IMG/VR virus record: IMGVR_UViG_3300042332_000818
Span: 55,390-119,389 of that record
Source: a virus
DNA length: 64,000 nt
Reading direction: 5' to 3' (one strand)
In this document: positions 1 to 64,000 of the stretch, in pieces
Layout of the letters: each line of letters opens with the position of its first letter
Numbering within the stretch: position 1 is the stretch's first letter
Translations under genes and position numbers: made by a program
The notes under the pieces: model-generated
What the model saw: the letters and a program-made list of their open reading frames with translations, nothing else
Told to the model about the DNA's origin: nothing
The model's database searches: none

Positions 1-1
1 T

Positions 2-3000
2 CACGGTGTTCAGTTTATCAATCACGCGTTTAAGGTGTTTAATATTGTTGCAGATGATTCAGGTGCTATAACAAAGCAAAGCTTGCTTAACGTTAGAAAC
101 GCTGCTACATACCAAGCGTTTATAAAGGCGTTTGCTGAAAAGAGTAAGAGAGACTACACATTTACAGCGGTTGACTCTAGAAATAAGAAGAAGAAGTCTT
201 ATGACGCCAACAGAAGATCTGAGGGAACTCTCCAATATGATTCTTGGAGATCTGCTTACAATGCAAAGGTTGATTCAATAACGGATGAGACTGCAAAAGA
301 AGCTGCTGATATACTTTCTAATCTTACCTCTATTGTAAATAACGTTGCTGTTTATGATCAGAGTGTTTCAACAGCAGTAAAAGACGGGCTTACTCGTTTT
401 GGTGATATTACTGGAATTGAAATAGCTCCAGCTTTCTACGAATACTCTTGGTACAAGTACAAGATCTCTGAGAATAAACTTGAAATGACTGAAGCTAACG
501 CTGAAGTTCTTTCAACAGTTAGACTTTTGTCTTTACCTGTATTAACACCTGAGATCCTAAATCAAATTGGTAAATCTTTACTTGAGAATAAGGGAACGGG
601 TCTTTTCCTTAGAGATGATTCAGAAAGTTCTAACGAAGAATTGTACACTGTTGGTGGTAGAGTAAAAGCTCTTGCTTCGGGTAATGTCTTCTTCAATGAG
701 AACATTGATACAACAAGCTTTACAAATGCTAACGGTAACAAGATTCAGACTTACCAGGTAAAGACTGTACTTACTAAGTTGGTTCAAGCTTTAAAGCAAG
801 GACTTCCTACAGATGCATACAGAGCTGATAACTATTTGGCTAATAACAAAGAGTTCTTGGCAATACTTCCTGAGATTAATACTAAGTCAATTGACGGTCT
901 TGCTGCTAGAAGTCTAGATAATGCGGGTGTAAGCTTTAACCAACAAGCCGGTACTGTATACGCTGACTACACTGACAGAGAGTTCTTGTTTAATATTCTT
1001 TCTCAGTACACAGAGGTAGAGGTTATAAATGGTGTTGTTACAGTACCCCATTTTATCAGAGTACTAGAAGCTGCAAGTACCGGTATGACGGTAAATCTCC
1101 CTGTTACAAAAGCAGTAGACTTTAAGACTACCGGTTGGACAGTTAATTCAGAATACCTAGATGCGCTAGTTGCTGAGGTAGAAAGAGACGTTAGAAGAAT
1201 TGCAGAAGTTCAGGATCAGATTGAAAAGGTTGAGAATCCTGCACTTGATGAATCTGAACTTGATTTTGACATTATTGAAAATTATCATAGAGGTGATAAG
1301 CTTGGTCTAAAGTTGTCTCACAACTTAAGATCTCTTCTGGGTGCAGAATTTTCTGAAAAGATTGAAAGCGGTTTAGCTACGGATGCAGAACTTAGAAAGA
1401 ATCTGGAGTCCTCTCTTATTAAAAGTGTAGATCAGTTTGTTGATAAGCTCATTCAGAATAATCTTTTACAAAGAAGAAAAGGATTGCTTGAAATAGGAGA
1501 CAGTCCTTTGGTGTCAGTTGTTGGTCGTTCTGGAATAGCTGCTTCTAAAGCTGCAAGATTTGTAGAAGACTTGAATCTTTTTCCTATGCAGGAGAAAGAC
1601 GCACCGGGTGTTAGAAACATTAGACTCGAAGCTTCTATTGCTCAAATCTTCTTATCTAGTTTCTTGAACGTTTCTTCTTTCAACCAGCTTTTGATGGGTG
1701 ATCATAACAAACAGTTTAAAGATTCTAAAAACGTTGTTAAAAGAGCAAAAGGTCTTAATGCCTCTGGTATATCTACATCTCACAGCACTTTAGCACCAGA
1801 ACTTGGTATTAATAAAAAGTTTGACGCTAAAGGTGATCTTGTTCATATTACTTTTCCTAATGATCTTTCTCCAGAAAAAACTAAAAGAGATGATGGCCAG
1901 TTATATATGACCGTTAATGGTCTTCGTTACATACTTTTTGGTATGGGTAGACTTAGAGAACCTGCTATTGCAAATTTCTTGGATAAAATACAAAATGGGT
2001 TGCCTGTTAGTGAAGAAGAAGTCTTTGGTTTAAATGGTACTATTCAGTACAATTCACAAACCAATTCTCTTAAACTTGTTTACTATGATGGTGAGACATA
2101 TTTAAAAATGTCAGCTGTTGTTCTTACACCTGAGCTAACTACAAGATTTAGTTCTCCAGGAGCTTTTCTTGACAATCTCAGAAGAGTGTTAGAAAAAGCA
2201 GAAGAGACTGCAACGGTTGCTTTTGGTCACCCTGAAAGTGCTGAAAAGACTTTTGCTAAAAATGCTGTATCAAGTAGAACAGACATTACTCCTTATAATG
2301 AAGTCTTGTTTAAAAAGCATTTTAATGCTCTTGATCCTAACTTCTTATATCTGTCTACTGAAATTCCTTCAAATAAAACTAAGATTACAGATCCTACGCA
2401 AATGAAGAGTATCCTTATTTCAGGATTTTCAAATGCTGATAAAGTATATGTTGACGGCCAAGAAGTTTCTGCAGTTGCAGCTATTAAAGAGTTGTTACAG
2501 CTTAGTGCTAAAAGAACAGAGAGTAAGTACTTTGAAAGAAGAAAGAAAACTTTTGAAATTGAGGATTTTCTTGATGAGTTTACAAAGTCTTTGGATCTTG
2601 GTAAGGTTACACCTAAGCTAGATTCGTTTAGACTTGAAGCTGTTGATACTCTAAAGAGTATTGGAGCATCTCCACAGGAGATTGAAATATTTGAGCGTGG
2701 TGATATTAACCTTAATAACCCTGTAACATTATCAAGATTCTATACTTTATTTCTTAGCTACTTTAGTAAGGGTGTAGGTAAAGATATTATTCCTGGTTAT
2801 AAGCTTACCTTGATTTCAGACTCTGGTATTGTAATTAGAAGAAGAGCAAACACTGCTATTTCTAATGGTACTAGCGTAGATACTGTTGTAACATCAGATG
2901 AATATCTGAGAATGTCAGAAGCTGAAAGAAAAAATGTTTATGATGATCGTCTTAGACATGATGTAAAGGTTTACGATAAGGCTGGTAAAATCATAGATAC

Positions 3001-6000
3001 TTATGCTGAAATGCTAATGCCCTCTCACTTTAGAGGTAAATCACTTGATAGTGAAAGAACAATGCATTCAGTTCGTATTCCTTCTCAAGCAAGCCAATCT
3101 GCAACAAACAGTAAGGTTGTTGATTATATGCCTGCTTACTATGGTTCAAGTGCTATTCTCCCGCAAGAGTTGATTGATATTACTGGTTGGGACTTTGACG
3201 CTGACTCTATTTTTGTTCATCGTCCTTTTACTTATCGTTTTGAAAACAGAGAACTTGTTTACGGTGAAGAAAAAACTGTAGCTGAAAAGAAGGCTGCTTA
3301 CTTTAACTCTCTTATAAATAATAATGAAGAGTATGCTTTGGAGCTTTCACGGTACGAAGATCCTACAGATGAAGTATTAAGAGAAGATATTACCCAGAAA
3401 ATGGGTATTAAGTATACAGAAGAGAAGTATAGAGCCACTCCTGAATACATCAACAACAGAATTCTTAAACTAAAAACTGCATTGCAAGGCTCTGAGTCTC
3501 GTACTGTTGCAAAAGATAGTGGTATTCCTAAGTCTTATCAACCAATGAAGACCGTTTCTTATGACGCTTTTGAAAGAAAGGTAAAAGAAGAATCACCTGA
3601 GTTTGCTAACTTCATTGATGCTCAAGTGGGTATTCACGATTCTATTCTTGGTCAACTTGATTTTTTTGGTAACATTAGAGAAGGTGCTGAGAATATCGGT
3701 CCGGCTGTAAATGGTGTACTTGCTTACTCTCTTTTAAACTTAGGAAGAGTTTCTGGTAATGAGGATGCTGGATTCACAGTAAATGGTAACCGATATAACA
3801 CATTTGAAAATGTTGTTGATACTGACGGTAACGACATTTCAGATAACATGTCTCAAACTGTGAGCATCATGGTTGATAACACTAGTAATCCTGTTGCAAG
3901 GATGTACGGTATGAGCCTTGAGCAAACCGGTGTTGCTGCATACATGACTTCTCTTGGTGTTTCAGTAGAAGACGCTCTATTATTTATCAATCAGCCTATT
4001 GTTAGACACTTTTCAAATGCTCTTAAAAACTCTAGATCTTCAATCAAGGTTAAGAGTGCTGATAAAGGTGCAAGCAGTAAAGAGATAATGGATCAAATGA
4101 TTCAACTCTTTAAAGCTAAACTTAAAACTGAAGCTGACGATGTTGAGTCTATAAGTCAATACAAAAATGCAGTAGATGCTTCTGCCGGATATGAAACTTT
4201 AAAGTACTCGGTATTGCCTATAGAAAAGGCTATTGAGGAAATGCCTATCTCAGAAGTTGAGAACCAGCTAAAGCTTTTGTTTCAATTTGATAAAGTAAAA
4301 ACACAAGCTCAGATATTCAGTGACTTTGCTAAGCTAACCAAGCTTAACCAGGGTGTTGGTAAAGATTCAGATAGCTTTGATAGATATCTTGAATTAGCCG
4401 ATATGTTTACTACCGAAGAGGGTGTTAAGTCTATTTCAAATTCAGGCTTCCCTGTTGAAGGTATTACCACCGCTATATCAAACAACGATTATCTTACAAC
4501 TCAAATTAAAGCGCTTAAAGAACTATCAAAACTGTTTAGAACGGTATTTATTGATAGATCTCCTGTGTTTGGATTTGTTCAGGAGTCTCTTGAAAATGTA
4601 TTAAGTCCTACGGATTACATTAAAAGAGGAGCTGTTGAAAATATTAGAAAGGATTTGATGTCTGTAATTACTGCTTCTGCTTATATGAATAAGCTAGAGG
4701 ATGGTGATATGAGAAACAGTAATCTTTCAAATGCTTTGATCTATGAAGCTCTTAAGACTAGTCAACCTTCCGTTAAAGACATTACTCAAATTGTAGGTTC
4801 ACTAAGAAGATACTACTCTGATAAAGGTGTTAGAAATAGATTTATTCAAGATTACCTTTTTTCTAATCCTGCTAAAAAGATTAACGGTCAGACAAATACT
4901 AAGAACCGTGAGCAGGTAAATAGAGTATCTCTTAACAGCTGGAGCAAGCTGTCACCTGAAATTGGCGATATGCTCTACAGAGATTTTGTAGATGGTATTA
5001 GTAATTCTGATGTACTTGATAACGGTATTACTGTTAGATCAGCATTCTTGGATCTTGTACACTACTTGATGGTTAAAGACGGCTTAAACTTTAAGAGCGG
5101 AAGCTTCCTGTCTTATGTTGCACCTATTGCACTTAGAGACATATTTGCTTCTAATAATGAGGCGATTAACGTTCTTAAAGATGCTGAAGGAATGCTTACA
5201 AAGTCAAGCAAAGTATTTGGTGGACCGTTGGATGTGTTTATTGGAGACTTCCTTATAAACTGGCCAAAGCATGCGGTAAACCAAAACGCTATAAAGACTT
5301 TGTTTACACCTGACTATAAAGATGAAAGAAAAGAAATCTTTGATGCTTTATTTAAGCAGGTTACAGAGGATCGTTTAAACGTTAGCATCTTTGGATATCA
5401 ATCAGCGTTTGAAGAAAATCTTAATGTTGATCAAGAGTCTGAAGGATATGCCGATTACTTTAAGAAGGTAGCTCCTGTATTTGGTGCTTCACAGTTTAAC
5501 AGTGTGAAATTTGAATCAGGAACTAAGACAGAGTTTCCGTTATACATAATTAAGGATAAAAATCTTTACAAGCTTTACTATTACTATGGTGGGGTTACTG
5601 ATTCTGAATTTTTTAATACTGCAGACGGAAAGGCTAGAAAGATTTCAATTGGTAATAACAATGTTGTAGCTGTATTGAATGCTTCTAAAAGAGAGTTGGG
5701 TAGAGTCGGGTTCTTCGGTTCATTTGCTCAGTACGAGAAAGTTAATGTAAAGGGTAACAGATCTCAAACTGGTGCAGGATACATCTTTGGTGATCTTCCA
5801 AACTATACTCTACTAGAATCTCAAGCTACTACTCCTACTTTAAAGACTGAACCTGCTGCTACAAGAACAGTTACACCTGTAAATCCTAAGCTTGAACAGG
5901 AAGCAGTGGAACAAAGATCTGCAATTATTAAAAATGCAGTATTGACAGCAACAACTACTGATAGTGAGTTTGCTGGAAATATTGACTTTGAAAATTCAAA

Positions 6001-6271
6001 TCTTGGAGGAAGACGTATAACAAAAGTTCCAACTTCTTTCCTTGAAACTTTAAATACATATCAGCTTACCGAGCAAGATCGTAATAAGCTTCGTCAACTA
6101 TATGAAAATAAAGCATTTACAACTTTAGAGACAGGTAATATAGATGTCTCAAGTTTTAGTAAATTTATGGATCTTATAGAAGAAACGATTCAAGTTAATA
6201 GAAGTGTGCAAAATCTTGACGATATTATTGATAGAATGCAAACTTGTTACGGTATAACAATCAACCTATAA
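2..6271 (+). CDS. Giant virion-type DNA-directed RNA polymerase of crAss-like phage (5' partial)
   Basis: The frame is open from base 2, and the GTG at 35 is not a convincing start, so the gene begins before the window. At least 2089 codons are present. The catalytic signature DFDAD (3191-3205, about residue 1060) lies in a G-W-D-F-D-A-D-S context, preceded by an R-I-P segment (about 3079-3090) as in the second double-psi beta barrel of YonO/phi14:2-type polymerases. A later stretch near 3907-3999, with an N-Q-P motif, resembles downstream parts of that family. In the family the enzyme is packaged in the virion and transcribes early genes after injection. Position 6 of the motif is Ser, where I recall Lys in many relatives. 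The next gene starts 4 bases downstream. Confidence 0.85.
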   Translation, partial: HGVQFINHAFKVFNIVADDSGAITKQSLLNVRNAATYQAFIKAFAEKSKRDYTFTAVDSRNKKKKSYDANRRSEGTLQYDSWRSAYNAKVDSITDETAKEAADILSNLTSIVNNVAVYDQSVSTAVKDGLTRFGDITGIEIAPAFYEYSWYKYKISENKLEMTEANAEVLSTVRLLSLPVLTPEILNQIGKSLLENKGTGLFLRDDSESSNEELYTVGGRVKALASGNVFFNENIDTTSFTNANGNKIQTYQVKTVLTKLVQALKQGLPTDAYRADNYLANNKEFLAILPEINTKSIDGLAARSLDNAGVSFNQQAGTVYADYTDREFLFNILSQYTEVEVINGVVTVPHFIRVLEAASTGMTVNLPVTKAVDFKTTGWTVNSEYLDALVAEVERDVRRIAEVQDQIEKVENPALDESELDFDIIENYHRGDKLGLKLSHNLRSLLGAEFSEKIESGLATDAELRKNLESSLIKSVDQFVDKLIQNNLLQRRKGLLEIGDSPLVSVVGRSGIAASKAARFVEDLNLFPMQEKDAPGVRNIRLEASIAQIFLSSFLNVSSFNQLLMGDHNKQFKDSKNVVKRAKGLNASGISTSHSTLAPELGINKKFDAKGDLVHITFPNDLSPEKTKRDDGQLYMTVNGLRYILFGMGRLREPAIANFLDKIQNGLPVSEEEVFGLNGTIQYNSQTNSLKLVYYDGETYLKMSAVVLTPELTTRFSSPGAFLDNLRRVLEKAEETATVAFGHPESAEKTFAKNAVSSRTDITPYNEVLFKKHFNALDPNFLYLSTEIPSNKTKITDPTQMKSILISGFSNADKVYVDGQEVSAVAAIKELLQLSAKRTESKYFERRKKTFEIEDFLDEFTKSLDLGKVTPKLDSFRLEAVDTLKSIGASPQEIEIFERGDINLNNPVTLSRFYTLFLSYFSKGVGKDIIPGYKLTLISDSGIVIRRRANTAISNGTSVDTVVTSDEYLRMSEAERKNVYDDRLRHDVKVYDKAGKIIDTYAEMLMPSHFRGKSLDSERTMHSVRIPSQASQSATNSKVVDYMPAYYGSSAILPQELIDITGWDFDADSIFVHRPFTYRFENRELVYGEEKTVAEKKAAYFNSLINNNEEYALELSRYEDPTDEVLREDITQKMGIKYTEEKYRATPEYINNRILKLKTALQGSESRTVAKDSGIPKSYQPMKTVSYDAFERKVKEESPEFANFIDAQVGIHDSILGQLDFFGNIREGAENIGPAVNGVLAYSLLNLGRVSGNEDAGFTVNGNRYNTFENVVDTDGNDISDNMSQTVSIMVDNTSNPVARMYGMSLEQTGVAAYMTSLGVSVEDALLFINQPIVRHFSNALKNSRSSIKVKSADKGASSKEIMDQMIQLFKAKLKTEADDVESISQYKNAVDASAGYETLKYSVLPIEKAIEEMPISEVENQLKLLFQFDKVKTQAQIFSDFAKLTKLNQGVGKDSDSFDRYLELADMFTTEEGVKSISNSGFPVEGITTAISNNDYLTTQIKALKELSKLFRTVFIDRSPVFGFVQESLENVLSPTDYIKRGAVENIRKDLMSVITASAYMNKLEDGDMRNSNLSNALIYEALKTSQPSVKDITQIVGSLRRYYSDKGVRNRFIQDYLFSNPAKKINGQTNTKNREQVNRVSLNSWSKLSPEIGDMLYRDFVDGISNSDVLDNGITVRSAFLDLVHYLMVKDGLNFKSGSFLSYVAPIALRDIFASNNEAINVLKDAEGMLTKSSKVFGGPLDVFIGDFLINWPKHAVNQNAIKTLFTPDYKDERKEIFDALFKQVTEDRLNVSIFGYQSAFEENLNVDQESEGYADYFKKVAPVFGASQFNSVKFESGTKTEFPLYIIKDKNLYKLYYYYGGVTDSEFFNTADGKARKISIGNNNVVAVLNASKRELGRVGFFGSFAQYEKVNVKGNRSQTGAGYIFGDLPNYTLLESQATTPTLKTEPAATRTVTPVNPKLEQEAVEQRSAIIKNAVLTATTTDSEFAGNIDFENSNLGGRRITKVPTSFLETLNTYQLTEQDRNKLRQLYENKAFTTLETGNIDVSSFSKFMDLIEETIQVNRSVQNLDDIIDRMQTCYGITINL

Positions 6272-6275
6272 TTAA

Positions 6276-9200
6276 ATGGCAACGTCTTGTTTTAATGTTA
6301 ATGATCCTGGATATCAGGCTTTGTTAAGTGCTTATAACGGTAATAATATTCTAGTAGATAGTCTTATTACTTCTTACCAAAAGGCTGGTAATGGAGATGC
6401 TATACCTTCTCCTGAGCAGGTTTCAGAGATGCTGAAAAACATGTATGTTGAAAAAGCAATAGACCCTGTAAAGGTTTCTTACTATCAAACAGTTGCGGAT
6501 CAGTCTACAAGCCAGGCTCAACGAGATGCTGTTATTAGTGTTCTTGAGTTTACTGAAAAAACTGACTTTGATCCTACGTCTCACACTTATGTAGATAGAC
6601 AAACCGGTCAGATTTTAAAGTCTACTACAACAGCTATCAAGGGCTCTTCTAAAATAGATAACTATTTACTTAATAGAGAAATAGGTAATCTTGCTGATAG
6701 AATGCTGGAGGGTATTATTACAGGTAAAAGATTAACCGATGTTTCTTTGGATTACTTTGATGAGCAGGGTAATAAAAAGACACTAGAGGTTTCTACTGAA
6801 ACTCTAAATGATATCTGGAGTGAGATGGAAGCTGTTGTAAGAACTCATCTTGAGATGGGCTCAGTGCTTATTCCTCAAGTGGTTGTTCAAAACTTAGAAG
6901 CTGGTATTGCCGGTTCTATAGACGTGCTTGTTGTAAAAAGAAATGGAAGCATGCAGGTTCTTGATCTTAAAACATCAAAGACTTCTGTAAAAGAGAAAAA
7001 AAATAACGGTAAGATTTCTTACTACCACACTGCATACGACCTTGAGAACGATTCAATTCTTGTAGAAAAAGGTCTGGCTTCAAAGCTTACAAAACATCAG
7101 CAGCATATTCTTCAGGTGAATATTTATACTAGAATGTTGGAGGCTGCTGGTTTTAAAGTTACAGAAGCATATACTCACAGATACAAAGTTGATATTAATG
7201 AGACTGAGACAGGTATCAATGGTATTGTAGATGAAGGTCGTTCAGAGAACATGTATTATGAAGAGTCTATGCTTGCTGACGCAATCATTGCAGAAAAAAC
7301 TCATTACAGTGGTAATCCGGTAGGTCAAGCATTGTTTGAAGAAGCTGACACTGAGAAATCACTACCTCAGAAAAGAGCTCAACTCTTAATAGAGAACTCA
7401 ATTATTAAGCCTTTGACTATGAGATTAAAGAATCTTTCCGATATCTATCGTGAAAGAGTGAATCTCAGAGATGATAACAATAGATTGTTTGTACCAAAGG
7501 CTGAAGATACCATTAATAAGCTGCAAGATCTTTTGTTTGTAATAGAGAAAGAGGGTAAGTCTGGTAGAGCAATACTTGCTTACTCTAGATTTCTTCGTTA
7601 TGCTACGGAGGACATGCAAAAAATCATTGACTTTCTTTCAAATAAAGAAAACGTTGAGTCTGAGAGAGCTGCCGGTATCATTACTAATGCTTCAAATTTT
7701 CTAGAAACATATAGTGATATTCAAAGAGCTTCAGGTGAACTACGACCAGAACTTCCATTAGAGCAACAAAAGCTCTATGATAAAATGGTATTAGCTTTAA
7801 ACGAGGCATTAGCTGTTGTGCATGCTGCTAAAGAACAGCATGTAAAATATATAATTAAAACCGGTACTTCTCAAAAACTTACAGATGAGGAGATTGATCA
7901 AGCTTTAAAAGAAGCTGAGACTATTTCAGGAGTTGATGCTGCGATTGGTGATCTTGATACCAGTACAGATGTACTTCTTAGAATTATTGCTAAGAGATTT
8001 AAAAGACAGTTGTTGACTGCTCAAGATAATTCTCGTGCTTTCAATAAGAGAGCTGATGAAGCTGCTGCAGATTTGATTAGACTTTCTCCAGGAAGAGTTG
8101 TAGACTATGGTTTCATGTATGAGGTTGATGCTAAAGGAGACCTTGTAGTTGTTGATCCTTATTCTACTGCATATTATGAAATGGAGGATGATCTTAGAAA
8201 AGATCTTTATGATTCTGACGGTAAATGGATAAACTACTACGAGATTAAAGATCCCCTTTCTGCTGATCCTAAGCACATTCAACATAACAAAGAACTCTTT
8301 GAAAAAAGAGAAGCTTATAATAGATTTAGAAGAGCTGAGATTATTGAGAATGGTACGTTTAAAGATGGTGAATATCATAAGTACAATGATGAATTTAAAG
8401 CGGCAAGATCTAGATTTGAATACTTTAATGGAAGATCTTGGGTAAAGAGACCACAGGTGAGTGATAGTCAATACCGAGTATTTAGAAACAAATACTACGA
8501 GGTTCATCATGATGTAACTCTTCCTGTTAGAAGTGGTAAAGGTTATACCGGTGTAGCTACAACTAGAACTATTGAAGTTCCTAAACGTAAGTATGCTGAA
8601 CCAAGATTAGATGCAAGAGATCCTTCCGGTAAAAGCTTTACAAACGCTAAGTATAGTATTCTGTTAAATCCTAGAACAGATCTTGAAAGAGCACAAAGTA
8701 AGTTTTATAACTTCTATGTAAATGAAATGCAGAAGGGAGTAATGGCAAAACTTCCGGATGATGTACAAGAACGTTATAAGCATAGAGTACCTTCTTATAA
8801 TGATTACAGTGAGCAGTTTGCACATATCCCTACTGTACCTCTTAGGGCTATAGTAAGAATGCTTTATAGTCTAAAGGATTTCTTTTTTGATTGGAATCTT
8901 CCTATATCTGCTGTAAGAAGAACTAAAATTGATGAAAAGGGTAGACCTGTTTCAACTTTGCCTTTGTTTATGACTGGAACATTTGATGATAATGTTCAAG
9001 AAAAAATAAATAAAATCAATAACGAACTTTCAACTTTAAAAGAAGATCTTCTTTCTAAAAAGATTTCTTTTACTGAATATGAAAAACTCCTTAAAGATCT
9101 CAAAGAAGAAAGAGCACGATTAAATAGAAGACCTCAAAAGAATATTGTAAGTAGAGATGTTCTTAAGTCTATGAAGATATTTCACAATCAGGTTTCTATA

Positions 9201-10763
9201 TATGAGCAAAAGATGGCTGCTGAAGACACCTTCCTTATGCTTAAAGAAGCTGCTACTAACAGAACTTACTACACAAGAAAGAAGTTTAACTCACTCACAG
9301 GTAAGCCTGCTTTTGAGAATGTAACTTCTACAGAAAGTTCTGCGACGGTTAAAAGGCTTGAGAAGTGGTTTAAGCAAATCTATTATGAAGAGAACTACTT
9401 TGAAGACTTGAGCGGAATGTCAAAAATTGGAAGTCTTGCTTTAAAGAAAATAGTAAGTGCTTCTTCATTAGTATATGTTGGTTACAACGTTTGGGGTAAC
9501 GCTGCTAACTTGGCGTTTGGTGGTGTTGCAAACCACATTGAAGGTTTTGCCGGTGTCCATTTTAGTGCTAAAGGTTTAGCTCATGCAAGAAAGTTACTCT
9601 ATACAGATTACTTTCCTAATAAGATTCAGAAAACAATGTCTGGATTTAATGCTAATCTTGAGCTTGTTGATGATCAACCGGGATCAAAGACAGAAGCTCT
9701 TATAAGATATTTTAATATGCCTAGACACCTCATTAGTGAAGATGAGCGTGGTAATGCTAATCAAATACCTGGTAGCTACTGGTTTCAAGACGGAGGTGAA
9801 TTTTTAATTCAATCAAGTACTGGTTTAGCAATGCTTGCTAAAATTAAATTGGTCAACGAGGAGAATGGTTCTCAGACTTCTGCTCTTGATGCCTATGATT
9901 GGGATCCTGATGCAAGGACTTTAAAGCTTAAGGATGGTGATTGGTACATAATTAATGATTACGGTGGCGGTGCTGGTGAAAAAGTTAAGTATGATGATGA
10001 CCAAAAGAGAATGGTTCAGAATTATATATACGAAGTAAACAAACAGATTCACGGTAACTACGCTGCAGAAGACAGAGTAGCAATACAAGATAATGCTATT
10101 GGTGCTGCAGCAATGCAGTTCCACAAATGGGTTTACCCTTCATTTAAAACTCACTTTAAAGGAAGATACTTTGATGAGAACCTTGGCTGGTATGAAGGAA
10201 GATATTTTAGCTTAATTAAGTTTATTGCTGCTCTTACAACGTTTGGAAATCCATCAGTGGCTTGGGCTTCTTTAGAAAAAGATCAAAAGGCTAATATTGG
10301 AAAAGTCGGTGCGCAATTAATGTTCTTTGCTTCTACTTTTATGATTGGTAATCTTATAGCGTCTTTAAAAGATTTGGGAGATGATGAGGATGATGATGAA
10401 GCTTTCTTCACCTTTAGAAGAAGTCTTAACGGATTGTCTTTCTTGAATGACAAAGTTGGAAACGATCTAGCTTTCTTTATAAACCCTGCAGACTTCTTGA
10501 CATTAAGTGAAAATCCAATTGCTTCTTTCAAGTATGCAAATCAATTTGTAGAAGCTTTTTGGAGAACTATGCAATTCTCTTACTACGGTATTGTTCAGAG
10601 CAATCAAGAACTGCTTGAAAATAAAGAGGTGTATTATCAAAGAGGTACTAGAGCGGGACAACTCAAACTTGCAAAAGAATGGGGAGATGTTATCCCGGCT
10701 CTATACACCATCAACCGCTGGAAAGGTTTTGATACAGTAGATTCCGATTACACCGGAAACTAA
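6276..10763 (+). CDS. Giant virion cargo/ejection-type protein with PD-(D/E)XK nuclease domain
   Basis: This 1495-residue protein follows the RNA polymerase by 4 bases. An N-terminal PD-(D/E)XK nuclease fold is visible at about residues 85-300: G-S-I-D (D216), D-L-K-T (D230, K232) and a later Q-V-N-I-Y helix, as in Cas4/RecB-like enzymes. The middle is charged and helical. The last 450 residues hold several hydrophobic stretches (about 1050-1085, 1340-1370, 1395-1430), one followed by an acidic G-D-D-E-D-D-D-E run, which suits a membrane-active ejection protein. Large proteins beside the polymerase are capsid or tail cargo in characterised crAss-like virions. The nuclease call is fairly strong; the ejection role is inference from position and hydrophobicity. 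Confidence 0.7.
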   Translation: MATSCFNVNDPGYQALLSAYNGNNILVDSLITSYQKAGNGDAIPSPEQVSEMLKNMYVEKAIDPVKVSYYQTVADQSTSQAQRDAVISVLEFTEKTDFDPTSHTYVDRQTGQILKSTTTAIKGSSKIDNYLLNREIGNLADRMLEGIITGKRLTDVSLDYFDEQGNKKTLEVSTETLNDIWSEMEAVVRTHLEMGSVLIPQVVVQNLEAGIAGSIDVLVVKRNGSMQVLDLKTSKTSVKEKKNNGKISYYHTAYDLENDSILVEKGLASKLTKHQQHILQVNIYTRMLEAAGFKVTEAYTHRYKVDINETETGINGIVDEGRSENMYYEESMLADAIIAEKTHYSGNPVGQALFEEADTEKSLPQKRAQLLIENSIIKPLTMRLKNLSDIYRERVNLRDDNNRLFVPKAEDTINKLQDLLFVIEKEGKSGRAILAYSRFLRYATEDMQKIIDFLSNKENVESERAAGIITNASNFLETYSDIQRASGELRPELPLEQQKLYDKMVLALNEALAVVHAAKEQHVKYIIKTGTSQKLTDEEIDQALKEAETISGVDAAIGDLDTSTDVLLRIIAKRFKRQLLTAQDNSRAFNKRADEAAADLIRLSPGRVVDYGFMYEVDAKGDLVVVDPYSTAYYEMEDDLRKDLYDSDGKWINYYEIKDPLSADPKHIQHNKELFEKREAYNRFRRAEIIENGTFKDGEYHKYNDEFKAARSRFEYFNGRSWVKRPQVSDSQYRVFRNKYYEVHHDVTLPVRSGKGYTGVATTRTIEVPKRKYAEPRLDARDPSGKSFTNAKYSILLNPRTDLERAQSKFYNFYVNEMQKGVMAKLPDDVQERYKHRVPSYNDYSEQFAHIPTVPLRAIVRMLYSLKDFFFDWNLPISAVRRTKIDEKGRPVSTLPLFMTGTFDDNVQEKINKINNELSTLKEDLLSKKISFTEYEKLLKDLKEERARLNRRPQKNIVSRDVLKSMKIFHNQVSIYEQKMAAEDTFLMLKEAATNRTYYTRKKFNSLTGKPAFENVTSTESSATVKRLEKWFKQIYYEENYFEDLSGMSKIGSLALKKIVSASSLVYVGYNVWGNAANLAFGGVANHIEGFAGVHFSAKGLAHARKLLYTDYFPNKIQKTMSGFNANLELVDDQPGSKTEALIRYFNMPRHLISEDERGNANQIPGSYWFQDGGEFLIQSSTGLAMLAKIKLVNEENGSQTSALDAYDWDPDARTLKLKDGDWYIINDYGGGAGEKVKYDDDQKRMVQNYIYEVNKQIHGNYAAEDRVAIQDNAIGAAAMQFHKWVYPSFKTHFKGRYFDENLGWYEGRYFSLIKFIAALTTFGNPSVAWASLEKDQKANIGKVGAQLMFFASTFMIGNLIASLKDLGDDEDDDEAFFTFRRSLNGLSFLNDKVGNDLAFFINPADFLTLSENPIASFKYANQFVEAFWRTMQFSYYGIVQSNQELLENKEVYYQRGTRAGQLKLAKEWGDVIPALYTINRWKGFDTVDSDYTGN

Positions 10764-10948
10764 AGTATAACTGTAAGCTTTGCGATTAGTATCCCTATTT
10801 CAAGGGAGTAACCGTTAGCTTCAATTATTTCTGAGGTTTCATCTTTCTGGTATCCGTAAATAACCTTTGAAAGGTTTACACCTAATAAGGTGTTATTATT
10901 ACTTAGAAACTCTAAGTGGAACCAGTGATTATAACTGAATTTAAACAT
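10760..10948 (-). CDS. Small protein of unknown function on the opposite strand
   Basis: This is a 62-codon frame read leftward from an ATG preceded by an A/T-rich leader. It converges with the giant gene and overlaps its stop codon by four bases. The product has a polar middle with K-V-I-Y-G-Y-Q-K and a hydrophobic C-terminus. I do not recognise it. It is the only leftward gene between the two rightward blocks. Composition and placement suggest a real gene, but without homologs a chance frame cannot be excluded. Confidence 0.5.
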   Translation of the reverse strand: MFKFSYNHWFHLEFLSNNNTLLGVNLSKVIYGYQKDETSEIIEANGYSLEIGILIAKLTVIL

Positions 10949-10973
10949 CTTTTATTATTTAAAGGGGGTTAAA

Positions 10974-11005
10974 GTTAGACAATTAGACTGAATTTCGTAT
11001 CTTAT
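10974..11005 (+). promoter_or_regulatory. Candidate promoter for the exported-protein operon
   Basis: A TATCTTAT -7-like box (10998-11005) is preceded directly by AATTTCG. The same AATTTCG-TAT context occurs at 17139-17147, and a CATTTCG form occurs on the minus strand near 33780. The -33 position holds only GTTA, so the match to the Bacteroidota consensus is partial. The gene at 11056 starts about 50 bases downstream, after an A-C-C-A-A-C-A-A leader also found after the 17121 promoter. Confidence 0.5.
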
Positions 11006-11055
11006 ATATGAGACAAAACCAACAACTTTTATGAAACCTATAATGCTATCCGCAC

Positions 11056-12984
11056 ATGAAAAAGTTTTGGTGGAGTCTCTCGACTTCTCTTATATCTTTA
11101 AGCGTTCTTGCTCAAAACGGTGCTAATGAAATACTTGTAGCACCCGCAAGTAACGACCCTTATATCCTTGTAGATACACTATTTACACTGGATAACTATC
11201 CGGCAACGTACACAGATGTATACGTTCACTTTGCTAACCCTACCGCTACTCCGGTAAAGGCTGTACAATTCCGACTCTTCTATGACAACGCTAAGTTTTC
11301 AAACGCTGTCATGTTTTGGGGACCGACCGCACAACCTATTACGGATAAGTACGGTTCTTATTTTACAAATGCTGGCTACATTAACGTAGTAGCATCATAT
11401 ACTGGTTCTACACCGAACTTTGACTGGGCAGACGGGGCTATGTTTAAGCTTCGTCTTTTTCATTCTAGTGCATACAATGGTATAGCCACTTCTATGGCAA
11501 TTTCAGGATCTAGTAATTATCCTGCTCTTGCAACCATTGGTAATGGTACTGACGTAAACCTTGAGCTCTATAGTTACGGTGGTGCTTTCCAGATGACCCC
11601 AATGACGTTTCCTGTAAAGGTTAGAAACGCTGATGGTTCACCCGCTCAAGGTGTTTGGTTCTCTGCTAAGAAGAGACTTAAGTCTACACCTCTTGCTACT
11701 TGGCAACCAATTGATACTGATTCAACTAATATGGCTGGTCTAGTAGAGTTCACTCACCCGCTTGATACAAACTACTGGCACATGAAGATCTCTGCACAAA
11801 CAGATTCTATGTCTGATGGTGGAGCTTTGACTATTGTAGATGCGTACAAGTTGGCTAACCACGTATCTTCTCAAGATACTCTAAGTGGTATTGAATACTA
11901 CGAAGGTGATATTAACGAAAGCCAGTCTGTAACTGTATCAGATGCATTTGCTGTATTCAATAGACTAGCTCTTAACCAATCAAACTGGGATCAATTATTT
12001 ACGGGAGTAAATAACGTATCAGTTCTTTGGCCTTCTCAGTGGGCAACTGCAAATGCTGCTACAACTGCACCTAACTGGACAAACGTACCTAGACTATATG
12101 TAATTGATTCTATTGTAAATAGTCTTGATTCTCTAGAACCTTACATCTATGTAGTAGGTGATGCTACAACTTCAGGATACAATAATCCTGCAACTATTCT
12201 TGCTAAGATGGCAAACCCTGGATCTGGTACAGATTACATTCTTGATCCGGCAGTATACTTCTCTAATAAGCCAGACTCAATTGAATTTAGAATTCCTAAG
12301 CTTATTGTAACAACTGATAACTACATTGATGTACCTGTGACAGTGTACACGTTTGGTAATAAGGTTGGAGCTCTGCAGATGGGAATCCAGTATGATACTG
12401 CGGTATTTGAGTTTGTGTCTCTGAATATGGGAGATTCTGCTTCAAAGTGGACATCATTTATGACGTTTAAAGATGGTGGTGTATTCTGGGCTGGTCACGA
12501 AGATAAGATGAACCCTGCTCTTCTTCAAGGACCGTCTCAAGTATTTACTTTCAGATTTGCAGTTAAGTCTATTCTTGGATGGAGAACTTCTCCTCTTGCA
12601 ATCTTTAACAAAGCTGCAGGTGATGAGAATGCTTATGATATGTCTATTCGTCCTTCACCAAATGATGGCTCTGTAATCAACGGTAAAGCTGATATGGATG
12701 AGGAGACTAGAGCTCTGCTCACTGGATTTATTACTTACCCTAACCCTGTAACTGATCTTACTAATCACTGGTTGATTGCAGACTTTTACATTGAAGACTT
12801 TACAAACTTTAGCGGTCTGGTTCTTAACTCTCAAGGCCAGATTGTTAAGTCAGTTTCTAGTAAAATCACTGAAAGAGGTTTCCAAACTCAAGGTATTTGG
12901 TTTGGTGATCTTCCTAACGGTATTTACATCGTGAAGCTGACAACTAACGATAGAGAGAAATTTTACAAAATCATTAAATATTAA
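11056..12984 (+). CDS. Exported protein with cohesin-like and dockerin-like modules and type IX secretion C-terminal domain
   Basis: The 642-residue product starts with a Sec signal peptide (M-K-K, hydrophobic core, likely cut after V-L-A). Residues about 24-175 look like a cohesin-type beta sandwich. Residues about 280-305 contain D-I-N-E-S-Q-S-V-T-V-S-D-A-F, a dockerin-like calcium loop. A second cohesin-like sandwich spans about 409-519. The last 80 residues carry the type A type IX sorting pattern: Y-P-N-P-V, a central L-N-S-Q-G-Q-I-V strand, L-P-N-G-I-Y-I-V-K-L and a basic end. Proteins with this tail cross the outer membrane through the type IX system and stay on the surface or are released. 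The gene heads an exported-protein operon, with 5 bases to the next gene. Domain calls are by eye; surface placement is inferred. Confidence 0.75.
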   Translation: MKKFWWSLSTSLISLSVLAQNGANEILVAPASNDPYILVDTLFTLDNYPATYTDVYVHFANPTATPVKAVQFRLFYDNAKFSNAVMFWGPTAQPITDKYGSYFTNAGYINVVASYTGSTPNFDWADGAMFKLRLFHSSAYNGIATSMAISGSSNYPALATIGNGTDVNLELYSYGGAFQMTPMTFPVKVRNADGSPAQGVWFSAKKRLKSTPLATWQPIDTDSTNMAGLVEFTHPLDTNYWHMKISAQTDSMSDGGALTIVDAYKLANHVSSQDTLSGIEYYEGDINESQSVTVSDAFAVFNRLALNQSNWDQLFTGVNNVSVLWPSQWATANAATTAPNWTNVPRLYVIDSIVNSLDSLEPYIYVVGDATTSGYNNPATILAKMANPGSGTDYILDPAVYFSNKPDSIEFRIPKLIVTTDNYIDVPVTVYTFGNKVGALQMGIQYDTAVFEFVSLNMGDSASKWTSFMTFKDGGVFWAGHEDKMNPALLQGPSQVFTFRFAVKSILGWRTSPLAIFNKAAGDENAYDMSIRPSPNDGSVINGKADMDEETRALLTGFITYPNPVTDLTNHWLIADFYIEDFTNFSGLVLNSQGQIVKSVSSKITERGFQTQGIWFGDLPNGIYIVKLTTNDREKFYKIIKY

Positions 12985-12989
12985 AAACC

Positions 12990-13394
12990 ATGAGCGAAGA
13001 AACTCAAGAAGGAGGACTGTCAGGACTTAAGAAAACTATCTTAGGTGTTGCAGGAACAGCAGTAACCGGATTTGGAATCTGGGCTACTACTAATATCAAT
13101 AAGATCTTTGGTGTTGAAGAAGAGTCTGAAGTAAAGACTGAGCAAGTTGCTGAAGCTCCTGCCTCTGCAGGACAAGCAGCCGCACCAATTGTTCTAAACA
13201 TTGATAACTCTGCTACTAATAATGCTTCTGCTGGAGGTGGTGGTACAAACACTATCATTAAGGAAACCGTACGTGAAGTACCAGTTGCACAACCGGCTGC
13301 AGCTGCTCCTGTAGAAGAGAAGAAAGAAACTACTGCAGAGCGTATTGCAAGACTTAAGAAAGAAAAAGCTGATAAAGATGGAGCACAGAACTAG
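12990..13394 (+). CDS. Membrane-anchored Ala/Pro-rich protein of unknown function
   Basis: The 134-residue product has one predicted membrane segment at about residues 14-32 (G-V-A-G-T-A-V-T-G-F-G-I-W-A). After it come an acidic stretch, an Ala/Asn/Gly-rich low-complexity linker and a charged C-terminal helix. There is no signal peptide cut site, so it probably stays in the inner membrane. The next gene starts inside its last codons (ATG at 13378), which suggests translational coupling. I do not recognise a family. A tether or adaptor between the membrane and the neighbouring exported proteins is possible but speculative. Confidence 0.7.
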   Translation: MSEETQEGGLSGLKKTILGVAGTAVTGFGIWATTNINKIFGVEEESEVKTEQVAEAPASAGQAAAPIVLNIDNSATNNASAGGGGTNTIIKETVREVPVAQPAAAAPVEEKKETTAERIARLKKEKADKDGAQN

Positions 13395-14124
13395 AAAAGA
13401 AGAACTAATGGCAATGGTTGCCAGTGTTCTCGGTATTGCAATGATTATTGCTTTTCTGATTACTGTCGGAGGAGTAGCAACATCTTGTTCTTCATCAATT
13501 TCTACTACACAATACCAAGCTGAATTTGAAAAAGCTCAACCTCTAAATACATTTCCTGTATTCACTGGTGAGAAAAAAGTAATTCAGATTGCCAATCTTA
13601 ACGTTAATAAGGAACTGTGGGAGATGTTTCCAGAACTTAGAGACAAGAGAGTTGGTATGGGTGTTTCTAACCGTATTGTAGAAAACTTTGAGGTGACTCA
13701 GAGATTCTTGTATGCGGAAGAAAAGGAAGCCATTGTTAATCAAATGCTTGATGTATGGGAGAAAGATCTCAATGACATGGGTGACGGTAGAACCAAGCTC
13801 AACGTGGGCTCGGTAGTTCTGCCTAAGTACATTGTCTATGCAGAGATCTATGAATTCTCTACGTCTTATGGGGAAACTTACGATAAAGGAAAACTTCAGA
13901 AGACTAATACTACTATCATCGGTATTCAAATTAAGATGGTTAATGTAGATAACTCTCAATATATTGTTGCATCTGGTCAAGGAACTTCTACTCAGGTTGG
14001 TGAGGGCTTCTTTAAGAATCCCACTATGGGCTTTGATCAGTCAACGGTGGGTGTAGCTACACAACGTGCGTTAGAGGTTGCCACGGTAAACCTTATGAAG
14101 CGCATGGACCAATATGGATGGTAA
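13378..14124 (+). CDS. CsgG-like curli-type secretion/outer-membrane protein
   Basis: I chose the ATG at 13378 because it overlaps the previous stop and gives a basic N-terminus followed by a hydrophobic segment ending in T-S-C-S-S-S, a weak lipobox. The 248-residue product then shows the CsgG/HfaB pattern: an N-terminal alpha/beta part, Y-I-V-Y-A-E-I-Y-E-F, a strand with I-G-I-Q-I-K-M-V-N-V-D, S-G-Q-G-T-S-T and a final helix with A-L-E-V-A-T-V-N-L-M. In the family these lipoproteins form outer-membrane channels or periplasmic assembly factors. It sits between the membrane-anchored protein and a Gly/Ser-rich exported protein. The family call is by eye and moderate; channel formation is inference. 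Confidence 0.55.
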   Translation: MEHRTRKEELMAMVASVLGIAMIIAFLITVGGVATSCSSSISTTQYQAEFEKAQPLNTFPVFTGEKKVIQIANLNVNKELWEMFPELRDKRVGMGVSNRIVENFEVTQRFLYAEEKEAIVNQMLDVWEKDLNDMGDGRTKLNVGSVVLPKYIVYAEIYEFSTSYGETYDKGKLQKTNTTIIGIQIKMVNVDNSQYIVASGQGTSTQVGEGFFKNPTMGFDQSTVGVATQRALEVATVNLMKRMDQYGW

Positions 14125-15604
14125 ATTCAAAATATTATTATTATTTCTGCTGGGATGTATAGGGTTGCAAGCACAAACGTTTACTTACAACTACACGGAT
14201 CCTTGTACGGGAATGCTACAGACGGTCACCCTGTCTCAGACATCTGGGACAGTGGTGATGTTTTATGCTGGGCAGTACCAAACTTTTACAGCAGCTCAAC
14301 TTCAGTCAGGAGCTTATGAAAACTGGATTGCTCAAATTAATACTCAGTTTCCTCCAGGTAGCAACCCTTGTGCAGGTAACGGTTCTTCTAACGCTAATAA
14401 TAGTAACGCAAACATCGGTACAAACACAGCAAATAGTGTTAGTGGCATTGTCTCTATTAGCACTTCCATTGCGGGAAGCCTCGGTGGAGGTAGCGTAAGT
14501 TCAGGTTCAATATCAACAGGTAATACAAATGGATCATCGTCATCTTCTGGTAGCAGTTCTAATGATAACACTAACAATAACAGTGGGTCTTCTGGGTCTT
14601 CAGGTGGGTCATCCTCTGGTTCCTCTGGTAGCTCTGGCTCTAATTCTGGTGGAACTAGTGGTGGTTCTAGTTCTGGCGGTGGTAACACCGGAGGATCAGG
14701 AAGTAGCTCGGGTGGTTCGTCTGGCTCATCAGGTGGAGGTAACTCAGGTAGACCAGACAGTGGTGGTAGTACCGGAGGAGGTACTGGAACATCAGGTAGT
14801 AATCCTGACGGAGGAGCAACGGGTGGTACGTCTGAAAGCACTGGAGGAGCTAGCTCTACTGGGGGAACTTCAGAGAATACAACAACAGCATCTGGAGGAG
14901 AATCAGAAAGCTCCGGAGACTCCGGTGGTGGAGGAGGTGGTGGTAATAAACCAAAACAAAAGCAAGAAAAAATAGGTAGAGGTTCTCTGATTGGTTCAGG
15001 GGATTTTGTTATTATCCGTAATGGTAATGACATTAGTAAGCGTAATGATAATGTACGCTTCAATGCGTCAGTTACTCACGTTAACACCAAGCAAAACTTT
15101 ATCAAGGGTGTCAATCTGAACTATACCACAGGAGAGAATGTAGCTAACCTTACTCTGTATGGGTCCTATAAGAAAAAAGATTTCATGGCGGTGGGGTCCA
15201 ATTCTTTCATGACTAATTTTAAATCTGATTGGTTTAACACGGTAACTATTCTAGGTGCACAGAAACTTTGGAAGTTTACCTTCATGGGAGGTAGCAACTT
15301 TACATTGGGTCAGATAGGTAAATCTGGTTTCCAGAACTGGTCTATGGTAGGTGGTGCGTTCACTAATTTCAAAGGAGGTAAGACTGTATCTGCTAACATA
15401 ATGGCTCTAGGTGTATACTCACCTTATATCTTTTATTACGAAGGACAATGGTACAAGTCTGGCTTTCTTATTGTACCTCTAGCAAACGTTGACTTTAAAC
15501 TTACCGATAAGTTTAAGTGGAGTATCTCATTCTCAGGAGCATACCAATACAACGCTGACATTCTTAACTTTCAGTTATCAACCGGTACAAAGATGTTGCT
15601 ATGA
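14114..15604 (+). CDS. Exported Gly/Ser-rich protein with beta-barrel-like C-terminal domain
   Basis: The gene starts 11 bases before the end of the CsgG-like gene. Its 496-residue product has a signal peptide (hydrophobic L-L-L-F-L-L-G, likely cut after L-Q-A), a small folded part with two Cys (about 22-90), then a long Gly/Ser/Asn/Thr tract (about 95-285). The last 200 residues alternate polar and aromatic residues in strand-like units, such as W-S-I-S-F-S-G-A-Y-Q-Y, as in outer-membrane barrels. The tract resembles a flexible stalk or a secreted low-complexity polymer. A long Pro-rich frame on the other strand is only its shadow. Role unknown; a substrate or partner of the CsgG-like protein is a working guess. 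Confidence 0.65.
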   Translation: MDGKFKILLLFLLGCIGLQAQTFTYNYTDPCTGMLQTVTLSQTSGTVVMFYAGQYQTFTAAQLQSGAYENWIAQINTQFPPGSNPCAGNGSSNANNSNANIGTNTANSVSGIVSISTSIAGSLGGGSVSSGSISTGNTNGSSSSSGSSSNDNTNNNSGSSGSSGGSSSGSSGSSGSNSGGTSGGSSSGGGNTGGSGSSSGGSSGSSGGGNSGRPDSGGSTGGGTGTSGSNPDGGATGGTSESTGGASSTGGTSENTTTASGGESESSGDSGGGGGGGNKPKQKQEKIGRGSLIGSGDFVIIRNGNDISKRNDNVRFNASVTHVNTKQNFIKGVNLNYTTGENVANLTLYGSYKKKDFMAVGSNSFMTNFKSDWFNTVTILGAQKLWKFTFMGGSNFTLGQIGKSGFQNWSMVGGAFTNFKGGKTVSANIMALGVYSPYIFYYEGQWYKSGFLIVPLANVDFKLTDKFKWSISFSGAYQYNADILNFQLSTGTKMLL

Positions 15605-16722
15605 GAAAGTTTATTTTAAGTCTAATTTTTATACTGTCGGTATCAATCCAGACGTATTCTCAAACTATTACCCTGACTCCAATTGGAACTCAAGATGTTA
15701 GTGGTATACCGGTTACTGTAGACCATTATGTCACTACAGCTAATGGTACTACATCTGTAAAAATATATAGAACTCACTACGGAAACGGCAACACTTCTCA
15801 GTATGCAATATATCCTGGTACTCGTACTGAGATGAATAAGCTGTTTAATACTGCTTATGCTGCTACAACTTTATGGTGGAGTGGTAATATGAGTGCTAAC
15901 TCTTCTTTAAACTTCTATCAATTTACTACACTTACTAATGCTGGAGCTAGTGTACCTCCTAATGGGGATTACTATGCCACCGAAGTAACGTTCACTTTTG
16001 TTGCTGCAGAAACAGGGACCTATTCTTTTGGTCTTACCTCTGATGATGGTTCTGATCTAGCAATAAACGGAACCTCTGTAGTAGAATGGTATGGTGGCAA
16101 GGGTACCGGACAGTATAAATATGGTAACTATTCAATGGTTGCAGGAACTCAGTATACAGTGGTAGCTCGCATGCAAGAATACGGTGGAGGAGACGGACTA
16201 GTATTGGTATGGAGAAGACCATCACAAGGTTCTTGGTCTTTACAATTATCAGAGATTGGTGTTACCTCTAGTTCTTGGGTGAGTCAGGGGACCAAGAATA
16301 CAAATGCTTCCGGACAAGTATCATGGACTAATTCTTCTAACTGGCCTTATAGAGTGACGGTAGATGTCACTAATAATTATCATACTCTTACAGATGCGGA
16401 TATGAACTATCTCATGTATAAGAAGGCAGGATTATCTCCACTGCAATCATGGGACTTCTATACTTGCGATATAAATAATTCTACTGTGTTTGATTATGAT
16501 GATATAGTTTTTGGATATGTCATCTGGTCCCAAGGTCATCTACACAATAAGTATATTTTTACTAAAGCTCAGCGAGATGCTATAATTACATCACCGTCTA
16601 CAAATTTTTATACTACTTACTTCCCTGTTCAAACATTGATTGTGGAAAATCAAAATCTGTTTTACATAATGGGGACAGGTAAACATCAAACTACTATTAA
16701 TAACTTAAATAGAATACAATGA
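15601..16722 (+). CDS. Exported PA14-domain protein
   Basis: The start overlaps the previous stop (ATGA). The 373-residue product has a clear signal peptide (M-R-K, hydrophobic core, cut after T-Y-S). A PA14 beta sandwich spans about residues 70-205: the F-T-F-V-A-A-E-T-G-T-Y-S-F strand, the S-D-D-G-S-D-L loop and the later G-L-V-L-V-W-R-R strand. PA14 domains usually bind carbohydrate. A C-terminal region (about 250-373) with D-I-N-N-S-T-V-F-D-Y-D-D is dockerin-like in wording but weaker. Glycan binding at the host surface or in released material fits both the domain and the operon. PA14 is confident; target and role are inferred. Confidence 0.7.
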   Translation: MRKFILSLIFILSVSIQTYSQTITLTPIGTQDVSGIPVTVDHYVTTANGTTSVKIYRTHYGNGNTSQYAIYPGTRTEMNKLFNTAYAATTLWWSGNMSANSSLNFYQFTTLTNAGASVPPNGDYYATEVTFTFVAAETGTYSFGLTSDDGSDLAINGTSVVEWYGGKGTGQYKYGNYSMVAGTQYTVVARMQEYGGGDGLVLVWRRPSQGSWSLQLSEIGVTSSSWVSQGTKNTNASGQVSWTNSSNWPYRVTVDVTNNYHTLTDADMNYLMYKKAGLSPLQSWDFYTCDINNSTVFDYDDIVFGYVIWSQGHLHNKYIFTKAQRDAIITSPSTNFYTTYFPVQTLIVENQNLFYIMGTGKHQTTINNLNRIQ

Positions 16723-17138
16723 ACCCCATTTTGATAATGTGCTTTTACGTTGCTAGCGTAAGCTCTCAAGATAATCTAGCAGGTATTGATAACCAGAAGT
16801 TCACTTTTGGTCTCAAGCAAATGACTGAAGATATTCTTCTACAACAAGGAAATCCTTTGTGTGATCAGTCTTCAGAAGGTGCAAGTCCGGTGTATGTAAC
16901 AGTCACTGACATCAAAGCTCCAACTCAAGGTATACGTCTAGGTCCGTTTGAATTTAAACAAAAGAAAACCATCGTAGAGGTAGACATTGCAATTGGTTCT
17001 AAAGTCTATCACGGAGTAGGAAAAGCTAATACAAATGTTGCTGCAACCATGATGCAGCTTCAGGATGAAAACCTTGCATTTGAAAGAACAGAATTTTCTG
17101 TTGCTGTTAAGAAGGCAATAGTTGATGCTCTGGACTAA
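16719..17138 (+). CDS. Small exported protein, possibly CsgG-superfamily partner
   Basis: The 139-residue product starts in an ATGA overlap. It has a short hydrophobic N-terminus ending in V-S-S-Q, compatible with a short signal peptide. The mature part has an alpha/beta pattern ending in strand V-V-E-V-D-I-A-I, a V-G-K-A-N-T-N turn and a final helix with A-V-K-K-A-I-V-D-A-L. That topology recalls the periplasmic half of CsgG/LPP20-type proteins and would pair with the gene at 13378. I cannot assign a family with confidence. It closes the operon just before the 17121 promoter. Confidence 0.5.
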   Translation: MNPILIMCFYVASVSSQDNLAGIDNQKFTFGLKQMTEDILLQQGNPLCDQSSEGASPVYVTVTDIKAPTQGIRLGPFEFKQKKTIVEVDIAIGSKVYHGVGKANTNVAATMMQLQDENLAFERTEFSVAVKKAIVDALD

Positions 17139-17152
17139 ATTTCGTATATTTT
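17121..17152 (+). promoter_or_regulatory. Bacteroidota-type promoter for the lysis genes
   Basis: GTTG (17121-17124), a 20-base spacer and TATATTTT (17145-17152) match the -33 TTTG / -7 TAnnTTTG architecture closely. The AATTTCG element precedes the -7 box as at 10991. The downstream leader contains A-C-C-A-A-C-A-A, and the holin-like gene starts at 17183. The promoter overlaps the end of the upstream gene, so the lysis genes can be expressed apart from the exported-protein operon. Confidence 0.65.
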
Positions 17153-17182
17153 ATATAGGACCAACAATCAAAACCAACAGTC

Positions 17183-17446
17183 ATGTTTAATCAATTAAAG
17201 AAGAAGTTTATGGCTTTTTGGGATATTTTCAAGGACAATAATGAGTGGAACGAGAAGACTATTGTTGGTTTCTTGTCATTCGCTGTAATGAGCATTACAG
17301 CTATTGCCGATGTAGTAACAGGTATTATGGGCAAAGAGCTCATCATCTCTGATACAATTTTTAATTCGTTTGTAATAATCACACTGGGAGCTTTCGGTAT
17401 TGCTGAAGCTGGAAAGATCTTCGGTGGTAAAAAAGAAGAAGAATGA
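17183..17446 (+). CDS. Holin-like small membrane protein
   Basis: The 87-residue product has two likely membrane segments (about residues 27-47 and 57-77) joined by a short turn with G-K-E-L, a charged N-terminus and a Lys/Glu-rich tail. This is the class II holin layout. Its stop overlaps the start of the endolysin (ATGA), the classic holin-endolysin arrangement. Holins open the inner membrane so that endolysin reaches the cell wall. The role is inferred from topology and neighbour. Confidence 0.7.
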   Translation: MFNQLKKKFMAFWDIFKDNNEWNEKTIVGFLSFAVMSITAIADVVTGIMGKELIISDTIFNSFVIITLGAFGIAEAGKIFGGKKEEE

Positions 17447-18057
17447 GTCTAAAGAGTCTACAAACCAAAGCGGGTGTTACGGCAGATGGAGCATTTGGTC
17501 CGGGCACTCTAAAAGCAGGAATGGCTTACTACAAGTTTACACCTGAACGTGCTGCACATTTCTTTGCACAAACAGCTCACGAGACCGGAGGCTTTAAAGC
17601 TTTCTCTGAGAATCTGAACTACGGTGCTAAAGGATTGCTTGGTATTTTTAAAAAGTACTTCCCTACAGAAGCTCTAGCTGCTCAGTATGAGCGTAAGCCA
17701 GAGAAGATTGCAAACCGTGTGTATGCATCTCGTATGGGTAATGGTGATGAAGCATCTGGTGACGGATGGAAGTACCGTGGACGTGGTGCTCTGCAATTGA
17801 CCGGTAAGTCTAACTACCAAGCATTTGCTGATTACTTGAAGAAGCCAGAGATCATGACTAACCCTGATCTGGTTGCTACTGAGTATGCATTTGAATCTGC
17901 TATCTTCTTCTTTGATCGTAATAAGTTGTGGGATATCTGTGATAAAGGTGTAAACAACGACACTATTCTTGCTCTTACAAAGAGAATCAATGGAGGTACT
18001 CACGGTCTAGAGGATCGTAAAGAAAAAACCCTGAAGTACTACGGATGGGTAAAGTAA
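17443..18057 (+). CDS. Endolysin, glycoside hydrolase family 19 (chitinase/lysozyme-like)
   Basis: The 204-residue product begins with a short peptidoglycan-binding-like segment (L-Q-T-K-A-G-V-T-A-D-G-A-F-G-P, residues 6-20). The GH19 domain follows: A-H-E-T-G-G-F with E47 as the likely acid, S-E-N-L-N-Y with E56 as the likely base, G-D-G-W-K-Y-R-G-R-G-A-L-Q-L-T-G and a late R-I-N-G-G. There is no signal peptide, so it depends on the holin-like protein upstream. It should cleave the glycan strand of peptidoglycan. A hairpin terminator lies just after the stop. Confidence 0.9.
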   Translation: MSLKSLQTKAGVTADGAFGPGTLKAGMAYYKFTPERAAHFFAQTAHETGGFKAFSENLNYGAKGLLGIFKKYFPTEALAAQYERKPEKIANRVYASRMGNGDEASGDGWKYRGRGALQLTGKSNYQAFADYLKKPEIMTNPDLVATEYAFESAIFFFDRNKLWDICDKGVNNDTILALTKRINGGTHGLEDRKEKTLKYYGWVK

Positions 18058-18067
18058 AGTACATTTT

Positions 18068-18107
18068 GAGGGGACTCCTACGTGCTACGTTGGAGTTCCT
18101 CTCTTTT
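18068..18107 (+). terminator. Rho-independent terminator after endolysin
   Basis: GAGGGGACTCC pairs with GGAGTTCCTCTC (with a G-U pair) around a 13-base loop and is followed by TTTT. It would end the lysis transcript before the small basic genes. Confidence 0.7.
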
Positions 18108-18133
18108 CATTAACCTTTTAATTAAACCAACTT

Positions 18134-18277
18134 ATGGCAAAGATTAAAGCTCAATCGGCTGCTACTTTTAAACCAAGAGTTCCGAAAAGCCGTCCTGGTG
18201 TTCACTCTAAGACTAAAACTTCAGTATTGAAGAGTTCTAGAAATTACAAGAAATCTTATAGAGGTCAAGGTAAATAA
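18134..18277 (+). CDS. Conserved crAss-like small basic protein
   Basis: This 47-residue frame starts M-A-K-I-K and contains R-P-G-V-H-S-K-T-K-T-S, K-S-S-R-N-Y-K-K-S and Y-R-G-Q-G-K. This very basic sequence closely matches a short protein I recall from many crAss-like and Bacteroides phages. It probably binds nucleic acid; function unknown. Its TAA overlaps the next ATG (TAATG). Confidence 0.8.
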   Translation: MAKIKAQSAATFKPRVPKSRPGVHSKTKTSVLKSSRNYKKSYRGQGK

Positions 18278-18390
18278 TGGCAAAGGCACATAAAGAGGTT
18301 CCAAAACCTACAAATAGGAAGACAGTTCTGCTAAGAAATAGAAGAATTCAGTCTAACTTAGAGGTCTTAAAAAGACTTCAAGAAAAATAA
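18277..18390 (+). CDS. Small basic protein, coupled to the preceding gene
   Basis: This 37-residue frame starts in the TAATG overlap with the preceding gene and ends five bases before PhoH. It is rich in Lys and Arg (N-R-K-T-V-L-L-R-N-R-R) and ends in a short helix (L-E-V-L-K-R-L-Q-E-K). Tight coupling on both sides supports translation. Function unknown. Confidence 0.6.
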   Translation: MAKAHKEVPKPTNRKTVLLRNRRIQSNLEVLKRLQEK

Positions 18391-18395
18391 CCCAG

Positions 18396-19079
18396 ATGCA
18401 AAGAGATTATAATGATGAGGTGTTTCAAGCAAAGAGACGCCCCAAGAATCCTATTAAGTTTAATATCCAGCTTAATGAAGAACAGAAAATCGCTAAAGAG
18501 ATTATACTTGCAAATCCTGTTACGGTTCTTAAGGGTATGGCAGGAAGTGGTAAAACTTTGGTTGCTGTTCAAACTGCACTGGACCTTTTATTCACTAAAC
18601 AAGTCGAAAAGATTATCATCACGAGACCAACAGTGGCTAAAGAAGACATTGGCTTCCTCCCAGGAGACATCAAAGAAAAAATGGACCCGTGGCTTGCACC
18701 AATCTACCACAACCTCTATCTCCTCTACTCAAAAGAAAAGATTGACAAAGAAGTAGAAGAAGGTAGAATTGAGATCTTACCATTTGCTTTTATGCGGGGT
18801 AGAACGTTTGTTAATGCTTTTGTTATTGTAGACGAAGCACAGAACGTTACTCACACACAAATGGAGATGGTACTTGGTCGTCTTGGTAAAGGTAGCTGGA
18901 TGTCTATATGTGGAGACCTTGCTCAGGTAGACCTTAAGAATAAAAAAGAAACCGGGTTTTCTTTTCTCTCTAGGGTAGAAGAACAAGTGAAAGGTGTGCG
19001 GGTAGTTGTGCTCAAGCAGAATCACCGGCACCCAATAGTAGAACCTATTCTAGAAGTATATCAAACATTTAGAGATTAG
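18396..19079 (+). CDS. phoH: PhoH-like ATPase
   Basis: The 227-residue product has Walker A G-M-A-G-S-G-K-T at about 47-54, the R-P-T-V motif after it, Walker B V-I-V-D-E-A-Q-N near 142 and a final helicase-like N-H-R-H. Length and motifs fit PhoH, a P-loop NTPase common in phages with probable RNA or nucleic-acid linked activity. The biochemical role in phage infection is not settled. A strong terminator follows the gene. Confidence 0.9.
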   Translation: MQRDYNDEVFQAKRRPKNPIKFNIQLNEEQKIAKEIILANPVTVLKGMAGSGKTLVAVQTALDLLFTKQVEKIIITRPTVAKEDIGFLPGDIKEKMDPWLAPIYHNLYLLYSKEKIDKEVEEGRIEILPFAFMRGRTFVNAFVIVDEAQNVTHTQMEMVLGRLGKGSWMSICGDLAQVDLKNKKETGFSFLSRVEEQVKGVRVVVLKQNHRHPIVEPILEVYQTFRD

Positions 19080-19088
19080 GAAAATGAA

Positions 19089-19119
19089 AAGAGAGGGCTA
19101 TTAACCCTCTCTTTTTTTT
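19089..19119 (+). terminator. Strong terminator after phoH
   Basis: AAGAGAGGG and CCCTCTCTT form a perfect 9-bp stem with a 7-base loop, followed by a further run of T. It ends the rightward late transcript before the convergent leftward block. Confidence 0.85.
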
Positions 19120-19154
19120 CCTCCATACGGAGTGTGCATGGCATGCAATAAGGG

Positions 19155-19216
19155 GGTAGACCCGGGCCCAACTGAGCCGTTCCTCAGATACGGAAGGGCC
19201 CTTTTTAAGGTCTACC
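19155..19216. ncRNA. Nested stem with possible pseudoknot between convergent operons
   Basis: GGTAGACC (19155-19162) pairs perfectly with GGTCTACC (19209-19216). Inside it GGGCCC (19164-19169) pairs with GGGCCC (19196-19201). The apical part holds CTGAG/CTCAG (19172-19176/19183-19187), whose loop CCGT (19177-19180) can pair with ACGG (19190-19193), an H-type pseudoknot. It sits after the phoH terminator and directly after the stop of the leftward gene at 19218. It could be an RNA 3' end protector or a separate small RNA; the strand is undecided. A TGCATGGCATGCA palindrome precedes it at 19136-19148. Confidence 0.5.
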
Positions 19217-19217
19217 T

Positions 19218-19385
19218 TTAGATGTTATTCTTCTTATTTTTATTGTAATAGAACTGACGCTTTTGCTTTTGTCTTAGATCTTCAAACTCTTCTTTCAAAG
19301 TTTTGAGATCTTTCTTTACATTGAGTAAGATACCCAAATATACAACAGCAAGGATAAAGCCAACAACGGCTAATGCAATTTCCAT
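19218..19385 (-). CDS. Small membrane protein with coiled tail
   Basis: This 55-residue frame begins with a hydrophobic segment (A-L-A-V-V-G-F-I-L-A-V-V-Y-L-G-I-L-L) and continues into a Lys/Glu helix and an Asn/Lys-rich end. It lies two bases after the next upstream gene in the leftward operon. Role unknown; a single-span inner membrane protein is likely. Confidence 0.6.
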   Translation of the reverse strand: MEIALAVVGFILAVVYLGILLNVKKDLKTLKEEFEDLRQKQKRQFYYNKNKKNNI

Positions 19386-19387
19386 AA

Positions 19388-19723
19388 TTATTTATTTATT
19401 TGAATTCTTTCTTTCAACATTGCTTCAATAAGAATCATGTAGTTGATGACATCGCCAAACTTTTCATCAATCAGTTTGTCTGTAAGATGATCTTCTTTGC
19501 CGCTATCAACCTCTCTAATAAGAGCACGTACCGATTGAATGTGTTTGGTAACGTAACCCCAAGCAATAGCCTCTCTGGTATTAGCTAAACCAATAGAAAC
19601 ACCTTCTTCAAAGTTTTCAAAGGCTCCTAAGTTGTAAGAATACTCATCACCTTTTGCTTGTAGCACATTAGAGGTTCGTTCTTTAACGAAGTCAACGTAA
19701 TTAGAAAAGTCTTTTCTGTTCAT
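19388..19723 (-). CDS. DUF1599-like or MazG-like all-alpha protein
   Basis: The 111-residue product shows a K-G-D-E-Y-S motif, N-F-E-E-G, T-K-H-I-Q-S-V and E-K-F-G-D-V-I-N-Y-M-I-L. This series recalls DUF1599 (nucleotide-modification associated) proteins and the MazG-like fold, where acidic residues bind a metal and a nucleotide. Such proteins are frequent in phage nucleotide metabolism sets. The exact substrate is unknown. A GC-rich stem-loop separates it from the upstream DUF932 gene. Confidence 0.55.
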   Translation of the reverse strand: MNRKDFSNYVDFVKERTSNVLQAKGDEYSYNLGAFENFEEGVSIGLANTREAIAWGYVTKHIQSVRALIREVDSGKEDHLTDKLIDEKFGDVINYMILIEAMLKERIQINK

Positions 19724-19743
19724 GATTTAAAGTTTTGAGTTTG

Positions 19744-19774
19744 GTAACCGCCCCCGGATACCAGGGACGGTCAC
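19744..19774 (-). promoter_or_regulatory. Intercistronic GC-rich RNA stem-loop
   Basis: On the minus strand GTGACCGTCCC pairs with GGGGGCGGTTAC over about 11 bp, including G-U pairs that only work in the leftward transcript. No U-run follows, so it looks like an mRNA-stability or processing hairpin rather than a terminator. Confidence 0.45.
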
Positions 19775-19789
19775 ACAAACAACCCAAAG

Positions 19790-20737
19790 TTAGAAATTCA
19801 ACCAGTCTAAATCATCATCTTCCTCAGTTTTATTTTCTTGTTGAACATTTTCAATAGAATCTTCAACAAAAACTGATTCAGTGGTAATTTCTTCTTGTTC
19901 AAGAATAGTATCTACTTCTTGATCAAGCTGCTGAAACTCTTCAACCAACTGAGTATCATCACCCTCCGGTACAACTACTGCTTGAACGTTCACAGGTGCA
20001 GCTGCCGTAGAAGTTAGATAATTCTTAGTGATCATTTCATGAAGCTTGTAGTGAGCTTCATCAAAGGTCATTGGGTGCTCTTCTTTAAGAGCATGGGTAA
20101 CGTGGTTGTAGAAGTGCCACAGTGAGTTCTTATCACCTGAATACGTGTAAGCAGGAGCTTTAATCTGCTGCTTTACGATATTCATCTGTACACTACCAAC
20201 AACATCATCCATGAAAAGACGGCCGAGCAATTCATTAATCTCAGCATTGCTAAGACTACGATCAATCATACTGTTCTTATCTTGGACCATCTTAGCAAAG
20301 ACATTAGAAGCCATTTTGAATTGTTCTTCAATCTGATCTACCATCTCTACATAAGCTGTATTACCCTTCTTGGCACTACCAATATGCTTACGAGAATACT
20401 TGCTGTAGTCTGCAGTGAGCATACCGTTTAGACAAACGCTAACATAAGTGCCCATTCCACAAGAGAATCTACGCATCTTATTGTAGCTGTTAGTCCAAGC
20501 AAACATCAACTTGATGTCTGGATCGTTACCATAGTTTAGAAAGTACTGACCGGTGGCAATGTTACCACCTGCAGTAGTTCTGTAAACAGAATCAACAATG
20601 TCAATTCCGTGAGCAGCAGCCTGACGTTTTACTTCACTGATGATTTGAGTGTAAGTAATTGGTGCATACCGCTTACCGTGATTGGGGATTGTAACGGTAG
20701 CAAGTTCTTGCTCCGTCACACTAGGAATTTTCTTCAT
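19790..20737 (-). CDS. DUF932 (phage/plasmid-like TIGR03299) protein
   Basis: I chose the M-K-K-I-P start at 20737, one base past the polymerase stop, over an upstream in-frame ATG. The 315-residue product has the DUF932 pattern of phage and plasmid proteins: N-Y-G-N-D-P, A-W-T-N-S-Y-N-K, S-C-G-M-G-T-Y-V and a long helical C-terminal part. It ends in an acidic tail E-E-D-D-D-L-D-W-L-N-F. The core of that tail is also the C-terminus of the SSB-like protein at 30199. Its place beside DNA polymerase suggests a replication or recombination role. The biochemical function of the family is not established to my knowledge. Confidence 0.65.
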   Translation of the reverse strand: MKKIPSVTEQELATVTIPNHGKRYAPITYTQIISEVKRQAAAHGIDIVDSVYRTTAGGNIATGQYFLNYGNDPDIKLMFAWTNSYNKMRRFSCGMGTYVSVCLNGMLTADYSKYSRKHIGSAKKGNTAYVEMVDQIEEQFKMASNVFAKMVQDKNSMIDRSLSNAEINELLGRLFMDDVVGSVQMNIVKQQIKAPAYTYSGDKNSLWHFYNHVTHALKEEHPMTFDEAHYKLHEMITKNYLTSTAAAPVNVQAVVVPEGDDTQLVEEFQQLDQEVDTILEQEEITTESVFVEDSIENVQQENKTEEDDDLDWLNF

Positions 20738-20738
20738 T

Positions 20739-22736
20739 TTAAAATAAAAGTGAAAGTTGAGAACCACGAGCACTTTCTATTTCTCTCGTAATTCTCTGTA
20801 AGTAATACTTATAATTGATATCATACTCCTCAAAAGGCTTTTCTTCGTACTGGTTAAATACAGTAACGACCCAAGAGCCGGCATCAACACTGATGATTTT
20901 ACCCGTCTCTTTATGCATTTTATGCATTTTGCAACCTTTATTGGATAAATAGTAACGAGTGATCTTGTGCATGTTCTGCACAGTCTCCTTACCATTTTCT
21001 ACACAAACAATCTGTACAGCGTACGTACTGTTTGCTTTTACTCCACCGCAGAAATCATAAATGTTCTTATTAGTCATTATATAATCTTCGGGAAGTACAT
21101 CGTGCACAAAGTAATTGTAAACAGCTTTTGATATCACAAGATGTGATTTGTTCTTGTGAAGAGCTAGATTAGAAAATTCAAATCTACCCTTGCACTTAGT
21201 AGCTGCATATGCAAACCCTTCAGGGAGAACCTTATAGACATAATCCGGATTAGATTCTTTCATCTTCTTCCAGGAGTCATGATCTATAAACTTCCAATCA
21301 TATACTGCTATGTAGTTGTTTACATCCGCTAAGATTAGCTTCTGGTACTTATCGTGTTCAAGTTGGAGATTAGTAATCTTCTCCCACTCTGCACATACCT
21401 GCATGTATATATCTACTTTGTCTCTAGGTATGATTGTCTCAAGACCATCTGTGTTTTGCATCAGAGGTATAGACTCTGGAATTGCAACGGATATCATCTC
21501 GTACAGCATAGTTAGACTAAGCTGACCGTTGATGGTAATCTTCATTGTAAGTTCCGGATCATACAGGAAACTGTGCTTATCATTACTCAAACCATAGGTA
21601 GAGTTTAGAATAAGCTTATAGACATAGTTTAGCGGATCTTTCTTAGGTATCTTCTTTCTCTCTTCAAAGAACCATTCATACTGCTCACTAAAAGCTTGAG
21701 CATCTAAGTGACCCGGAGACCACTTATTACGAATAGCTAGATTTGGATAGAAAGATGTTACGTCAGAAGTCATGATGATTAAATCACTGGTGGATTCATA
21801 TACACCACTTGCACGACAACCGTGAATGCCACCAAGACCATAGTCAGTCTTGACACCATTATTCAAAATACTATGTTTGAAACCGTTCTTAGTGTTTTCT
21901 GGATCAATGATTACCGTTTTGAACTTCTCAAGCACCGCTTTGAATATTGGTGTTTGAAACTGTACATAGGGTAAGATGATATCATTAACTCTAATTAGGG
22001 TTCTCTTCTGAGTCGGAAGAGCTTTGACATCTTTGGGATGCATCTTAAGCTTCTGACCCAAGAAGTATGCAAACAACTCCTTACTGATTCTTGGTTCTGA
22101 AGCACTCAATAGATTCACCTTGTAAGTTCTACTCAAGTTCATACGAAGCTTGATTAGATCTTTACTTAACAGAACAATCTTTTTGGTTGACTTGACATCG
22201 TTTACACAATACTTCAAGGTCTCTCTGATTTGATCTCCTGTATCTATTAGAGCATTAAAGGATATGCTTGACTCTTTGATATTGTACCAGTCCATTGTAT
22301 ACTGGATCCATTTAAGAGAAGAACTCTTTGCAGGATTATCCCAGTGATTCAATTTAAATACATCAATCTGTTTTAAAGTCTGCTTAAACTCAGGATACGG
22401 AGTTCTAAACCCCGGATTATCCTGACCGTGTATAAGAGCATTTGAAAACATCCAAGCTTCACGGCATATCTCTATTGGCTTCTTGCTTAAGAAGTCAGCT
22501 TCATTTTGAATTAGAAACTCAATTACCTGAGAATCGTAAGATAGATTGTTAAAGCCGAAGAATATACTACCAGCTTTACCTTCTTGCTTAAGGAACTTTA
22601 TCATGTCATCGTAATCATTACGATAACTAGGGTGAATCATGTAAGTTATTACATCATCATCCTCAACTCCTTCAAGAACAATACAAAAGAAGTTTTCAAA
22701 TACTTCAATGTCATAAACCCAAAACTTCTTTTTCAT
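20739..22736 (-). CDS. DNA polymerase, family B
   Basis: The 665-residue product has an N-terminal 3'-5' exonuclease (Y-D-I-E-V-F, D9 and E11; a later N-N-L-S-Y-D). The polymerase domain shows motif A D-V-T-S-F-Y-P at about residue 325, motif B K-L-I-L-N-S-T-Y-G at about 372 and motif C N-T-D-G at about 425, with the second Asp replaced by Gly as in some family B groups. The length is short, similar to compact phage polymerases. It copies the phage genome with the helicase and primase encoded upstream. Its start overlaps the stop of the gene at 22733. Confidence 0.9.
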   Translation of the reverse strand: MKKKFWVYDIEVFENFFCIVLEGVEDDDVITYMIHPSYRNDYDDMIKFLKQEGKAGSIFFGFNNLSYDSQVIEFLIQNEADFLSKKPIEICREAWMFSNALIHGQDNPGFRTPYPEFKQTLKQIDVFKLNHWDNPAKSSSLKWIQYTMDWYNIKESSISFNALIDTGDQIRETLKYCVNDVKSTKKIVLLSKDLIKLRMNLSRTYKVNLLSASEPRISKELFAYFLGQKLKMHPKDVKALPTQKRTLIRVNDIILPYVQFQTPIFKAVLEKFKTVIIDPENTKNGFKHSILNNGVKTDYGLGGIHGCRASGVYESTSDLIIMTSDVTSFYPNLAIRNKWSPGHLDAQAFSEQYEWFFEERKKIPKKDPLNYVYKLILNSTYGLSNDKHSFLYDPELTMKITINGQLSLTMLYEMISVAIPESIPLMQNTDGLETIIPRDKVDIYMQVCAEWEKITNLQLEHDKYQKLILADVNNYIAVYDWKFIDHDSWKKMKESNPDYVYKVLPEGFAYAATKCKGRFEFSNLALHKNKSHLVISKAVYNYFVHDVLPEDYIMTNKNIYDFCGGVKANSTYAVQIVCVENGKETVQNMHKITRYYLSNKGCKMHKMHKETGKIISVDAGSWVVTVFNQYEEKPFEEYDINYKYYLQRITREIESARGSQLSLLF

Positions 22737-23290
22737 ATATTGAGTATTAGTTTTTTGACTTGAAGTGTTTCCTTCTCTATGTCAACTGGTGGACAGAGCT
22801 CACCAACATCAACGAGAACATCTTTATCTACACCTAGTAGTTCTGCATATCTACCAAAGTAGAAGTCAGGGTATAGATAACTGTTCACATGATGGAATCC
22901 AATGTTCTTTATGTCCTTAGATTTAAAGAACTGCACAATAACTTGCTTGAAGTCTTCAGATAGAGTTGAATACTTGCCGGCAAGGAACTTGATAAAGTCT
23001 TCATTAAACCTATTGTAGTTGAATACAAATAGACCTGTATTGTCCTCTAGTAAATGAAAGTTGCTAAACATTTCATTACCAAGAAGATACTTGTTCTCAA
23101 ATTTATAAAACTCATCAGTTGTCTGAAGAGTATACACGCACAAGAACTTTTTATCTGCAGGATAGATTCCCTCAGCCCAAGCAACATAAGTACCTATAGG
23201 AACATACTTGTGTCCTTTTGGGATCTTTAAGAGAGGATACAAGAATACCTTAGATTTTTGAAAGTATTCTTTCCGCAGGCTTTCAATCAT
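22733..23290 (-). CDS. Unknown protein coupled to DNA polymerase
   Basis: The 185-residue product overlaps the polymerase start by 4 bases and the upstream nuclease stop by 4 bases. It is rich in aromatic residues (Y-L-Y-P-D-F-Y-F-G-R-Y) with no clear motif, signal peptide or membrane segment. Tight coupling to polymerase and nuclease suggests a replisome accessory role, but I do not recognise it. Confidence 0.7.
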   Translation of the reverse strand: MIESLRKEYFQKSKVFLYPLLKIPKGHKYVPIGTYVAWAEGIYPADKKFLCVYTLQTTDEFYKFENKYLLGNEMFSNFHLLEDNTGLFVFNYNRFNEDFIKFLAGKYSTLSEDFKQVIVQFFKSKDIKNIGFHHVNSYLYPDFYFGRYAELLGVDKDVLVDVGELCPPVDIEKETLQVKKLILNI

Positions 23291-24246
23291 GACAATACAA
23301 ATATACCAGTTCTAAATTTGTATGGTCTATTGTAGTCTTCATTTTCAATGTGATATGTTGCAACCCGAATAGCTTTTTCTAGCTCATCATGATTATGAGA
23401 CATTAGAGCACTGCTAATCGGGAAGAAACAAAAATCATCATACTTATCTATTACAAAAAACTCAAACTCAAGCTTGTAACTTCTGTATTCTTGCATTGAG
23501 GGATCACCCATTGCTAGAACAACATAGACAGCACTCTGCAATCCATAGTTGTAGAAGTTGTAAGTATCAGGATAAAAGTCATTAAGAGCTTTACTGGTTG
23601 TCTTAATGTCAATGATTCGGATAATCTTGTTCTTGTTATCAATAACAATTCTATCCGGAATACCACGTAGGGTAACACCAGGATACTTCTTGAGCTCAAC
23701 CTGCAGCATCTTTTGTGTAATGACTTCATAGTTAAAGTCAGAACCATTGAGCCTTAGTCTATCGGATGCAAGAGCATCAGCTTTAACCATGTCTGCTCTT
23801 GCTTTGTTTCTTTCAAGAGTCTCCATATCAATTACAATCTTACCTTCAGACTCACACAAGAACTTAAAGTAGTTCTTAGCATCATCAGTTAAGATCTTCT
23901 CTAGACGTTGAGCATCAGTCTTCAATGACTGGTGAAGATTGATCTCTCTAAGAATCTCAAGGATATCCTCACTGTAAGCAGATAGATCATTAGAGACATG
24001 CTCTTCATCACGTTGCTTATAGATTCGGTAAACAAGCTTCTTAGTGCTTTCTGTAGGAATTACACCTGGCACAATAGCAAACTTGTCTTCAATCTTCTGA
24101 TCAGTTAGGTAAGCATCTACGATACTACCATCTACTGCCCAAGAATCAACAGACTCTTCTCTTTCACCAAGAATATAGTGTTTGTAATAAAGTTTAGGGG
24201 AAAACAACATTTTGTTAAGCCCTGAATAACTGAGAGTTACTTTCAT
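23287..24246 (-). CDS. PD-(D/E)XK exonuclease (RecB/Cas4/RecE-like)
   Basis: The 319-residue product starts S-Y-S-G-L-N-K-M-L-F-S-P-K, the usual N-terminus of this family. The core is G-I-P-D-R-I-V-I-D followed by I-I-D-I-K-T-T (D and K of the active site), then Y-G-L-Q-S-A-V-Y. This fits phage exonucleases that resect double-strand ends for recombination. The RecA-like ATPase at 30891 could be its partner. A terminator hairpin lies just upstream of its start. Confidence 0.75.
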   Translation of the reverse strand: MKVTLSYSGLNKMLFSPKLYYKHYILGEREESVDSWAVDGSIVDAYLTDQKIEDKFAIVPGVIPTESTKKLVYRIYKQRDEEHVSNDLSAYSEDILEILREINLHQSLKTDAQRLEKILTDDAKNYFKFLCESEGKIVIDMETLERNKARADMVKADALASDRLRLNGSDFNYEVITQKMLQVELKKYPGVTLRGIPDRIVIDNKNKIIRIIDIKTTSKALNDFYPDTYNFYNYGLQSAVYVVLAMGDPSMQEYRSYKLEFEFFVIDKYDDFCFFPISSALMSHNHDELEKAIRVATYHIENEDYNRPYKFRTGIFVLS

Positions 24247-24256
24247 AAATAAAGAG

Positions 24257-24282
24257 TTAAAAGGGGTAGATTACTCTACCCC
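24257..24282 (-). terminator. Leftward terminator
   Basis: On the minus strand GGGGTAGA, a 4-base loop and TCTACCCC form a perfect 8-bp stem followed by TTTT. It overlaps the last codons of the gene at 24271 and precedes the nuclease gene, so it may attenuate the operon. Confidence 0.65.
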
Positions 24283-25401
24283 CTGTTGAACTGGCAATTT
24301 AACAACAAAGTCTGCTTGGATAGCATCACTCTTGATAAGTCTTTGAATAGAGTTAGGTAAAGAATCAACATACTCTTGTAGCATTTTCTTACTAATCAAG
24401 TCAAAGGCATACTCATCTTCTGTAAAGATTTCAGGTTTCTTTAATTCTTTAAGCGCATGCTCATAAAATTCTGCAGCGGTGAATCCTGCATATTTTGTAG
24501 TATTAGAGTTTTCTACAAAGTACCTAACATCCTTAATTCTTCTATTTTGTTCTAGTTTCCACAAAGGAATTTTATCCATGATATACCACAGATAAAACGG
24601 TTTTTCTTCATGATCAGAATTAGCTAAAAGAATTGAAGCTAATGTTAAATCTTCATTAGTTCCAGAAAACATTTGAATGATTGTGTTCACAGATTCTTTA
24701 TCAAGAATCGTCATAGACTCACAATATTTGTTTTCAAAGTTTTCGGCAGAGATGATCTTTATCTTATTCTTTGCTGCATAATACAGCATGTTCAAAAGAT
24801 AACCAGAGAATACTAGTGTTTCTTCATCTACTCTCTCCATTAACCCATCAGTACCCTGAGTTAATGAATATGTTCCATTTGGAGATATGTAAACACTACC
24901 TCTAGTTTTATCCGGTAATTTATTTTTCGGATAGATTGAAGCATTATCTACAATAAAATGATGATCACTATGAGAAATTAATGTATTACCACTAAAGCTA
25001 TCTTTATCGTTATTGTTAGGTATAGTAAAATCTATATTAGATCTATAACTATATACATGTGTAAAATAAATATCTTGTGGAAATACTATAACACTAGCGG
25101 TATCATAAGTCTTACTAATCTTAGCTCCTTGTTTTTCAATAGCATCTTTCAGCTTCATAGCTGACATCTTATTACCAGGGACAAAGAAAACTTTATCACC
25201 AGATACAATGTCATCATTAGAAGAAGTCATCTTATTCAAAAGCTTTAGACCAACTTCAAGAGTCAATCTATAAACTTTATGAAAAAAAGGATTATGATAA
25301 TTGTCTCTATTTTTCTTTACAAAATATACTTCGGAGATGTGGTTGCCCAGTGCCGCTTTGACACTGGGATCAACCTCACCAAACTGGTTAAATGTAATCA
25401 T
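24271..25401 (-). CDS. Unknown conserved-looking protein
   Basis: The 376-residue product has no signal peptide or membrane segment. It contains S-H-S-D-H-H-F-I-V-D and S-P-N-G-T-Y-S-L-T-Q-G-T-D-G, but no motif I can assign. It begins at the last base of the MoxR-like gene, so it is probably made with the MoxR/VWA pair. Function unknown. Confidence 0.7.
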   Translation of the reverse strand: MITFNQFGEVDPSVKAALGNHISEVYFVKKNRDNYHNPFFHKVYRLTLEVGLKLLNKMTSSNDDIVSGDKVFFVPGNKMSAMKLKDAIEKQGAKISKTYDTASVIVFPQDIYFTHVYSYRSNIDFTIPNNNDKDSFSGNTLISHSDHHFIVDNASIYPKNKLPDKTRGSVYISPNGTYSLTQGTDGLMERVDEETLVFSGYLLNMLYYAAKNKIKIISAENFENKYCESMTILDKESVNTIIQMFSGTNEDLTLASILLANSDHEEKPFYLWYIMDKIPLWKLEQNRRIKDVRYFVENSNTTKYAGFTAAEFYEHALKELKKPEIFTEDEYAFDLISKKMLQEYVDSLPNSIQRLIKSDAIQADFVVKLPVQQGVE

Positions 25402-26603
25402 TAGCTGATAGTCATTTTAACAATTTCAGGATTCATTAGAAGTTTCTGGAACTTCGTACGGTTACCATTTACAATTTCTCGTACAAGAGTGTACTTAAGA
25501 TCATTTGTAAATAGGTCTTCAGTCATTAGATCAGACAGTCTATCAAGAACCTTTTGGTTAATAGCAGATTTCTCCGCATTGATAAGATTGTAGTTAATCA
25601 AACGACGTGTGATTACAGATGCGATATCTGCACGGTAGTTATCTTCCTTACCAATAACACCAGTCAGCTGTCCTTTTACAGAAGACCAGTCGTCCATAGA
25701 CATTACTTTCTCAGGAGTAATGATCTTGTCAAGACGGTTATTGATAAACATGGTAAACATTGTTGCAAACTCAGCTCCAACAGAACCCTCACCAATCATT
25801 TGGATAAGAGGTAACTGATCTTCAAAGTTCTCAATACTAGAGATAGAGTTGAAGAAAGTAGTAATACTACGAGCATTAGTTTCTTGAGTAACGAGCTCTG
25901 GATGCATTAGTAAGAAGTTGATGCAACGACCGTCAACACCATCTTCTTCTGCCCATTTAGCCCATACATCAACATCAAACTTAAGATTAGCAGTAATGAA
26001 ACGAGTGCGTTGTGCACTGTCAATACTATTAACCATGTAGTCACCATTATCAGGATTACTAGTCAAGATAATGTGCCAGTTCTTTGGAAGCTTCCAAGAG
26101 ATATAAGTCTGACGATCAACAAGTTCCATTACAGCTTGAATGAAACGGGTATCGGCACGGTTCCAGTCATCAAGAAGAAGGATACCACCATCTTCTTTAC
26201 CTGCAATCCATTCAGGTGCAGCATAAGACATACGAGTTTTACCCGTGTCTTTAAAACCAGCTTTGAGATACTCTTGAAAAGATACTTCATTAACCCATGC
26301 GGTACGTGGAGTACGTACTTCATTAGGATTAGATGTGGTCATCTTTTCTTGAATTTGATATTGTACAATTGGAAAACCAACGAGGTCACCCAATTCTTCA
26401 ATCTGAGCAAGGTTCAGCTTTACAAAGTTTAGTCCGAGCTCTTCTGCAACTTGGATGATGGTAGAAGTCTTACCAATACCCGAGTCACCAACAACCTCAA
26501 CAGCAACAGGATTCTTACCCTGAGCTTGGATTACTTGGTTGTTAGATACAATATGACGGAGGAAGTCTTTTACCTCGTTGATATTAAGATTTACTTGTGC
26601 CAT
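25401..26603 (-). CDS. MoxR-like AAA+ ATPase
   Basis: I start at the ATG of M-A-Q-V-N-L (26603), since the longer frame runs into the upstream gene. Walker A is G-D-S-G-I-G-K-T at about 39-46, Walker B I-L-L-L-D-D-W-N near 134, then N-W-H-I-I-L-T-S-N-P and an arginine-finger-like Q-R-T-R-F. Length (400 residues) and motifs fit the MoxR branch. MoxR ATPases work with VWA-domain partners to remodel or insert metal into proteins. The gene directly upstream encodes such a partner. Confidence 0.8.
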   Translation of the reverse strand: MAQVNLNINEVKDFLRHIVSNNQVIQAQGKNPVAVEVVGDSGIGKTSTIIQVAEELGLNFVKLNLAQIEELGDLVGFPIVQYQIQEKMTTSNPNEVRTPRTAWVNEVSFQEYLKAGFKDTGKTRMSYAAPEWIAGKEDGGILLLDDWNRADTRFIQAVMELVDRQTYISWKLPKNWHIILTSNPDNGDYMVNSIDSAQRTRFITANLKFDVDVWAKWAEEDGVDGRCINFLLMHPELVTQETNARSITTFFNSISSIENFEDQLPLIQMIGEGSVGAEFATMFTMFINNRLDKIITPEKVMSMDDWSSVKGQLTGVIGKEDNYRADIASVITRRLINYNLINAEKSAINQKVLDRLSDLMTEDLFTNDLKYTLVREIVNGNRTKFQKLLMNPEIVKMTIS

Positions 26604-26604
26604 T

Positions 26605-27753
26605 TTAATTAAGTTGAATTTTGAAACCAGGTAGATCCTGATTAATTGTACATTTTGAAGAATGAACCCATAAGATTTTACAACGAACATTGTCCGGAGA
26701 ATTACATTCACCATCGGTGAAGTAAATAATAGAAGTATACTTCTTAGAATTTTTGTTATAGTGATCTATAACTGGCTGGAAGTCAGTACCACCACGACCT
26801 TTAATCTGGAATTCCTTCTTTGGATTAAATGGTTCTGGATCATATATGTGACTATCACACTGTACTACAGTAATCTCTGTACCTGTCTTATAAATGTGAT
26901 TCATCTCAGACAAGAACTCTTTCAGCTCACCGCTACTTACAGAACCAGAAGTATCTACAGCAAGCAATACATGATTCCGCATTTTAATTTTTAATGCGGG
27001 GTTACCATCATATCGCTTGTTAGGCTTACGTCTAGTCTTTTTAGTATAGATCTTATTACTGTTACCAGCAAATCTGCGTAGATAACTTTTCCAGTCAAAC
27101 TTGGCAGGCTCTTGGTGAAAGATATTGTTTATGAGCTCTTTAAATTGACCGGGGATATTACCACGATCCTTTATATTCTCTACAACATCTTTAAGCTGAT
27201 GCTCAACTTGTTTCTGAATAAGTTTCTTTTCTGCATCAGTAAGCTCACCAATACCTTCTTCCCATGTAAAGTGAAAGTCACCTTCACCTAGCATCTCATC
27301 AAGCTGTGGGGATGTACCATCCTCATGTGCTTGTTGAAGAAGTTTGTAGTACTTATCTGTACCGGCTCTCACTGGAAGATTAAGTTCTGGAAATGTATCC
27401 AAGAAGATACCATTCTCAGGAAGCCAATCTCTATCAATGTATTGATTGATCTCAAGATCAGCCGCAATATTGAAGAGCTTTTTATCTTGATAGTTATCTC
27501 TAGTTACAAGGTGATTAAACGCAATGTGCATCAACTCGTGAATCAGAACACCTTTTTTGACATCGTCATTAAGGCTAGCCCAAAATTCTGGATTGATTGC
27601 AAGCTGCTGGTTAATACCGCTGATAGAGACACCCGCTGTTGGTAAGTCATTACGCCAAACCTTATTCAATGAAATCAAAAACAGCCCGTAAAAGGGCTGC
27701 TCAAGTATCAATGTTTTAGAAATTTTAGCTAGACTTTGGTTCTTGTCTACCAT
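26605..27753 (-). CDS. Zinc metallopeptidase-like plus VWA-like protein (DUF2201 type)
   Basis: The 382-residue product has H-E-L-M-H-I-A-F-N-H at about 72-81, a zincin motif. The C-terminal part is VWA-like, with the MIDAS signature D-T-S-G-S near residue 270, G-R-G-G-T-D-F and F-T-D-G-E. This is the two-part DUF2201 layout. It lies one base upstream of the MoxR-like gene, matching the widespread MoxR-VWA pairing. A chaperone or protein-remodelling role in infection is inferred; a peptidase activity is possible because the zinc ligands are present. Confidence 0.75.
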   Translation of the reverse strand: MVDKNQSLAKISKTLILEQPFYGLFLISLNKVWRNDLPTAGVSISGINQQLAINPEFWASLNDDVKKGVLIHELMHIAFNHLVTRDNYQDKKLFNIAADLEINQYIDRDWLPENGIFLDTFPELNLPVRAGTDKYYKLLQQAHEDGTSPQLDEMLGEGDFHFTWEEGIGELTDAEKKLIQKQVEHQLKDVVENIKDRGNIPGQFKELINNIFHQEPAKFDWKSYLRRFAGNSNKIYTKKTRRKPNKRYDGNPALKIKMRNHVLLAVDTSGSVSSGELKEFLSEMNHIYKTGTEITVVQCDSHIYDPEPFNPKKEFQIKGRGGTDFQPVIDHYNKNSKKYTSIIYFTDGECNSPDNVRCKILWVHSSKCTINQDLPGFKIQLN

Positions 27754-28160
27754 TTGATTTTAAATTGGATCTCCTCAATAAAGTCATAACCGTAGTTAGA
27801 AAGAGTCTTGAGAAGAGAAGTAGAGAACTGACGAGAAACAAAATCTTGCTGCTCTTCAGTAACCTTACCCTTCATACTCTTGTAAAGACCGGTAACATTT
27901 AGTGAGTATTTGTCTTTCAAATTTTCACAAAATGAGCAGCTATTAGGAGCAAACTGATTCCAGAGAGCTCGTTTTTTTACATCACAACTACGATATAAAA
28001 ACAGGATATAGACAAAGTTGTCTTCATAATCCATATTCTCAATGATTTGAAAAGCAATCTTTTGATTCTCAATATCACTAGAACTAATAATCTCTAAGAG
28101 ATTGTAATAATAAGGTTCGTCAATCTTTAGTCTTCTATCTTCAGAGTTTTGCGCATCCAT
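27747..28160 (-). CDS. Unknown protein
   Basis: The 137-residue product is mostly helical in composition, with C-S-F-C-E-N as a possible metal site and no membrane segment. It overlaps the genes on both sides, which supports translation as part of the operon. I do not recognise it. Confidence 0.6.
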   Translation of the reverse strand: MDAQNSEDRRLKIDEPYYYNLLEIISSSDIENQKIAFQIIENMDYEDNFVYILFLYRSCDVKKRALWNQFAPNSCSFCENLKDKYSLNVTGLYKSMKGKVTEEQQDFVSRQFSTSLLKTLSNYGYDFIEEIQFKIKW

Positions 28161-28468
28161 TCTTTAGGGGTATTAAAATTATCAATCCATTCTTTAGCTG
28201 AGGGAATCTTACCATAGCAGTCTTCTTTGACATGCTGTTCACCTACATAACGAGTGTATACAGTCTTACCATCTGAATTAACAAATGATACACCGAATAT
28301 CTTTTCACACTCAAATATTCCTTCACTGTGATGACGGAATAATCTATGGGCACTATGACCCAGCCACCCTTTGGTTTCATCAAACCAATTGTGAATATGT
28401 AAGTAATCTTCTGGCTGACCTCCCCATTTCTTTACTGAGCTTTTAGCATGCTCACAGGGATGTGCCAT
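28127..28468 (-). CDS. DUF6915-like phage protein
   Basis: The 113-residue product begins M-A-H-P-C-E-H-A and contains S-V-K-K-W-G-G, H-N-W-F-D-E-T-K, H-H-S-E-G-I-F and Y-V-G-E-Q-H-V-K-E-D. This string closely resembles a conserved phage and bacterial family I recall as DUF6915. Its function is unknown. It overlaps its downstream neighbour by 34 bases. Confidence 0.65.
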   Translation of the reverse strand: MAHPCEHAKSSVKKWGGQPEDYLHIHNWFDETKGWLGHSAHRLFRHHSEGIFECEKIFGVSFVNSDGKTVYTRYVGEQHVKEDCYGKIPSAKEWIDNFNTPKEWMRKTLKIED

Positions 28469-28469
28469 A

Positions 28470-28826
28470 TTAATCTTCTTTTAAATCTAGAATAGTTCCT
28501 TCAATACTTTCTGATGAAACGGTTCTGTAATTAGCGTTGATCTCATAAGTAGCATCTTTAAGATCAATATCTACATATCCAAAACCACCATCATCATTAT
28601 ACCAGTCTCCAATTTGATCATCAAAGTGTTTGTCAAATACTTCAGAAAGCATTTCATATTCTTCACCTTCTGCATTATCGTGGTAGACATAACCTTCACC
28701 AAAAAACTCTATATCACTAATATCACCGCTGTCACCAGCACCGTCATAGTTGATTCTGATATAACGTATATCTTCTAAATATTTTGAAGCAAAGTAAGCT
28801 TTAACTTCATCTAATGATGTTGACAT
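28470..28826 (-). CDS. Acidic conserved-looking phage protein (DUF6878-like)
   Basis: I prefer the M-S-T-S-L-D start at 28826 over an upstream ATG buried in the RusA-like gene. The product of about 118 residues is strongly acidic and contains I-R-I-N-Y-D-G-A-G-D-S-G-D-I. That pattern is familiar from small phage proteins of the DUF6878 type. Function unknown. Confidence 0.55.
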   Translation of the reverse strand: MSTSLDEVKAYFASKYLEDIRYIRINYDGAGDSGDISDIEFFGEGYVYHDNAEGEEYEMLSEVFDKHFDDQIGDWYNDDGGFGYVDIDLKDATYEINANYRTVSSESIEGTILDLKED

Positions 28827-29175
28827 ATACTCCAGGATTTTTTTTATCATATGAGTATGGTTCAAACACTGGTATCACTATAGAAGCATTATCATCTTCT
28901 AACCACCCATGTTTTACCATCTCATCTTGAATTGTTTGAGCAGGGTTCAGGTAATCAAACTCATGTTTGCTACCACGAACGAACCGCATGGATAATTTGT
29001 ATGGCTTCTCCAATCCATCTAGCTTTTGTAGAAACTCTGCTTTGTGTTGTATCCAAAACGGTTCTGTTTCTTTACGCCACTTCTGTACTGCTTTACTTGC
29101 AATAAAGAATCTACCTGTCCAAACTCTAGAATTTTTAGAGCTCGGAACATTGCCAGGGATGAAGATATCACTCAT
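28807..29175 (-). CDS. RusA-like Holliday junction resolvase
   Basis: The 122-residue product has the family layout: I-P-G-N-V-P-S-S-K-N-S near the start, then F-D-Y-L-N-P-A-Q-T-I-Q-D-E-M and L-E-D-D-N-A. These Asp residues match the acidic metal site of RusA. The enzyme resolves four-way DNA junctions during recombination and before packaging. It overlaps the primase stop, placing it in the replication operon. Confidence 0.7.
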   Translation of the reverse strand: MSDIFIPGNVPSSKNSRVWTGRFFIASKAVQKWRKETEPFWIQHKAEFLQKLDGLEKPYKLSMRFVRGSKHEFDYLNPAQTIQDEMVKHGWLEDDNASIVIPVFEPYSYDKKNPGVYVNIIR

Positions 29176-30137
29176 ACGTTAATAGTTGCACTTAAAATTC
29201 TTTCAAGAGTATTCTTTACACTCTCTTGTCCGTCTCTAGCTACAGCATCAGAAACATCTTTTGCTGTTGGATAGAAACATCCATTAATACCTAATTCAGT
29301 TTTGTATCTCTCAATTGCTTTGATACCGGCTTCATCATTATCAAACAATGTAATAATCTTTTTGTACTTTCTTTTGAGTACATCAACATACATTGGTTTG
29401 ATTACCGTGTTCTCACTGTCTGGGGCAATAACTTCTAGTTTAAAACCCATAGCATCTAAGCACATTGCATCCTTTAGTGAGGAGCAAATAACCAAGATGT
29501 CGGATTCATACTTAAGCTGTTCAATACCCTGAACATGATCAGCAACTTTGAAAAACTTCCGCTTAGGATTCTTAGGACTGTATATCTTGTATAAGGTTCC
29601 AGTCATACTGAAGTAACCATACGTAATGATACTAGGAGCAAAGTCTAATGTCTTATCTCCATTATTCATTCTGTATGACTTCAAGGGCTTTACATTATAT
29701 CTTTCAAGCTGTCTGCGGGATATACCATACTGAGACCAATACTTAGCATCATTATCAATCCAGTTACGGGTTTCAAATGATTCTACTGTATAAGATCTCT
29801 GCGGGTTTATCTCAACAGCACTATCTATTCCAGAAGCTTTTGCTTTAGAATAGTCTTCCATTATTCTACTAATGGCAGCCTTGAAACTTATATTGTAAAG
29901 CTTTGACACAAGATCATAAGCACTACCTCCTTCACCACTAGAGAAATCTTTGAATCTGTATTCACGTTTAGAATGATCATACCAGAGTGTCATACTCGGA
30001 GTACGTTCATGTTTAAACACAGATAAAAGCTTTACTTGTTGACCGTGAAGTCTTTCAGATAGATTTAAATAATACTCAAAGATCCATGTTATTGGAACCT
30101 GCTTGATATCCGTTATGACATGTTTAGTACTGAGCAT
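29172..30137 (-). CDS. DnaG-type primase with Toprim domain
   Basis: I chose the M-L-S-T-K-H start at 30137, because the longer frame reads through a terminator hairpin. The 321-residue product has a primase N-terminal region (F-K-H-E-R-T-P-S-M, F-K-D-F-S-S-G-E-G-G). The Toprim domain carries V-I-C-S-S-L-K-D-A near residue 220 and L-F-D-N-D-E-A-G near 270. I see no CxxC zinc-finger pair, so the N-terminal part is a reduced form. It should make RNA primers at the fork. Confidence 0.75.
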   Translation of the reverse strand: MLSTKHVITDIKQVPITWIFEYYLNLSERLHGQQVKLLSVFKHERTPSMTLWYDHSKREYRFKDFSSGEGGSAYDLVSKLYNISFKAAISRIMEDYSKAKASGIDSAVEINPQRSYTVESFETRNWIDNDAKYWSQYGISRRQLERYNVKPLKSYRMNNGDKTLDFAPSIITYGYFSMTGTLYKIYSPKNPKRKFFKVADHVQGIEQLKYESDILVICSSLKDAMCLDAMGFKLEVIAPDSENTVIKPMYVDVLKRKYKKIITLFDNDEAGIKAIERYKTELGINGCFYPTAKDVSDAVARDGQESVKNTLERILSATINV

Positions 30138-30145
30138 ACCCAAAA

Positions 30146-30177
30146 GTAAAAAGAAAAGGGGTGGAAATCCACCCCTT
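30146..30177 (-). terminator. Leftward terminator before primase
   Basis: On the minus strand AAGGGGTGGA and TCCACCCCTT form a 10-bp stem with a tiny loop, followed by a T-rich stretch. It lies between the SSB-like gene and the primase start. Confidence 0.7.
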
Positions 30178-30198
30178 ATCAATTTATCTTAAAGAATC

Positions 30199-30888
30199 TT
30201 ACCAATCAAGATCATCATCCTGTGCAACAGGAGCTGCCGAAGGTTGTGATTCTTGAACAAGAGCACTCTTTACTTTCTCTGGAACATATAGATGAGTTGC
30301 TTCATCATATGCGGGAACAATGTTTTCTTCAGCGTCAGCGCTTTGGAAAGCACGTCCTTTCTTCAAGTAAGGAAAAGAGTAGTTAGTACGAAGCTTACCT
30401 TCTTTGTTCAAGTACTTAGAACCTCCAACAAGAACGTTCAATTTAGATTTTGCTGAACGGAAGATATGGGATACTGCTTGTACATACTCTTGAAGAGTAG
30501 CTGCATCTACCTCGTCTACATCATTACGTACACCAAGCTCATCAGCTAAGTGAGCAATAGTTTTCATAATTTGAGCATCACGGTCAATATAAGTACCGTC
30601 AGCAAGAGTTTTAGACTCAAACTTAAACGGACTAGTTGCAACACGTGACATTGGACCAGGAAAAGTTCCCTTATTAGGGTTATCCATATCAATTGGCCAT
30701 CCCTCAAAGTTTGAATCATTAGACTTACCTACAAGAGTAAGTACAAGTTCCATTTGCTCAGCGTTGTATGGCATTGAACGTAGCTCAATTCCGTATACAC
30801 GAACAGTGTGGTTACCAAGACCAAGGTTCTTATCAGGACCGATCTCTTTCTTAGGGGTGGTATCAATACCTTTAGTTGAAAATGACAT
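30199..30888 (-). CDS. Probable single-stranded DNA-binding protein
   Basis: The 229-residue product has a beta-rich N-terminal two-thirds and a flexible tail rich in Ser, Ala, Gln and Pro that ends D-D-D-L-D-W. This mimics bacterial SSB, where a disordered tail ends in an acidic-hydrophobic tip that recruits partners. The gene sits between primase and a RecA-like ATPase. The fold is not obvious by eye, so the SSB role rests on tail and context. Confidence 0.5.
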   Translation of the reverse strand: MSFSTKGIDTTPKKEIGPDKNLGLGNHTVRVYGIELRSMPYNAEQMELVLTLVGKSNDSNFEGWPIDMDNPNKGTFPGPMSRVATSPFKFESKTLADGTYIDRDAQIMKTIAHLADELGVRNDVDEVDAATLQEYVQAVSHIFRSAKSKLNVLVGGSKYLNKEGKLRTNYSFPYLKKGRAFQSADAEENIVPAYDEATHLYVPEKVKSALVQESQPSAAPVAQDDDLDW

Positions 30889-30890
30889 AA

Positions 30891-31580
30891 TTAATTTTCG
30901 TAGTTAATAATTGCTTCTCTTACAAATTGAAGATCATTAGAGATCTCTTTAGAATCAAACATATCCATTGGAGACTTACAGGTATTCTCACCGTTCGTCT
31001 CAGTTTCAAATAGATAATCAATTCCTTCTTTAGTTTTCTTTGCTTTTGCAAATAGAACTATAGAAAAGAGTCCCTCAAGTGTCAGCACATTGTCAATCAT
31101 CTTACCGATTGTTTTAGCTTTCACTTTGCGGTTACCGTCCGTATCATATGCTTCTTCAGCATGTGTCAGGAAGTAAACCATTAAGTCATCACGCAGTGTG
31201 ATAGGAGCTGTGGCAATATCACTCATTGACTTAGCCAATTGAGTAAACTTGTCATAACCCTTTTCATTTGCGCGAGCAAAGTATTCAAATGCAAACAAGT
31301 ACTGGAAATCATCAATCACGAAATTTTTGATCTCTGTACGCTCATTCACTCTTGCGAACACTTTACCTAATTTGGAAAAGTTTACCCTGCCGTCATCACC
31401 TACAATGTCTGTAAGTGAAAGGAGATTCTTATTCTCAGCAGAGTATTTACTCTTCCAACCTTTAAAAGGCAAAGGTTTGTTTGCCGTATTAAAGATTACC
31501 GTTTCTGCAGGATTCAAATTACGAATACCTGTAGACTTACCACTACCAGATTCACCAATAATCAATACTGAATGTGCCAT
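30891..31580 (-). CDS. RecA-like recombination ATPase (Sak4/AAA_24 type)
   Basis: The 229-residue product opens with Walker A G-E-S-G-S-G-K-S-T at residues 9-17 and has F-V-I-D-D-F-Q-Y as Walker B and V-Y-F-L-T-H-A-E as a later motif. Its size and layout match Sak4-like single-strand annealing ATPases of phages. It lies two bases from the SSB-like gene, its usual partner. Confidence 0.7.
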   Translation of the reverse strand: MAHSVLIIGESGSGKSTGIRNLNPAETVIFNTANKPLPFKGWKSKYSAENKNLLSLTDIVGDDGRVNFSKLGKVFARVNERTEIKNFVIDDFQYLFAFEYFARANEKGYDKFTQLAKSMSDIATAPITLRDDLMVYFLTHAEEAYDTDGNRKVKAKTIGKMIDNVLTLEGLFSIVLFAKAKKTKEGIDYLFETETNGENTCKSPMDMFDSKEISNDLQFVREAIINYEN

Positions 31581-32152
31581 TACTTCAAAGTTTTAAGAGC
31601 TTCAACTAAATCTCCCAATGTTGCTTGCATCAGAGGTTTATCAAAGATACTACTTAAACTTTTAAAGTTTAGCTCTGGTTGATAACTTGAAGCATTTGCT
31701 TGACTATGAGTAGTGTGGGCTACCCTAAAGCTTTCCGGTTGATCAAGACTAATCCTTACTGGTTGGTCAAGATTAACTTTTGCTGGGGTATAGTCCATTA
31801 CCATGATAAGTTCATCTGTTGGGATAGCAAAGCTTTCACCATCAGTGCTGGTTGGAATAGCATGCTCATCAGGATATCCATTATGAACAAGCTTATACAA
31901 CTCTCTTTTATCACTCTTTGGGCCCCAAGTACCATCATCATGTTTACGAGCAAACTCAAAGTAAGCAGCATGTGTACGTGCCATTTGCTCAAGCTCTTTC
32001 TTAAACAGGAAGATGTATCTACCAGAACCAATTTGTGGTTTGTTGCCCTCTAGTACGGGCTTAAAGAAGCAATTATCAATGTCTTCTCCAAAATTTGCTA
32101 GTGTTTGTGCGTGGAAGTATAACGCTTCCTTTTTAAATTCAACGTGTGTCAT
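31580..32152 (-). CDS. Unknown replication-operon protein
   Basis: The 190-residue product shares single-base junctions with the helicase and the RecA-like gene, so it is coupled to both. It has a mixed N-terminal domain and a C-terminal Ser/Gln-rich linker before a short helix. No known motif is visible. Confidence 0.65.
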   Translation of the reverse strand: MTHVEFKKEALYFHAQTLANFGEDIDNCFFKPVLEGNKPQIGSGRYIFLFKKELEQMARTHAAYFEFARKHDDGTWGPKSDKRELYKLVHNGYPDEHAIPTSTDGESFAIPTDELIMVMDYTPAKVNLDQPVRISLDQPESFRVAHTTHSQANASSYQPELNFKSLSSIFDKPLMQATLGDLVEALKTLK

Positions 32153-33120
32153 TAAAACAGATTTTCTTTACAATTAGGAGTATCCATTTCCTCTAATGAC
32201 ATAGTGGAACCTTCAAACTTAAACCAGAGTAACTGACCGGCTTCACCATCACGATTCTTAATCATATGAAATACCGTGTCATACCGTGTGGTAATCTGAT
32301 ATCTCATCGGACCGTAGTATCTGATGTTGAACATTCCGGGTCTGTTAGCTCCAATAAGTATGTCAGCATGCTGCATTAAAGCATCTGAGCCCATTATGTC
32401 GGATGATGTAATAAAGTTACCAGGAGAACCGTCAACGTTTCTCTCTGGTCTTTCTATATTACGGTTTAGCTGTGCCAACAGGATAAAGATTAAATCATAC
32501 TTATTCTTCATCTCTGTTATCATAGCTGCTAACTCAATCAGTGTATCCCGTTCTGTAGATTTAGAATTTCTAAGAACAAGACCTGCGTGATCAAGAGTGT
32601 ACAGAACCTTTTTACCTGGAAACTTTACACCGCAATGGTATTCTATTTCTTTACGTAGTGATTCAACCGTTAGAGGTCTACTAACTACGTATGGTAAAGG
32701 AAGATTCTTTACAATGTTTTGAGCGTTTAGTTTGATCTTCTCAAAGTCAGAGTCAGATAACCCTGCTTTTGATTGGATTTTACTATATGGCATGTTAGTA
32801 TAGCCAGCAAGCTGACGGATTACATGTCGTACAGGAGGTAGTTCAAACTGAAACTCAACAACTTCAAACTGGGTGTTTGGATTTAAATGGTGAGCTAAAC
32901 GTATAATCTGATCTTTAATAGCAGTCTTACCAACACTGGAACGTGCGGCAATAACAACCATTGTCTTCCATTCAAAGCCATCTAGGGTTTCGTTATTTAA
33001 CTTTTCCCAAGGTGTTTTAAATGAAGTAATTAGACCAGCTTTACGATCTTTAATATGTTTGATTGCCTGCTTATAATACTCCGATTGGTGTATTGCAGAT
33101 GATTCAAAAAATTCACTCAT
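32152..33120 (-). CDS. DnaB-like replicative helicase
   Basis: The 322-residue product has Walker A A-A-R-S-S-V-G-K-T (58-66), Walker B-like Y-T-L-D-H-A-G, then I-L-L-A-Q-L-N-R and G-S-D-A-L-M-Q-H-A-D, the DnaB C-terminal motifs. It lacks the N-terminal DnaB domain, as do many phage helicases. It should unwind the fork for the family B polymerase. Confidence 0.8.
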   Translation of the reverse strand: MSEFFESSAIHQSEYYKQAIKHIKDRKAGLITSFKTPWEKLNNETLDGFEWKTMVVIAARSSVGKTAIKDQIIRLAHHLNPNTQFEVVEFQFELPPVRHVIRQLAGYTNMPYSKIQSKAGLSDSDFEKIKLNAQNIVKNLPLPYVVSRPLTVESLRKEIEYHCGVKFPGKKVLYTLDHAGLVLRNSKSTERDTLIELAAMITEMKNKYDLIFILLAQLNRNIERPERNVDGSPGNFITSSDIMGSDALMQHADILIGANRPGMFNIRYYGPMRYQITTRYDTVFHMIKNRDGEAGQLLWFKFEGSTMSLEEMDTPNCKENLF

Positions 33121-33722
33121 ACAGATTTGGGTCTGAAGAAGTCTGGTACAAAGTCATCATCAGATGTGCTATCACGAGATTCAATCTCAGCAGCAAGTCT
33201 TGATTTACTCATACCTCCTTCCATTTTATAAATAAAAGTCTTAGACCCTAACATGTAGTCCATATTATCTCTGTGACCATTGATATATTTTTGTGTGACC
33301 TCAAATATTATATTCCATTCTTCATTGGGGTAATCAGTGAAGAACTTATTAAAAGCCTGAACAACCTCTTTGATAGGATCTCTTAGAGGATATTTACGAC
33401 CATTAATAATACGGTTTACTTTAGGCCAGAGACTCTGGTATTTGTCTACATTATCAAGGAAACTAGGATCCTTAGTAAGATCTCTTTTGGTTTGACTCTT
33501 TAAAAACAACCCAATTGTCTGATCCAATAAAGCTTTACCCTTTGTACTGAGGATAGGTTTCCTGTCAACAATACTGACCAAGTCTCTAGAGATCATATCT
33601 CTTATGCTTAAATCTCTTTTAATCCTTTCGGGAGCAATGTGGTTAATGGATATTGTATACAATACCATCAATTCATTTGGGGTAATGTCATGCTTTACGC
33701 ATAATTTGTATAGTCCCTCCAT
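33117..33722 (-). CDS. Unknown first gene of the leftward replication operon
   Basis: I chose the M-E-G-L-Y-K start at 33722, because the upstream in-frame ATG would lie before the candidate promoter. The 201-residue product overlaps the helicase start and has a helical N-terminal half (T-P-N-E-L-M-V-L-Y-T-I-S) that could be a winged helix. A helicase loader or initiator role is suggested only by position. Confidence 0.6.
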   Translation of the reverse strand: MEGLYKLCVKHDITPNELMVLYTISINHIAPERIKRDLSIRDMISRDLVSIVDRKPILSTKGKALLDQTIGLFLKSQTKRDLTKDPSFLDNVDKYQSLWPKVNRIINGRKYPLRDPIKEVVQAFNKFFTDYPNEEWNIIFEVTQKYINGHRDNMDYMLGSKTFIYKMEGGMSKSRLAAEIESRDSTSDDDFVPDFFRPKSV

Positions 33723-33779
33723 TGAAATATCAGAATTATGTGTTATTTTATAAGTGAGGGGGTAGACCCTTAAGGTATT

Positions 33780-33811
33780 GCAAGATACGAAATGTTTGGC
33801 TTGCGAGCCAG
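33780..33811 (-). promoter_or_regulatory. Candidate leftward promoter of the replication operon
   Basis: On the minus strand CATTTCG is followed by TATCTTGC, the same extended -7 context as at 10991 and 17139. The -33 position is not conserved. Transcription would start about 50 bases before the gene ending at 33117. Confidence 0.5.
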
Positions 33812-33941
33812 CCAGGACTCCACCTTGCAACCACCGTGGCAAAGTACCGTGGTGGTGGTCGTATTGTAAATTGTCTTCTTAATAGCAGGGGCTTTCTTCA
33901 CTTTCTCAAAGAGCGACGGGGTCCTGTGTTTTTATAAAACT
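33812..33941. other. Divergent intergenic region with GC-rich inverted repeat
   Basis: The spacer contains ACCACC and GGTGGT arms around two copies of CCGTGG (about 33830-33855), followed by a T-rich stretch. It separates leftward replication genes from the rightward TM/coiled-coil cassette. It may hold an operator or attenuator; no clear promoter for 33942 was found. Confidence 0.35.
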
Positions 33942-34238
33942 ATGGAACAGAACAGTTCTAACATCTTAAAAGAAGTTAAAAGTTGGATTACTCCAGCTTT
34001 ACTATCATTCGTCTCTATGATGCTGTATCAGAACATGCAAGAGATGAAAAGTGATATCAAGCTTCTTCTGAACCAAAGTGCTCAAGACAAAGTCCGCATT
34101 GATAATCTTGAGACAAGATTCTTGCGTATTGAGGATCAACTCTATAACAAAAAGACAAGAGAAGCTAAATTTGAGCTTCCTGACTTTGTATTATATAGAG
34201 AAGAACAAAAGAAAGTTAAACCAATAAAGTATGCTTAG
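33942..34238 (+). CDS. Membrane protein with coiled coil, lysis-cassette candidate
   Basis: The 98-residue product has one membrane segment at about 15-30 (P-A-L-L-S-F-V-S-M-M-L) and a coiled coil from about 35 to 65. It overlaps the spanin-like gene downstream by 8 bases. The shape fits holin or antiholin accessory proteins; it has no decisive motif. Confidence 0.6.
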   Translation: MEQNSSNILKEVKSWITPALLSFVSMMLYQNMQEMKSDIKLLLNQSAQDKVRIDNLETRFLRIEDQLYNKKTREAKFELPDFVLYREEQKKVKPIKYA

Positions 34239-34563
34239 GAGAATCAGCTTGCTCATTTTTGCTGTAATCATTGTAGGTCAGCTGTATCTTCTAAGAGAAG
34301 GACGCAAAACCTTGACTGAATTAGAGAATCTCAAGGAGCTCTCAGAACAAAAAGTGGATAGTCTAAGACTAGCCAATGATTCTCTAGATATCTTTACAGA
34401 TGTGTTGGTTGTACAGGTTGACTCACTGGGTAGAGAGATCAACGCAGATGAAAAACAATTACAAAAAATCAAAAATGATTACAAGAAAAGAATTGACTCT
34501 ATTAGTAAGCTTTCTAGTAATGAGCTTACCGAGTATTTCTCAAACCGTTATAACAACAACTAA
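34231..34563 (+). CDS. Rz-like inner-membrane spanin candidate
   Basis: The 110-residue product has an N-terminal anchor (I-S-L-L-I-F-A-V-I-I-V-G) and a long periplasmic coiled coil, the i-spanin layout. The following gene begins inside it in another frame, as Rz1 does within Rz. Spanins fuse the inner and outer membranes at the end of lysis. The role is inferred from topology and gene nesting. Confidence 0.6.
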   Translation: MLRRISLLIFAVIIVGQLYLLREGRKTLTELENLKELSEQKVDSLRLANDSLDIFTDVLVVQVDSLGREINADEKQLQKIKNDYKKRIDSISKLSSNELTEYFSNRYNNN

Positions 34564-34885
34564 AGACACCATCATCTGCCTACCGGTAGAAATGGCTAAA
34601 ATGGTTGTTGTTGATTTAGAAGAAGGAGACCTTGTTCGTAAAGAGAACAAGATACTGTCTGATATTCTAACAAAGTTAAAGTCTCAGGTCACTATTCAAG
34701 ACCAAATTATTCAGACCAAGGATCTTAAGATCAATAACTTGGAATCAATCATTACCGAGAAAGATAAGATTATCTCCATTTGTAATGAAGAAAAAACTAT
34801 TATTCAGGGGAAAGTGAAGAAGTCCTTTGTTAGTGGTACTCTTGTTGGTATTGGTGTTGGGGCTTTAACTATTCTTCTCTTGTAG
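34475..34885 (+). CDS. Spanin-partner candidate nested in the Rz-like gene
   Basis: I chose M-I-T-R-K-E-L (34475), which gives a signal peptide cut near S-I-S-Q; an ATG at 34448 is also possible. The product of about 136 residues has a periplasmic coiled coil and a C-terminal membrane segment (G-T-L-V-G-I-G-V-G-A-L-T-I-L-L-L). It starts within the Rz-like gene in another frame. A C-terminal anchor instead of a lipobox is unusual for an o-spanin. Confidence 0.55.
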   Translation: MITRKELTLLVSFLVMSLPSISQTVITTTKDTIICLPVEMAKMVVVDLEEGDLVRKENKILSDILTKLKSQVTIQDQIIQTKDLKINNLESIITEKDKIISICNEEKTIIQGKVKKSFVSGTLVGIGVGALTILLL

Positions 34886-34917
34886 GTGAAGCATACTGAT
34901 GCACGATATAGTATTGC

Positions 34918-35514
34918 TTAAAGGGGGTCTGTTAGATCCCCTTTCTTTTTTATAGCCTCATCAATAAGATTTAGTTTCTCTTGATGTGTTAAAGCTTTCT
35001 TAAGAATACTTTTAATAGAACGTATAGTACCTTCTAGTTTATCTAGTTTTCTTTGCCGGGTCTTCTCCTCCCTCTTAAGTTGCTCCATATAGTCAATGCT
35101 TTGCTTTGACAGATCAATATAAGAGTTGCTAGCTTTTACAACCAGCTTAGAAATGTTTTGTACTATAAAGCAGCAGTGATCATAGTATGTACGATACTCA
35201 GGAAAGCTTCTATAGTAAATCTCATGGTTCTTGTTTTGATGTATAACAGTAGCATGATCTTTACCTATGGCATTTCCGATAGATGCTAATGAAAAAGCTG
35301 TGTACTTTCTAATGGAATTAGAAATAGAAGCTCTTACAAGCAAAGATCCGGTCTTTCTACTACCGTCATCTTCAGCATCATAAGTATAGTACAGTACCCT
35401 CTCTAAATATAGTTTTAATATTTTAGGAGAGTAGTTTGTTACCAGATAATTGATGTCTGATTGACTGAGGTCAAATAGTCGTTCACCTGATTGAATAGAT
35501 TGTTGCTGTTCCAT
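34918..35514 (-). CDS. DnaA domain IV-like DNA-binding protein
   Basis: The 198-residue product contains S-L-A-S-I-G-N-A-I-G-K-D-H-A-T-V-I-H-Q at about 77-95, the DnaA-box recognition helix-turn-helix (compare I-G...R-D-H-T-T-V). There is no AAA+ domain. The C-terminal half is a Lys/Glu-rich coiled helix. A phage initiator or a competitor for host DnaA boxes is plausible. It overlaps the glycosylase gene by 76 bases. Confidence 0.7.
   Translation of the reverse strand: MEQQQSIQSGERLFDLSQSDINYLVTNYSPKILKLYLERVLYYTYDAEDDGSRKTGSLLVRASISNSIRKYTAFSLASIGNAIGKDHATVIHQNKNHEIYYRSFPEYRTYYDHCCFIVQNISKLVVKASNSYIDLSKQSIDYMEQLKREEKTRQRKLDKLEGTIRSIKSILKKALTHQEKLNLIDEAIKKKGDLTDPL
34920..34951. terminator. 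Bidirectional terminator
   Basis: AAAGGGG and CCCCTTT form a 7-bp stem with an 11-base loop, followed by a T-run on the plus strand. It ends the rightward lysis cassette and overlaps the last codons of the convergent DnaA-like gene. Confidence 0.7.
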
Positions 35515-36158
35515 CTAGATTCTTTATTATAAGCAGCGCTAGCAGGATGGCTCACGTGAATCTTGTGATTTGTATCATAGATAAAATCATCCCATTCTTG
35601 AGCCTTCTTACCAAGCATTACATAAACAATACCTTCGTTCTTGTATGCAAGATAATCTAGAACATAGGCAATGAAGTCTGACCAAAGATCATAATGCTTA
35701 CCGATTTCTCCAACGTTAGTTGTGAGAGCACAGTTAATCATCAATAAACCTTGATTAGACCATCGTTTAAGATCTGCAGATTGTACAGGATCTCTTTGAT
35801 CTTCAGGTACTGTCAAGGATATCTCCTTTAGCATGTACCTTAAAGACGCTTCCGGATACTTAGTATTCCCGCAAGAGAATGCTATTCCGTCAGCTACATT
35901 AAATTGTGGATAGGGGTCCTGTCCAATCATTACAACCTTTACAGTGTTTGCAGGGCATTCTTGAAACGCTCTAAAAACATTTTTAAGGGGAGGTGTAATT
36001 CTTTTACCCTCATTACGTAATTTTACTAGCTCATTTAGAAGAGTTTGAAAACTATCTCCCAGTAAGTATGTGCGTAATGCTTCATCCCAACCGGTACCTT
36101 TTAGCTTTTCATAAAGCTTCTGAGCTATTTCTACAGTATTAACTTCAACGTTTGTCAT
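35439..36158 (-). CDS. ung: Uracil-DNA glycosylase, family 1
   Basis: The 239-residue product has G-Q-D-P-Y-P with catalytic D81, F-S-C near 100, L-L-M-I-N-C-A-L-T and the late H-P-A-S-A-A, where most relatives have H-P-S-P. It removes uracil from DNA, which suits a phage that also encodes thymidylate synthase. Its ATG overlaps the ATG of the rightward gene at 36157 (CATG). Confidence 0.85.
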   Translation of the reverse strand: MTNVEVNTVEIAQKLYEKLKGTGWDEALRTYLLGDSFQTLLNELVKLRNEGKRITPPLKNVFRAFQECPANTVKVVMIGQDPYPQFNVADGIAFSCGNTKYPEASLRYMLKEISLTVPEDQRDPVQSADLKRWSNQGLLMINCALTTNVGEIGKHYDLWSDFIAYVLDYLAYKNEGIVYVMLGKKAQEWDDFIYDTNHKIHVSHPASAAYNKESRWNSNNLFNQVNDYLTSVNQTSIIW

Positions 36159-36435
36159 GGCAACTATTCCAACAATTAAAGAGGATTCAATTATTACGAT
36201 TCAAGTAAATGGATCTTTCTATGCAAGAGTTCAGCACTTGATTATGTACATGCTTGAGTCTCTTGAACCACAAAGAATCCAGGAAATCTTTGATAAGATT
36301 AACGGTGATAAGATTGATGAGCCTCTTGCTGCACACATTCAAACATTAGTTGTCCTAATGAATGAGATTGAGCGTGAAGCTACAGAACAAGGAAAGGTTG
36401 AAGAGACTGAGATTGAAGACTCACTAGAGGCTTAA
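36157..36435 (+). CDS. Isolated rightward gene of unknown function
   Basis: The 92-residue product is acidic and helical, with S-F-Y-A-R-V-Q-H-L-I-M-Y-M near the start and a Glu-rich end. It is the only rightward gene between two leftward ones. Its start codon overlaps that of the glycosylase, and its end overlaps the gene at 36424 by 12 bases. Its promoter must lie inside the glycosylase gene. I do not recognise a family. Confidence 0.65.
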   Translation: MATIPTIKEDSIITIQVNGSFYARVQHLIMYMLESLEPQRIQEIFDKINGDKIDEPLAAHIQTLVVLMNEIEREATEQGKVEETEIEDSLEA

Positions 36436-36798
36436 TCCCAACTGTTCACCAAGAGTTACCGCTGCTTGAATACAAGCAGATAGTTCATCTCTGTTCATAT
36501 CACCAAAAGATTTCACATCACCACCTTCAGATGAGATGATAATGAAACCGGCTTTCTGTTTAACATAGAGTTTAACGTCTTCGAAATCCTGGCCGGTGTA
36601 GTTAGAAATCTCTCTGATGGTGGCGTGAAGTTTATTCACTTGTTGTCTTGTACCCTCTGCGGTTACAGCACTAAAGCTGACTTCAACAATCACGTCTTTA
36701 TCAAGATTGCTAACAAATTCTCTATATAGAGATTTATGAGCAAGAGAAACCGGCACAAGACCGGTCTCTCCTTTTTTCATTTTAATAGTAAAGCTCAT
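36424..36798 (-). CDS. NinB-like or recombination-associated protein
   Basis: The 124-residue product contains V-N-K-L-H-A-T-I-R-E-I-S-N-Y-T-G and D-V-K-L-Y-V-K-Q-K-A-G-F. It reads like small phage recombination proteins near NinB, but the match is loose. It overlaps the SF2 helicase stop by 4 bases. Confidence 0.4.
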   Translation of the reverse strand: MSFTIKMKKGETGLVPVSLAHKSLYREFVSNLDKDVIVEVSFSAVTAEGTRQQVNKLHATIREISNYTGQDFEDVKLYVKQKAGFIIISSEGGDVKSFGDMNRDELSACIQAAVTLGEQLGLSL

Positions 36799-37886
36799 CG
36801 TTCCAAGTAAGTTATTTTATTTGGATCAATAGACTTAAGCGCTTCTTGTACCCATTTAGTATCAACGGTATCTCTGTAGCATAGGATATGAATGTTGGAT
36901 ACCATATCAGGATTAAGACGCAGTAGTCGTCCGATTCTCTGATTGGTTTTACGTTCATTACCATATGCATGCATAATGATACCGGTATCTAAATGTGGTA
37001 TAGTAACACCCTCATTTAATTGATCTACACAACTAAGCTTATCAATTTCACCGTCTTTAAACAGTGTGAGGTTAGCTTCAGATTTATAATTACTGCTGTG
37101 ATAGCTGTGCTTACAAATTCTATCAGCCTGTGCTTGAGTATTACAGAAGACAATAGTCTTACCACCAAGCTCTGATAATAAGCTTTTAGCATATTTCTCT
37201 TTAGTGTTGAACTGCTTTAAGGCAGTCATCCTATTAATGATAGCAAACTGATACTCTTGGGTACCTTGTACGCTATTCATTATTCTACTGCTTGCATAAG
37301 CGTATCTCTCTTTTTCTGAAGTTTTAAACGATTTACCGTTCTTCATATTGACTTTAAAGTCTTTTACTTCAGAAAGAGAAAGCATATGTACTATGATTCT
37401 GTAATCATTTAGGATGTTAGCGTTGACTGCTTCATCCACCTTATAACGAAATACAATAGGACAATACTGATTTACCATCTTAGCTTTTTCGGTAAACTGT
37501 CTCACTGGAGGAGTACCGGTCAAACCTAAGATCTTACCCTTATATGTATCAAGAAAGTCTTTGTGTGAATACAAAAGACTATGACACTCATCAAGGTATA
37601 CTACAGTATATTTTAAAGGATCTTTCTTGCCTAATGATAGATAAGTAGTAAAATCAATCTTATCTAGCAGATACTGCATTTTAAATTTAGCAGCATCATC
37701 TTTCCAAGATTGAAAGATTGATACTTTAGGAGCTACTACAAGAAATCTTGCATTAGTATTGTAATGAGAAGCCATATGTGTAAGACCAATTAAAGTCTTA
37801 CCGACACCCATTGAGATACCAAGACCACAACGGAAGTGTTTGTTAGCTTCAACAATCGCTTCCGATTGGACTCTGTCTCTAGACAT
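36795..37886 (-). CDS. SF2 (DEAD/SNF2-like) helicase
   Basis: The 363-residue product has motif I S-M-G-V-G-K-T (25-31), motif II D-E-C-H near 98, motif III G-L-T-G-T-P-P and motif VI Q-R-I-G-R-L-L-R. The two RecA-like lobes are compact. It is likely an ATP-dependent DNA translocase in replication or repair, such as UvsW-type branch migration. Confidence 0.8.
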   Translation of the reverse strand: MSRDRVQSEAIVEANKHFRCGLGISMGVGKTLIGLTHMASHYNTNARFLVVAPKVSIFQSWKDDAAKFKMQYLLDKIDFTTYLSLGKKDPLKYTVVYLDECHSLLYSHKDFLDTYKGKILGLTGTPPVRQFTEKAKMVNQYCPIVFRYKVDEAVNANILNDYRIIVHMLSLSEVKDFKVNMKNGKSFKTSEKERYAYASSRIMNSVQGTQEYQFAIINRMTALKQFNTKEKYAKSLLSELGGKTIVFCNTQAQADRICKHSYHSSNYKSEANLTLFKDGEIDKLSCVDQLNEGVTIPHLDTGIIMHAYGNERKTNQRIGRLLRLNPDMVSNIHILCYRDTVDTKWVQEALKSIDPNKITYLER

Positions 37887-38067
37887 TTTTTAATTTATGT
37901 TTTAGTTCAAGATCAGCATGTATGCTGAGTTTATACTTATCTCTATTCGCTGTTATGTAGTTTTTTAACACATGTGGATCTTGCGCAATCCACTGCATAA
38001 TACTACGTTTAGTTTCGTTGATTGTCAGGTAATCGTTGTTAGCGAGTTTGATAAGTTCTAATCTCAT
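37879..38067 (-). CDS. Small unknown protein
   Basis: The 62-residue helical product overlaps the helicase start by 8 bases and the HNH gene stop by 4 bases. No motif is visible. Its place suggests coupling to the helicase. Confidence 0.6.
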   Translation of the reverse strand: MRLELIKLANNDYLTINETKRSIMQWIAQDPHVLKNYITANRDKYKLSIHADLELKHKLKNV

Positions 38068-38465
38068 AATCTGTTTTCTGAAAAACCTAATTCTTTGGCT
38101 TCTGTAGGGTGAGTTTCAATCCAAGTATGGCAAATTCTACACACTGGAAGCCAGGTTGTTGTAATCAAATAGTATTTACCTCGGCCGGCTTTATGATGCA
38201 CATCTGTAGCAACATTAGTACAACCGGGAACTTTTGCTCTGCATACCGGATGAAGAGTCAGGTAATCCTTTCTTAATTTGGAATATACCTGATCTTCTCC
38301 AGCTTTCTTGGAAGATTTGGCAGGAATCTTTTTTGCAGGTGTGATGCGTCCAGCACACTCTTTACAATAACGGTCCCTACCAATTGTCTTCCATATGTAT
38401 TGCTCAGTCTCACAACCAGAGCACATTTTCTTTTTAGCCTTCATCATCGTCTGAGTCTTCGTCAT
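38064..38465 (-). CDS. HNH/NinG-like zinc-binding nuclease
   Basis: The 133-residue product has an N-terminal zinc ribbon (C-S-G-C and C-K-E-C), a Lys-rich linker and an HNH-like core: C-T-N-V-A-T-D-V-H-H-K-A-G-R-G and C-R-I-C-H-T-W-I. This matches NinG/HNH proteins of phages that act in recombination or packaging. The acidic upstream gene overlaps its start. Confidence 0.7.
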   Translation of the reverse strand: MTKTQTMMKAKKKMCSGCETEQYIWKTIGRDRYCKECAGRITPAKKIPAKSSKKAGEDQVYSKLRKDYLTLHPVCRAKVPGCTNVATDVHHKAGRGKYYLITTTWLPVCRICHTWIETHPTEAKELGFSENRL

Positions 38466-38805
38466 CTAAGTCTTCAGTCTCAACTACAAACTCACCAGAC
38501 TCAGCTTCAGCAATCATAGCTTCAATCTTGTTATAGAGTTCAGGCTCAGAATCTTTGATGAGCTCTACAATAGGTGCTAATGATTTTTCAATTGACATGT
38601 ACATCTGTACTACAGGGATTTCCATGATGATCTGTAAATCATCATCTGTAATCTTTGTTTCAGTTTGTACATCCCCAAAGCCGATTGTAATCTTTCGGGT
38701 AGAATAACCTTCAAGAATAAGATCGTTAACATAATCAGCATACTTCTTAAGTCTCAGGTAGATAAAAACAATTTGTTCATTTGTTAGTCCGGCAAGTTGT
38801 GACAT
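38434..38805 (-). CDS. Acidic protein of unknown function
   Basis: The 123-residue product has a helical body and a C-terminal Asp/Glu tail (E-D-L-D-D-E-D-S-D-D-D). It overlaps the HNH gene by 32 bases. DNA mimicry or partner binding by the tail is possible but unsupported. Confidence 0.6.
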   Translation of the reverse strand: MSQLAGLTNEQIVFIYLRLKKYADYVNDLILEGYSTRKITIGFGDVQTETKITDDDLQIIMEIPVVQMYMSIEKSLAPIVELIKDSEPELYNKIEAMIAEAESGEFVVETEDLDDEDSDDDEG

Positions 38806-38807
38806 TA

Positions 38808-39185
38808 TTATTTCAGGTTTAAGAAATTAGGTCCTAGAACTCCGGACTCAAGTAATGCAGTGACAATATCATCTTTGGTGACTTCCAATAGTTTATCATC
38901 TAGAGCAACACGTAAGTCTGGTTGTGTAAAGATAACTCTTTCTGATTGGAGTTGATCATATACATTACCACGACTAAAGAACAAGTTTAAAACATTGTTA
39001 GACTTCTCTACAAGCTTTTGATAGCGAAGAGTTTGAATAATCAGATTAGCTTTCTTACTAACCTTTCTTATTCTATCTTTCTTTTCTTTGGTCATAAGAC
39101 CAATTTGTTCTGGTGTGTAGATCCGAAGACCTAAGATAGCTCTCTTATAGTAAAACGTTTGAGTTTTATTAAGAATAAATTTCAT
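38808..39185 (-). CDS. Unknown basic protein
   Basis: The 125-residue product has a Lys/Arg-rich first half (K-E-K-K-D-R-I-R-K-V-S-K-K) and an acidic C-terminal half. Its start follows a CACACCAC leader of the type seen upstream of several genes in this phage. Function unknown. Confidence 0.6.
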   Translation of the reverse strand: MKFILNKTQTFYYKRAILGLRIYTPEQIGLMTKEKKDRIRKVSKKANLIIQTLRYQKLVEKSNNVLNLFFSRGNVYDQLQSERVIFTQPDLRVALDDKLLEVTKDDIVTALLESGVLGPNFLNLK

Positions 39186-39202
39186 GTGGTGTGGAGTTTA
39201 AA

Positions 39203-39236
39203 TAAGAGGGCCCCCATATTTCAGAGGGCCCCTTAT
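39203..39236 (-). terminator. Leftward terminator after the 39239 gene
   Basis: GGGCCC at 39208-39213 pairs with GGGCCC at 39226-39231, with flanking A/T pairs and a T-rich exit on the minus strand. Confidence 0.6.
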
Positions 39237-39238
39237 CA

Positions 39239-39721
39239 TTAAATATCAAACACGTTCTCGTCTGCTTCAACAAGATTTTGTACTGAAGGAACAACATTAG
39301 AAAGCTTTTGAACTGCTAATGCCTGACGGATTTCTTCAGTATTGTCATGAGCCACAAGAATATCCTTTTGTGTCATGTCTTCAGTGAAAAAAGTCTTACG
39401 GTAAACCGGTTGACCTTTAACTGAACAAATTACACCTGTAGATCCTGCAACTTTAATGTCACGATCCTCAGTTGTAAATGGAGTAAGTTGCTCACGAATT
39501 ACAATTTGACCATTTAAAACTTGTCCTGCAGCAAAATTAAATGCTTCCAGTACGTTTAGCTCACCAACAATTAAAGTACTAACAGACTTGTTTTGAGCAA
39601 AGTTATTAGCAATAGTCAATTTGTCTTGACGAAGAGTAATCCAACCGAAGTTAGGGTTATTCTTAGAAACATTGATAACAGAACCGTTATCGTCACCAGC
39701 AATGTAAACAGAATTTGTCAT
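39239..39721 (-). CDS. Unknown protein with own terminators, possible nucleic-acid binder
   Basis: The 160-residue product is beta-rich, with repeated Val/Ile strands, and ends in an acidic-hydrophobic tip D-E-N-V-F-D-I reminiscent of SSB tails. Strong hairpins lie on both sides, so it appears to be transcribed alone and perhaps abundantly. No family is recognised. Confidence 0.6.
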   Translation of the reverse strand: MTNSVYIAGDDNGSVINVSKNNPNFGWITLRQDKLTIANNFAQNKSVSTLIVGELNVLEAFNFAAGQVLNGQIVIREQLTPFTTEDRDIKVAGSTGVICSVKGQPVYRKTFFTEDMTQKDILVAHDNTEEIRQALAVQKLSNVVPSVQNLVEADENVFDI

Positions 39722-39733
39722 GATTTTAAAATA

Positions 39734-39759
39734 AAAAAAGCCTGCTATTTCTAGCAGGC
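39734..39759 (-). terminator. Strong leftward terminator
   Basis: On the minus strand GCCTGCTA, a GAAA tetraloop and TAGCAGGC form a perfect 8-bp stem followed by a run of T. Confidence 0.85.
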
Positions 39760-39782
39760 AGGTTAAAGTTTGATTTGAAGTT

Positions 39783-40058
39783 TTAGTTATCGTCTCTATG
39801 AAAGTACTCGTCTTTCAACTTTTCTTCTAATGGAATGTCTGGGAGTTCAAGATCAATCTCTTCAATCAGTTCATCCCATTCCTCTATATCATCAAGCACC
39901 ATAGCTCCGGGTTTTTGTAGCACAGATCCAAAGAAAGGATTGTCAATATTCTCTCCGTAGTTTGTAGATATAAGGGAGCGCAACTCTTCATCCGTCAGAT
40001 CAAAATATTGTTCTGTGGATAATTCTATTACTCTCCCATCCGGTAATTGATATAGCAT
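39783..40058 (-). CDS. Acidic unknown protein
   Basis: The 91-residue product is Asp/Glu-rich (E-E-W-D-E-L-I-E-E-I-D-L-E) with no membrane segment. It starts just after a 98-base spacer that carries an ACTTTA/TAAAGT inverted repeat (about 40070-40086). Function unknown. Confidence 0.55.
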   Translation of the reverse strand: MLYQLPDGRVIELSTEQYFDLTDEELRSLISTNYGENIDNPFFGSVLQKPGAMVLDDIEEWDELIEEIDLELPDIPLEEKLKDEYFHRDDN

Positions 40059-40156
40059 ATTGTCATGACTTTACATTATAAAGTTAGACATATACGCATT
40101 TGTTATTAGATAATAGTAAACGATAACATTAAATAAATTGCAGTAATAAAGCTATA

Positions 40157-40528
40157 TTAAGATAATCTAGCGTTAATTAAAGGATGCATCTCCAATGAAC
40201 GCATGATTTCAAGTCTCACTACAGACCTGAAAGGAAAAACTTGTTGTTCTTGAGCAAAATTTGACTCAAGAGTAAACTGTGCTTTTCCATCTATACCCCA
40301 ATGAATTTCGGTAATATTGTTATACAACATACTACCTCCGTTCTTTAGAGTAACTTGGCAATCAAAACCTAGATTACCATTTTCGCAAATAATTTCTGTC
40401 TCTACAGCATTATAAATAGGCCGACCAAGAAACAAAAATTCTGGTTTATGAGTAACACGATCTAGAACCTTAATATCATCAATATTACGGTTCATAGAGT
40501 AGTACTCAGCTGACTTTGAGCGTTCCAT
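40157..40528 (-). CDS. Unknown protein
   Basis: The 123-residue product appears beta-rich and soluble. It overlaps the upstream zinc-ribbon gene by 23 bases. No motif is recognised. Confidence 0.55.
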   Translation of the reverse strand: MERSKSAEYYSMNRNIDDIKVLDRVTHKPEFLFLGRPIYNAVETEIICENGNLGFDCQVTLKNGGSMLYNNITEIHWGIDGKAQFTLESNFAQEQQVFPFRSVVRLEIMRSLEMHPLINARLS

Positions 40529-40712
40529 CAGGTAACAAAATTAACTCATGTCCACAGAATAAACACTCATAATTATTATCAGTTATTTGCTCTACCATCT
40601 TTGTTTCAAGACAGTTAGGACACTGATGACCACTTGGTGTGTCGCCATAATACATTTGGCGTTCTTCATTTTCCTCCTGGAGTTCAATGAAGAGTTCTTT
40701 CATTCTACCCAT
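40506..40712 (-). CDS. Zinc-ribbon protein
   Basis: The 68-residue product has C-P-N-C and C-L-F-C-G spaced about 19 residues apart, a four-Cys zinc ribbon. A Glu-rich helix precedes it. Such small ribbons often bind nucleic acid or polymerase. It overlaps its neighbours on both sides. Confidence 0.65.
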   Translation of the reverse strand: MGRMKELFIELQEENEERQMYYGDTPSGHQCPNCLETKMVEQITDNNYECLFCGHELILLPDGTLKVS

Positions 40713-40911
40713 TGTTTACTATTTCTTGTTCATCTCCGGGATCACTACCCTCAATAAATGTGGGAGTATCTAATTCATCATAAGCTTGTACCATACGACT
40801 AATGTATTCAGTGATTAATGTAAAATTAGAATTCTTAGGAATAAGCATAGAGATCTTATCACCCTTGTATTTAATGGTGATTTTGACTTTATTGTCTTTA
40901 AGCGTTGCCAT
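40705..40911 (-). CDS. Small unknown protein
   Basis: I use M-A-T-L-K-D (40911). The product of 68 residues has a short beta-rich N-terminus and an acidic end. It overlaps the MazG-like gene by 14 bases. Function unknown. Confidence 0.5.
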   Translation of the reverse strand: MATLKDNKVKITIKYKGDKISMLIPKNSNFTLITEYISRMVQAYDELDTPTFIEGSDPGDEQEIVNNG

Positions 40912-41200
40912 CTTTAATGAATACACCATTTACAGTCTTACCTGTACGGTTTTTAATTACATCATAAGCGGCTTGCAAGCATTCTTCTGCAGAGAATCCG
41001 CATTGCTTAGCCAGGATAATAAGGGTAACAAATGAATCACCAATACCATCTTTCAGTTCGGGTGTGTTGTTCTTTGCAAGAGCTCCGGCTGTTTCACCAA
41101 CCTCTTCCATTACTTTAAGCATTTGCTTTGGTGCATTCTCAGGTTTATCAATACCCTTGTCAGCAGCCCACTGCTCAACCAATCTAACTAACTCAGTCAT
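40898..41200 (-). CDS. MazG-like nucleotide pyrophosphohydrolase
   Basis: I use M-T-E-L-V-R at 41200, since the longer frame overlaps the membrane-protein gene. The 100-residue product has K-V-M-E-E-V-G-E-T-A-G-A and D-G-I-G-D-S-F-V-T-L-I, the E-x-x-E and E/D-x-x-D metal motifs of MazG. Family members hydrolyse NTPs, dNTPs or alarmones such as ppGpp. It may adjust nucleotide pools or host starvation signalling. Confidence 0.75.
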   Translation of the reverse strand: MTELVRLVEQWAADKGIDKPENAPKQMLKVMEEVGETAGALAKNNTPELKDGIGDSFVTLIILAKQCGFSAEECLQAAYDVIKNRTGKTVNGVFIKDGNA

Positions 41201-41622
41201 TCTTCGATTTTTTGAAATGTTAATATATAGTGCTTGTTGTGTTCTTGTGTTATAGATGAAACAATACAGTTTTTCCATACATGATAGATACTTACCATGT
41301 CAGTACCCACAAAGATTGCAGGACCACCAGAAGGGTCTATCATATAAAGATCTGTATCTGAATCATCGTTAGCATAAGCAACACGATAGTAATCAGTTTC
41401 AAAGGTCATCTGAATCTGATTAAAGTTTATCTGTACAAAGTAAATCTTATCACCATATCGGTTAATGTATTCAGTATGATGCATTGTCCATACTTGTTCA
41501 GGTTCTTCATCCCAAAAAGCATCATATGTATCATTCTCTTGTCTAGTAACTACAACTACCTGAGCGTAGATAACTAGACCCAATAGTATAGCCAATACTA
41601 TTAAAGCAATAAGTGTTATCAT
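41197..41622 (-). CDS. Membrane-anchored protein of unknown function
   Basis: I use M-I-T-L-I-A at 41622, because the longer frame runs through the tRNA gene. The product of about 141 residues has an N-terminal membrane helix (I-A-L-I-V-L-A-I-L-L-G-L-V-I-Y-A) and a soluble acidic domain. It overlaps the MazG-like gene by 4 bases. Confidence 0.6.
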   Translation of the reverse strand: MITLIALIVLAILLGLVIYAQVVVVTRQENDTYDAFWDEEPEQVWTMHHTEYINRYGDKIYFVQINFNQIQMTFETDYYRVAYANDDSDTDLYMIDPSGGPAIFVGTDMVSIYHVWKNCIVSSITQEHNKHYILTFQKIEE

Positions 41623-41642
41623 AAAAAAGTGAATTAAGTTTG

Positions 41643-41715
41643 AGCCTCCTATAGGAATCGAACCCACAACCTACTGAGTACAAATCAGTTGCTCTACCAG
41701 TTGAGCTAAGGAGGC
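41643..41715 (-). tRNA. tRNA-Thr (anticodon TGT)
   Basis: The minus strand folds as a full cloverleaf: acceptor GCCTCCT/AGGAGGC, D arm GCTC/GAGC, anticodon arm ACTGA-TTTGTAC-TCAGT with anticodon TGT, and a T arm with TTCGATT. It decodes ACA. No CCA is encoded. Confidence 0.9.
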
Positions 41716-41720
41716 TTATT

Positions 41721-41801
41721 TTAAAGTTTAGAGTTCTTACGTTCTCCCTGCTTTAAAATTGCATACAGCAAGATAACAATAATAATTCCAATTATAATCA
41801 T
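41721..41801 (-). CDS. 26-residue single-span membrane microprotein
   Basis: The frame starts in a 4-base overlap with the upstream gene and encodes a hydrophobic helix (I-I-I-G-I-I-I-V-I-L-L-Y-A-I-L) and a basic tail. It ends six bases before the tRNA-Thr 5' end. Coupling supports translation; function unknown. Confidence 0.45.
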   Translation of the reverse strand: MIIIGIIIVILLYAILKQGERKNSKL

Positions 41802-42067
41802 TTGGTAGAGGATCTTTTAATGATACCAACTAGAGTAATAAGATCCTCTTCATTGGTAACATTATTAGTCATAGAATCAAAGATTGAAACAACCCAACCA
41901 TCATTAACAGCTTCATCGTGAGCATTTGTAATCAAACAAATATCACCAATATCTAAACTGTAATAGTAGTAGTCATTCTCGTAACCAGATTCTTCTTTTG
42001 TTACGGTAGTGCTTATAAAGCCTTGAGCTTGAAGAGTTTCTTCTTTAATATCAGAATACTTCTTCAT
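41798..42067 (-). CDS. Small unknown protein
   Basis: The 89-residue product is acidic, with Y-E-N-D-Y-Y-Y-Y in the middle and no membrane segment. It overlaps both neighbours. Function unknown. Confidence 0.55.
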   Translation of the reverse strand: MKKYSDIKEETLQAQGFISTTVTKEESGYENDYYYYSLDIGDICLITNAHDEAVNDGWVVSIFDSMTNNVTNEEDLITLVGIIKRSSTK

Positions 42068-42296
42068 CTAAACTAAGATTAGCTTCATTTAAAAAACGAT
42101 GAAATTGCTCACGAGTTTTTTCGTAAGCTTTATACTCATCTTCAGGCATAGAATCTGGAGCATGCTTTGTATTAGCACGTAACCACATATCAAATTCCCA
42201 CATAGTTAGCCTCCACTTCTGACCATTAAGGGCATCCATAAAATGCACTTTGTCAAAACCTTCAGCATCAAAATCAAATCTCATTACTACTTTCAT
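42051..42296 (-). CDS. Small unknown protein
   Basis: The 81-residue product contains W-R-L-T-M-W-E-F-D-M-W-L and a helical second half. It overlaps the chorismate mutase-like gene by 23 bases. Function unknown. Confidence 0.55.
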   Translation of the reverse strand: MKVVMRFDFDAEGFDKVHFMDALNGQKWRLTMWEFDMWLRANTKHAPDSMPEDEYKAYEKTREQFHRFLNEANLSLDEEVF

Positions 42297-42582
42297 AGAT
42301 AATAATATTTTGTCTCATAATAGAGTAGTTAAACACAAGATCGTAGATGCGTCTCATCATAGAGGCAGACACCCCTGATCTAATTGCTGCATCTTTAAGC
42401 TTATCATAGATTTCATGCTGTCTAGATTCGGACATTTCGGTAATTCCATGTTCTTTCTTTAGATGTGCAATAAGTTCTACTAAGCTCATTCTAACAGCAA
42501 ACATATTACAAATAGCTTCATCAACCGCATCAATATCCTCACGAATATCATTCAGTCTAGATTCAAATTCACTCTTTTCCAT
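42274..42582 (-). CDS. Chorismate mutase-like (AroQ-fold) protein
   Basis: I use M-E-K-S-E-F at 42582. The 102-residue all-helical product follows the AroQ pattern: L-N-D-I-R-E-D-I-D-A-V-D in helix 1, V-R-M-S-L, L-K-K-E-H-G, a later E-S-R-Q-H-E and a final I-M-R-Q. Arg, Arg, Lys, Arg and Gln thus fall at the known active-site positions. The enzyme would convert chorismate to prephenate in aromatic amino acid synthesis. It may instead be a repurposed fold. Confidence 0.55.
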   Translation of the reverse strand: MEKSEFESRLNDIREDIDAVDEAICNMFAVRMSLVELIAHLKKEHGITEMSESRQHEIYDKLKDAAIRSGVSASMMRRIYDLVFNYSIMRQNIIIYESSNEI

Positions 42583-42814
42583 ATGTTTCAAAGTAGTATT
42601 GGTCGTTAAGGTCTTTACCACCAGAGTTTTTGCAGTCAAGCCATCCGATGTCGTAAGCATTCATAATCTGCCACTTCTCTTTTTCAAGGTAGATATGCTC
42701 TATAAGATTTTTAGCTTGATTAATACCAATAACCTCACGCCTCCAATCATTCTGGATGTAGACTGCTTCTAAATCATTCAGAGCATCCATAAGCTCTTGC
42801 ATTGCTGTTTTCAT
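42569..42814 (-). CDS. Small unknown protein
   Basis: The 81-residue product is helical with a short G-W-L-D-C-K-N-S-G-G segment near the end. It overlaps both neighbours by a few bases. Function unknown. Confidence 0.55.
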   Translation of the reverse strand: MKTAMQELMDALNDLEAVYIQNDWRREVIGINQAKNLIEHIYLEKEKWQIMNAYDIGWLDCKNSGGKDLNDQYYFETYGKE

Positions 42815-43443
42815 TGTTCTTTATTCTCTAATTTTCTCTCAAGCTCTTCTAATTGTGCTTCAAATCGTTCAATACTCCCCCAAATAATTGAAGCATCTGG
42901 GTCTAGAGCTTTGATTTGCTCAACTAATTCTTTTTGACGACCATCTGAATAGAATCCGTGTTCAATCCACATAGCTAAATTTTGAAGGTGTTTAGGTGCT
43001 GAGATTGAAATTCTCAAATCGTAATGTGACCATTTAGTCTTCCAATCCCAGAATACAATACCTTTAGTTAGCTTACGATGTAAGTTACTTAACCTGTGGT
43101 TACGAACCCTTACAATACTCTTATCGTTTCCAAATACATGTAAGAACCGTAAAAACCAACGTGGACACCACTTTGGTTTAGCTTCATAATCTAAAGCAAG
43201 AACTAAAGAATACAGTGCTTCAAAGTAAGCACCATCATCTTTCCACATATGAATTCCTAAATATCCGTATTTTTCAAAACTTTTAGGAAAGAAGATATAC
43301 CGTAGATCATCCCATTCTAGATTACGGGTATGAATCATACCCTTAGAACGACCTTTCCAGAAAAGCATAGATTGAGCAAACTCTCTAGCTTTCTGACTAA
43401 AAGATCTAGTATCCTTTCTATAAAATTTGCTGTTTTTTTTCAT
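42811..43443 (-). CDS. Unknown Trp/Arg-rich protein
   Basis: The 210-residue product is rich in Trp, Arg and Lys (K-P-K-W-C-P-R-W-F-L-R-F-L) and ends in a Glu/Lys coiled helix. Its start is preceded by the repeated A-C-A-C-C-A-A-C-G-A-G-A-A leader. I recall similar lengths in other phages, but no function. Confidence 0.6.
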   Translation of the reverse strand: MKKNSKFYRKDTRSFSQKAREFAQSMLFWKGRSKGMIHTRNLEWDDLRYIFFPKSFEKYGYLGIHMWKDDGAYFEALYSLVLALDYEAKPKWCPRWFLRFLHVFGNDKSIVRVRNHRLSNLHRKLTKGIVFWDWKTKWSHYDLRISISAPKHLQNLAMWIEHGFYSDGRQKELVEQIKALDPDASIIWGSIERFEAQLEELERKLENKEQ

Positions 43444-43601
43444 TTCTCGTTGGTGTTAGTATTCCAATAGTATTCGCACTTTCCATCTTTGATAGGTGGG
43501 TTCATAAAGTAGGATTGGTGCCACCCAGCGGTAGCTGTGTATCGGTAGCAGGTCATCTTGAGGTCGCAATCTGCGCCACTACATTTAGTTATGTCAGCCA
43601 T
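43440..43601 (-). CDS. Small Cys-rich conserved-type phage protein
   Basis: The 53-residue product has four Cys: K-C-S-G-A-D-C, M-T-C-Y-R-Y and G-K-C-E-Y-Y-W. The C-Y-R-Y, Q-S-Y-F and P-P-I-K-D-G-K-C-E-Y-Y-W series recalls a small protein seen in many phages. It probably binds zinc. Its last codons form the leader of the next gene, and the ATGA overlap couples them. Confidence 0.65.
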   Translation of the reverse strand: MADITKCSGADCDLKMTCYRYTATAGWHQSYFMNPPIKDGKCEYYWNTNTNEK

Positions 43602-43613
43602 TAATGTTAAATG

Positions 43614-43877
43614 TTACCAGTCAAAACTTTCATTAAATACTTCTTTATTATTAGAGTCAAGCACTCTAACCCTGTTCCAGTCATTACAATCGCCAAATGG
43701 AACGGGGGTATTGCTAACATTATATTTATAGATGTCATCAGAACTACCTCCATAAATGCATATCAGTTTATATCCATCTTCTGATTCACCTACAAACGTA
43801 AATGTATATTTGTAGTAATTGTAAAAAGATACCTTAGTGTCTTTAAACTTCTCGTTTACTTCTGCTTTTGCTTTCAT
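43614..43877 (-). CDS. Small unknown beta-rich protein
   Basis: The 87-residue product alternates Tyr/Phe strands (Y-N-Y-Y-K-Y-T-F-T-F) and has no membrane segment. Its start carries the repeated leader motif. Function unknown. Confidence 0.55.
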   Translation of the reverse strand: MKAKAEVNEKFKDTKVSFYNYYKYTFTFVGESEDGYKLICIYGGSSDDIYKYNVSNTPVPFGDCNDWNRVRVLDSNNKEVFNESFDW

Positions 43878-43889
43878 TTCTCGTTGGTG

Positions 43890-44153
43890 TTAAGAAAACA
43901 AAGCATCAAAGAACCACTCACCAAACGATTTAATTTCTTTTGGCTTAGAAGGTTTAACCTTTACTGGATTTTGTAGAAATTCTGTCATCATTGCCATCAT
44001 AAAGATTTCGTGGTGCTTTTCTGGAATATCTGTAAAATCACCAATAATTTTTATAGGCAATCTTCCGTATCCATAAATTACCACTTCGGTATCAATAGCC
44101 ACTTTAGGTTCTACATTAACCGTTATATTGTTTGTGTTTTCTGATATAAACAT
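43890..44153 (-). CDS. Small unknown protein
   Basis: The 87-residue product has a beta-rich first half and a Lys/Pro linker before a short amphipathic end (G-E-W-F-F-D-A-L-F). It also starts after the repeated leader motif. Function unknown. Confidence 0.55.
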   Translation of the reverse strand: MFISENTNNITVNVEPKVAIDTEVVIYGYGRLPIKIIGDFTDIPEKHHEIFMMAMMTEFLQNPVKVKPSKPKEIKSFGEWFFDALFS

Positions 44154-44165
44154 TTCTCGTTGGTG

Positions 44166-44549
44166 TTAGACAATTCTATATCCTTTATATTCACATTTTG
44201 AGCAGTGAACATTCTTTTGTGCAGGATGGCTTGTTAAGGTCATCATTGGATTACTATCCATTAATTCGTTCCCACACTTTGGACAAGCAATACCATTTGG
44301 TATTGGTTCATTGGAAAACCAACGAGTTTGAGTAGACCAAGCGTTAGAGTTATGTTCATCTAATGACTTTAATCCACTATGGGTTGATGTTTTTGTGGTG
44401 TTAAAGGTTTCGTTTAATAGTTTTGCTAAATCTTGAGCATCTTCTCCGATAGAGCCAATCTTCTCACCATCTAAGAACACATCGTATCCGTAGGTGTCAC
44501 AGCATCCATCACCGCAGGTGTGGTTGTAGTATTCAAGTGTTATTTTCAT
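44166..44549 (-). CDS. Zinc-ribbon protein with Cys-rich N-terminus
   Basis: The 127-residue product has C-G-D-G-C-C near the start and a C-terminal ribbon, C-P-K-C-G-N-E-L and C-S-K-C-E-Y. It lies downstream of the structured RNA at 44577-44706 and starts after a leader motif split by a short insertion. Function unknown. Confidence 0.6.
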   Translation of the reverse strand: MKITLEYYNHTCGDGCCDTYGYDVFLDGEKIGSIGEDAQDLAKLLNETFNTTKTSTHSGLKSLDEHNSNAWSTQTRWFSNEPIPNGIACPKCGNELMDSNPMMTLTSHPAQKNVHCSKCEYKGYRIV

Positions 44550-44576
44550 TTCTCGTTCGCTAAAGGTGTTAAAATA

Positions 44577-44706
44577 GAAGGAGTGGCTTCGGGTCTCTCA
44601 AGGTTACTGGTTAGCTTGGTTTCATCTATACTTAGTCTAAACCTTTTTTCAGTATAGTCACCTTTATCAGTGGTGCGCTAACTACAGCGTTACTAACCAC
44701 CCCTTC
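44577..44706 (-). ncRNA. 130-base structured RNA with alternative stems, switch-like leader
   Basis: On the minus strand GAAGGGGTGG pairs with CCACTCCTTC over 10 bp with a G-U pair; on the plus strand this would be an A-C mismatch, which favours leftward transcription. Inside are CTATACT/AGTATAG (44651-44657 with 44626-44632) and CGCT/AGCG. Segment 44609-44615 can pair with 44677-44682 or with 44693-44698, so two folds exclude each other. It lies upstream of the gene at 44166. A riboswitch-like leader, attenuator or free RNA is possible; no known class is recognised. Confidence 0.5.
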
Positions 44707-44805
44707 ATTTTTTGTTTGGTATTATTTGATTTCTTTTCCCATCATTAACACATATAAGTGTATCTAATTGTGGAATTTACCATCATCTTATTTGATATTC
44801 TGATT

Positions 44806-45096
44806 TTACTCATTTGATTTATCCAAGTCTGAATACTTCAACCCCCACATCACATTGAACCACCGCATCTCCTTCTCTGCATAGACTGCTCGCATCTTAA
44901 GTTCTCTCATAAGGTACTGCTTACCCCACTCCTTCAGTTGCTCGCTCTGCTCAAAAGTCATAGTGTACTTCTGAAACCAGTTGTCTACACCACGGATGTC
45001 TTCGTAGGTTACGTCGTGTCCAGCAATCACAAACATCTGATTGATGATGTCAACGATTGCCTTCTCTCTCTTTTGTTCTCTGGTTAGTCGTTTCAT
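44806..45096 (-). CDS. Unknown basic/acidic helical protein
   Basis: The 96-residue product is helical with many Lys, Arg and Glu residues and ends L-K-Y-S-D-L-D-K-S-N-E. It starts after a diverged copy of the leader motif, downstream of the tRNA-like locus. Function unknown. Confidence 0.6.
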   Translation of the reverse strand: MKRLTREQKREKAIVDIINQMFVIAGHDVTYEDIRGVDNWFQKYTMTFEQSEQLKEWGKQYLMRELKMRAVYAEKEMRWFNVMWGLKYSDLDKSNE

Positions 45097-45116
45097 TTCT
45101 GGTTGGTTTTAATTTG

Positions 45117-45329
45117 TAGTCAGGACAGGATTCGAACCTGTATAACTTTTACAATTAAAAGTTTAAACTTTCAGGCCTTACTACCTTAAGGCAGCAACCT
45201 ATATGATTATTTTTCCCTCACATACTTTGGGTGCGTCTACCAAAGCTACTCATTGACCCCACAACGGATTCGAACCGTATCTATTGCTCCGACTGCGCGG
45301 GGTTGAAGTAGCCATTCCGCCACCTGACT
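45117..45329 (-). tRNA. Interrupted tRNA-Leu-like locus with two T-arms
   Basis: The 5' end A-G-T-C-A-G-G (45323-45329) pairs perfectly with C-C-T-G-A-C-T (45118-45124), giving a 7-bp acceptor 213 bases long overall. The 5' half continues T-G-G-C-G-G-A-A-T, and T-T-G-G-T-A-G-A-C-G-C appears about 70 bases later. Joined, these make the standard start of a class II tRNA-Leu. A T arm (ACAGG-TTCGAAT-CCTGT) precedes the 3' acceptor. The inserted segment has its own T arm (ACGG-TTCGAAT-CCGT) and an ACCCC/GGGGT stem. A TTTAAAC loop near 45161-45167 could be a TAA anticodon. I cannot fold a normal single tRNA from it. Confidence 0.45.
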
Positions 45330-45390
45330 ATTTATAATCTGCCAAAACTCTATATTATTTAAACTTTTGGCAAAATATAATGCAATCAAT

Positions 45391-45468
45391 AGTGCACCAT
45401 AGCGCACTTTTAATTACAATATTTTACTTATAAGACAAGAATGAAGCATAATGTGCAATAGAATGCAC
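45391..45468. repeat. Two AGTGC/GCACT hairpins upstream of the tRNA-like locus
   Basis: AGTGCAC (45391-45397) pairs with GCGCACT (45402-45408), and GTGCA (45453-45457) pairs with TGCAC (45464-45468). In the leftward transcript both lie between the gene at 45470 and the tRNA-like RNA, so they may be processing or termination signals. Confidence 0.4.
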
Positions 45469-45469
45469 T

Positions 45470-45643
45470 TTATACTCTATCAAACTTATCATCATCAAGT
45501 AGAAACTCTACACCCCACTTCCACCACCAGAGCTCAATGTTCCGGTAACCAAAGAGATATTTATCATAGGTTACAGTGATAGTTGGTAGCAGATAAATCT
45601 GAGACCATCTACTAGTAAACCTGAAACTATACTTCTTTTTCAT
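45470..45643 (-). CDS. Small Trp-rich phage protein
   Basis: The 57-residue product contains Y-L-F-G-Y-R-N-I-E-L-W-W-W-K-W-G-V-E-F. That pattern is familiar from small phage proteins of unknown function. Its leader includes the CACACCAA motif. No membrane segment is clear. Confidence 0.6.
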   Translation of the reverse strand: MKKKYSFRFTSRWSQIYLLPTITVTYDKYLFGYRNIELWWWKWGVEFLLDDDKFDRV

Positions 45644-45673
45644 CTTAAAAGTTTATTTGGTGTGAATTTAAAC

Positions 45674-45704
45674 AAAAAAGGTGTAGACTATATAGCCCAC
45701 ACCC
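45674..45704 (-). terminator. Leftward terminator
   Basis: On the minus strand GGTGT and ACACC close a hairpin with a 14-base loop, followed by a run of T. It overlaps the end of the gene at 45688. Confidence 0.55.
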
Positions 45705-45852
45705 TTCTTACAATTATATTTTGACTAATACGACGTATAAATAGATCTCTTTCTTTCTTGGATTGGAACTCTTTGGTTATCAGCTCCCAACAAGATTTAC
45801 CTTGATCCGAATTATACCTCTCATACTGAATGCTGTACTTCCCCAATATCAT
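45688..45852 (-). CDS. Small overlapping basic protein
   Basis: This 54-residue frame starts inside the gene at 45821 in another frame and runs past its end. The product is basic, with S-K-K-E-R-D-L-F-I-R-R-I and a V-W-A-I end. It fills an otherwise empty stretch and ends at the terminator, which supports it. Function unknown. Confidence 0.5.
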   Translation of the reverse strand: MILGKYSIQYERYNSDQGKSCWELITKEFQSKKERDLFIRRISQNIIVRRVWAI

Positions 45853-46117
45853 GTAGTTCTTCTACTGTTGTATCAAGTAACTTCCGGAAACCTCTCTCAA
45901 TAGTTACATACACATCTTCAGATTCTGGATCTTGGATATGACTGTAAGAATGAGTGAGAGTTTTCTCAAGTAAACTTGACAAGTTGTTTGCGTGATACTT
46001 AATATCCTGACGATAAGACTTGGTACCTTTAAGATCATCAATAAGCTCAACGAGAACTTGAGAAGTTACTACAAGCTTTATAACAGTTAAATGTTTTTGA
46101 TAGTCTTCTGGTGTCAT
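45821..46117 (-). CDS. Helical unknown protein
   Basis: The 98-residue product is mostly helical and mildly acidic. It meets the upstream gene at a shared base. No motif is recognised. Confidence 0.6.
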   Translation of the reverse strand: MTPEDYQKHLTVIKLVVTSQVLVELIDDLKGTKSYRQDIKYHANNLSSLLEKTLTHSYSHIQDPESEDVYVTIERGFRKLLDTTVEELHDIGEVQHSV

Positions 46118-46272
46118 TATTTTGGTTTCTTTACGCCTTCAGGTAATGTTACGGGTTCTGAGTTTACTAAATGATCTATGCCTCTGGCAATGTGTGAAGG
46201 ATACTGATAGACACTTTTAATCTTCATCATCCATTCTACATAGCCGATGCGCTCATTTTGCTGGTTCTTCAT
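46117..46272 (-). CDS. Small unknown protein
   Basis: I use M-K-N-Q-Q-N at 46272. The 51-residue product contains Y-V-E-W-M-M-K-I-K and a Pro-rich end. It overlaps the zinc-finger gene upstream by 20 bases. Function unknown. Confidence 0.5.
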   Translation of the reverse strand: MKNQQNERIGYVEWMMKIKSVYQYPSHIARGIDHLVNSEPVTLPEGVKKPK

Positions 46273-46393
46273 AAAATTGATCTCTATAATTGGATGTTCT
46301 ACAAGTTGCACAAACTAATTTGTTCTCCATTACAGCGGAGAGCTTTGGAATGTGAGGAGTTACCTTCTTACAATCCGTACAATAATTTTTCAT
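46253..46393 (-). CDS. 46-residue zinc-finger protein
   Basis: The frame has Y-C-T-D-C-K-K and V-C-A-T-C-R-T, two CxxC pairs 23 residues apart. The start follows a CACACCA leader and lies just downstream of the tRNA-Arg gene. It probably binds zinc; function unknown. Confidence 0.6.
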   Translation of the reverse strand: MKNYCTDCKKVTPHIPKLSAVMENKLVCATCRTSNYRDQFYEEPAK

Positions 46394-46407
46394 TGGTGTG
46401 TATTTAG

Positions 46408-46479
46408 TGATTCCACCTGGATTCGAACCAGGAATACAAGCTTAGAAGGCTAGTGTTATATCCCTTTAACTATGGAACC
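46408..46479 (-). tRNA. tRNA-Arg (anticodon TCT)
   Basis: The minus strand folds as acceptor GGTTCCA/TGGAATC (one G-U), D arm GTTA/TAAC, anticodon loop CTTCTAA with anticodon TCT (one mismatch in the stem) and T arm CCTGG-TTCGAAT-CCAGG. It decodes AGA, by far the commonest Arg codon I see in the phage genes. No CCA is encoded. Confidence 0.9.
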
Positions 46480-46488
46480 ATTTGATTT

Positions 46489-46662
46489 TTACTTAGATAA
46501 TAACGCCTTCACTTTGTAAAAGTAAGGGGTAGCTTTACCTAAAGATTCCATAAAAACTAAGACTTGACTGAACTGAACAAGAGCATCAGCACCATGTCTA
46601 GACTTCCAGTAGTCAGCCATTTGTTTAGCTGACATGTTGTTTGCGTCTTTAATTATTTTCAT
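46489..46662 (-). CDS. 57-residue unknown protein
   Basis: The product reads M-K-I-I-K-D-A-N-N-M-S-A-K-Q-M-A-D-Y-W-K and is helical. The ATG directly follows CACACC. It sits between the lipoprotein hairpin and the tRNA-Arg gene. Function unknown. Confidence 0.55.
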   Translation of the reverse strand: MKIIKDANNMSAKQMADYWKSRHGADALVQFSQVLVFMESLGKATPYFYKVKALLSK

Positions 46663-46680
46663 GGTGTGAAATTAAGAAAA

Positions 46681-46729
46681 TTTTCATAATTTAACAATGT
46701 AGTAACATTAATAACTTAAATTATGAAAA
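46681..46729 (+). promoter_or_regulatory. Perfect 14-bp inverted repeat covering the lipoprotein start codon
   Basis: TTTTCATAATTTAA (46681-46694) and TTAAATTATGAAAA (46716-46729) are perfect complements. A smaller AATGT/ACATT hairpin lies in the loop. The right arm contains the ATG at 46723. In RNA the start codon would be closed; as DNA it could be an operator. Confidence 0.65.
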
Positions 46730-46872
46730 GACTTATAGCCCTTGGTGCTGTCTTGTTGCTGACAGCATGTTCTTCTGTTCAATTTGTGCCAGGTGACTTT
46801 GCCGATTTGGGTAAATGCCGGGTCCAAGGTTGTAACAGTTTGTCTATTCATGAGCATGTTGTTCTTCCGTAA
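46723..46872 (+). CDS. Small lipoprotein on the opposite strand
   Basis: The 49-residue product is a textbook lipoprotein precursor: M-K-R-L-I-A-L-G-A-V-L-L-L-T-A-C-S-S, lipobox L-T-A-C. The mature part of about 34 residues has two Cys (C-R-V-Q-G-C). It is one of the few rightward genes in this region and has its own terminator. An o-spanin, superinfection exclusion or surface-conversion role is possible; none is shown. Confidence 0.75.
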   Translation: MKRLIALGAVLLLTACSSVQFVPGDFADLGKCRVQGCNSLSIHEHVVLP

Positions 46873-46881
46873 AGGTAGAGA

Positions 46882-46962
46882 CTAACCCCAATAGATATAA
46901 ATAAAGTCGGAACCAACACCTTCATCAGTGTTGGTCTCCGGCTTTTCTGTTTGCTCTTCCAT
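46882..46962 (-). CDS. 26-residue acidic microprotein, possibly leaderless
   Basis: The frame starts 4 bases after a near-perfect promoter and encodes an acidic peptide ending D-F-I-Y-I-Y-W-G. It overlaps the terminator of the opposite lipoprotein gene, so part of its coding is constrained by the hairpin. Real but unproven. Confidence 0.4.
   Translation of the reverse strand: MEEQTEKPETNTDEGVGSDFIYIYWG
46906..46946 (+). terminator. Terminator of the lipoprotein gene
   Basis: ACCAACAC (46912-46919) and GTGTTGGT (46928-46935) form a perfect 8-bp stem, extended by GTCGGA/TCCGGC with one bulge, followed by TTTT. Confidence 0.8.
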
Positions 46963-46966
46963 GTAC

Positions 46967-46998
46967 CAAATATAACAAATCAGTTTTGGGTAATCAAC
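46967..46998 (-). promoter_or_regulatory. Bacteroidota-type promoter, leftward
   Basis: On the minus strand GTTG, a 20-base spacer and TATATTTG match the host consensus almost perfectly. Transcription should start at or near the ATG of the 26-residue microprotein. Confidence 0.7.
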
Positions 46999-47221
46999 TC
47001 CAACTACTAAAAGGATTTTGAATACGGTCCATTGTTTCAAATACGCAGTAGCTATTCTTGGTAGTTACAATAATTGTATTGTAACCTAAAGCCTTTGCAA
47101 TATGAGGTTCAACGGATTGAATTGCTACAATCTGATTTACATTTAGAAGAGTTCTATGCTTTATAGCATCCTCTACACCTATCGGTTCACGTACTTCAGT
47201 AACTTCAATAAAATTTTCCAT
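46994..47221 (-). CDS. Small unknown protein
   Basis: The 75-residue product has a beta-rich middle (N-T-I-I-V-T-T-K-N-S-Y-C-V-F) and no membrane segment. Function unknown. Confidence 0.55.
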   Translation of the reverse strand: MENFIEVTEVREPIGVEDAIKHRTLLNVNQIVAIQSVEPHIAKALGYNTIIVTTKNSYCVFETMDRIQNPFSSWS

Positions 47222-47232
47222 AATAGTTTTAA

Positions 47233-47460
47233 TTAAGATTCACCGTCCCATACTTGCTGACCATTAGGGCCAACAACATACCGGTTCCAAATCTTACGGA
47301 TTGATACAGAAGAAATACTTTCATCCTCAAGATCTTGATCATTAATACCTAAATAATTAAAATGCTTGAGGAATGCTTTACCTACTGGTGTTGAACCAAA
47401 TTCACCGTCAACATAGTTGCCAAGGAATTCAGAGTACATGAATCTGTTGATCTTCGCCAT
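47233..47460 (-). CDS. Small unknown protein
   Basis: The 75-residue product begins M-A-K-I-N-R-F-M-Y-S-E-F-L-G-N and ends near a G-P-N-G-Q-Q-V-W-D turn. It overlaps the upstream gene by 32 bases. Function unknown. Confidence 0.55.
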   Translation of the reverse strand: MAKINRFMYSEFLGNYVDGEFGSTPVGKAFLKHFNYLGINDQDLEDESISSVSIRKIWNRYVVGPNGQQVWDGES

Positions 47461-47908
47461 CTTGAATAAAAGGTTTTACGTGGTTACAACTAACTGTTTC
47501 TTCAAAATCTTTAACCTCACCTTTAGAGTCAACAAGTTTGTAGCTCACCCTAAAGGTCTTTGATTCAGTAAATTTAAATATTTCAACGATTCTGGCAATA
47601 AGATAGGCAACAGTATAACTGCTGGAATCCTTATTGACAATGCAGTAAGCCGCATCAATGGAGGCATCCATATCATAATCACTCATGAAGTATTTACTCT
47701 TACCTATCAATACAGTGTCACCCAGTTTCATACCCTTACTGAAGTCTGCTACAGAACCAAGCATAGAGCTAACAATTCTGGCCGCTGCTGAACTATCATC
47801 TAAAAGTAGACCGTGAATACAGTCAACCATCCGATCGTTCATTACAGAGCCTGAAAGTAAGTTTTCAGCAATACCCTTAAGATCTTCATCTTTGATATTA
47901 ATTTCCAT
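47429..47908 (-). CDS. Unknown soluble protein
   Basis: The 159-residue product has a helical N-terminal half and beta strands in the C-terminal half (F-R-V-S-Y-K-L-V-D). It starts downstream of the AT-rich element and has an ACACACCAAAAC leader. Function unknown. Confidence 0.6.
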   Translation of the reverse strand: MEINIKDEDLKGIAENLLSGSVMNDRMVDCIHGLLLDDSSAAARIVSSMLGSVADFSKGMKLGDTVLIGKSKYFMSDYDMDASIDAAYCIVNKDSSSYTVAYLIARIVEIFKFTESKTFRVSYKLVDSKGEVKDFEETVSCNHVKPFIQDGEDQQIHVL

Positions 47909-48048
47909 GTTGTTTTGTTTTGGTGTGTATATTACGCGCGCGTATATTAGTATATAATATATATAATATATAAGGAGAGGATATGTCTATACCAGGAATA
48001 TGAGAGAGATACATACTCCTAGTATGGATTAGCATAATACGCGCGAGA
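47909..48048. other. AT-rich element flanked by inverted CGCGCGTAT
   Basis: CGCGCGTAT (47937-47945) and ATACGCGCG (48037-48045) flank a block of alternating TA (47943-47973). CATACT-CCT-AGTATG lies at 48012-48026. A rightward ATG at 47982 follows a strong AAGGAGAGG but encodes only six residues. Candidates are a DNA-unwinding site, an operator or a recombination site. Confidence 0.45.
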
Positions 48049-48645
48049 CTAGAACGGTAAACTTGTTCCAAGACCTCTAAGTCCAGGATTTATATTTAGA
48101 AACTTAATTTTCCTATAATGATTACGAAGTCTGATACCGCTATAGACTTTGTATTGTCTCTTAGATAATGGTTTAAGACTATCGAGATAATTCTTCATAG
48201 CACGAGTAAGACATTTCTTAACGTCTATGAGTTTACTAGCAGTTATATCGTAGTCATCATCAAAGGTGAAGACCACGCTGTATTCAATAGTACCGTATAA
48301 TACTGTTCTTTTCTTATTACCAGATTGGTATTGCCGACCTTGAGTACCGGAATACAGCCGGTTAACAGCATAATCCAGTTGAGCATCAATCTCTTCTAGT
48401 TCTGGATTAATATACTTAGTATATACTTCTCTGTTTTTATATTCTAGTATCTCTTTTTGTAGTCCAAAGTATTTTTTGCGAGAAAATTGTTTGAAGTAAA
48501 TAGTGATATGTGCTTTACCGTTATCATCTTGAGCAATGAAAACATTAGCATCAGGATACTGAATTTTGATATGATAATAAGGTTTACCGTTTTCAATTCT
48601 AAGGTCAAACGATGTACCGTGAGAGTTGATTCTAAGTGCTTGCAT
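48049..48645 (-). CDS. Unknown basic protein
   Basis: The 198-residue product is Lys/Arg/Tyr-rich (F-S-R-K-K-Y-F-G-L-Q-K) and ends in a short Gly/Leu tail. The ATG directly follows TTTACACC. Replication-linked roles are possible but I do not recognise it. Confidence 0.6.
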   Translation of the reverse strand: MQALRINSHGTSFDLRIENGKPYYHIKIQYPDANVFIAQDDNGKAHITIYFKQFSRKKYFGLQKEILEYKNREVYTKYINPELEEIDAQLDYAVNRLYSGTQGRQYQSGNKKRTVLYGTIEYSVVFTFDDDYDITASKLIDVKKCLTRAMKNYLDSLKPLSKRQYKVYSGIRLRNHYRKIKFLNINPGLRGLGTSLPF

Positions 48646-48665
48646 GGTGTAAAGATTTAAAAGAT

Positions 48666-48697
48666 AAAGTTAAGGGTGGGACGGCACCCCTAACTTT
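48666..48697 (-). terminator. Leftward terminator
   Basis: AAAGTTA and TAACTTT, extended by GGGTG/CACCC with one bulge, form a stable hairpin between the genes at 48730 and 48049, followed by ATCTTTT on the minus strand. Confidence 0.6.
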
Positions 48698-48729
48698 GGG
48701 TCACACCATATGCTCCGTCCAGCAACAAG

Positions 48730-48975
48730 TTATAGAGCTTCCATCATGGCGGTATCTGGCATAAAGATGAAATCATTATACCAAATAGCAAGAGGATTAC
48801 CGGCAGTATCTCCAACGATACGGCAGGTATCCATCTTTACGACATGATTAAACTCAGGTTGATAAATAATAATTCTAGGACGTGTGGTGTGAACAGTAGT
48901 AGCTCCCCAAAAGTAAATGAGGATTGCGGCCAATAAGATTAGGAAAGCTCCGAAGATATCTATTTTGATTCTCAT
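48730..48975 (-). CDS. Single-span membrane protein
   Basis: I use M-R-I-K-I-D at 48975. The 81-residue product has one membrane segment (F-G-A-F-L-I-L-L-A-A-I-L-I-Y-F) and a short periplasmic part. Function unknown. Confidence 0.55.
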   Translation of the reverse strand: MRIKIDIFGAFLILLAAILIYFWGATTVHTTRPRIIIYQPEFNHVVKMDTCRIVGDTAGNPLAIWYNDFIFMPDTAMMEAL

Positions 48976-49051
48976 AATATAAAAGAAAAAAAGGGGAGTC
49001 TGCAACCTCCTCCTATCTATGCTCTAAACGACCGTTGCAGCGGTTGGTAAT

Positions 49052-49876
49052 CTAAAAAGTAGACAAGTGATACTTGTTCATAGCTGAACGCCACTCAGTA
49101 GCGTTAGATGGCAAGTCACGTACAGAGATGAGATTATCGGCAAAGCCTTTAATAAAATCTGTAACATCAAGAGTAGCTTTATTGTCTTTCACAAAATCTA
49201 AAAGTGCTGCACGGAAGTTAACACTTCGCAAAGCAATTTTAATTTTTGCATCTGAACCACTAGCCATATGAATATTAACAATATCAAAGATTGCTAATGC
49301 TTCAATAGCTGCATTTTCATAATTGTATTCAAACTTACCAGAACGTACCATTTTACTCTGACGAGCATTCAGGTTACCGAAATGAAGAAGATTTACAATT
49401 AAAGAGATTGAATAGTTATGATACTTTGCAATAAAAGCTTGAAGCTTTGAGTAATGATGACCAATTTCTGGCGTGTACGCACAGTTATTGATGTGATCTT
49501 CAAGTTTCCAAGCACGTGCTGAGTTATTAATCTCGGACATAAGATTGTTAATCTGTCCGATACTATTCATGTAAATAACTTTAAAGTCAAAAGGAATACC
49601 AGCATTAATACATGCATTGATACGGTGATTACCGTCAAGGATGTAATAGTTGAGATTCTTATCTCCTCTTTGGTTATAAACCTTTGTTGCTACAACCAAT
49701 GGTGTAGTTAGCATTCCGCGCTTAGTAATAAGACGTTGAAGAAGGTTAACTTGGTCACGATTAAGCGGACGCTGGTTAGGAGATACTTTAAGATATGCTG
49801 AAATAGATGGAGTATAACTTACAGTAATACTTTGTCCTTTTTCAACTAGTTGTTTGGTTTGTTCTTTAGTAAGCAT
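49052..49876 (-). CDS. ParB-like (ParB/Srx fold) protein
   Basis: The 274-residue product contains P-L-N-R-D-Q-V, Y-I-L-D-G-N-H-R-I-N-A and I-N-N-S-A-R-A-W-K-L-E-D-H-I, the ParB N-terminal nuclease/CTPase pattern. No classic ParB helix-turn-helix is clear. Phage ParB-like proteins may nick DNA, bind CTP or modify host targets. It neighbours the repeat-rich region from 50.7 kb. Confidence 0.7.
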   Translation of the reverse strand: MLTKEQTKQLVEKGQSITVSYTPSISAYLKVSPNQRPLNRDQVNLLQRLITKRGMLTTPLVVATKVYNQRGDKNLNYYILDGNHRINACINAGIPFDFKVIYMNSIGQINNLMSEINNSARAWKLEDHINNCAYTPEIGHHYSKLQAFIAKYHNYSISLIVNLLHFGNLNARQSKMVRSGKFEYNYENAAIEALAIFDIVNIHMASGSDAKIKIALRSVNFRAALLDFVKDNKATLDVTDFIKGFADNLISVRDLPSNATEWRSAMNKYHLSTF

Positions 49877-50197
49877 AAAAATTTAGAGTTTTAAATTAAG
49901 TGTGATTTGAGGGCGCCTATACAGAGGATTGTTGAATTCAAACTAGAGCTGTATCTCTAGACCGTCATAGTAACTGATCAGGTTACAAGATTCGGGTTTC
50001 TTGTTTGTTAGTGTAAATAGGATAACCAGGATACTGTCTAGTTCAGTAACCGGTTAAACGCATGATTTTAACGCCTGCACAATACATAGTCTGAAATGAC
50101 CATGCTTTGCCCCACATGCTTGTCAGGGAATGAAATACCCTAAAGGTGGCCAGCTATCCTAAATACCATAACACAAGTACGCTGGCCAGATACTTGG
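49877..50197. other. 321-bp gap with several hairpins
   Basis: CTAGAG/CTCTAG (49943-49960), GTAAC/GTTAC, and TGGCCAGC (50147-50154) with GCTGGCCA (50181-50188) are visible. A TGA-interrupted mini-frame lies inside. No tRNA fold or known RNA is recognised. It may be a structured RNA or decayed genes. Confidence 0.35.
49983..50117 (-). pseudogene. TGA-interrupted mini-gene
   Basis: The leftward frame encodes M-W-G-K-A-W-S-F-Q-T-M-Y-C-A-G-V-K-I-M-R, then L-T-G-Y, meets TGA at 50043-50045, and continues T-R-Q-Y-P-G-Y-P-I-Y-T-N-K-Q to TAA. Both parts look like one protein. TGA is a normal stop elsewhere in the window, so this is a short peptide, a broken gene or a readthrough site. Confidence 0.3.
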
Positions 50198-50416
50198 TTA
50201 TTTTTGTTGCCGAAGCATAAATGCTCTATCATACCAATAAGCATGAAGAGCAACAGAGAGAGTAAAAGTGAATATACCCATTACTCCTTTACTTTCTAAT
50301 GACCACTCAAAGTAATCCGGGTTAGCTCCGAAGAACAAAACAAAGAAATACAGAAAGAGGAAAGAAAGAACCATAAGGGTAAGCTGTCTTAATAGAAGAC
50401 CGACTATAGTTCTCAT
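50198..50416 (-). CDS. Two-span membrane protein
   Basis: The 72-residue product has hydrophobic segments at about 5-30 and 43-62 and a basic C-terminus. It overlaps the upstream gene by 4 bases. Function unknown. Confidence 0.6.
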   Translation of the reverse strand: MRTIVGLLLRQLTLMVLSFLFLYFFVLFFGANPDYFEWSLESKGVMGIFTFTLSVALHAYWYDRAFMLRQQK

Positions 50417-50625
50417 GGCTGAAGAGACTTAACATACTTATGTATGCTTTGTAATCTCGGGGTGTCTATGTTACCAATACTCTCGGATTGATAGATTACA
50501 TAGTTAGCGGATACACCCTTTAGCATAGTAGCAATAAAGGAAGAACCATTGTGTTTAATAAGCACCCCATATCCATTAGGATAGAAGAAGGTACCACAGT
50601 TACGTGTAATGACGTTAATGTGCAT
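50413..50625 (-). CDS. Small unknown protein
   Basis: The 70-residue product is soluble, with F-F-Y-P-N-G-Y-G-V-L-I-K. Its leader holds ACACACC. It borders the repeat-rich region upstream. Function unknown. Confidence 0.5.
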   Translation of the reverse strand: MHINVITRNCGTFFYPNGYGVLIKHNGSSFIATMLKGVSANYVIYQSESIGNIDTPRLQSIHKYVKSLQP

Positions 50626-50941
50626 AATTAAGAATGTTTAAGGTGTGTTTAATGGTTGTAGCTATAAGCTGCGCAGAAAATTTATAGGTACTTAATACCA
50701 AGTGGGTAAATGTGGTAATAAGTGGGTATGTTTTCCACCCACCTAAACACATTCACGCATCTGCAAAGAATTGTTCTATTTTTTGAAAGAAATGCAAAGA
50801 ATGATATAAATCATTGAAAGAAATGCAAAGACTCTCGGAGAGAAATTACATTTCTTTCAATAATGACCGTTTACTTGTGTGTGTTTTACTTTTAATAACT
50901 TACACGGCCTCCTTCGTCGGCCGTCTTAATTAGTTAAGAAA
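50626..50941. other. Repeat-rich intergenic region, candidate replication origin
   Basis: An 18-base direct repeat (TTGAAAGAAATGCAAAGA) lies at 50783-50800 and 50814-50831. Its first half is inverted at 50849-50861 (CATTTCTTTCAAT), and a partial copy lies at 50762-50770. AAGTGGGTA occurs twice, with an inverted CCACCCAC (about 50699-50747). The block is 31-bp periodic and A/T-rich, like iteron origins. An ACGGCC/GGCCGT hairpin sits at 50904-50924. Confidence 0.5.
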
Positions 50942-50968
50942 AATAAAAAAGTGGGCATTACGCCCACT
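50942..50968 (-). terminator. Strong leftward terminator
   Basis: AGTGGGC and GCCCACT form a perfect 7-bp stem with a 5-base loop, followed by TTTTTTATTT on the minus strand. It overlaps the stop of the gene at 50958. Confidence 0.8.
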
Positions 50969-51206
50969 CTAGTGTTTGACACACAACACCATCTTTGGTG
51001 GTAACTACTTCCATAGTGTCAGTGTCAGGATTCCAGACCTTAAAGTCTACGAAGGTGTATCCATCAGCAATTTCAATGGTTGCACCCACAGTGTCACCAT
51101 CAGCTTGTCTGATGTAAGCTAGCTTGGAACCAAATTGGCGTCCATTGGGTGTGATAGAAACCAGTGTTGATTTCTCTGTCAGTTTGATGATTTTTGCTTG
51201 TGCCAT
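50958..51206 (-). CDS. Small beta-rich unknown protein
   Basis: I use M-A-Q-A-K-I at 51206. The 82-residue product alternates short strands (K-S-T-L-V-S-I-T, G-A-T-I-E-I) and probably folds as a small barrel. Function unknown. It is transcribed alone between repeats and a terminator. Confidence 0.55.
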   Translation of the reverse strand: MAQAKIIKLTEKSTLVSITPNGRQFGSKLAYIRQADGDTVGATIEIADGYTFVDFKVWNPDTDTMEVVTTKDGVVCQTLEWA

Positions 51207-51327
51207 GTTTTTTAAATTAAGAGATAAACTTATGGCGGGGTCCATCCCCGCCATGACTAAGTGGGGGAGCTGTTAGCTAGGGATCCATCATAATGCCACA
51301 CATATAAAAACCCATATACCGGTATGA

Positions 51328-51396
51328 AGTATTTTCCAATAAGCAAAAAAGTATTTTCTAGTAAGTAGGGGTTTGTGTGAAGAATTTTCCAGTAAA
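51328..51396. repeat. Three imperfect 16-base direct repeats
   Basis: AGTATTTTCCAATAAG (51328-51343), AGTATTTTCTAGTAAG (51350-51365) and AGAATTTTCCAGTAAA (51381-51396) share a consensus. They start 22 and 31 bases apart, upstream of the gene at 50958 and downstream of the barrel gene. Operator or iteron function is possible. Confidence 0.55.
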
Positions 51397-51425
51397 AAGA
51401 AAACCCCAGTATTTCTACCAGGGTT
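51393..51425 (-). terminator. Terminator after the outer-membrane barrel gene
   Basis: On the minus strand AACCCTGGTA, a GAAA loop and TACTGGGGTT form a 10-bp stem with two G-U pairs, then TTCTTTTT. Confidence 0.75.
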
Positions 51426-51450
51426 AACTCTTGACAGGGTCGGGGGTTAT

Positions 51451-52302
51451 TTAGAATCTATATGCAAAGATGATAGTTGTTCTAGATGCTTTGGAGTCTT
51501 GTGTTAGTCCTGGCATTGCTTCTATAGTTAGGTAAGAGCGTCCGTTGAATCGGTATTGGAGTAATGGTCCTATGTAGTATTCTGTACTGTTACCGTCATT
51601 GTTACGGTACATTGTACTAGCTCCTAGTGTTAGGTCATTGTTTACTATGTATCCGTATGAGGCAGTACCCGCATACTCTCTTTCTTGAGCTTCTCTGGTT
51701 GGTGCTAGGTTACCCTCGTAGATAGCATTGATACCCCAGATGCTGTTAGAACCAAGCTGTCCGCCAAGTAGTAGTTTGGGTTCAATACCCCAACCACCGT
51801 CTAGCATCTTCATCTCATAGTAGAGTGTTGGGTTGCCTGGTAGTTTACCCCAGTCAGCTAGAGCATAGCGGAACTCAAAAGAGAATCCTCTCCAGTCAAA
51901 GTCTTGTTCTCCATTTTTACCGTCATATACTGTGTGAGAGTATAAGTCAAGTTGGAGTCTTTTACCAAGACCGAAGGTAAACTCATCTCTCATACGGATC
52001 TGAGCTGGACCGTCTCTTCTGTCTCTGATGTCAAACCACTTCTCATACATAGCAGATCCCGGAGGATTCATTACGTACACACGGGTTGCTGCAAACATTC
52101 GCATAGTACTCCATAGGGGTTGATTGTATTCACCCACTCTGGTTTGTAGAGGATGTTTCTTTGCAGTTACAATGACTTCGTTCATTTTGAGAACGGAGTC
52201 TTTTCTTGCATTCTCAGCTCCTCTGCTTATTGCAGAATTACTGTACTGAGCATACGCTGAAGTTATACCCAGAATAAATAAAGGTAATAGAACTTTTTTC
52301 AT
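51451..52302 (-). CDS. Phage-encoded outer-membrane beta-barrel protein
   Basis: The 283-residue product has a signal peptide (M-K-K, hydrophobic core, cut after A-Y-A) and a segment M-N-E-V-I-V-T-A-K-K that resembles the plug start of TonB-dependent receptors. About ten amphipathic strands follow. It ends Y-R-F with C-terminal Phe, a barrel-assembly signal. It would sit in the host outer membrane. Receptor masking, superinfection exclusion or altered uptake are candidate roles. It has its own promoter box and terminator. Confidence 0.65.
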   Translation of the reverse strand: MKKVLLPLFILGITSAYAQYSNSAISRGAENARKDSVLKMNEVIVTAKKHPLQTRVGEYNQPLWSTMRMFAATRVYVMNPPGSAMYEKWFDIRDRRDGPAQIRMRDEFTFGLGKRLQLDLYSHTVYDGKNGEQDFDWRGFSFEFRYALADWGKLPGNPTLYYEMKMLDGGWGIEPKLLLGGQLGSNSIWGINAIYEGNLAPTREAQEREYAGTASYGYIVNNDLTLGASTMYRNNDGNSTEYYIGPLLQYRFNGRSYLTIEAMPGLTQDSKASRTTIIFAYRF

Positions 52303-52318
52303 GTTTTTTTTTGTTAAA

Positions 52319-52326
52319 CAAATATA
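52319..52326 (-). promoter_or_regulatory. -7 box of the barrel gene
   Basis: The minus strand reads TATATTTG, an exact TAnnTTTG match 17 bases before the ATG. No TTTG is seen at the -33 position. Confidence 0.45.
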
Positions 52327-52327
52327 C

Positions 52328-52858
52328 TTATTCCCAGTAGATATCTTCTCCTCTTAAGTAATGCTTTAGGTTTTCTTTAGCTTCTTCTGTAGTGAAGTGA
52401 GCATCCGTGAACCGGCAATAGTTATTTGGTTGAAGAGCAAACTGACCGGAGTGTAAGTTTACTAGGTTAAGGGGTTTATGTTCTTGTTGGTACTTGGAGT
52501 ACCCATTTTTCCAATCAATGATGATTCCGGTGTGTCTACCCTTACCAGCTTTTGTCTCTACTAGTAGACCCTCCAGGTAAGTGAAGTGTACTACGTCCAT
52601 GTCTTCACCCATTACCTTCCAAGGCATGAGTGTTTCATGATCTACCGAGAAGTCTGTAGTAGTAGACATTGCATGTAAGGGTAGTCCACTCCAGTGTGCA
52701 CCACTTTCTAGAAGAACGTGTCCGAGTAAGAGTTGGTATTCCCTACCATATACACCATGCCAGAGACCAGCAGTAGTACCTTCCGGCATATTAGGTCCCA
52801 AAAACTTATTGTCTACGTTTACGTAGATGTGATATGGTAGGTTACCGTGCTTACTCAC
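52328..52858 (-). CDS. Unknown conserved-looking protein
   Basis: The 176-residue product has no signal peptide. It contains G-L-W-H-G-V-Y-G-R, H-V-L-L-E-S-G-A-H-W-S-G-L-P and a W-K-N-G-Y-S-K-Y segment. His, Glu and Trp residues suggest a possible enzyme, but no family comes to mind. Confidence 0.6.
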   Translation of the reverse strand: MSKHGNLPYHIYVNVDNKFLGPNMPEGTTAGLWHGVYGREYQLLLGHVLLESGAHWSGLPLHAMSTTTDFSVDHETLMPWKVMGEDMDVVHFTYLEGLLVETKAGKGRHTGIIIDWKNGYSKYQQEHKPLNLVNLHSGQFALQPNNYCRFTDAHFTTEEAKENLKHYLRGEDIYWE

Positions 52859-53058
52859 TTAACTAGCTTTTGTATTACTCTACTAAGGTAGCCTGGAATA
52901 TTAATGATAGCAAAGAGTGCTAGAACTATTAGAGCTGCTGGCCACATGAGTGCATCCATACCCTCATTATCGTGATCAGTTACATCTGTAGTCTTGTGTG
53001 CGATTATTAGGTACACTACCATCCCGAGTAGGTATCCTAAAATGATTAGACCTACCAT
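52855..53058 (-). CDS. Two-span membrane protein
   Basis: The 67-residue product has hydrophobic segments at about 2-20 and 36-54. It overlaps both neighbours (4 and 7 bases). Function unknown. Confidence 0.6.
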   Translation of the reverse strand: MVGLIILGYLLGMVVYLIIAHKTTDVTDHDNEGMDALMWPAALIVLALFAIINIPGYLSRVIQKLVK

Positions 53059-53438
53059 GATACGTGGATACCTTCATCAGAGAATGATACTAGAACGTTC
53101 TTTCTTTCTTCTGGTAGAAGCGGAATGAATACCGTGGTATCCTTTACCTCTACACTGAGATCAACGTCTTCCTGTTCCGTGATAGTTCTGCTATCCGCAT
53201 AGTACTGGAGAACTTTAGTTTTGACGATCTTGTCAGCTCTAGACATCTCTTCCTTTGCAGATAAATCATGACCCTCTTTCTGCAGCATAGTCTTGTAATT
53301 GTATACTGAGTACGGGGGGATATCTAGCTTGGTAGCAATGTGCCGGGGGTTTAATCCTAGCTTAGTAAGTCTGAGAACCTCCTGCTTGAGAAGTTCCACT
53401 CTTTCACTGTGACTGATTTTTTTAGGGATGTATGCCAT
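53052..53438 (-). CDS. Helix-turn-helix DNA-binding protein
   Basis: The 128-residue product has a predicted HTH near 20-48 (V-L-R-L-T-K-L-G-L-N-P-R-H-I-A-T-K-L-D and V-Y-N-Y-K-T), of the resolvase or homeodomain-like type. The C-terminal half is beta-rich. A phage transcription regulator is likely. Confidence 0.6.
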   Translation of the reverse strand: MAYIPKKISHSERVELLKQEVLRLTKLGLNPRHIATKLDIPPYSVYNYKTMLQKEGHDLSAKEEMSRADKIVKTKVLQYYADSRTITEQEDVDLSVEVKDTTVFIPLLPEERKNVLVSFSDEGIHVSW

Positions 53439-53449
53439 TTTGTTTAGTA

Positions 53450-54064
53450 TTAAGCAAGTTCAACGAAGAAATTTTCAGGGTCAGAGTCTCCAGTAACACT
53501 GAACGTGTTGCCTTGAACATCTGTGAATTGACCGTATGAGAAGTACATACGATCTTGCAGGTTACGGACATGCTCCAAGTAGAGGTCTTGTTCTTCACCC
53601 TCATACTCTAAGAAGCAGCCGTCACCGTCATTGTACCGAGGTATCAGTGTGCCCCATTTTACTATAGACCAAAGTGGTCCAGCATTTCTGTAAGGCTCCT
53701 TACTAGGAGGCATTACCAGATTTAAGAAGTGTAGAGACTCAAACTCAGAAGCATCCTCTGGTAGATCTACCTCCCAAGCATCTTTGATATCAGATACCCA
53801 GTCTGTGTACCACTCAAGATTGTCTTTAAAGTCAATCTCAATGCAAACATCTACTTGAGCTTCACCAATATCATTATCATCGTCCCAGTAGAGCTCATCT
53901 CCTTCTGTAGAAACAAACCGTCTAGTCCAATCCTCACTATTTCGTACAGAATCCATTACAGTTGTAAGAAACTGTACCCAAGAATCCTCATTAGAGTCTA
54001 GTTCTTCAAACAGATCTCTGTCTAGGATCTGAAAGCTTACGTTAAAGGTTGCAGAGATTTTCAT
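53450..54064 (-). CDS. Strongly acidic unknown protein
   Basis: The 204-residue product is very acidic (Y-W-D-D-D-N-D-I-G-E-A) with interspersed Trp and Tyr, and lacks a membrane segment. DNA-mimic or anti-defence proteins can look like this, but nothing specific supports that. It overlaps the upstream gene by 4 bases. Confidence 0.6.
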   Translation of the reverse strand: MKISATFNVSFQILDRDLFEELDSNEDSWVQFLTTVMDSVRNSEDWTRRFVSTEGDELYWDDDNDIGEAQVDVCIEIDFKDNLEWYTDWVSDIKDAWEVDLPEDASEFESLHFLNLVMPPSKEPYRNAGPLWSIVKWGTLIPRYNDGDGCFLEYEGEEQDLYLEHVRNLQDRMYFSYGQFTDVQGNTFSVTGDSDPENFFVELA

Positions 54065-54348
54065 ATCATATCTTCATTTAGGTTAAACGATTCACCTTTA
54101 GATCCAAATTCTTCTGGACCATAACACAGGCAGGCATCATAAAGGGTTTGCTGCTCCTGAGTCATCTCTGACTTATTCACACTTACCCAGCCACCTGGTT
54201 CTTTGTAGATATAAAGAGCACACCCATCGTCTCTGTCTTCATAACGATAGTGCAGATCAGTACCGTCAACTGAAACAACCCCCTGATGGGTGATTGATGT
54301 GTAGACAACCCTACTAGGCTCTACGACGGTTATGGTTTGGTTTGTCAT
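54061..54348 (-). CDS. Small acidic unknown protein
   Basis: The 95-residue product has a beta-rich start (T-I-T-V-V-E-P-S-R-V-V-Y) and an acidic helical end. It is the first gene after a near-consensus promoter. Function unknown. Confidence 0.55.
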   Translation of the reverse strand: MTNQTITVVEPSRVVYTSITHQGVVSVDGTDLHYRYEDRDDGCALYIYKEPGGWVSVNKSEMTQEQQTLYDACLCYGPEEFGSKGESFNLNEDMI

Positions 54349-54374
54349 AATCCTTTTCTTTATTGATTACATTA

Positions 54375-54406
54375 CAAATGTACAATAAAAAATTGAATTA
54401 TGCAAA
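54375..54406 (-). promoter_or_regulatory. Near-perfect Bacteroidota promoter
   Basis: On the minus strand TTTG, a 20-base spacer and TACATTTG match the consensus exactly at all fixed positions. It would drive the leftward genes from 54348. Confidence 0.75.
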
Positions 54407-54419
54407 TGTTTACAATAAT

Positions 54420-54473
54420 CTACTCTTCTTCGTAGTCCCATTCATAGTACTCACCGTAGAGGTCTGGCTCCAT
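54420..54473 (-). CDS. 17-residue acidic peptide (doubtful)
   Basis: A short leftward frame encodes M-E-P-D-L-Y-G-E-Y-Y-E-W-D-Y-E-E-E. It overlaps the zinc-finger gene in another frame. It is reported for completeness; support is weak. Confidence 0.2.
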   Translation of the reverse strand: MEPDLYGEYYEWDYEEE

Positions 54474-54561
54474 TTGTAAGGCAGTTTATACAGATTGATT
54501 GATTAGGTAGCAACACGGGTAGTGGTTCTTTGCAGATCACACAGTTATTCTGATGGTTCAT
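54451..54561 (-). CDS. 36-residue zinc-finger microprotein
   Basis: The frame has C-V-I-C-K-E-P and I-C-I-N-C-L, two CxxC pairs 12 residues apart. It starts inside the end of the thioesterase gene. It probably binds zinc; function unknown. Confidence 0.5.
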   Translation of the reverse strand: MNHQNNCVICKEPLPVLLPNQSICINCLTNGARPLR

Positions 54562-54982
54562 CTCTTTGGAATTGGATTCTTACTTTCTCATCAATGGGTA
54601 CAGGATCACCCATCTCATCAATTCTGACAAATCGTACATTAGTGTGTAGAACAACCGTTTGTGTGCCACTATATACGTTGTGAGCCCTAGCTTCCATGTA
54701 TAAAGTGATACTGGTTGTACCTACATGCATGACGTTTCCGTAGATCTTAAGCAGCTGACCTTCTTTTGCAGGCTTCTTAAAGATGCATTTGTCAATCATT
54801 ACAGTAACCATCCGGGGATTGTTACAGACTTCCATAGCATAAGCCGCTGCAGCTGCATCTAACCAAGCCAGAAGCTTACCTCCAAAGAGATTAGCGTGAA
54901 ACCCTAGATCTGATTTCTTAATTGGGTGGGTAGTGATGAGTTGCATTAGTTGCTTAGGGGTGCTTTGATTGCTGGGTGACAT
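54545..54982 (-). CDS. Acyl-CoA thioesterase, hotdog fold
   Basis: The 145-residue product has the YciA-type pattern: H-A-N-L-F-G-G-K-L-L-A-W-L-D-A-A-A-A-A-Y-A with the catalytic Asp in L-D, then V-T-V-M-I-D and V-G-T-T-S-I-T-L-Y. The family cleaves acyl-CoA to free acid and CoA. It overlaps thymidylate synthase by 37 bases. A phage copy could alter host lipid or CoA pools before lysis; the role is inferred. Confidence 0.75.
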   Translation of the reverse strand: MSPSNQSTPKQLMQLITTHPIKKSDLGFHANLFGGKLLAWLDAAAAAYAMEVCNNPRMVTVMIDKCIFKKPAKEGQLLKIYGNVMHVGTTSITLYMEARAHNVYSGTQTVVLHTNVRFVRIDEMGDPVPIDEKVRIQFQRDEPSE

Positions 54983-56028
54983 TGGTAGTTATCTAAAACA
55001 AAGTCTACAGGACGAAGAATATCAATGATGCTATCGTGATCATCAAGATGATCTTTAAAGAGGATCGTGGGTAGTTCATATGGTTCTCTACCAATCTGCT
55101 CTTTTGCTTGGTACAGATGGTTTAAGTAAAGATGCGTATCACCAAGGTTACCAATCAGCTCATATGGGATCATTCTTACCTCCTTAGCAAGGATTTCTAA
55201 AAGCAACCCATATGATGCGATATTAAATGGTAGACCTAAGAAGGTATCAACACTTCTTTGATTCCACATTAAACTGATTCCACGGGTTGGTACACCCACG
55301 GCATCCATCTCTTGAGAGATCCTATCATGATAGAACCCATCCATCTTTCTTTCATACCAAGCTAATCTCTGAGATTCACTTAGAGTAAACGTATAAACTT
55401 GGAACCCATAGTGACACGGGGGTAGAACCATTTGGTTTAGTTGAGCTACATTCCAAGCATTAACCATCAATCTTCTTGAGTCTGGATTTGCTTTAAGATC
55501 ACGAATTAGATCCTGAATTTGATCAATGTATCTTGTACCTCTAACAAATAGTGGTTCAGTATCATCTCCATCATTAATTGTTAGCCCTGTCACAGGTATT
55601 GCAACTTCTGTCTTCCAGTCTCTCCATTGTTTACCATAGATAGGACCTAGCTCACCCCACCTTTTAGCAAACTCATCGTCCATTTTGATACGTTCAATGT
55701 ACTCCTCCATAGTATCTGGCCAATTACCCTTGTACTCATTGGTCTTGGATAGGTAGTTTTTGAAGGCATCACCGTTCCAGATATTACATCCATTCTCTAC
55801 CAGATACTTGATATTGGTGTCACCTCTGAGAAACCACAGTAGTTCAACCACTATAGCGTTAAACGCCATCTTCTTAGTGGTGAGCAAAGGGTAACCATCA
55901 AGCATTTTGTGACGAATCTGTCTTCCAAATACTGAAAGCGTTCCCGTGGCCGTTCTGTCCTTTTTGACCATTCCGTTTGTAATGATGTCAAATAAAAGGT
56001 TCTGATAATCTTTATCTAGTTTGTTCAT
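54946..56028 (-). CDS. thyA: Thymidylate synthase
   Basis: The 360-residue product has D-R-T-A-T-G near the start, the catalytic Cys in L-P-P-C-H-Y-G-F (about residue 205) and the motif N-Q-R-S-V-D-T-F-L-G-L-P-F-N-I-A-S-Y. The Asn in L-P-F-N favours dUMP methylation over dCMP hydroxymethylation. It makes dTMP for phage DNA and pairs with the uracil glycosylase. An insertion near residue 140-160 lengthens it relative to the usual 264 residues. Confidence 0.9.
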   Translation of the reverse strand: MNKLDKDYQNLLFDIITNGMVKKDRTATGTLSVFGRQIRHKMLDGYPLLTTKKMAFNAIVVELLWFLRGDTNIKYLVENGCNIWNGDAFKNYLSKTNEYKGNWPDTMEEYIERIKMDDEFAKRWGELGPIYGKQWRDWKTEVAIPVTGLTINDGDDTEPLFVRGTRYIDQIQDLIRDLKANPDSRRLMVNAWNVAQLNQMVLPPCHYGFQVYTFTLSESQRLAWYERKMDGFYHDRISQEMDAVGVPTRGISLMWNQRSVDTFLGLPFNIASYGLLLEILAKEVRMIPYELIGNLGDTHLYLNHLYQAKEQIGREPYELPTILFKDHLDDHDSIIDILRPVDFVLDNYQCHPAIKAPLSN

Positions 56029-56390
56029 TGTGCAAATGTTTGGATTTTAGCGTCTACTTCTTTTAGTTCAGACCAAGTGCCCAAGTATGTGATGGCTCTT
56101 ACCTTACGGTTGTCAATCCATACATACTCTTGTCCGTCTTTGATTCTAGGTTTATCCATCACTAGTCCGTGGTATTTAAACCCGTTTTGTTTTAACCAGC
56201 CTTCAGTTACAGTTCTGTCTTTAGACTCTCTAGCGGTAAAGAAGGTGATAATATTGCCCTCGTCATACCACTTGTTGATGATCTCCAAAGCATTAGGTAA
56301 AGTATTGGCAGTCACATAGAGATGACTATCCTCGTTCTTGATATCATCACAGATAGTACCATCAATATCAATAAGAAAAATCTTGTTCAT
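56025..56390 (-). CDS. HAD-family phosphatase
   Basis: The 121-residue product has D-I-D-G-T (D8, D10), T-A-R-E-S as the second motif and W-I-D-N-R as the acidic motif. It lacks a cap domain. It may dephosphorylate a nucleotide and overlaps the thymidylate synthase start by 4 bases. Confidence 0.75.
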   Translation of the reverse strand: MNKIFLIDIDGTICDDIKNEDSHLYVTANTLPNALEIINKWYDEGNIITFFTARESKDRTVTEGWLKQNGFKYHGLVMDKPRIKDGQEYVWIDNRKVRAITYLGTWSELKEVDAKIQTFAQ

Positions 56391-56410
56391 GAAGAAGCGT
56401 TTTGCAGTAT

Positions 56411-56418
56411 CAAATATA
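56411..56418 (-). promoter_or_regulatory. -7 box of the leftward thymidylate operon
   Basis: The minus strand reads TATATTTG, an exact TAnnTTTG match 20 bases before the HAD gene. The -33 site holds only GTTT. Confidence 0.45.
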
Positions 56419-56426
56419 AATATAAA

Positions 56427-56458
56427 TTTGTAATGTTTAAACTTTTAATGTATATTTA
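56427..56458 (+). promoter_or_regulatory. Bacteroidota-type promoter for the packaging genes
   Basis: TTTG, a 20-base spacer and TATATTTA (56451-56458) fit the host consensus but for the last base. The leader holds A-C-C-A-A-C-A-A, as after the 10974 and 17121 promoters. The packaging block starts at 56484. Confidence 0.65.
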
Positions 56459-56483
56459 TAGTGTACCAACAAACCTTTAAAGT

Positions 56484-56759
56484 ATGAGTGAAGATCAGCA
56501 ACCTTACGAAACTCCTGAGTTGACTCCGGAGCAAATGCAGGAAAAACGTGCTCAGCTTGATGCTTTCTATGATGAAGTTATTCCTCATCTTGAGAAGCAG
56601 CTGAAGTATGAAGAGCTTCGTGCAGCTATTGAGATTGCACGTTTAAAGAATCTCCAAGCTCAGGTTACTATGGCCAATATGATGGCACCAGAGCCCGAAG
56701 AAGATGATGACGATGCTACTGAACAACCCATCAAAAGAACTCTAAGAAGAGAGAAGTGA
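56484..56759 (+). CDS. First gene of the packaging block, unknown
   Basis: The 91-residue product is helical with an acidic end (P-E-P-E-E-D-D-D-D). Its TGA overlaps the next ATG. Similar small helical proteins stand before the terminase in related phages. Possibly a packaging accessory; not recognised. Confidence 0.65.
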   Translation: MSEDQQPYETPELTPEQMQEKRAQLDAFYDEVIPHLEKQLKYEELRAAIEIARLKNLQAQVTMANMMAPEPEEDDDDATEQPIKRTLRREK

Positions 56760-57130
56760 TGGCTATTGTAAACCAAGTAGCAAAGAAAGTTGTACTACCA
56801 CGCTGGAACATTGTACAGTTCCAGATCATGGTGCATTGCTATTTGAATGATGTTTCAGTTAGCAGTGCTGATTTAGATTGCCTAACTCATCTTGGCGTAG
56901 ACCAAGAAGCTGAGCTCACTGAGTTCTGTAATAAGATTACAGACTTAGGGGTGTTTAAGTCTCCACAAAGTGCAAGAAACGCTTTATCAAAAGCAGAGAA
57001 GAAAGGTTTGATTATTAAGAAGGGTAAGAGTAAAAAGAAGATTTCTGTTCACCCTGACATTAATATTCAAACTGAAGGAAACATTCTGTTGGACTATAAG
57101 TTTGCTCATATTGAACCCAAGAAAGCCTAA
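56759..57130 (+). CDS. Winged-helix-like protein, possible small terminase
   Basis: I use the ATG at 56759, in a TGATG overlap. The 123-residue product has helices with S-P-Q-S-A-R-N-A-L-S-K-A-E-K-K-G-L-I, like a winged helix, then a basic K-K-G-K-S-K-K-K strand. DNA binding near the terminase suggests a small terminase subunit. This is inference from place and composition. Confidence 0.55.
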   Translation: MAIVNQVAKKVVLPRWNIVQFQIMVHCYLNDVSVSSADLDCLTHLGVDQEAELTEFCNKITDLGVFKSPQSARNALSKAEKKGLIIKKGKSKKKISVHPDINIQTEGNILLDYKFAHIEPKKA

Positions 57131-57518
57131 ACAAGCAATCAAGAAGACGGCTCAAGCGGAGGGTGTTACTGAGCAACTTGTATCAGATCTAACGCACTAC
57201 TTCTGGCTAAGGGCAAGAAAAGATATATCTAGTCTTGAGTACCCTAGGGTTAGTATTGCAAATTTTGGTACATTCATGGTCAGATATAACAGAATGGAGA
57301 AGCAGATTGAGAAATACGAGGAAATTCTTGGAAAGCTTAATATGACTAGATACAGAGACTATCAAATATTTGATGAGTTATCTAAAAGAGTAAGTAGAAT
57401 GAAGGCTTTGATTCTACAGTTAGAAGTTGAACGAACTGAAAGATCCGAACACTATGAAATTAAAAACGCTAATAGAGAACCTGAAAACGATCTGGAAGAA
57501 CAAGAGACTGATTCTTGA
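57102..57518 (+). CDS. HU/IHF-like DNA-bending protein
   Basis: There is no ATG; the best start is TTG at 57102 (or TTG at 57111), overlapping the previous stop. The 138-residue product has T-E-Q-L-V-S-D-L-T-H-Y-F and V-S-I-A-N-F-G-T-F-M-V-R, the HU/IHF helix and beta-arm pattern, then a coiled tail. crAss-like phages carry an IHF-like gene near the terminase, which fits here. Confidence 0.65.
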   Translation: MLILNPRKPKQAIKKTAQAEGVTEQLVSDLTHYFWLRARKDISSLEYPRVSIANFGTFMVRYNRMEKQIEKYEEILGKLNMTRYRDYQIFDELSKRVSRMKALILQLEVERTERSEHYEIKNANREPENDLEEQETDS

Positions 57519-57780
57519 AGGTCTTAAGTATAAAATTTTTAAAACTGAACTAACCGAGAAGGTATATGCTAAAAGACATTCTATCTGTGCGACTTGTCCT
57601 AATAGAACAATGGAGTCTCATAAATGCATTGCTCCTGGAACACAACCCTGCTGCTCATTATGTGGTTGTTCTTTGTCTCTTAAACTTAGATCTTTAAGTT
57701 CAGAGTGTCCTGCCGAAAAGTGGAAAGCCCACTTTACAGATAAGCAGGAAGAAACTTATTTAAGAAATTATGGCCGTTAA
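57454..57780 (+). CDS. Cys-rich zinc-binding protein
   Basis: I use M-K-L-K-T at 57454. The 108-residue product has C-A-T-C-P-N-R and P-C-C-S-L-C-G-C-S-L, likely two zinc sites, and K-W-K at the end. It overlaps the genes on both sides. Such proteins occur beside the terminase in related phages. Function unknown. Confidence 0.6.
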   Translation: MKLKTLIENLKTIWKNKRLILEGLKYKIFKTELTEKVYAKRHSICATCPNRTMESHKCIAPGTQPCCSLCGCSLSLKLRSLSSECPAEKWKAHFTDKQEETYLRNYGR

Positions 57781-58600
57781 GTTTTTACCAGAAGATCACA
57801 AATATGTTAGCGTTGATCCTGCTGAGAATATCAGTTGGATGAGTGTTACATCATTGATTAGTAAGCTTAAACAGCCTTTTGAGGCTGAAAAGATTGCTGA
57901 GAAGTCTTCTAAAAACAAAAGATCCAAGTGGTATGGAATGACCAAGGATCAAATCCTTTCTGTATGGAAGGCAGAATCGGAAAGAGCTATTACTGTTGGA
58001 AACTGGTACCACAACCAAAGAGAAGAAGATCTTTTGGGTTTAGATAGTATTGAACGTCACGGTAAGGTTATTCCTATTATGCAACCTTTGGCTGATACTT
58101 CTGGTATTAAAGTTGCTCCAAACCAACGTCTTACAGATGGCATGTATCCTGAGCACTTTGTTTATATGAAGAGCTTGGGTATTTGCGGTCAATCAGATCT
58201 TGTAGAAGTCATAGATGGTGTAGTTCACATTACAGATTACAAAACCAACAAAGAAATCCGTAGTGAGAGTTATAAAGACTGGGAGGGTTTGTCTCAAAAG
58301 ATGAACCACCCAGTCAGCCATCTTGATGACTGCAATCTAAACCACTATAATCTGCAGCTTTCTATCTACATGTATATGATTCTTAAGCATAATCCAAAGC
58401 TTAAGCCCGGTACATTGATGATTCAGCATATTATGTTTGAAGATGAGGGTAAAGATCCAAATGGATACCCTATTCTAAAGACAAACACTGATGGAGATCC
58501 TGTTATTAAAGACATTATATACTACGATATTCCATATCTTAAAGATGAAGTTCTTGCATTAGTCAAGTGGTTTCAGGATAATAAATCTAAATTCAAATGA
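57770..58600 (+). CDS. PD-(D/E)XK nuclease
   Basis: The 276-residue product has G-N-W-Y-H near residue 82, C-G-Q-S-D-L-V-E and I-T-D-Y-K-T-N (active-site D and K), then Y-N-L-Q-L-S-I-Y-M-Y. This is the Cas4/RecB-type core. Inside the packaging block it may trim DNA ends or process concatemers. It is the third such fold in the window. Confidence 0.75.
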   Translation: MAVKFLPEDHKYVSVDPAENISWMSVTSLISKLKQPFEAEKIAEKSSKNKRSKWYGMTKDQILSVWKAESERAITVGNWYHNQREEDLLGLDSIERHGKVIPIMQPLADTSGIKVAPNQRLTDGMYPEHFVYMKSLGICGQSDLVEVIDGVVHITDYKTNKEIRSESYKDWEGLSQKMNHPVSHLDDCNLNHYNLQLSIYMYMILKHNPKLKPGTLMIQHIMFEDEGKDPNGYPILKTNTDGDPVIKDIIYYDIPYLKDEVLALVKWFQDNKSKFK

Positions 58601-59115
58601 TAGTAAGACTCTTTGACGTACAGAATGGTAAGGTTATTCCTTCTGAGCATTGTTATACTTTAGAAAGTTTAAAGAAAATAATGACTGCTTATGATGAGGA
58701 TGCTCCAAAAGTATACACGTACATCTTTTACATGACGTGTCCAGACCCGGACATTAACCCATTCTTTAATGTACTAGAGTCTGAGAAGGAAGAGCTTATC
58801 CTTAGAGAAGTAAATATGGATTACTCTACGGAGGATCCTGAGATACTTGAAGCAATGGATCTGTGCAGAAAGTTATATGAAACACCAACATACCGTGCGT
58901 ATAAGGGTATTGCATCTATGCTTGATAGACTTGCTAGATACATGGAAACTACTGATATTGAGCACGGTAGAGATGGTAACATAAACTCTTTGATTAACGC
59001 AGCTGCTAAATTTGAGCAGATTCGTAATTCATTTAAGGGTGCGTACAGTGATTTGAAAGATGAACAAAAGACTACTGTCCGTGGTGGACAGGGTCTTGCT
59101 TATGACCAATTGTAA
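58597..59115 (+). CDS. Unknown packaging-block protein
   Basis: The 172-residue product starts in an ATGA overlap and is helical in its second half (L-I-N-A-A-A-K-F-E-Q-I-R). It keeps the position just before the terminase seen in related phages. Function unknown. Confidence 0.65.
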   Translation: MIVRLFDVQNGKVIPSEHCYTLESLKKIMTAYDEDAPKVYTYIFYMTCPDPDINPFFNVLESEKEELILREVNMDYSTEDPEILEAMDLCRKLYETPTYRAYKGIASMLDRLARYMETTDIEHGRDGNINSLINAAAKFEQIRNSFKGAYSDLKDEQKTTVRGGQGLAYDQL

Positions 59116-59116
59116 C

Positions 59117-59296
59117 ATGAACGAGAACTTCCAAGATATTCTGTTTCACTACAATCCTTATGAAGAGTTGTGGTATGCTTTTAAACGTGATGATGCAAAT
59201 AGCTACTTTAGTGATAGAAAGTCAATACCGACTTTGTCATCAGCTAAGATTAAAGATCTTATACAAGGTATTTCAAACGGCATAGAGATCGTTTAA
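59117..59296 (+). CDS. Small unknown protein before the terminase
   Basis: I use M-N-E-N-F at 59117, right after the previous stop. The 59-residue product contains Y-N-P-Y-E-E-L-W-Y-A-F-K. Its last base begins the terminase ATG. Function unknown. Confidence 0.6.
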   Translation: MNENFQDILFHYNPYEELWYAFKRDDANSYFSDRKSIPTLSSAKIKDLIQGISNGIEIV

Positions 59297-61470
59297 TGTT
59301 TATTACTGTTCCAACATATAAAAATGGTCAGTGGACTGATACTTCTTTTGAAACAAGAGAAGCTTTCAGAGACTTTTTGCTGACTCTTTTTAAAGAACCG
59401 GGACAGTATGGGTTTGATGAGACTTCTGAAGTATTCCAGGAGCAATCAACAAGATTTAACAAGTTAGGGTATTACACAGACGCACCCTTTAGATCTAAGG
59501 ATTTTGTAAACTATTGGGATCTTGAGAAGAGAAAGTGCAGAAACGGTGTAATTATTATAGGTAAAAAGCAAACCTGGTATCTCAGTAGAGATTACTACAT
59601 GTGGTTAAACTTTCTTCCTATCTATGATAAGGAGGAAAAGAGATACGGATTTGCAAAAGTTCGGGATGCTCAGTATCACATGGCAATGTATGAGATACTT
59701 GCAGAAGTATCCTACAAGCACGTTGCCATTCTAAAGAAACGTCAGATTGCATCGTCTTACTTTCATATGGGTAAGTTGATTAATCAATACTGGTTTGAAG
59801 AAGGTTCTATCTGTAAGATCGGTGCAAGTCTAAAAGATTACATTAACGACAAAGGTTCCTGGAAGTTTCTTGATGAATATGCAAACTTTCTAAACGAACA
59901 CACTGCTTGGTATAGACCAAGTAACCCAAACAAAGTACTTCTTTGGGAACAGAAGATTGAAGTCAGGATAAATAATAGAATTAGTAAGAAGGGTCTTATG
60001 TCTAAGATCCAGGGTATGTCATTTGAAAAAGATGCTACTACTGGTGTAGGTGGACCTGTAACATATTTCTTTCATGAAGAAGCTGGTATTGCTCCCAAGA
60101 TGGATAAGACATATGAGTATATACGCCCTGCTGTTCAGTCTGGGTTTATTACTACTGGTACTTTCATTGCTGCTGGATCTGTGGGTGATCTTGATCAGTG
60201 TGAGCCTCTTAAACAAATGATTTTAAACCCAGAGATAAATGATATCTACGCTGTTGAGACTGATCTTATTGATGATCAAGGTACCATTGGGGTTGCTGGC
60301 CTTTTTATTCCTGAGCAGTGGAGCATGCCTCCTTTTATTGATGAGTGGGGCAACTCACTTGTTAAATCTGCTCTTGAGGCCATTGAAGTAGAAAGAGAGA
60401 AGTGGAAGAAAGATCTACCACCTGAGCAGTATCAGTTACGTATTTCTCAGAAGCCAACAAACATTCAAGAAGCATTTGCTTACAGAAAAGTATCTGTATT
60501 TCCCACAAATCTGGTTTCTGCTCAATTGAAAAGAATTGAAGAAAAAGAGTATCCTTTTGAATTTTTAGAACTAGAATACGGAGAAGACGGAAAAATTGTA
60601 GCAAAAGACTCAAGAAAGTTGCCGATTCGTGAATTTCCTATTTCTAAAAAGACAGAAGATAAGACCGGGGTACTTGTAGTTTATGAAAGACCGGTGGCTA
60701 ATGCAGGGTTTGGTACATACTATGCATCTGTTGACCCTGTAGGTGAGGGTAAAACAACCACCTCAGAGTCTCTCTGTAGCATCTTTGTATACAAGAACCC
60801 AGTGGAGGTTACCCGAGAGACAGATAATGGCATAGACAGCTTTATTGAGCAGGATAAGATTGTTGCTTCTTGGTGTGGTAGATATGATGATCTAAACAAA
60901 ACTCACCAGCAGTTAGAAAAGATTATTGAATGGTACAATGCATGGACTGTTGTAGAAAACAACGTATCACTGTTCTTGCAGTACATGATGTCTAGACGTA
61001 AGCAGAGATACCTTGTACCCAAGAGCCAGATGCTTTTCTTGAAAGATATTGGTTCAAATGCAAATGTGTTCCAAGAATATGGTTGGAAAAACACAGGCAC
61101 TCTGTTTAAGAGTCACCTGCTTTCTTATGCTATTGAGTATTTGAAAGAAGAGATTGACGTTACTACAAAAGCGGATGGTACAATTGTAAGAACCACCTAT
61201 GGTGTGGAGCGCATTCCAGATCCAATGCTTTTGAAAGAGATGATGGCATATCATCCTGGTTTAAACGTTGACCGATTGGTTGCGTTTTCTGCATTAATTG
61301 CCTTTGCTAAGGTGCAGCAATCTAACCGTGGATATGCAAAAAGAAGTGAATCTACAATAAAAGGTTTGGAAAAGTCCGATAATTTGTATAAATTAAAAGT
61401 GAGCCCGTTTAGACATATGGGAGGATCATCTATTTCTAAACCTCGTAATCCGTTTAAAAATTATAAATAA
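59296..61470 (+). CDS. terL: Terminase large subunit
   Basis: The 724-residue product has a P-loop region with L-K-K-R-Q-I-A-S-S near residue 153, where Walker A is degenerate, then Walker B F-F-H-E-E-A-G near 256. The nuclease domain starts A-S-V-D-P-V-G-E-G near 477 and has later Asp/Glu residues of the RNase H-like site. It drives DNA into the capsid and cuts it. Size and motifs fit crAss-like terminases. Confidence 0.85.
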   Translation: MFITVPTYKNGQWTDTSFETREAFRDFLLTLFKEPGQYGFDETSEVFQEQSTRFNKLGYYTDAPFRSKDFVNYWDLEKRKCRNGVIIIGKKQTWYLSRDYYMWLNFLPIYDKEEKRYGFAKVRDAQYHMAMYEILAEVSYKHVAILKKRQIASSYFHMGKLINQYWFEEGSICKIGASLKDYINDKGSWKFLDEYANFLNEHTAWYRPSNPNKVLLWEQKIEVRINNRISKKGLMSKIQGMSFEKDATTGVGGPVTYFFHEEAGIAPKMDKTYEYIRPAVQSGFITTGTFIAAGSVGDLDQCEPLKQMILNPEINDIYAVETDLIDDQGTIGVAGLFIPEQWSMPPFIDEWGNSLVKSALEAIEVEREKWKKDLPPEQYQLRISQKPTNIQEAFAYRKVSVFPTNLVSAQLKRIEEKEYPFEFLELEYGEDGKIVAKDSRKLPIREFPISKKTEDKTGVLVVYERPVANAGFGTYYASVDPVGEGKTTTSESLCSIFVYKNPVEVTRETDNGIDSFIEQDKIVASWCGRYDDLNKTHQQLEKIIEWYNAWTVVENNVSLFLQYMMSRRKQRYLVPKSQMLFLKDIGSNANVFQEYGWKNTGTLFKSHLLSYAIEYLKEEIDVTTKADGTIVRTTYGVERIPDPMLLKEMMAYHPGLNVDRLVAFSALIAFAKVQQSNRGYAKRSESTIKGLEKSDNLYKLKVSPFRHMGGSSISKPRNPFKNYK

Positions 61471-61604
61471 TGTTTACAGCTGTTAATTCAACAAGTGATT
61501 ACGGAAGTATAGCATACGTCTATGTGGATGAATTAGCGGATATGGAGTACACCACAGTTTATGTGATTAACACAATTGACGACGAGAGTTATGAAGGTTT
61601 ATAA
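61470..61604 (+). CDS. Small protein between terminase and portal
   Basis: The 44-residue frame starts in a TAATG overlap with the terminase and ends 14 bases inside the portal gene. It is acidic and beta-rich (Y-T-T-V-Y-V-I-N-T-I). Tight packing on both sides supports it. Function unknown. Confidence 0.55.
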   Translation: MFTAVNSTSDYGSIAYVYVDELADMEYTTVYVINTIDDESYEGL

Positions 61605-64000
61605 TGCCCTAGATCTAAAAGCGGGAGCAAAAGCGGAGTATAATAAAACCGGTACTCTTATTCAGCCTGTTCAGTTTGTTTCTAGAAAAGAAAAAGATGA
61701 AGAGTGGGCGGCCTGGAATATGGACTGGCATGAGTGGCAAGGTATTAAGCAGCTCAGAAGAAACGCTAGAAGACTTCTTAAGAACTATAAGCTTGCAAAA
61801 GGTATCATTGATAAGACTGATTATATCATTGAACCAGACAACGAATATGCAGATCTTGTAGATACATTGATCCAAGAAGATCAATCAGCTCTTGAAATTA
61901 AATTCTACCCTATTATTCCTAACGTTATTAACGTTCTTACTGGTGAGTTTGCTAAACGCTACTCACGTGTAACATTCCGTGCAGTAGATGACATCTCTTA
62001 CAATGAAATGATGGAGATGAAGAGAGTAATGATTGAAGAGACATTACTTGGTCAAGCTGAGCAAAAGCTTGTAATGAATATGATTGCTCAGGGTATGGAT
62101 CCTGAGTCTGAAGAAGCTCAACAAGTTCTTAATAGAGATAGACTTAAGACTCTTCCTGAGATTGAAGATTTCTTTTCTAAAGATTACCGTAACCTTGTTG
62201 AAGAGTGGGCAATGCACCAGCTTAAGGTTGACGAGGAAAGATTTAAAATGCAAGAGCTTGAGGAGCGTGGTTTTCGTGATATGCTTATTTCAGACCGTGA
62301 GTTCTGGCACTTTAAGATGAATGAGGATGACTATGAGGTTGAACTCTGGAATCCTGTACTAACATTCTATCACAAGTCTCCAGATATCCGTTACATTTCT
62401 CAGGGTAACTGGGTTGGTAAGATGGATATGATGACCGTATCTGATATCATTGATAAGTACGGTTACTTGATGACTGAAGATCAGTTGAAGTCATTGGAAG
62501 CTATTTACCCTGTACGTTCTGCAGGTTATCCTATTGGTGGATATCAGAATGATGGAAGTTACTACGATGCTTCTAAGAGCCATGAGTTTAATAGCATTGA
62601 AAACGGTTCATTAGGTTATAGACAGTTTATGTCAACCTATCAAAATAACATGTACACCGGTGACGTTGTAAATGAAATTTTGAGTGAGTCTGAAGATATG
62701 TTTGACAATGAGGCAGCTTTTATGCTTCGTGTTACTACTGTTTACTGGAAGTCACAACGCAGAGTTGGTCACCTTACCAGAATTACTGAGGACGGTGAGA
62801 TCATTCAGGATATTGTAGATGAGACTTACAAGATTACCGAGAAGCCCCTTTACAATAACTCATTTAACAAAAACAAGACAAAAGAGAATCTTGTGTTTGG
62901 TGAGCATATTGAGTGGATTTGGATTAATGAAACTTGGGGTGGTGTTAAGATTGGACCTAATGCTCCTACCTTCTGGGGTCAGAAGAATATGTCAGGATTA
63001 GATCCTATCTACATTGGTATCAATCAGCCTAAAGTTGGAAGACTTAAGTTTCAGTTTAAGGGTGATAATACGTTGTATGGTTGTAAGCTACCAGTTGAGG
63101 GTGCTGTATTCTCAGATCGTAACACACGTTCAACATCTTTGGTAGACTTAATGAAGCCTTACCAGATTGGATACAACATTGTAAACAATCAGATTTCTGA
63201 TATTCTTGTAGATGAGCTAGGCACTGTTATCCTACTAGATCAAAACGCATTACCACGTCACTCTCTGGGAGAAGACTGGGGCAAAAACAATCTGGCTAAA
63301 GCATATGTGGCAATGAAGAACTTCCAGATGTTACCTCTGGATACTTCTATTACCAATACAGAGAATGCTTTGAATTTTCAGCATTATCAAGTTCTTAGCC
63401 TTGAGCAGACTAATCGTTTGATGTCAAGAACAAACCTGGCTAATTACTTTAAGAATCAGGCGTTTGAATCTATCGGTATTAACATGCAGCGTCTTGGTGG
63501 TGCTGTAGAACAACAAACAGCTACTGGGGTACAAGCATCTCTTGAAAGCTCGTATGCACAAACAGAGATTTACTTTATTCAACACTCTGATTACTTGATG
63601 CCACGTGTACACCAAATGCGTACAGACTTGGCACAGTACTACCACAGCAATAGACCTTCTATTCGTCTTCAGTATATTACTACTGCCGATGAGAAGATTA
63701 ACTTCCAGCTTAATGGTACAGATCTCCTCCTTAGAGATCTTAATGTATTCTGCACTACTAAAGCTAATCATAGACAAGTTCTTGAGCAGCTTAAGCAGAT
63801 GGCAATGACCAATAATACTACTGGTGCAACCATTTACGATCTTGGTAATATCCTTAAATCAGATAACATTGCTGAGGTTAGTCGTATTCTTAAAGAAGCT
63901 GAATCTAAGCAACAGGGTCAGAAACAAGCCGAAATGCAGCAAATGCAGCAGATGAAAGAGCAAGAGATTCAGGCTCGTCAGCAAGAAGCTATGATGAAGA
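61591..64000 (+). CDS. Portal protein (3' partial)
   Basis: The frame opens at ATG 61591 and has no stop by the window end, giving at least 803 codons. It contains P-I-I-P-N-V-I-N-V-L-T-G-E-F, a long helical stem region, G-Q-K-N-M-S-G-L-D-P-I and a Gln/Met-rich coiled end (Q-Q-M-K-E-Q-E-I-Q-A-R). This matches the large portals of crAss-like phages that form the DNA entry ring. It follows the terminase, as expected. Confidence 0.85.
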   Translation, partial: MKVYNALDLKAGAKAEYNKTGTLIQPVQFVSRKEKDEEWAAWNMDWHEWQGIKQLRRNARRLLKNYKLAKGIIDKTDYIIEPDNEYADLVDTLIQEDQSALEIKFYPIIPNVINVLTGEFAKRYSRVTFRAVDDISYNEMMEMKRVMIEETLLGQAEQKLVMNMIAQGMDPESEEAQQVLNRDRLKTLPEIEDFFSKDYRNLVEEWAMHQLKVDEERFKMQELEERGFRDMLISDREFWHFKMNEDDYEVELWNPVLTFYHKSPDIRYISQGNWVGKMDMMTVSDIIDKYGYLMTEDQLKSLEAIYPVRSAGYPIGGYQNDGSYYDASKSHEFNSIENGSLGYRQFMSTYQNNMYTGDVVNEILSESEDMFDNEAAFMLRVTTVYWKSQRRVGHLTRITEDGEIIQDIVDETYKITEKPLYNNSFNKNKTKENLVFGEHIEWIWINETWGGVKIGPNAPTFWGQKNMSGLDPIYIGINQPKVGRLKFQFKGDNTLYGCKLPVEGAVFSDRNTRSTSLVDLMKPYQIGYNIVNNQISDILVDELGTVILLDQNALPRHSLGEDWGKNNLAKAYVAMKNFQMLPLDTSITNTENALNFQHYQVLSLEQTNRLMSRTNLANYFKNQAFESIGINMQRLGGAVEQQTATGVQASLESSYAQTEIYFIQHSDYLMPRVHQMRTDLAQYYHSNRPSIRLQYITTADEKINFQLNGTDLLLRDLNVFCTTKANHRQVLEQLKQMAMTNNTTGATIYDLGNILKSDNIAEVSRILKEAESKQQGQKQAEMQQMQQMKEQEIQARQQEAMMK

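Follow-up and report, generated by a model that had tools for sequence, protein, structure and literature searches.

Why a phage should carry a run of genes for exported proteins is the question raised by positions 11056-17138 of the DNA analysed here, a 64,000-nucleotide stretch (the window; positions 55,390 to 119,389 of IMG/VR virus record IMGVR_UViG_3300042332_000818). A first-pass annotation had read this region as an operon of six tightly packed genes, most with exported starts, whose products build a surface structure or an outer-membrane conduit in the infected host, for release, exclusion of rivals or binding of polysaccharide. The six ORFs (g1 to g6, all on the + strand) are indeed present, and the features of the region are as follows:

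Promoter-like motif, copy 1, 10986..11017, + strand: upstream of g1; GACTGAATTTCGTATCTTATATATGAGACAAA
g1, 11056..12984, + strand: putative exported surface hub (Pfam/TIGR domains, homologs)
g2, 12990..13394, + strand: small membrane-anchor-like protein (homolog alignment)
g3, 13378..14124, + strand: exported, lipoprotein-like, predicted CsgG fold (alignments, AlphaFold2, Foldseek)
g4, 14114..15604, + strand: signal peptide, Gly/Ser linker, predicted 12-strand outer-membrane barrel (alignment, model, Foldseek)
g5, 15601..16722, + strand: exported swap-slot protein, PA14 plus constant C-terminal module (Pfam, slot survey, hhalign)
g6, 16719..17138, + strand: small relative of the g3 C-terminal half (alignment, hhalign)
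Promoter-like motif, copy 2, 17133..17164, + strand: upstream of the lysis genes (g7)
g7, 17183..17446, + strand: holin-like (small size, two TM segments, position)
g8, 17443..18057, + strand: GH19-type endolysin (Pfam, PHROG)

ATGA-type overlaps join g4 to g5 and g5 to g6, and g2/g3 and g3/g4 overlap too. The listed ORF of g3 begins with TTG at 13345, and the ATG at 13378 agrees with its homologs. The holin-like and endolysin genes adjoining the cassette (17183-18057) had been missed in the first-pass annotation. The exported starts were borne out among homologs by a crude signal-peptide rule, which was positive for g1 (53/60), g3 (44/62), g4 (44/61), g5 (20/20) and g6 (28/54), far above the background of only 3 positives among the 64 other window ORFs of at least 100 aa. 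In the window, g6 itself has a weak N-terminal hydrophobic segment, and a clear signal peptide appears in homologs outside its close relatives. The remaining protein, g2, looks like an N-in membrane anchor without a cleavable signal; its homolog alignment displays an acidic N-terminus, one Gly-rich TM segment and a Pro/Asn/Gln-rich tail, which ends in Trp in homologs beyond the window's close relatives.

The order g1-g2-g3-g4-(g5)-g6, looked for in other phages, recurs across phage contigs. Relatives of g3 occur in at least 559 IMG/VR stretches. Dereplication at 97% g3 identity left 57 loci, in which, counted where the flanks suffice, g3 was accompanied by g1 (50/52), g2 (51/55), g4 (54/54), the g5 module (44/51) and g6 (46/48). 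A cellular origin of the cassette was rejected, since no g3 relative was found in plasmids and a scan of 395 Bacteroidota genomes with exact peptide patterns returned a single one, on a contig also carrying a phage terminase. In AU tests, g3 rejected the TerL clade of immuto, G002 and G003 (p 7e-102), and TerL rejected the g3 clade of G005 and G006 (p 9.5e-96). These trees support movement of the cassette between unrelated phages: the crAss-like phage of the window, Flavobacterium phage immuto and T4-/jumbo-type phages. The window's phage can be placed in the Crassvirales by its gene matches, with a crAss-type MCP in the window's record (crAss001 MCP match, E 1.1e-7, 25%) and virion RNA polymerase genes (matches to crAss-like RNA polymerase subunits). 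The genes form an envelope cassette that passes between Bacteroidota phages, from crAss-like to jumbo, and of which no description was found in the open-access literature searched.

The protein g1 comprises a signal peptide, a beta-rich N-terminal part, a dockerin-like module (aa ~206-374), a cohesin (aa 420-506) and a T9SS type A sorting tail (aa 561-640). Both the cohesin-like and the type IX sorting domains of the first-pass annotation were recovered over the curated cut-offs, the former as PF00963 (Pfam, 4.3e-9; 24/25 homologs) and the latter as Por_Secre_tail PF18962 (Pfam, 1.4e-6; 25/25 homologs) and TIGR04183 (1.9e-7). The dockerin-like assignment held for the family, with Dockerin_1 matches in 15 of 25 homologs (best E 2.2e-4, weak), and not for the window protein itself, which fell below threshold. 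With its signal peptide and C-terminal type A sorting domain, g1 has the features of a T9SS cargo, and exactly one T9SS tail was found in each of 14 phage records, all over cut-off. That the hosts possess a T9SS is inferred from Flavobacterium as the host of immuto and from SprA, found in the one MAG holding the L065 phage contig. The cassette apparently borrows the type IX secretion system of the host.

The PA14 domain reported for g5 proved sound (aa 120-211; Pfam 1.5e-6, over curated cut-off), and the protein ends in a constant module inside 16162-16722 that is homologous to g1 aa ~206-368 (hhalign E 2e-21). Two copies of this module per genome were found in 13 of 15 records, always in g1 and g5; with the module confined to these two proteins, a multi-cargo cellulosome was rejected. 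Across loci the slot ahead of the module holds PA14, C-type lectin (Lectin_C) with or without LamG, GEVED or Ig_7. Swapping of the head is evident in close pairs: L023 and L026 agree at 99% in g3, 94% in g1, 94% in g4 and 81% in the C-part of g5, but at 28% in its N-part, and for L135 and L147 the corresponding values are 100, 95, 100, 90 and 37%. No reverse transcriptase was found in 14 genomes, and a diversity-generating retroelement as the source of lectin-head variation was therefore discarded. A weak dockerin match was seen in the g5 of L054. The protein carries no T9SS tail to take it across the outer membrane, which counts against the display reading given below. The g5 head probably binds sugar or glycan; a polysaccharide-binding surface structure, as first proposed, is plausible from the PA14, C-type lectin, LamG and GEVED heads, while sequence alone cannot choose among release, exclusion and glycan binding.

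The Gly/Ser-rich protein noted earlier is g4, in which a signal peptide, a small N-terminal domain with two invariant Cys and the Gly/Ser-rich linker precede a predicted outer-membrane barrel (aa ~291-494, 12 strands) whose Foldseek matches were outer-membrane barrels; the model is of moderate confidence (mean pLDDT 51.6, barrel blocks mostly about 60-79). For g3, the CsgG-like label stood at the level of predicted fold and failed by sequence. Its AlphaFold2 model, also of moderate confidence (mean pLDDT 64.6), gave 25 top Foldseek matches in the PDB that were all CsgG (E <= 1.7e-6, probability 1.00), and its best viral structural match was a phage protein annotated CsgG; by sequence there was no CsgG family match, hhalign with E. 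coli CsgG gave 2%, and a search against solved structures returned no match. The C-terminal half of g3 has a relative in the small g6 (hhalign probability 94.6%), whose own sequence search against solved structures gave chance-level matches only. The N-termini encoded by the overlapping g2 and g3 fit an inner-membrane protein and an outer-membrane lipoprotein. Export into the host envelope, the core of the earlier reading, is well supported by signal peptides and a T9SS tail kept across deep divergence, and by the outer-membrane folds predicted for g3 and g4.

We tentatively favour a late, T9SS-dependent surface assembly that shows an exchangeable glycan-binding head on infected cells. Late in infection, the host T9SS would carry g1 to the cell surface, where it would form a hub; g5, the probable glycan binder, would join this hub via the common cohesin/dockerin-type parts, with g3, g4 and g6 as an outer-membrane/periplasmic base and g2 as an inner-membrane tie. 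The displayed head may then occupy glycans of the infected cell, barring rival phages and also preventing freshly released progeny from sticking to the envelope of the dead cell; alternatively, its display could glue neighbouring cells together.

The main rival to display is an outer-membrane lysis role, in which the cassette, with g7 and g8, would disrupt the outer membrane, g2/g3 acting like spanins and g4/g1 destabilising the surface. We consider it doubtful, but several observations favour it. The product of g8 matches endolysins (Glyco_hydro_19, Pfam 1.5e-8; PHROG endolysin, 2.9e-63), and among 38 dereplicated loci, which are not phylogenetically independent, an endolysin gene lies 0.04-2.3 kb from the cassette in 20 and a g7 homolog inside or beside it in 22, in several arrangements; g7 is often located between g2 and g3. 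The upstream regions of g1 and g7 share the promoter-like motif, whose core 20-mer has only two matches in the window, both exact, though 10 of 100 shuffles also had at least two matches within 3 mismatches. The pair recurs in L001 and as variants in L002 and L003, and was not found in lineages other than the window and these three close relatives. A lysis role has also been proposed for the CsgGF of phage Melnitz (PMC9004378). However, a T9SS-sorted cohesin protein and exchangeable lectin heads are not obviously needed for lysis, and the immuto cassette, gp013-gp019, is separated by about 27 kb from that phage's endolysin (gp191) and holin (gp190) genes. Closeness to lysis genes may reflect shared late expression alone or an active lysis role, and this linkage leaves release as a possible function.

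A curli-like type VIII channel, with g3 as a CsgG-type pore for secreting g5 or passing macromolecules, as suggested for pelagiphages, is rather improbable. The fold of g3 and its CsgG-annotated viral match speak for it, as do the CsgGF clusters of pelagiphages, transferred across families (PMC7029224, PMC9599517). Yet both membrane hairpins of g3 are shorter than those of E. coli CsgG, which build a 36-strand barrel (38-39 versus 45 residues and 35-39 versus 49, shortfalls of about 6 and 10-14), and by the same measure the outer-membrane conduit first proposed was not established. The cassette HMMs did not match E. coli CsgE or CsgF, and no curlin family was found by Pfam in the window genes at 11056-19079; membership of the curli systems was ruled out on these partners and on sequence.

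Surface display signals and probable glycan-binding heads would also suit a device for adhesion, sticking uninfected cells to infected ones ('sibling capture') for faster spread, but clumping was not seen with the curli-bearing phage Melnitz (PMC9004378), and we give this reading a slim chance. Very unlikely, in our estimate, is a trans-envelope, T9SS-hijacking display apparatus whose exchangeable head would serve as a glycan sensor, g2 and the holin-like g7 coupling the outside (free hosts, rival phages, debris) to lysis timing. Virion parts (tail fibres or decoration) are most improbable: tail proteins also bear lectin and PA14 domains and head swapping resembles receptor-binding diversification, but the T9SS tail and signal peptides are kept in all lineages and in immuto the cassette and the terminase gene lie far apart (about 16 kb versus 119 kb).

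A complete set of envelope-directed genes, with a central protein targeted to the host T9SS, is thus shared and exchanged among Bacteroidota phages from crAss-like to jumbo. It offers a concrete, testable candidate explanation for infected-cell surface remodelling by these phages, and since immuto, which carries the cassette, is in culture on Flavobacterium sp. LMO8, the question is accessible at the bench. Among known systems, the CsgG-CsgF curli clusters of pelagiphages (PMC7029224, PMC9599517) and Melnitz (PMC9004378) are likewise phage-borne, code for exported proteins around an outer-membrane lipoprotein of CsgG fold, have passed from one phage family to another and are proposed to act in lysis; unlike them, the cassette has no detected CsgF, CsgE or curlin, has shorter CsgG hairpins, belongs to phages of Bacteroidota hosts, and additionally contains a cohesin protein with a T9SS sorting tail, a predicted outer-membrane barrel and the exchangeable head of g5. 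Proteins with T9SS sorting domains have been noted in passing near BACON ORFs in some phages (PMC6949934), whereas here a conserved multi-gene cassette carries one T9SS tail per phage. Cellulosome scaffolds likewise combine exported proteins bearing cohesin and dockerin-like modules with an exchangeable functional head, but in the cassette a single cohesin goes with a single partner gene, the slot lacks enzymes, the dockerin match is weak and the pairing is putative. As in two-gene i-/o-spanins, an inner-membrane gene overlaps an outer-membrane lipoprotein gene beside holin/endolysin genes; unlike in spanins, g3 is a large CsgG-fold protein, the g2 tail is of low complexity and many extra surface proteins are present. 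Llp of phage T5 is a receptor-masking exclusion lipoprotein, a single small protein that blocks one protein receptor. Like Llp, the cassette encodes envelope protein with the potential to prevent superinfection and loss of progeny on debris; unlike that single lipoprotein, it would form an assembly of several surface proteins with exchangeable heads.

The window comes from a virus record of 119,389 bases, which also carries a gene for a homolog of the crAss001 major capsid protein (E 1.1e-7, 25% identity), and the gene directly upstream of the operon discussed here has matches among the RNA polymerase subunits of crAss-like phages; by these two sequence matches the phage is assigned to the crAss-like group. 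The six ORFs at 11056-17138 (g1-g6) are present as the first-pass annotation described, with cohesin, type IX secretion (T9SS) sorting tail and PA14 all above family cut-offs. Family scans placed a GH19 endolysin gene just 3′ of them, followed by PhoH. Since g3 homologs begin at ATG 13378, this is most likely the start of g3, rather than the listed TTG 13345.

The same gene order was sought in other phage genomes, and g1-g2-(g7)-g3-g4-(g5)-g6, in which g7 is holin-like, recurred nearly invariant across loci. An initial g3 search gave 62 phage loci; with a g3 profile, relatives were found on at least 559 stretches, and a g6 search gave 283. The genes are inherited together: after dereplication at 97% g3 identity (57 loci, only those with enough flank being counted), g3 was accompanied by g1 in 50/52, g2 in 51/55, g4 in 54/54, the g5 module in 44/51 and g6 in 46/48. 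In 14 of 38 dereplicated loci (L051:12255-12710 and equivalents), g6 is followed by one more exported gene of ~150 aa, with a conserved 'DVGD.WK' and no Pfam family. In the cultured Flavobacterium phage immuto the cassette is gp014-gp019, gp013 is a lectin protein bearing the g5 constant module (its C-terminal part), and gp012, upstream, is an Endonuclease_NS. Among 50,697 phage records, g1, g3 and g6 matched four immuto records only; g3 matched no plasmid and one of 395 Bacteroidota genomes, on a 254-kb contig also bearing a terminase gene. This contig (L065, CAIWBA010000291.1), filed under a Bacteroidetes MAG and carrying the cassette, is probably a phage; a second T9SS-tail protein (288-aa frame) lies away from its cassette.

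Export of the cassette's proteins is well supported. The T9SS sorting domain is kept in all 25 g1 homologs scanned, cohesin in 24/25 and a dockerin match in 15/25. Each of 14 phage records examined carries one T9SS tail; the fifteenth, a MAG, has 13, two of them on its phage-bearing contig. Signal peptides, which had been proposed for most of the operon, were called by a crude rule that was positive for the majority of g1, g3, g4 and g5 homologs and for roughly half of those of g6, compared with 3/64 other window ORFs of at least 100 aa; the signal of the window's own g6 is weak. g2 appears to be an N-in anchor in the inner membrane; its tail is of low complexity and, except in the close relatives of the window, ends in a conserved Trp. 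Elsewhere in the window lie two further ORFs:
34400-34885 (+), a small ORF that begins like a signal peptide, has no Pfam family and lies amid genes of opposite orientation
51451-52302 (-), an exported protein with weak similarity (E 0.0014, under cut-off) to PF13557, a family of outer-membrane barrels

In the slot between g4 and g6, the signal peptide and C-terminal module are retained while the head is swapped; the head may be PA14, C-type lectin with or without LamG, GEVED, or Ig_7 plus lectin. Heads differ between cassettes that are otherwise near-identical: identities for g3, g1, g4, g5 C-part and g5 N-part are 99, 94, 94, 81 and 28% between L023 and L026, and 100, 95, 100, 90 and 37% between L135 and L147. 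The middle of g1 is a homolog of the constant module (hhalign E 2e-21), which within each genome was found in g1 and g5 only. In L001, whose phage is near-identical to the window's (RNA polymerase subunit 98% identical), the slot (10224-12153) contains an additional exported, beta-rich gene (274 aa) bearing the signal peptide of the window's g5, then g5 with a different one, an arrangement that reads as recombination at the signal-peptide boundary. An ORF resembling a TnpB-type (zinc-ribbon) transposon protein lies between two g5 copies in L020 (11880-12806), within the swap slot. An exported Endonuclease_NS follows g5 in 6/38 dereplicated loci; examples accompanying the cassette are L022:11253-11837 and L063:9935-10513. 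Such enzymes could degrade superinfecting or released DNA.

The TerL (terminase) tree groups immuto, G002 and G003, a clade that g3 rejects (p-AU 7e-102); conversely, g3 groups G005 with G006, which TerL rejects (p-AU 9.5e-96). The TerL of the large phage G012 matches jumbo phages best, PAU and Lak among them, and that of G002 matches immuto best. These results show transfer of the cassette across phage lineages that are unrelated.

The proposed CsgG-like domain of g3 was borne out by predicted fold and not by sequence, which gave no CsgG match: the first 25 PDB matches of the AlphaFold2 model (mean pLDDT 64.6) in Foldseek were all CsgG, and its best viral structural match is a phage protein annotated CsgG. 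Both hairpin regions are shorter than in CsgG, with 38-39 residues against 45 and 35-39 against 49, and a CsgG-type pore is therefore not established. g6 is similar to g3 in the latter's C-terminal half. In g4, two invariant cysteines lie in a small N-terminal domain; after a flexible linker comes a predicted 12-strand barrel, for which Foldseek matched outer-membrane barrels.

T9SS is expected in Flavobacterium, and its presence in the host was supported for one MAG; provided the host has it, surface display by this route follows from the sorting tail of g1. The displayed head may occupy glycans on the infected cell, which would exclude rivals or keep free progeny off debris. That the cassette is instead a lysis device is a serious alternative. 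Of the 38 dereplicated loci that have 6 kb or more on each side, 20 carry a GH19 endolysin at a distance of 0.04-2.3 kb from the cassette and 22 have g7 inside or beside it; endolysin placement varies (upstream or downstream, either strand), and in immuto both endolysin and holin are located elsewhere. A 20-base motif has just two exact matches in the window, one upstream of g1 and the other upstream of g7. Shuffles gave two matches with at most 3 mismatches in 10/100, which is not rare, so its weight comes from the exact matches, their position and the recurrence of the motif in the close relatives L001-L003. We favour glycan occupation because swapped, probably glycan-binding heads suit a surface binder better than a lysis device.

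No description of the cassette was found in the open-access literature searched; T9SS sorting-domain proteins in phages have one mention (PMC6949934). In pelagiphages, curli clusters have been transferred across families (PMC7029224, PMC9599517), and a lysis role was proposed for CsgGF of Melnitz (PMC9004378). We place the cassette, whose function is proposed, among the envelope cassettes of phages that centre on a CsgG-fold protein.

What the first reader, a model, noticed from the sequence alone, without database searches (positions are those of the whole stretch)
11056..12984. Phage protein carrying a type IX secretion sorting domain with cohesin and dockerin-like modules
Seen: a signal peptide, two cohesin-like sandwiches, a dockerin-like D-I-N-E-S loop and a Y-P-N-P...L-P-N-G-I-Y-I-V-K tail in one phage protein. 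Known: such tails direct Bacteroidota proteins through the type IX system. Inference: the phage borrows the host surface export route, and this narrows the host to groups with that system.
Basis: partly seen in the sequence, partly recalled or inferred. Interest (0 to 1): 0.75.

Follow-up and report, generated by a model that had tools for sequence, protein, structure and literature searches.

The report
Phage cassette for host-surface adhesin display
A protein in this Bacteroidota phage really does carry the host's type IX export tag, and it heads a conserved gene cassette that probably dresses the infected cell's surface with sugar-binding proteins.

Summary
The 642-aa protein ends in a type A type IX sorting domain: TIGR04183 30.9 bits against a cut-off of 23, PF18962 28.9 against 27. 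It has one certain cohesin domain and a dockerin-like module; the first sandwich is only weakly cohesin-like. The larger finding is that the gene heads a conserved phage cassette. In 68 of 68 IMG/VR loci with at least 3 kb upstream, a tailed protein (in one locus split into two genes) precedes a lipoprotein whose model best matches the curli channel CsgG. A Gly/Ser-rich exported protein, a lectin/PA14 protein whose heads often swap, and a small CsgG-like protein follow. Carriers have different terminases, and one relative is cultured, Flavobacterium phage immuto. Best reading: the phage uses host type IX secretion to anchor a cohesin scaffold on the infected cell and display glycan-binding adhesins, for sibling capture or superinfection exclusion. 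Anatomy is well supported. Export, channel activity, cohesin-dockerin pairing and purpose are inferred. Phage type IX cargo and phage CsgG operons are separately in print; ten searches listed no paper that appears to describe them combined.

The parts
11056..12984 (+). Type IX-tailed cohesin protein (642 aa), head of the cassette
11056..11112 (+). predicted Sec signal peptide (aa 1-19; Q at +1)
   Evidence: sequence; all 32 members of A3, window included, have a hydrophobic N-terminus ending before or at a Q; no signal-peptide program run
11137..11595 (+). first beta-sandwich (aa 28-180), possibly cohesin-like
   Evidence: model strands; weak profile similarity to the second sandwich
11596..12180 (+). 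module largely shared with the adhesin slot: Ig-like piece plus dockerin-like helices (aa 181-375; dockerin-like aa 250-312)
   Evidence: hhalign A3 vs A8 99.6%, E 1.4e-23, about aa 209-376; Dockerin_1 in 15 of 32 members
12181..12267 (+). disordered linker (aa 376-404); in immuto the protein is two genes, parted at about this place
   Evidence: pLDDT below 50 at 376-404; immuto26A_14/_15
12262..12690 (+). cohesin domain (aa 403-545)
   Evidence: PF00963 above cut-off; 6kgd_A Z 16.5
12721..12981 (+). type A type IX sorting domain (aa 556-642)
   Evidence: TIGR04183 and PF18962 above cut-off; 8glj_D E 1.1e-5 by profile; mirolase CTD 8qb1_A Z 10.7, rmsd 1.8
12990..13394 (+). small protein with one N-terminal hydrophobic stretch, likely inner membrane (134 aa)
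   Evidence: cluster found in 88 of 101 sources, duplicates included; topology read by eye
13378..14124 (+). lipoprotein with CsgG-like fold (248 aa; the longer TTG frame starts at 13345)
   Evidence: Foldseek rows 1-25 all CsgG or curli-complex chains, best E 1.5e-9; VIA Z 13.7; lipobox in most family members
14114..15604 (+). exported protein: signal peptide, small N-terminal domain, about 190-residue Gly/Ser/Asn-rich stretch, possible beta-barrel C-terminus by look only (496 aa)
   Evidence: sequence; downstream of the lipoprotein in 69 of 69 loci
15601..16722 (+). adhesin-slot protein: signal peptide, PA14 head, C-terminal shared dockerin-like module (373 aa)
   Evidence: PF07691 28.5 bits, cut-off 24
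16719..17138 (+). small protein similar to the C-terminal half of the CsgG-like lipoprotein (139 aa)
   Evidence: hhalign 90.8%, E 1.2e-6
17183..17446 (+). small membrane protein, holin-like by position and look (87 aa)
   Evidence: cluster 6; no Pfam hit
17443..18057 (+). endolysin (GH19-like)
   Evidence: PF00182 35.1 bits; phrog_181 E 2.9e-63

Best explanation
The protein is genuine type IX cargo encoded by a phage and is the anchor of a phage surface-display cassette. Proposed mechanism: the Sec system exports the cassette proteins into the periplasm. The host type IX machinery recognises the C-terminal domain, moves the cohesin protein across the outer membrane and attaches it to the surface. 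The CsgG-like lipoprotein, with its small CsgG-like partner, the Gly/Ser-rich protein and the small membrane protein, forms an envelope assembly that helps export or hold the adhesin-slot protein, which has a signal peptide but no type IX tail. The adhesin's sugar-binding head (PA14, C-type lectin, laminin-G and others, often exchanged between close relatives) is held at the surface through cohesin and dockerin-like modules. The infected cell thus shows phage-chosen lectins, either to hold nearby host cells for the progeny or to mask receptors against other phages. Shown by computation: the domains, gene order, conservation and head swaps. Inferred: export, docking, channel activity, timing and purpose.
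For: Tail above curated cut-offs, at E<=0.1 in 32 of 32 family members, and over the cut-off in 45 of 45 records that I selected. dN far below dS for the gene and its tail, window versus L011 and L003. Gene order: 68 of 80 loci had at least 3 kb upstream; in all 68 the upstream protein is of this family (67 whole, 1 as two genes) and is hit by a tail HMM (53 distinct proteins). 69 had at least 5.5 kb downstream, with the Gly/Ser protein in 69, an adhesin in 68 and the small CsgG-like protein in 66. CsgG-like fold. Shared module between cargo and adhesin. Heads in the adhesin slot at E<=0.01: Lectin_C 10, PA14 9, laminin-G 1 and others of 37. Head swapping: in 10 of the 25 pairs with the most similar cargo the heads are under 50% identical, for example L076/L073 with cargo 93%, lipoprotein 98%, head 11%, adhesin C-terminus 81%. 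0 of 80 adhesin-slot ORFs is hit by the tail HMM. In immuto and L097 the anchor half (cohesin plus tail) is a gene of its own with its own signal peptide.
Against: No expression, localisation or binding data. The lipoprotein model is modest (mean pLDDT 67); its Foldseek TM-scores to CsgG are only 0.38-0.51, non-channel lipoproteins score not far below, and a clear second membrane hairpin is missing, so a channel is unproven. The dockerin loop is partial and gives no Pfam hit in the window protein. Cohesin-dockerin pairing was not tested. In 15 of the 25 closest pairs the head is not swapped, and the adhesin C-terminus also follows the cargo only loosely (Spearman 0.34, against 0.85 for the lipoprotein and 0.17 for the head, 903 pairs). 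Type IX secretion in the host is assumed. The verified endolysin cluster is in 47 of 80 stretches, which also fits a lysis role. Melnitz phage, which encodes CsgG and CsgF, showed no cell clumping in culture (PMC9004378).
Confidence: 0.55

Rival explanations
1. The cassette is an outer-membrane step of lysis. The small membrane protein and the lipoprotein act like a spanin pair or a pinholin-like pore beside the holin and endolysin, and the tailed protein and adhesin load or weaken the envelope.
For: Endolysin cluster 5 in 47 of 80 fetched stretches, or 56 with cluster 8, whose longest member matches endolysin families; inner-membrane protein next to and overlapping the lipoprotein gene in the window; a lysis role was proposed for phage CsgG in Melnitz (PMC9004378).
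Against: Spanins need no swappable lectin heads, cohesins or type IX tail. Neither endolysin cluster is in 24 of 80 stretches, though it may lie beyond some short ones. In immuto the cassette lies beside replication genes.
Confidence: 0.17
2. The proteins are virion parts (fibres or receptor-binding proteins), and the tail domain is only a beta-sandwich used structurally.
For: Cohesin, lectin and PA14 folds are adhesion modules; in some loci the cassette follows a gene that looks fibre-like to me (L004; not tested).
Against: Signal peptides on the cargo and, by a crude rule, on 55 of 69 distinct 300-600-aa proteins of the cluster, and a lipobox on the lipoprotein, would take them out of the cytoplasm where virions assemble. 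The tail is kept in all 32 family members.
Confidence: 0.08
3. Its one role is superinfection exclusion: lectins mask receptor glycans and, in one clade, an exported nuclease beside the cassette destroys incoming DNA.
For: Heads change between many close relatives. Signal-peptide PF01223 nuclease in 18 loci including immuto. The surface-exclusion lipoprotein TraT is among the fold matches of the lipoprotein, but low (Z 8.1, row 48).
Against: The nuclease is not in the window's cassette; no direct evidence. It overlaps the best explanation and differs only in purpose.
Confidence: 0.15
4. Ordinary host cargo gene picked up by chance, with no phage-specific role.
For: Type IX cargo with cohesin or dockerin modules is common in Bacteroidota (recalled).
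Against: Same gene order in phages with different terminases; lipoprotein family nearly unseen in the bacterial genomes searched; purifying selection.
Confidence: 0.05

Closest known systems
Cryophage type IX cargo genes (PMC7468147)
   Same: A phage encodes proteins with type A sorting domains, one with a PA14 domain, proposed to use host type IX secretion (passages read).
   Different: There three variable cargo genes (endoglucanase, GH39, PA14). Here one conserved cohesin cargo heads a multi-gene cassette with a CsgG-like protein. Whether Cryophage has this cassette was not tested.
crAss-like cluster 2 BACON / T9SS ORFs (PMC6949934)
   Same: crAss-like phages with type IX sorting-domain proteins upstream of the head section (passages read).
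   Different: BACON domains; no such cassette in the passages read.
Curli-related operons of pelagimyophages and methylophage Melnitz (PMC7029224, PMC9004378)
   Same: Phage-encoded CsgG (type VIII secretion pore) in an operon; 'sibling capture' or lysis control proposed (passages and one section part).
   Different: Proteobacterial hosts, CsgF present, annotated as CsgG; no adhesins or type IX cargo in what I read. Here the lipoprotein is CsgG-like by fold only.
csgG genes in marine phage sequences (PMC7003362)
   Same: csgG listed among the most abundant phage-encoded 'virulence genes' (passages read).
   Different: Treated as single virulence genes in the passages read.
Flavobacterium phage immuto (Immutovirus)
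   Same: Cultured phage with the same cassette: split cargo, TM protein, lipoprotein, Gly/Ser protein, lectin, small protein.
   Different: Cargo in two genes; lectin upstream; in the record only the second cargo half ('cohesin domain') and the lectin bear a name.
Cellulosome cohesin-dockerin scaffolds
   Same: Cohesin fold and dockerin-like module in the same gene set.
   Different: No enzyme cargo, partial dockerin, anchored by a type IX tail; pairing not shown.

Membership tests
T9SS type A cargo | C-terminal domain matching TIGR04183 / PF18962 above curated cut-off | tested here: met
   30.9 vs 23 and 28.9 vs 27 bits
T9SS type A cargo | N-terminal Sec signal peptide | tested here: inconclusive
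   seen by eye in all 32 family members; no signal-peptide program run
T9SS type A cargo | secretion that depends on the type IX system | not testable with these tools
   needs a reporter in a type IX mutant
Cohesin domain | PF00963 above cut-off and cohesin fold | tested here: met
   second sandwich, aa 403-545
Cohesin domain | same for the first sandwich (aa 28-180) | tested here: inconclusive
   no Pfam hit; weak profile similarity
Type I dockerin | PF00404 match and two calcium loops | tested here: inconclusive
   window not hit at E<=1; 15 of 32 members hit at E<=0.1; one full loop visible by eye
CsgG curli channel | CsgG fold | tested here: met
   on a model of mean pLDDT 67
CsgG curli channel | Pfam CsgG sequence match | tested here: not met
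   no CsgG family listed at E<=1 for 9 diverse members or the window protein
CsgG curli channel | two transmembrane hairpins forming a ring-shaped pore | tested here: inconclusive
   one long hairpin (151-189); no clear second hairpin in the model; oligomer not modelled
CsgG curli channel | lipoprotein | tested here: met
   lipobox regex in 44 of 60 distinct members; reading the other 16 by eye: 11 more with LF(S/G)C or FNSC, 2 truncated, 3 without
Phage spanin pair | inner-membrane protein plus outer-membrane lipoprotein beside holin and endolysin | tested here: inconclusive
   arrangement fits in many loci; no test of function

The most novel reading that the evidence does not exclude
A phage-borne surface-display machine, unlike any I found described: a type IX-anchored cohesin scaffold, a CsgG-like outer-membrane assembly and swappable lectin heads, shared by Bacteroidota phages with different terminases, builds a structure on the infected cell that captures sibling cells or excludes rivals. 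It would also suggest what the unexplained phage curli operons of marine Proteobacteria phages do.
Probability: 0.35. Interest if true: 0.85.

Novelty: new variant of a known kind. Interest (0 to 1): 0.7.

Why it matters
Phage type IX cargo and phage CsgG operons have each been reported as puzzles. Here they meet in one conserved cassette with adhesive heads, across phages with different terminases, and in a cultured phage-host pair (immuto on Flavobacterium sp. LMO8). That makes the open question of what phages gain by exporting proteins to the surface of a cell they are about to kill directly testable. The tail also gives a usable host clue for uncultured phages: hosts with type IX secretion.

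Tried and rejected
Tested and set aside. Curli by sequence: no CsgG match for the lipoprotein in Pfam or PDB sequences; it became visible only by fold. A PDB sequence link for the Gly/Ser protein and the small protein gave only chance-level rows. PHROGs: for the window's tailed protein, TM protein, lipoprotein, Gly/Ser protein, adhesin and small protein the best E was 0.01 (adhesin, an exonuclease family) or worse; two more family members gave nothing. Other phage isolates: tblastn in 50,697 phage records found only the four immuto records for the tailed protein, lipoprotein and Gly/Ser protein, and the tail alone only three of them at E 0.9, so such a short tail is a poor tblastn probe. Bacterial source: the genome-contig scan, by two short patterns, gave one relative among 173 pattern matches, and its contig carries a terminase, so it is probably a phage in a MAG. 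A profile search of 395 Bacteroidota genomes gave 2 matches, one of them that same MAG (the centre of the search) and one at E 1.5e-5, which I did not inspect. A Baltic Flavobacterium phage paper (PMC7077304, passages) names neither immuto, cohesin nor type IX. An endolysin-SprA fusion paper (PMC12628812, abstract) is about engineering and not this system.

Against my reading. The lipoprotein model is weak (pLDDT 67), and non-channel lipoproteins also score: Cj1090c Z 11.8, PelC 11.0, LptE about 10. The first cohesin is unproven. The 'adhesin' cluster was joined to the cargo by loose clustering through a shared module; the profile comparison is the firmer evidence. Head identities are matches over the longer length, so length differences lower them. 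Some records carry a second type IX tail outside the cassette (G003, G022, G030, G032 over the cut-off; G017, G019 below it), not followed up.

Rows dropped before counts. A3 used 32 of 33 non-redundant proteins of 600+ aa; one 731-aa cluster member at L077:14030-16222 was left out as a different protein. A8 used 37 of 49 sequences of that length class, and one of the 37 is immuto's split cargo half and not an adhesin; head families overlap within proteins. Four lipoproteins in A4 were given with tblastn-trimmed ends. One search used 45 records chosen by me, not all. One search counted 68 and 69 of 80 loci, the rest having too little flank; the 80 are not independent (58 distinct lipoproteins). 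One search reduced 65 loci to 43. Terminases: phrog_6681 gave 8 of 47 records, 2 of them over most of the model; phrog_2 gave 18 of 46, of which I count 11 as terminases, the rest short matches. In most records no terminase was found.

Literature: ten full-text searches; apart from the papers named I saw only listings. The library holds only open-licence PMC papers.

Full report
OBSERVATION. Its last 80 residues match the type A type IX sorting domain over both curated cut-offs: TIGR04183 30.9 bits against 23 and PF18962 28.9 against 27. A profile of the family finds solved sorting domains: 8glj_D E 1.1e-5, 5jvk_A 1.6e-4, 8glk_D 5e-4. The predicted structure (mean pLDDT 80.9) superposes aa 556-642 on the mirolase sorting domain (Z 10.7, rmsd 1.8) and aa 403-544 on clostridial cohesins (Z 16.5, rmsd 2.4). 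As a chance control, a tail HMM built from 20 relatives chosen as more distant scores the window tail at 59 bits, and the best of 2000 shuffles at 7.9. The dockerin-like stretch shows no Pfam hit in the window protein itself, but Dockerin_1 hits 15 of 32 family members at E<=0.1. The first sandwich is only weakly cohesin-like.

THE RECORD. The window is bases 55390-119389 of a 119,389-bp IMG/VR viral record with one sorting domain in all. Its terminase (59296-61470) matches phrog_6681 and, at about 25% identity, terminases of crAss-like phages (cr116_1, cr50_1), Flavobacterium psychrophilum phages and other phages, mostly of Bacteroidota by name (25 of 142 records listed).

RELATIVES. The whole protein has relatives in 14 IMG/VR loci (one of them over only 23 residues) and in four immuto phage records, 28% identical, from Flavobacterium sp. 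LMO8. In immuto the protein is two neighbouring genes, each with its own signal peptide by eye: immuto26A_14, and immuto26A_15 with the cohesin and the tail. The split falls at about the disordered linker of the model, aa 376-404. Selection is purifying: whole gene dN 0.033 and dS 0.307 against L011, dN 0.091 and dS 0.853 against L003; tail dN 0.017 and dS 0.269 against L011. Against the more distant L004, and for the signal peptide against L003, dS is at or near saturation and says little.

THE CASSETTE. A profile of the downstream lipoprotein gave 318 confirmed stretches in viral contigs, of which the best 80 loci were kept. The like scan of bacterial genomes gave a single relative among 173 pattern matches, on a contig that also carries a terminase. 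Clustering of all loci shows one order: tailed protein, small membrane protein, lipoprotein, Gly/Ser-rich exported protein, adhesin-slot protein, small protein, often with a small membrane protein and an endolysin beside them. Of the 80 loci, 68 had at least 3 kb upstream of the lipoprotein; all 68 have a protein of this family there (67 whole, 1 as two genes), and all 68 are hit by the tail HMM (53 distinct proteins). Of 69 with at least 5.5 kb downstream, 69 have the Gly/Ser protein, 68 an adhesin and 66 the small protein. The endolysin cluster of the window lies in 47 of the 80 stretches, and with a second cluster in 56. TIGR04183 over the cut-off was found in 45 of 45 records that I selected. 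In the family, Pfam at E<=0.1 finds the tail in 32 of 32 and cohesin in 30 of 32. Where a terminase was found, the carriers differ: phrog_6681 matches over most of its length only in the window's record and its near relative G001 (2 of 47); phrog_2-type terminases lie in frames of 525-620 residues in nine others including immuto, one of them with stops, and in frames of 729-742 residues in two more (11 of 46).

THE PARTS. The lipoprotein has no sequence match to CsgG, but its model's first 25 Foldseek rows in the PDB are all CsgG or curli-complex chains (best E 1.5e-9, TM-scores 0.38-0.51), and the re-alignment puts eight such entries on top (Z 12.3-13.7, 158-174 residues, rmsd 3.0-3.8; next Cj1090c 11.8). 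In the viral library the best match is a phage protein named CsgG (E 2.5e-8). The model is modest and lacks a clear second membrane hairpin, so a channel is not shown. The small protein resembles the C-terminal half of the lipoprotein (E 1.2e-6, 90.8%). The adhesin slot shares a roughly 150-residue module with the tailed protein (99.6%) and carries varied heads: C-type lectin in 10, PA14 in 9, SdrD_B in 4, GEVED in 3, Ig_7 in 2, GLEYA in 2 and laminin-G in 1 of 37, with overlaps (one of the 37 is immuto's split cargo half). Heads swap between close relatives in part: in 10 of the 25 pairs with the most similar cargo the heads are under 50% identical, in 15 they are not. L076 and L073 are 93% identical in the tailed protein and 98% in the lipoprotein, but 11% in the head and 81% in the adhesin C-terminus. 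Over 903 pairs the rank correlation with the tailed protein is 0.85 for the lipoprotein, 0.34 for the adhesin C-terminus and 0.17 for the head. 0 of 80 adhesin-slot ORFs is hit by the tail HMM, and no sorting-domain family appears, so adhesins need another way to the surface, or to stay there.

MECHANISM. The most economical reading is a surface-display cassette. The host type IX system carries and anchors the cohesin protein, a CsgG-like assembly serves the envelope, and the lectin or PA14 protein is held outside through cohesin and dockerin-like modules. Whether the gain is capture of sibling cells, exclusion of rival phages or help in lysis is open. A signal-peptide nuclease (PF01223) near the cassette in 18 loci including immuto would fit exclusion in that clade.

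PRIOR WORK. Cryophage carries three type IX cargo genes (PMC7468147, passages). crAss-like cluster 2 phages carry type IX sorting domains (PMC6949934, passages). Marine phage sequences often carry csgG (PMC7003362, passages). Pelagimyophages carry CsgG and CsgF with a 'sibling capture' hypothesis (PMC7029224, passages). Melnitz carries both, with a lysis hypothesis and no clumping seen (PMC9004378, passages and part 1 of 2 of one section). None of the ten search listings shows a paper that appears to describe the combination found here. The finding is therefore a new variant that joins two known oddities, with a cultured system in which to test it.

Noticed in passing
L016:9935-10513, L090:11261-11854 and 16 more loci (cluster 12): A DNA/RNA non-specific endonuclease (PF01223, E 1.1e-25 in immuto) with a signal peptide lies in or beside the cassette in the immuto-like clade.
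   Followed up: partly
L086:7089-7562 and 21 more loci (cluster 9): A small exported protein; one member shows an HESLH motif as in zinc metallopeptidases; no Pfam hit in the one member scanned.
   Followed up: no
L004:12595-13413, L002:12512-13336 and others (cluster 10): An exported ~272-aa protein ending in NYDF in the 10 members printed, like an outer-membrane barrel end; present in some cassettes and missing from the window.
   Followed up: no
G003, G022, G030 and G032: Second type IX sorting domains over the cut-off outside the cassette in the same phage records.
   Followed up: no
window 1-10763: Two giant reading frames (2089 aa or more, and 1495 aa) before the cassette; the first has no PHROG match at E<=0.001, the second only weak nuclease-like hits.
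   Followed up: no
window 14001-16000: GC content peaks at 42% over the Gly/Ser protein, with a second peak of 40-42% at 50-56 kb; most of the rest is 34-39%.
   Followed up: no
G039:C1:159396-161030: Terminase match read through one TGA and one TAA, perhaps an intron or insertion in a 292-kb phage.
   Followed up: no
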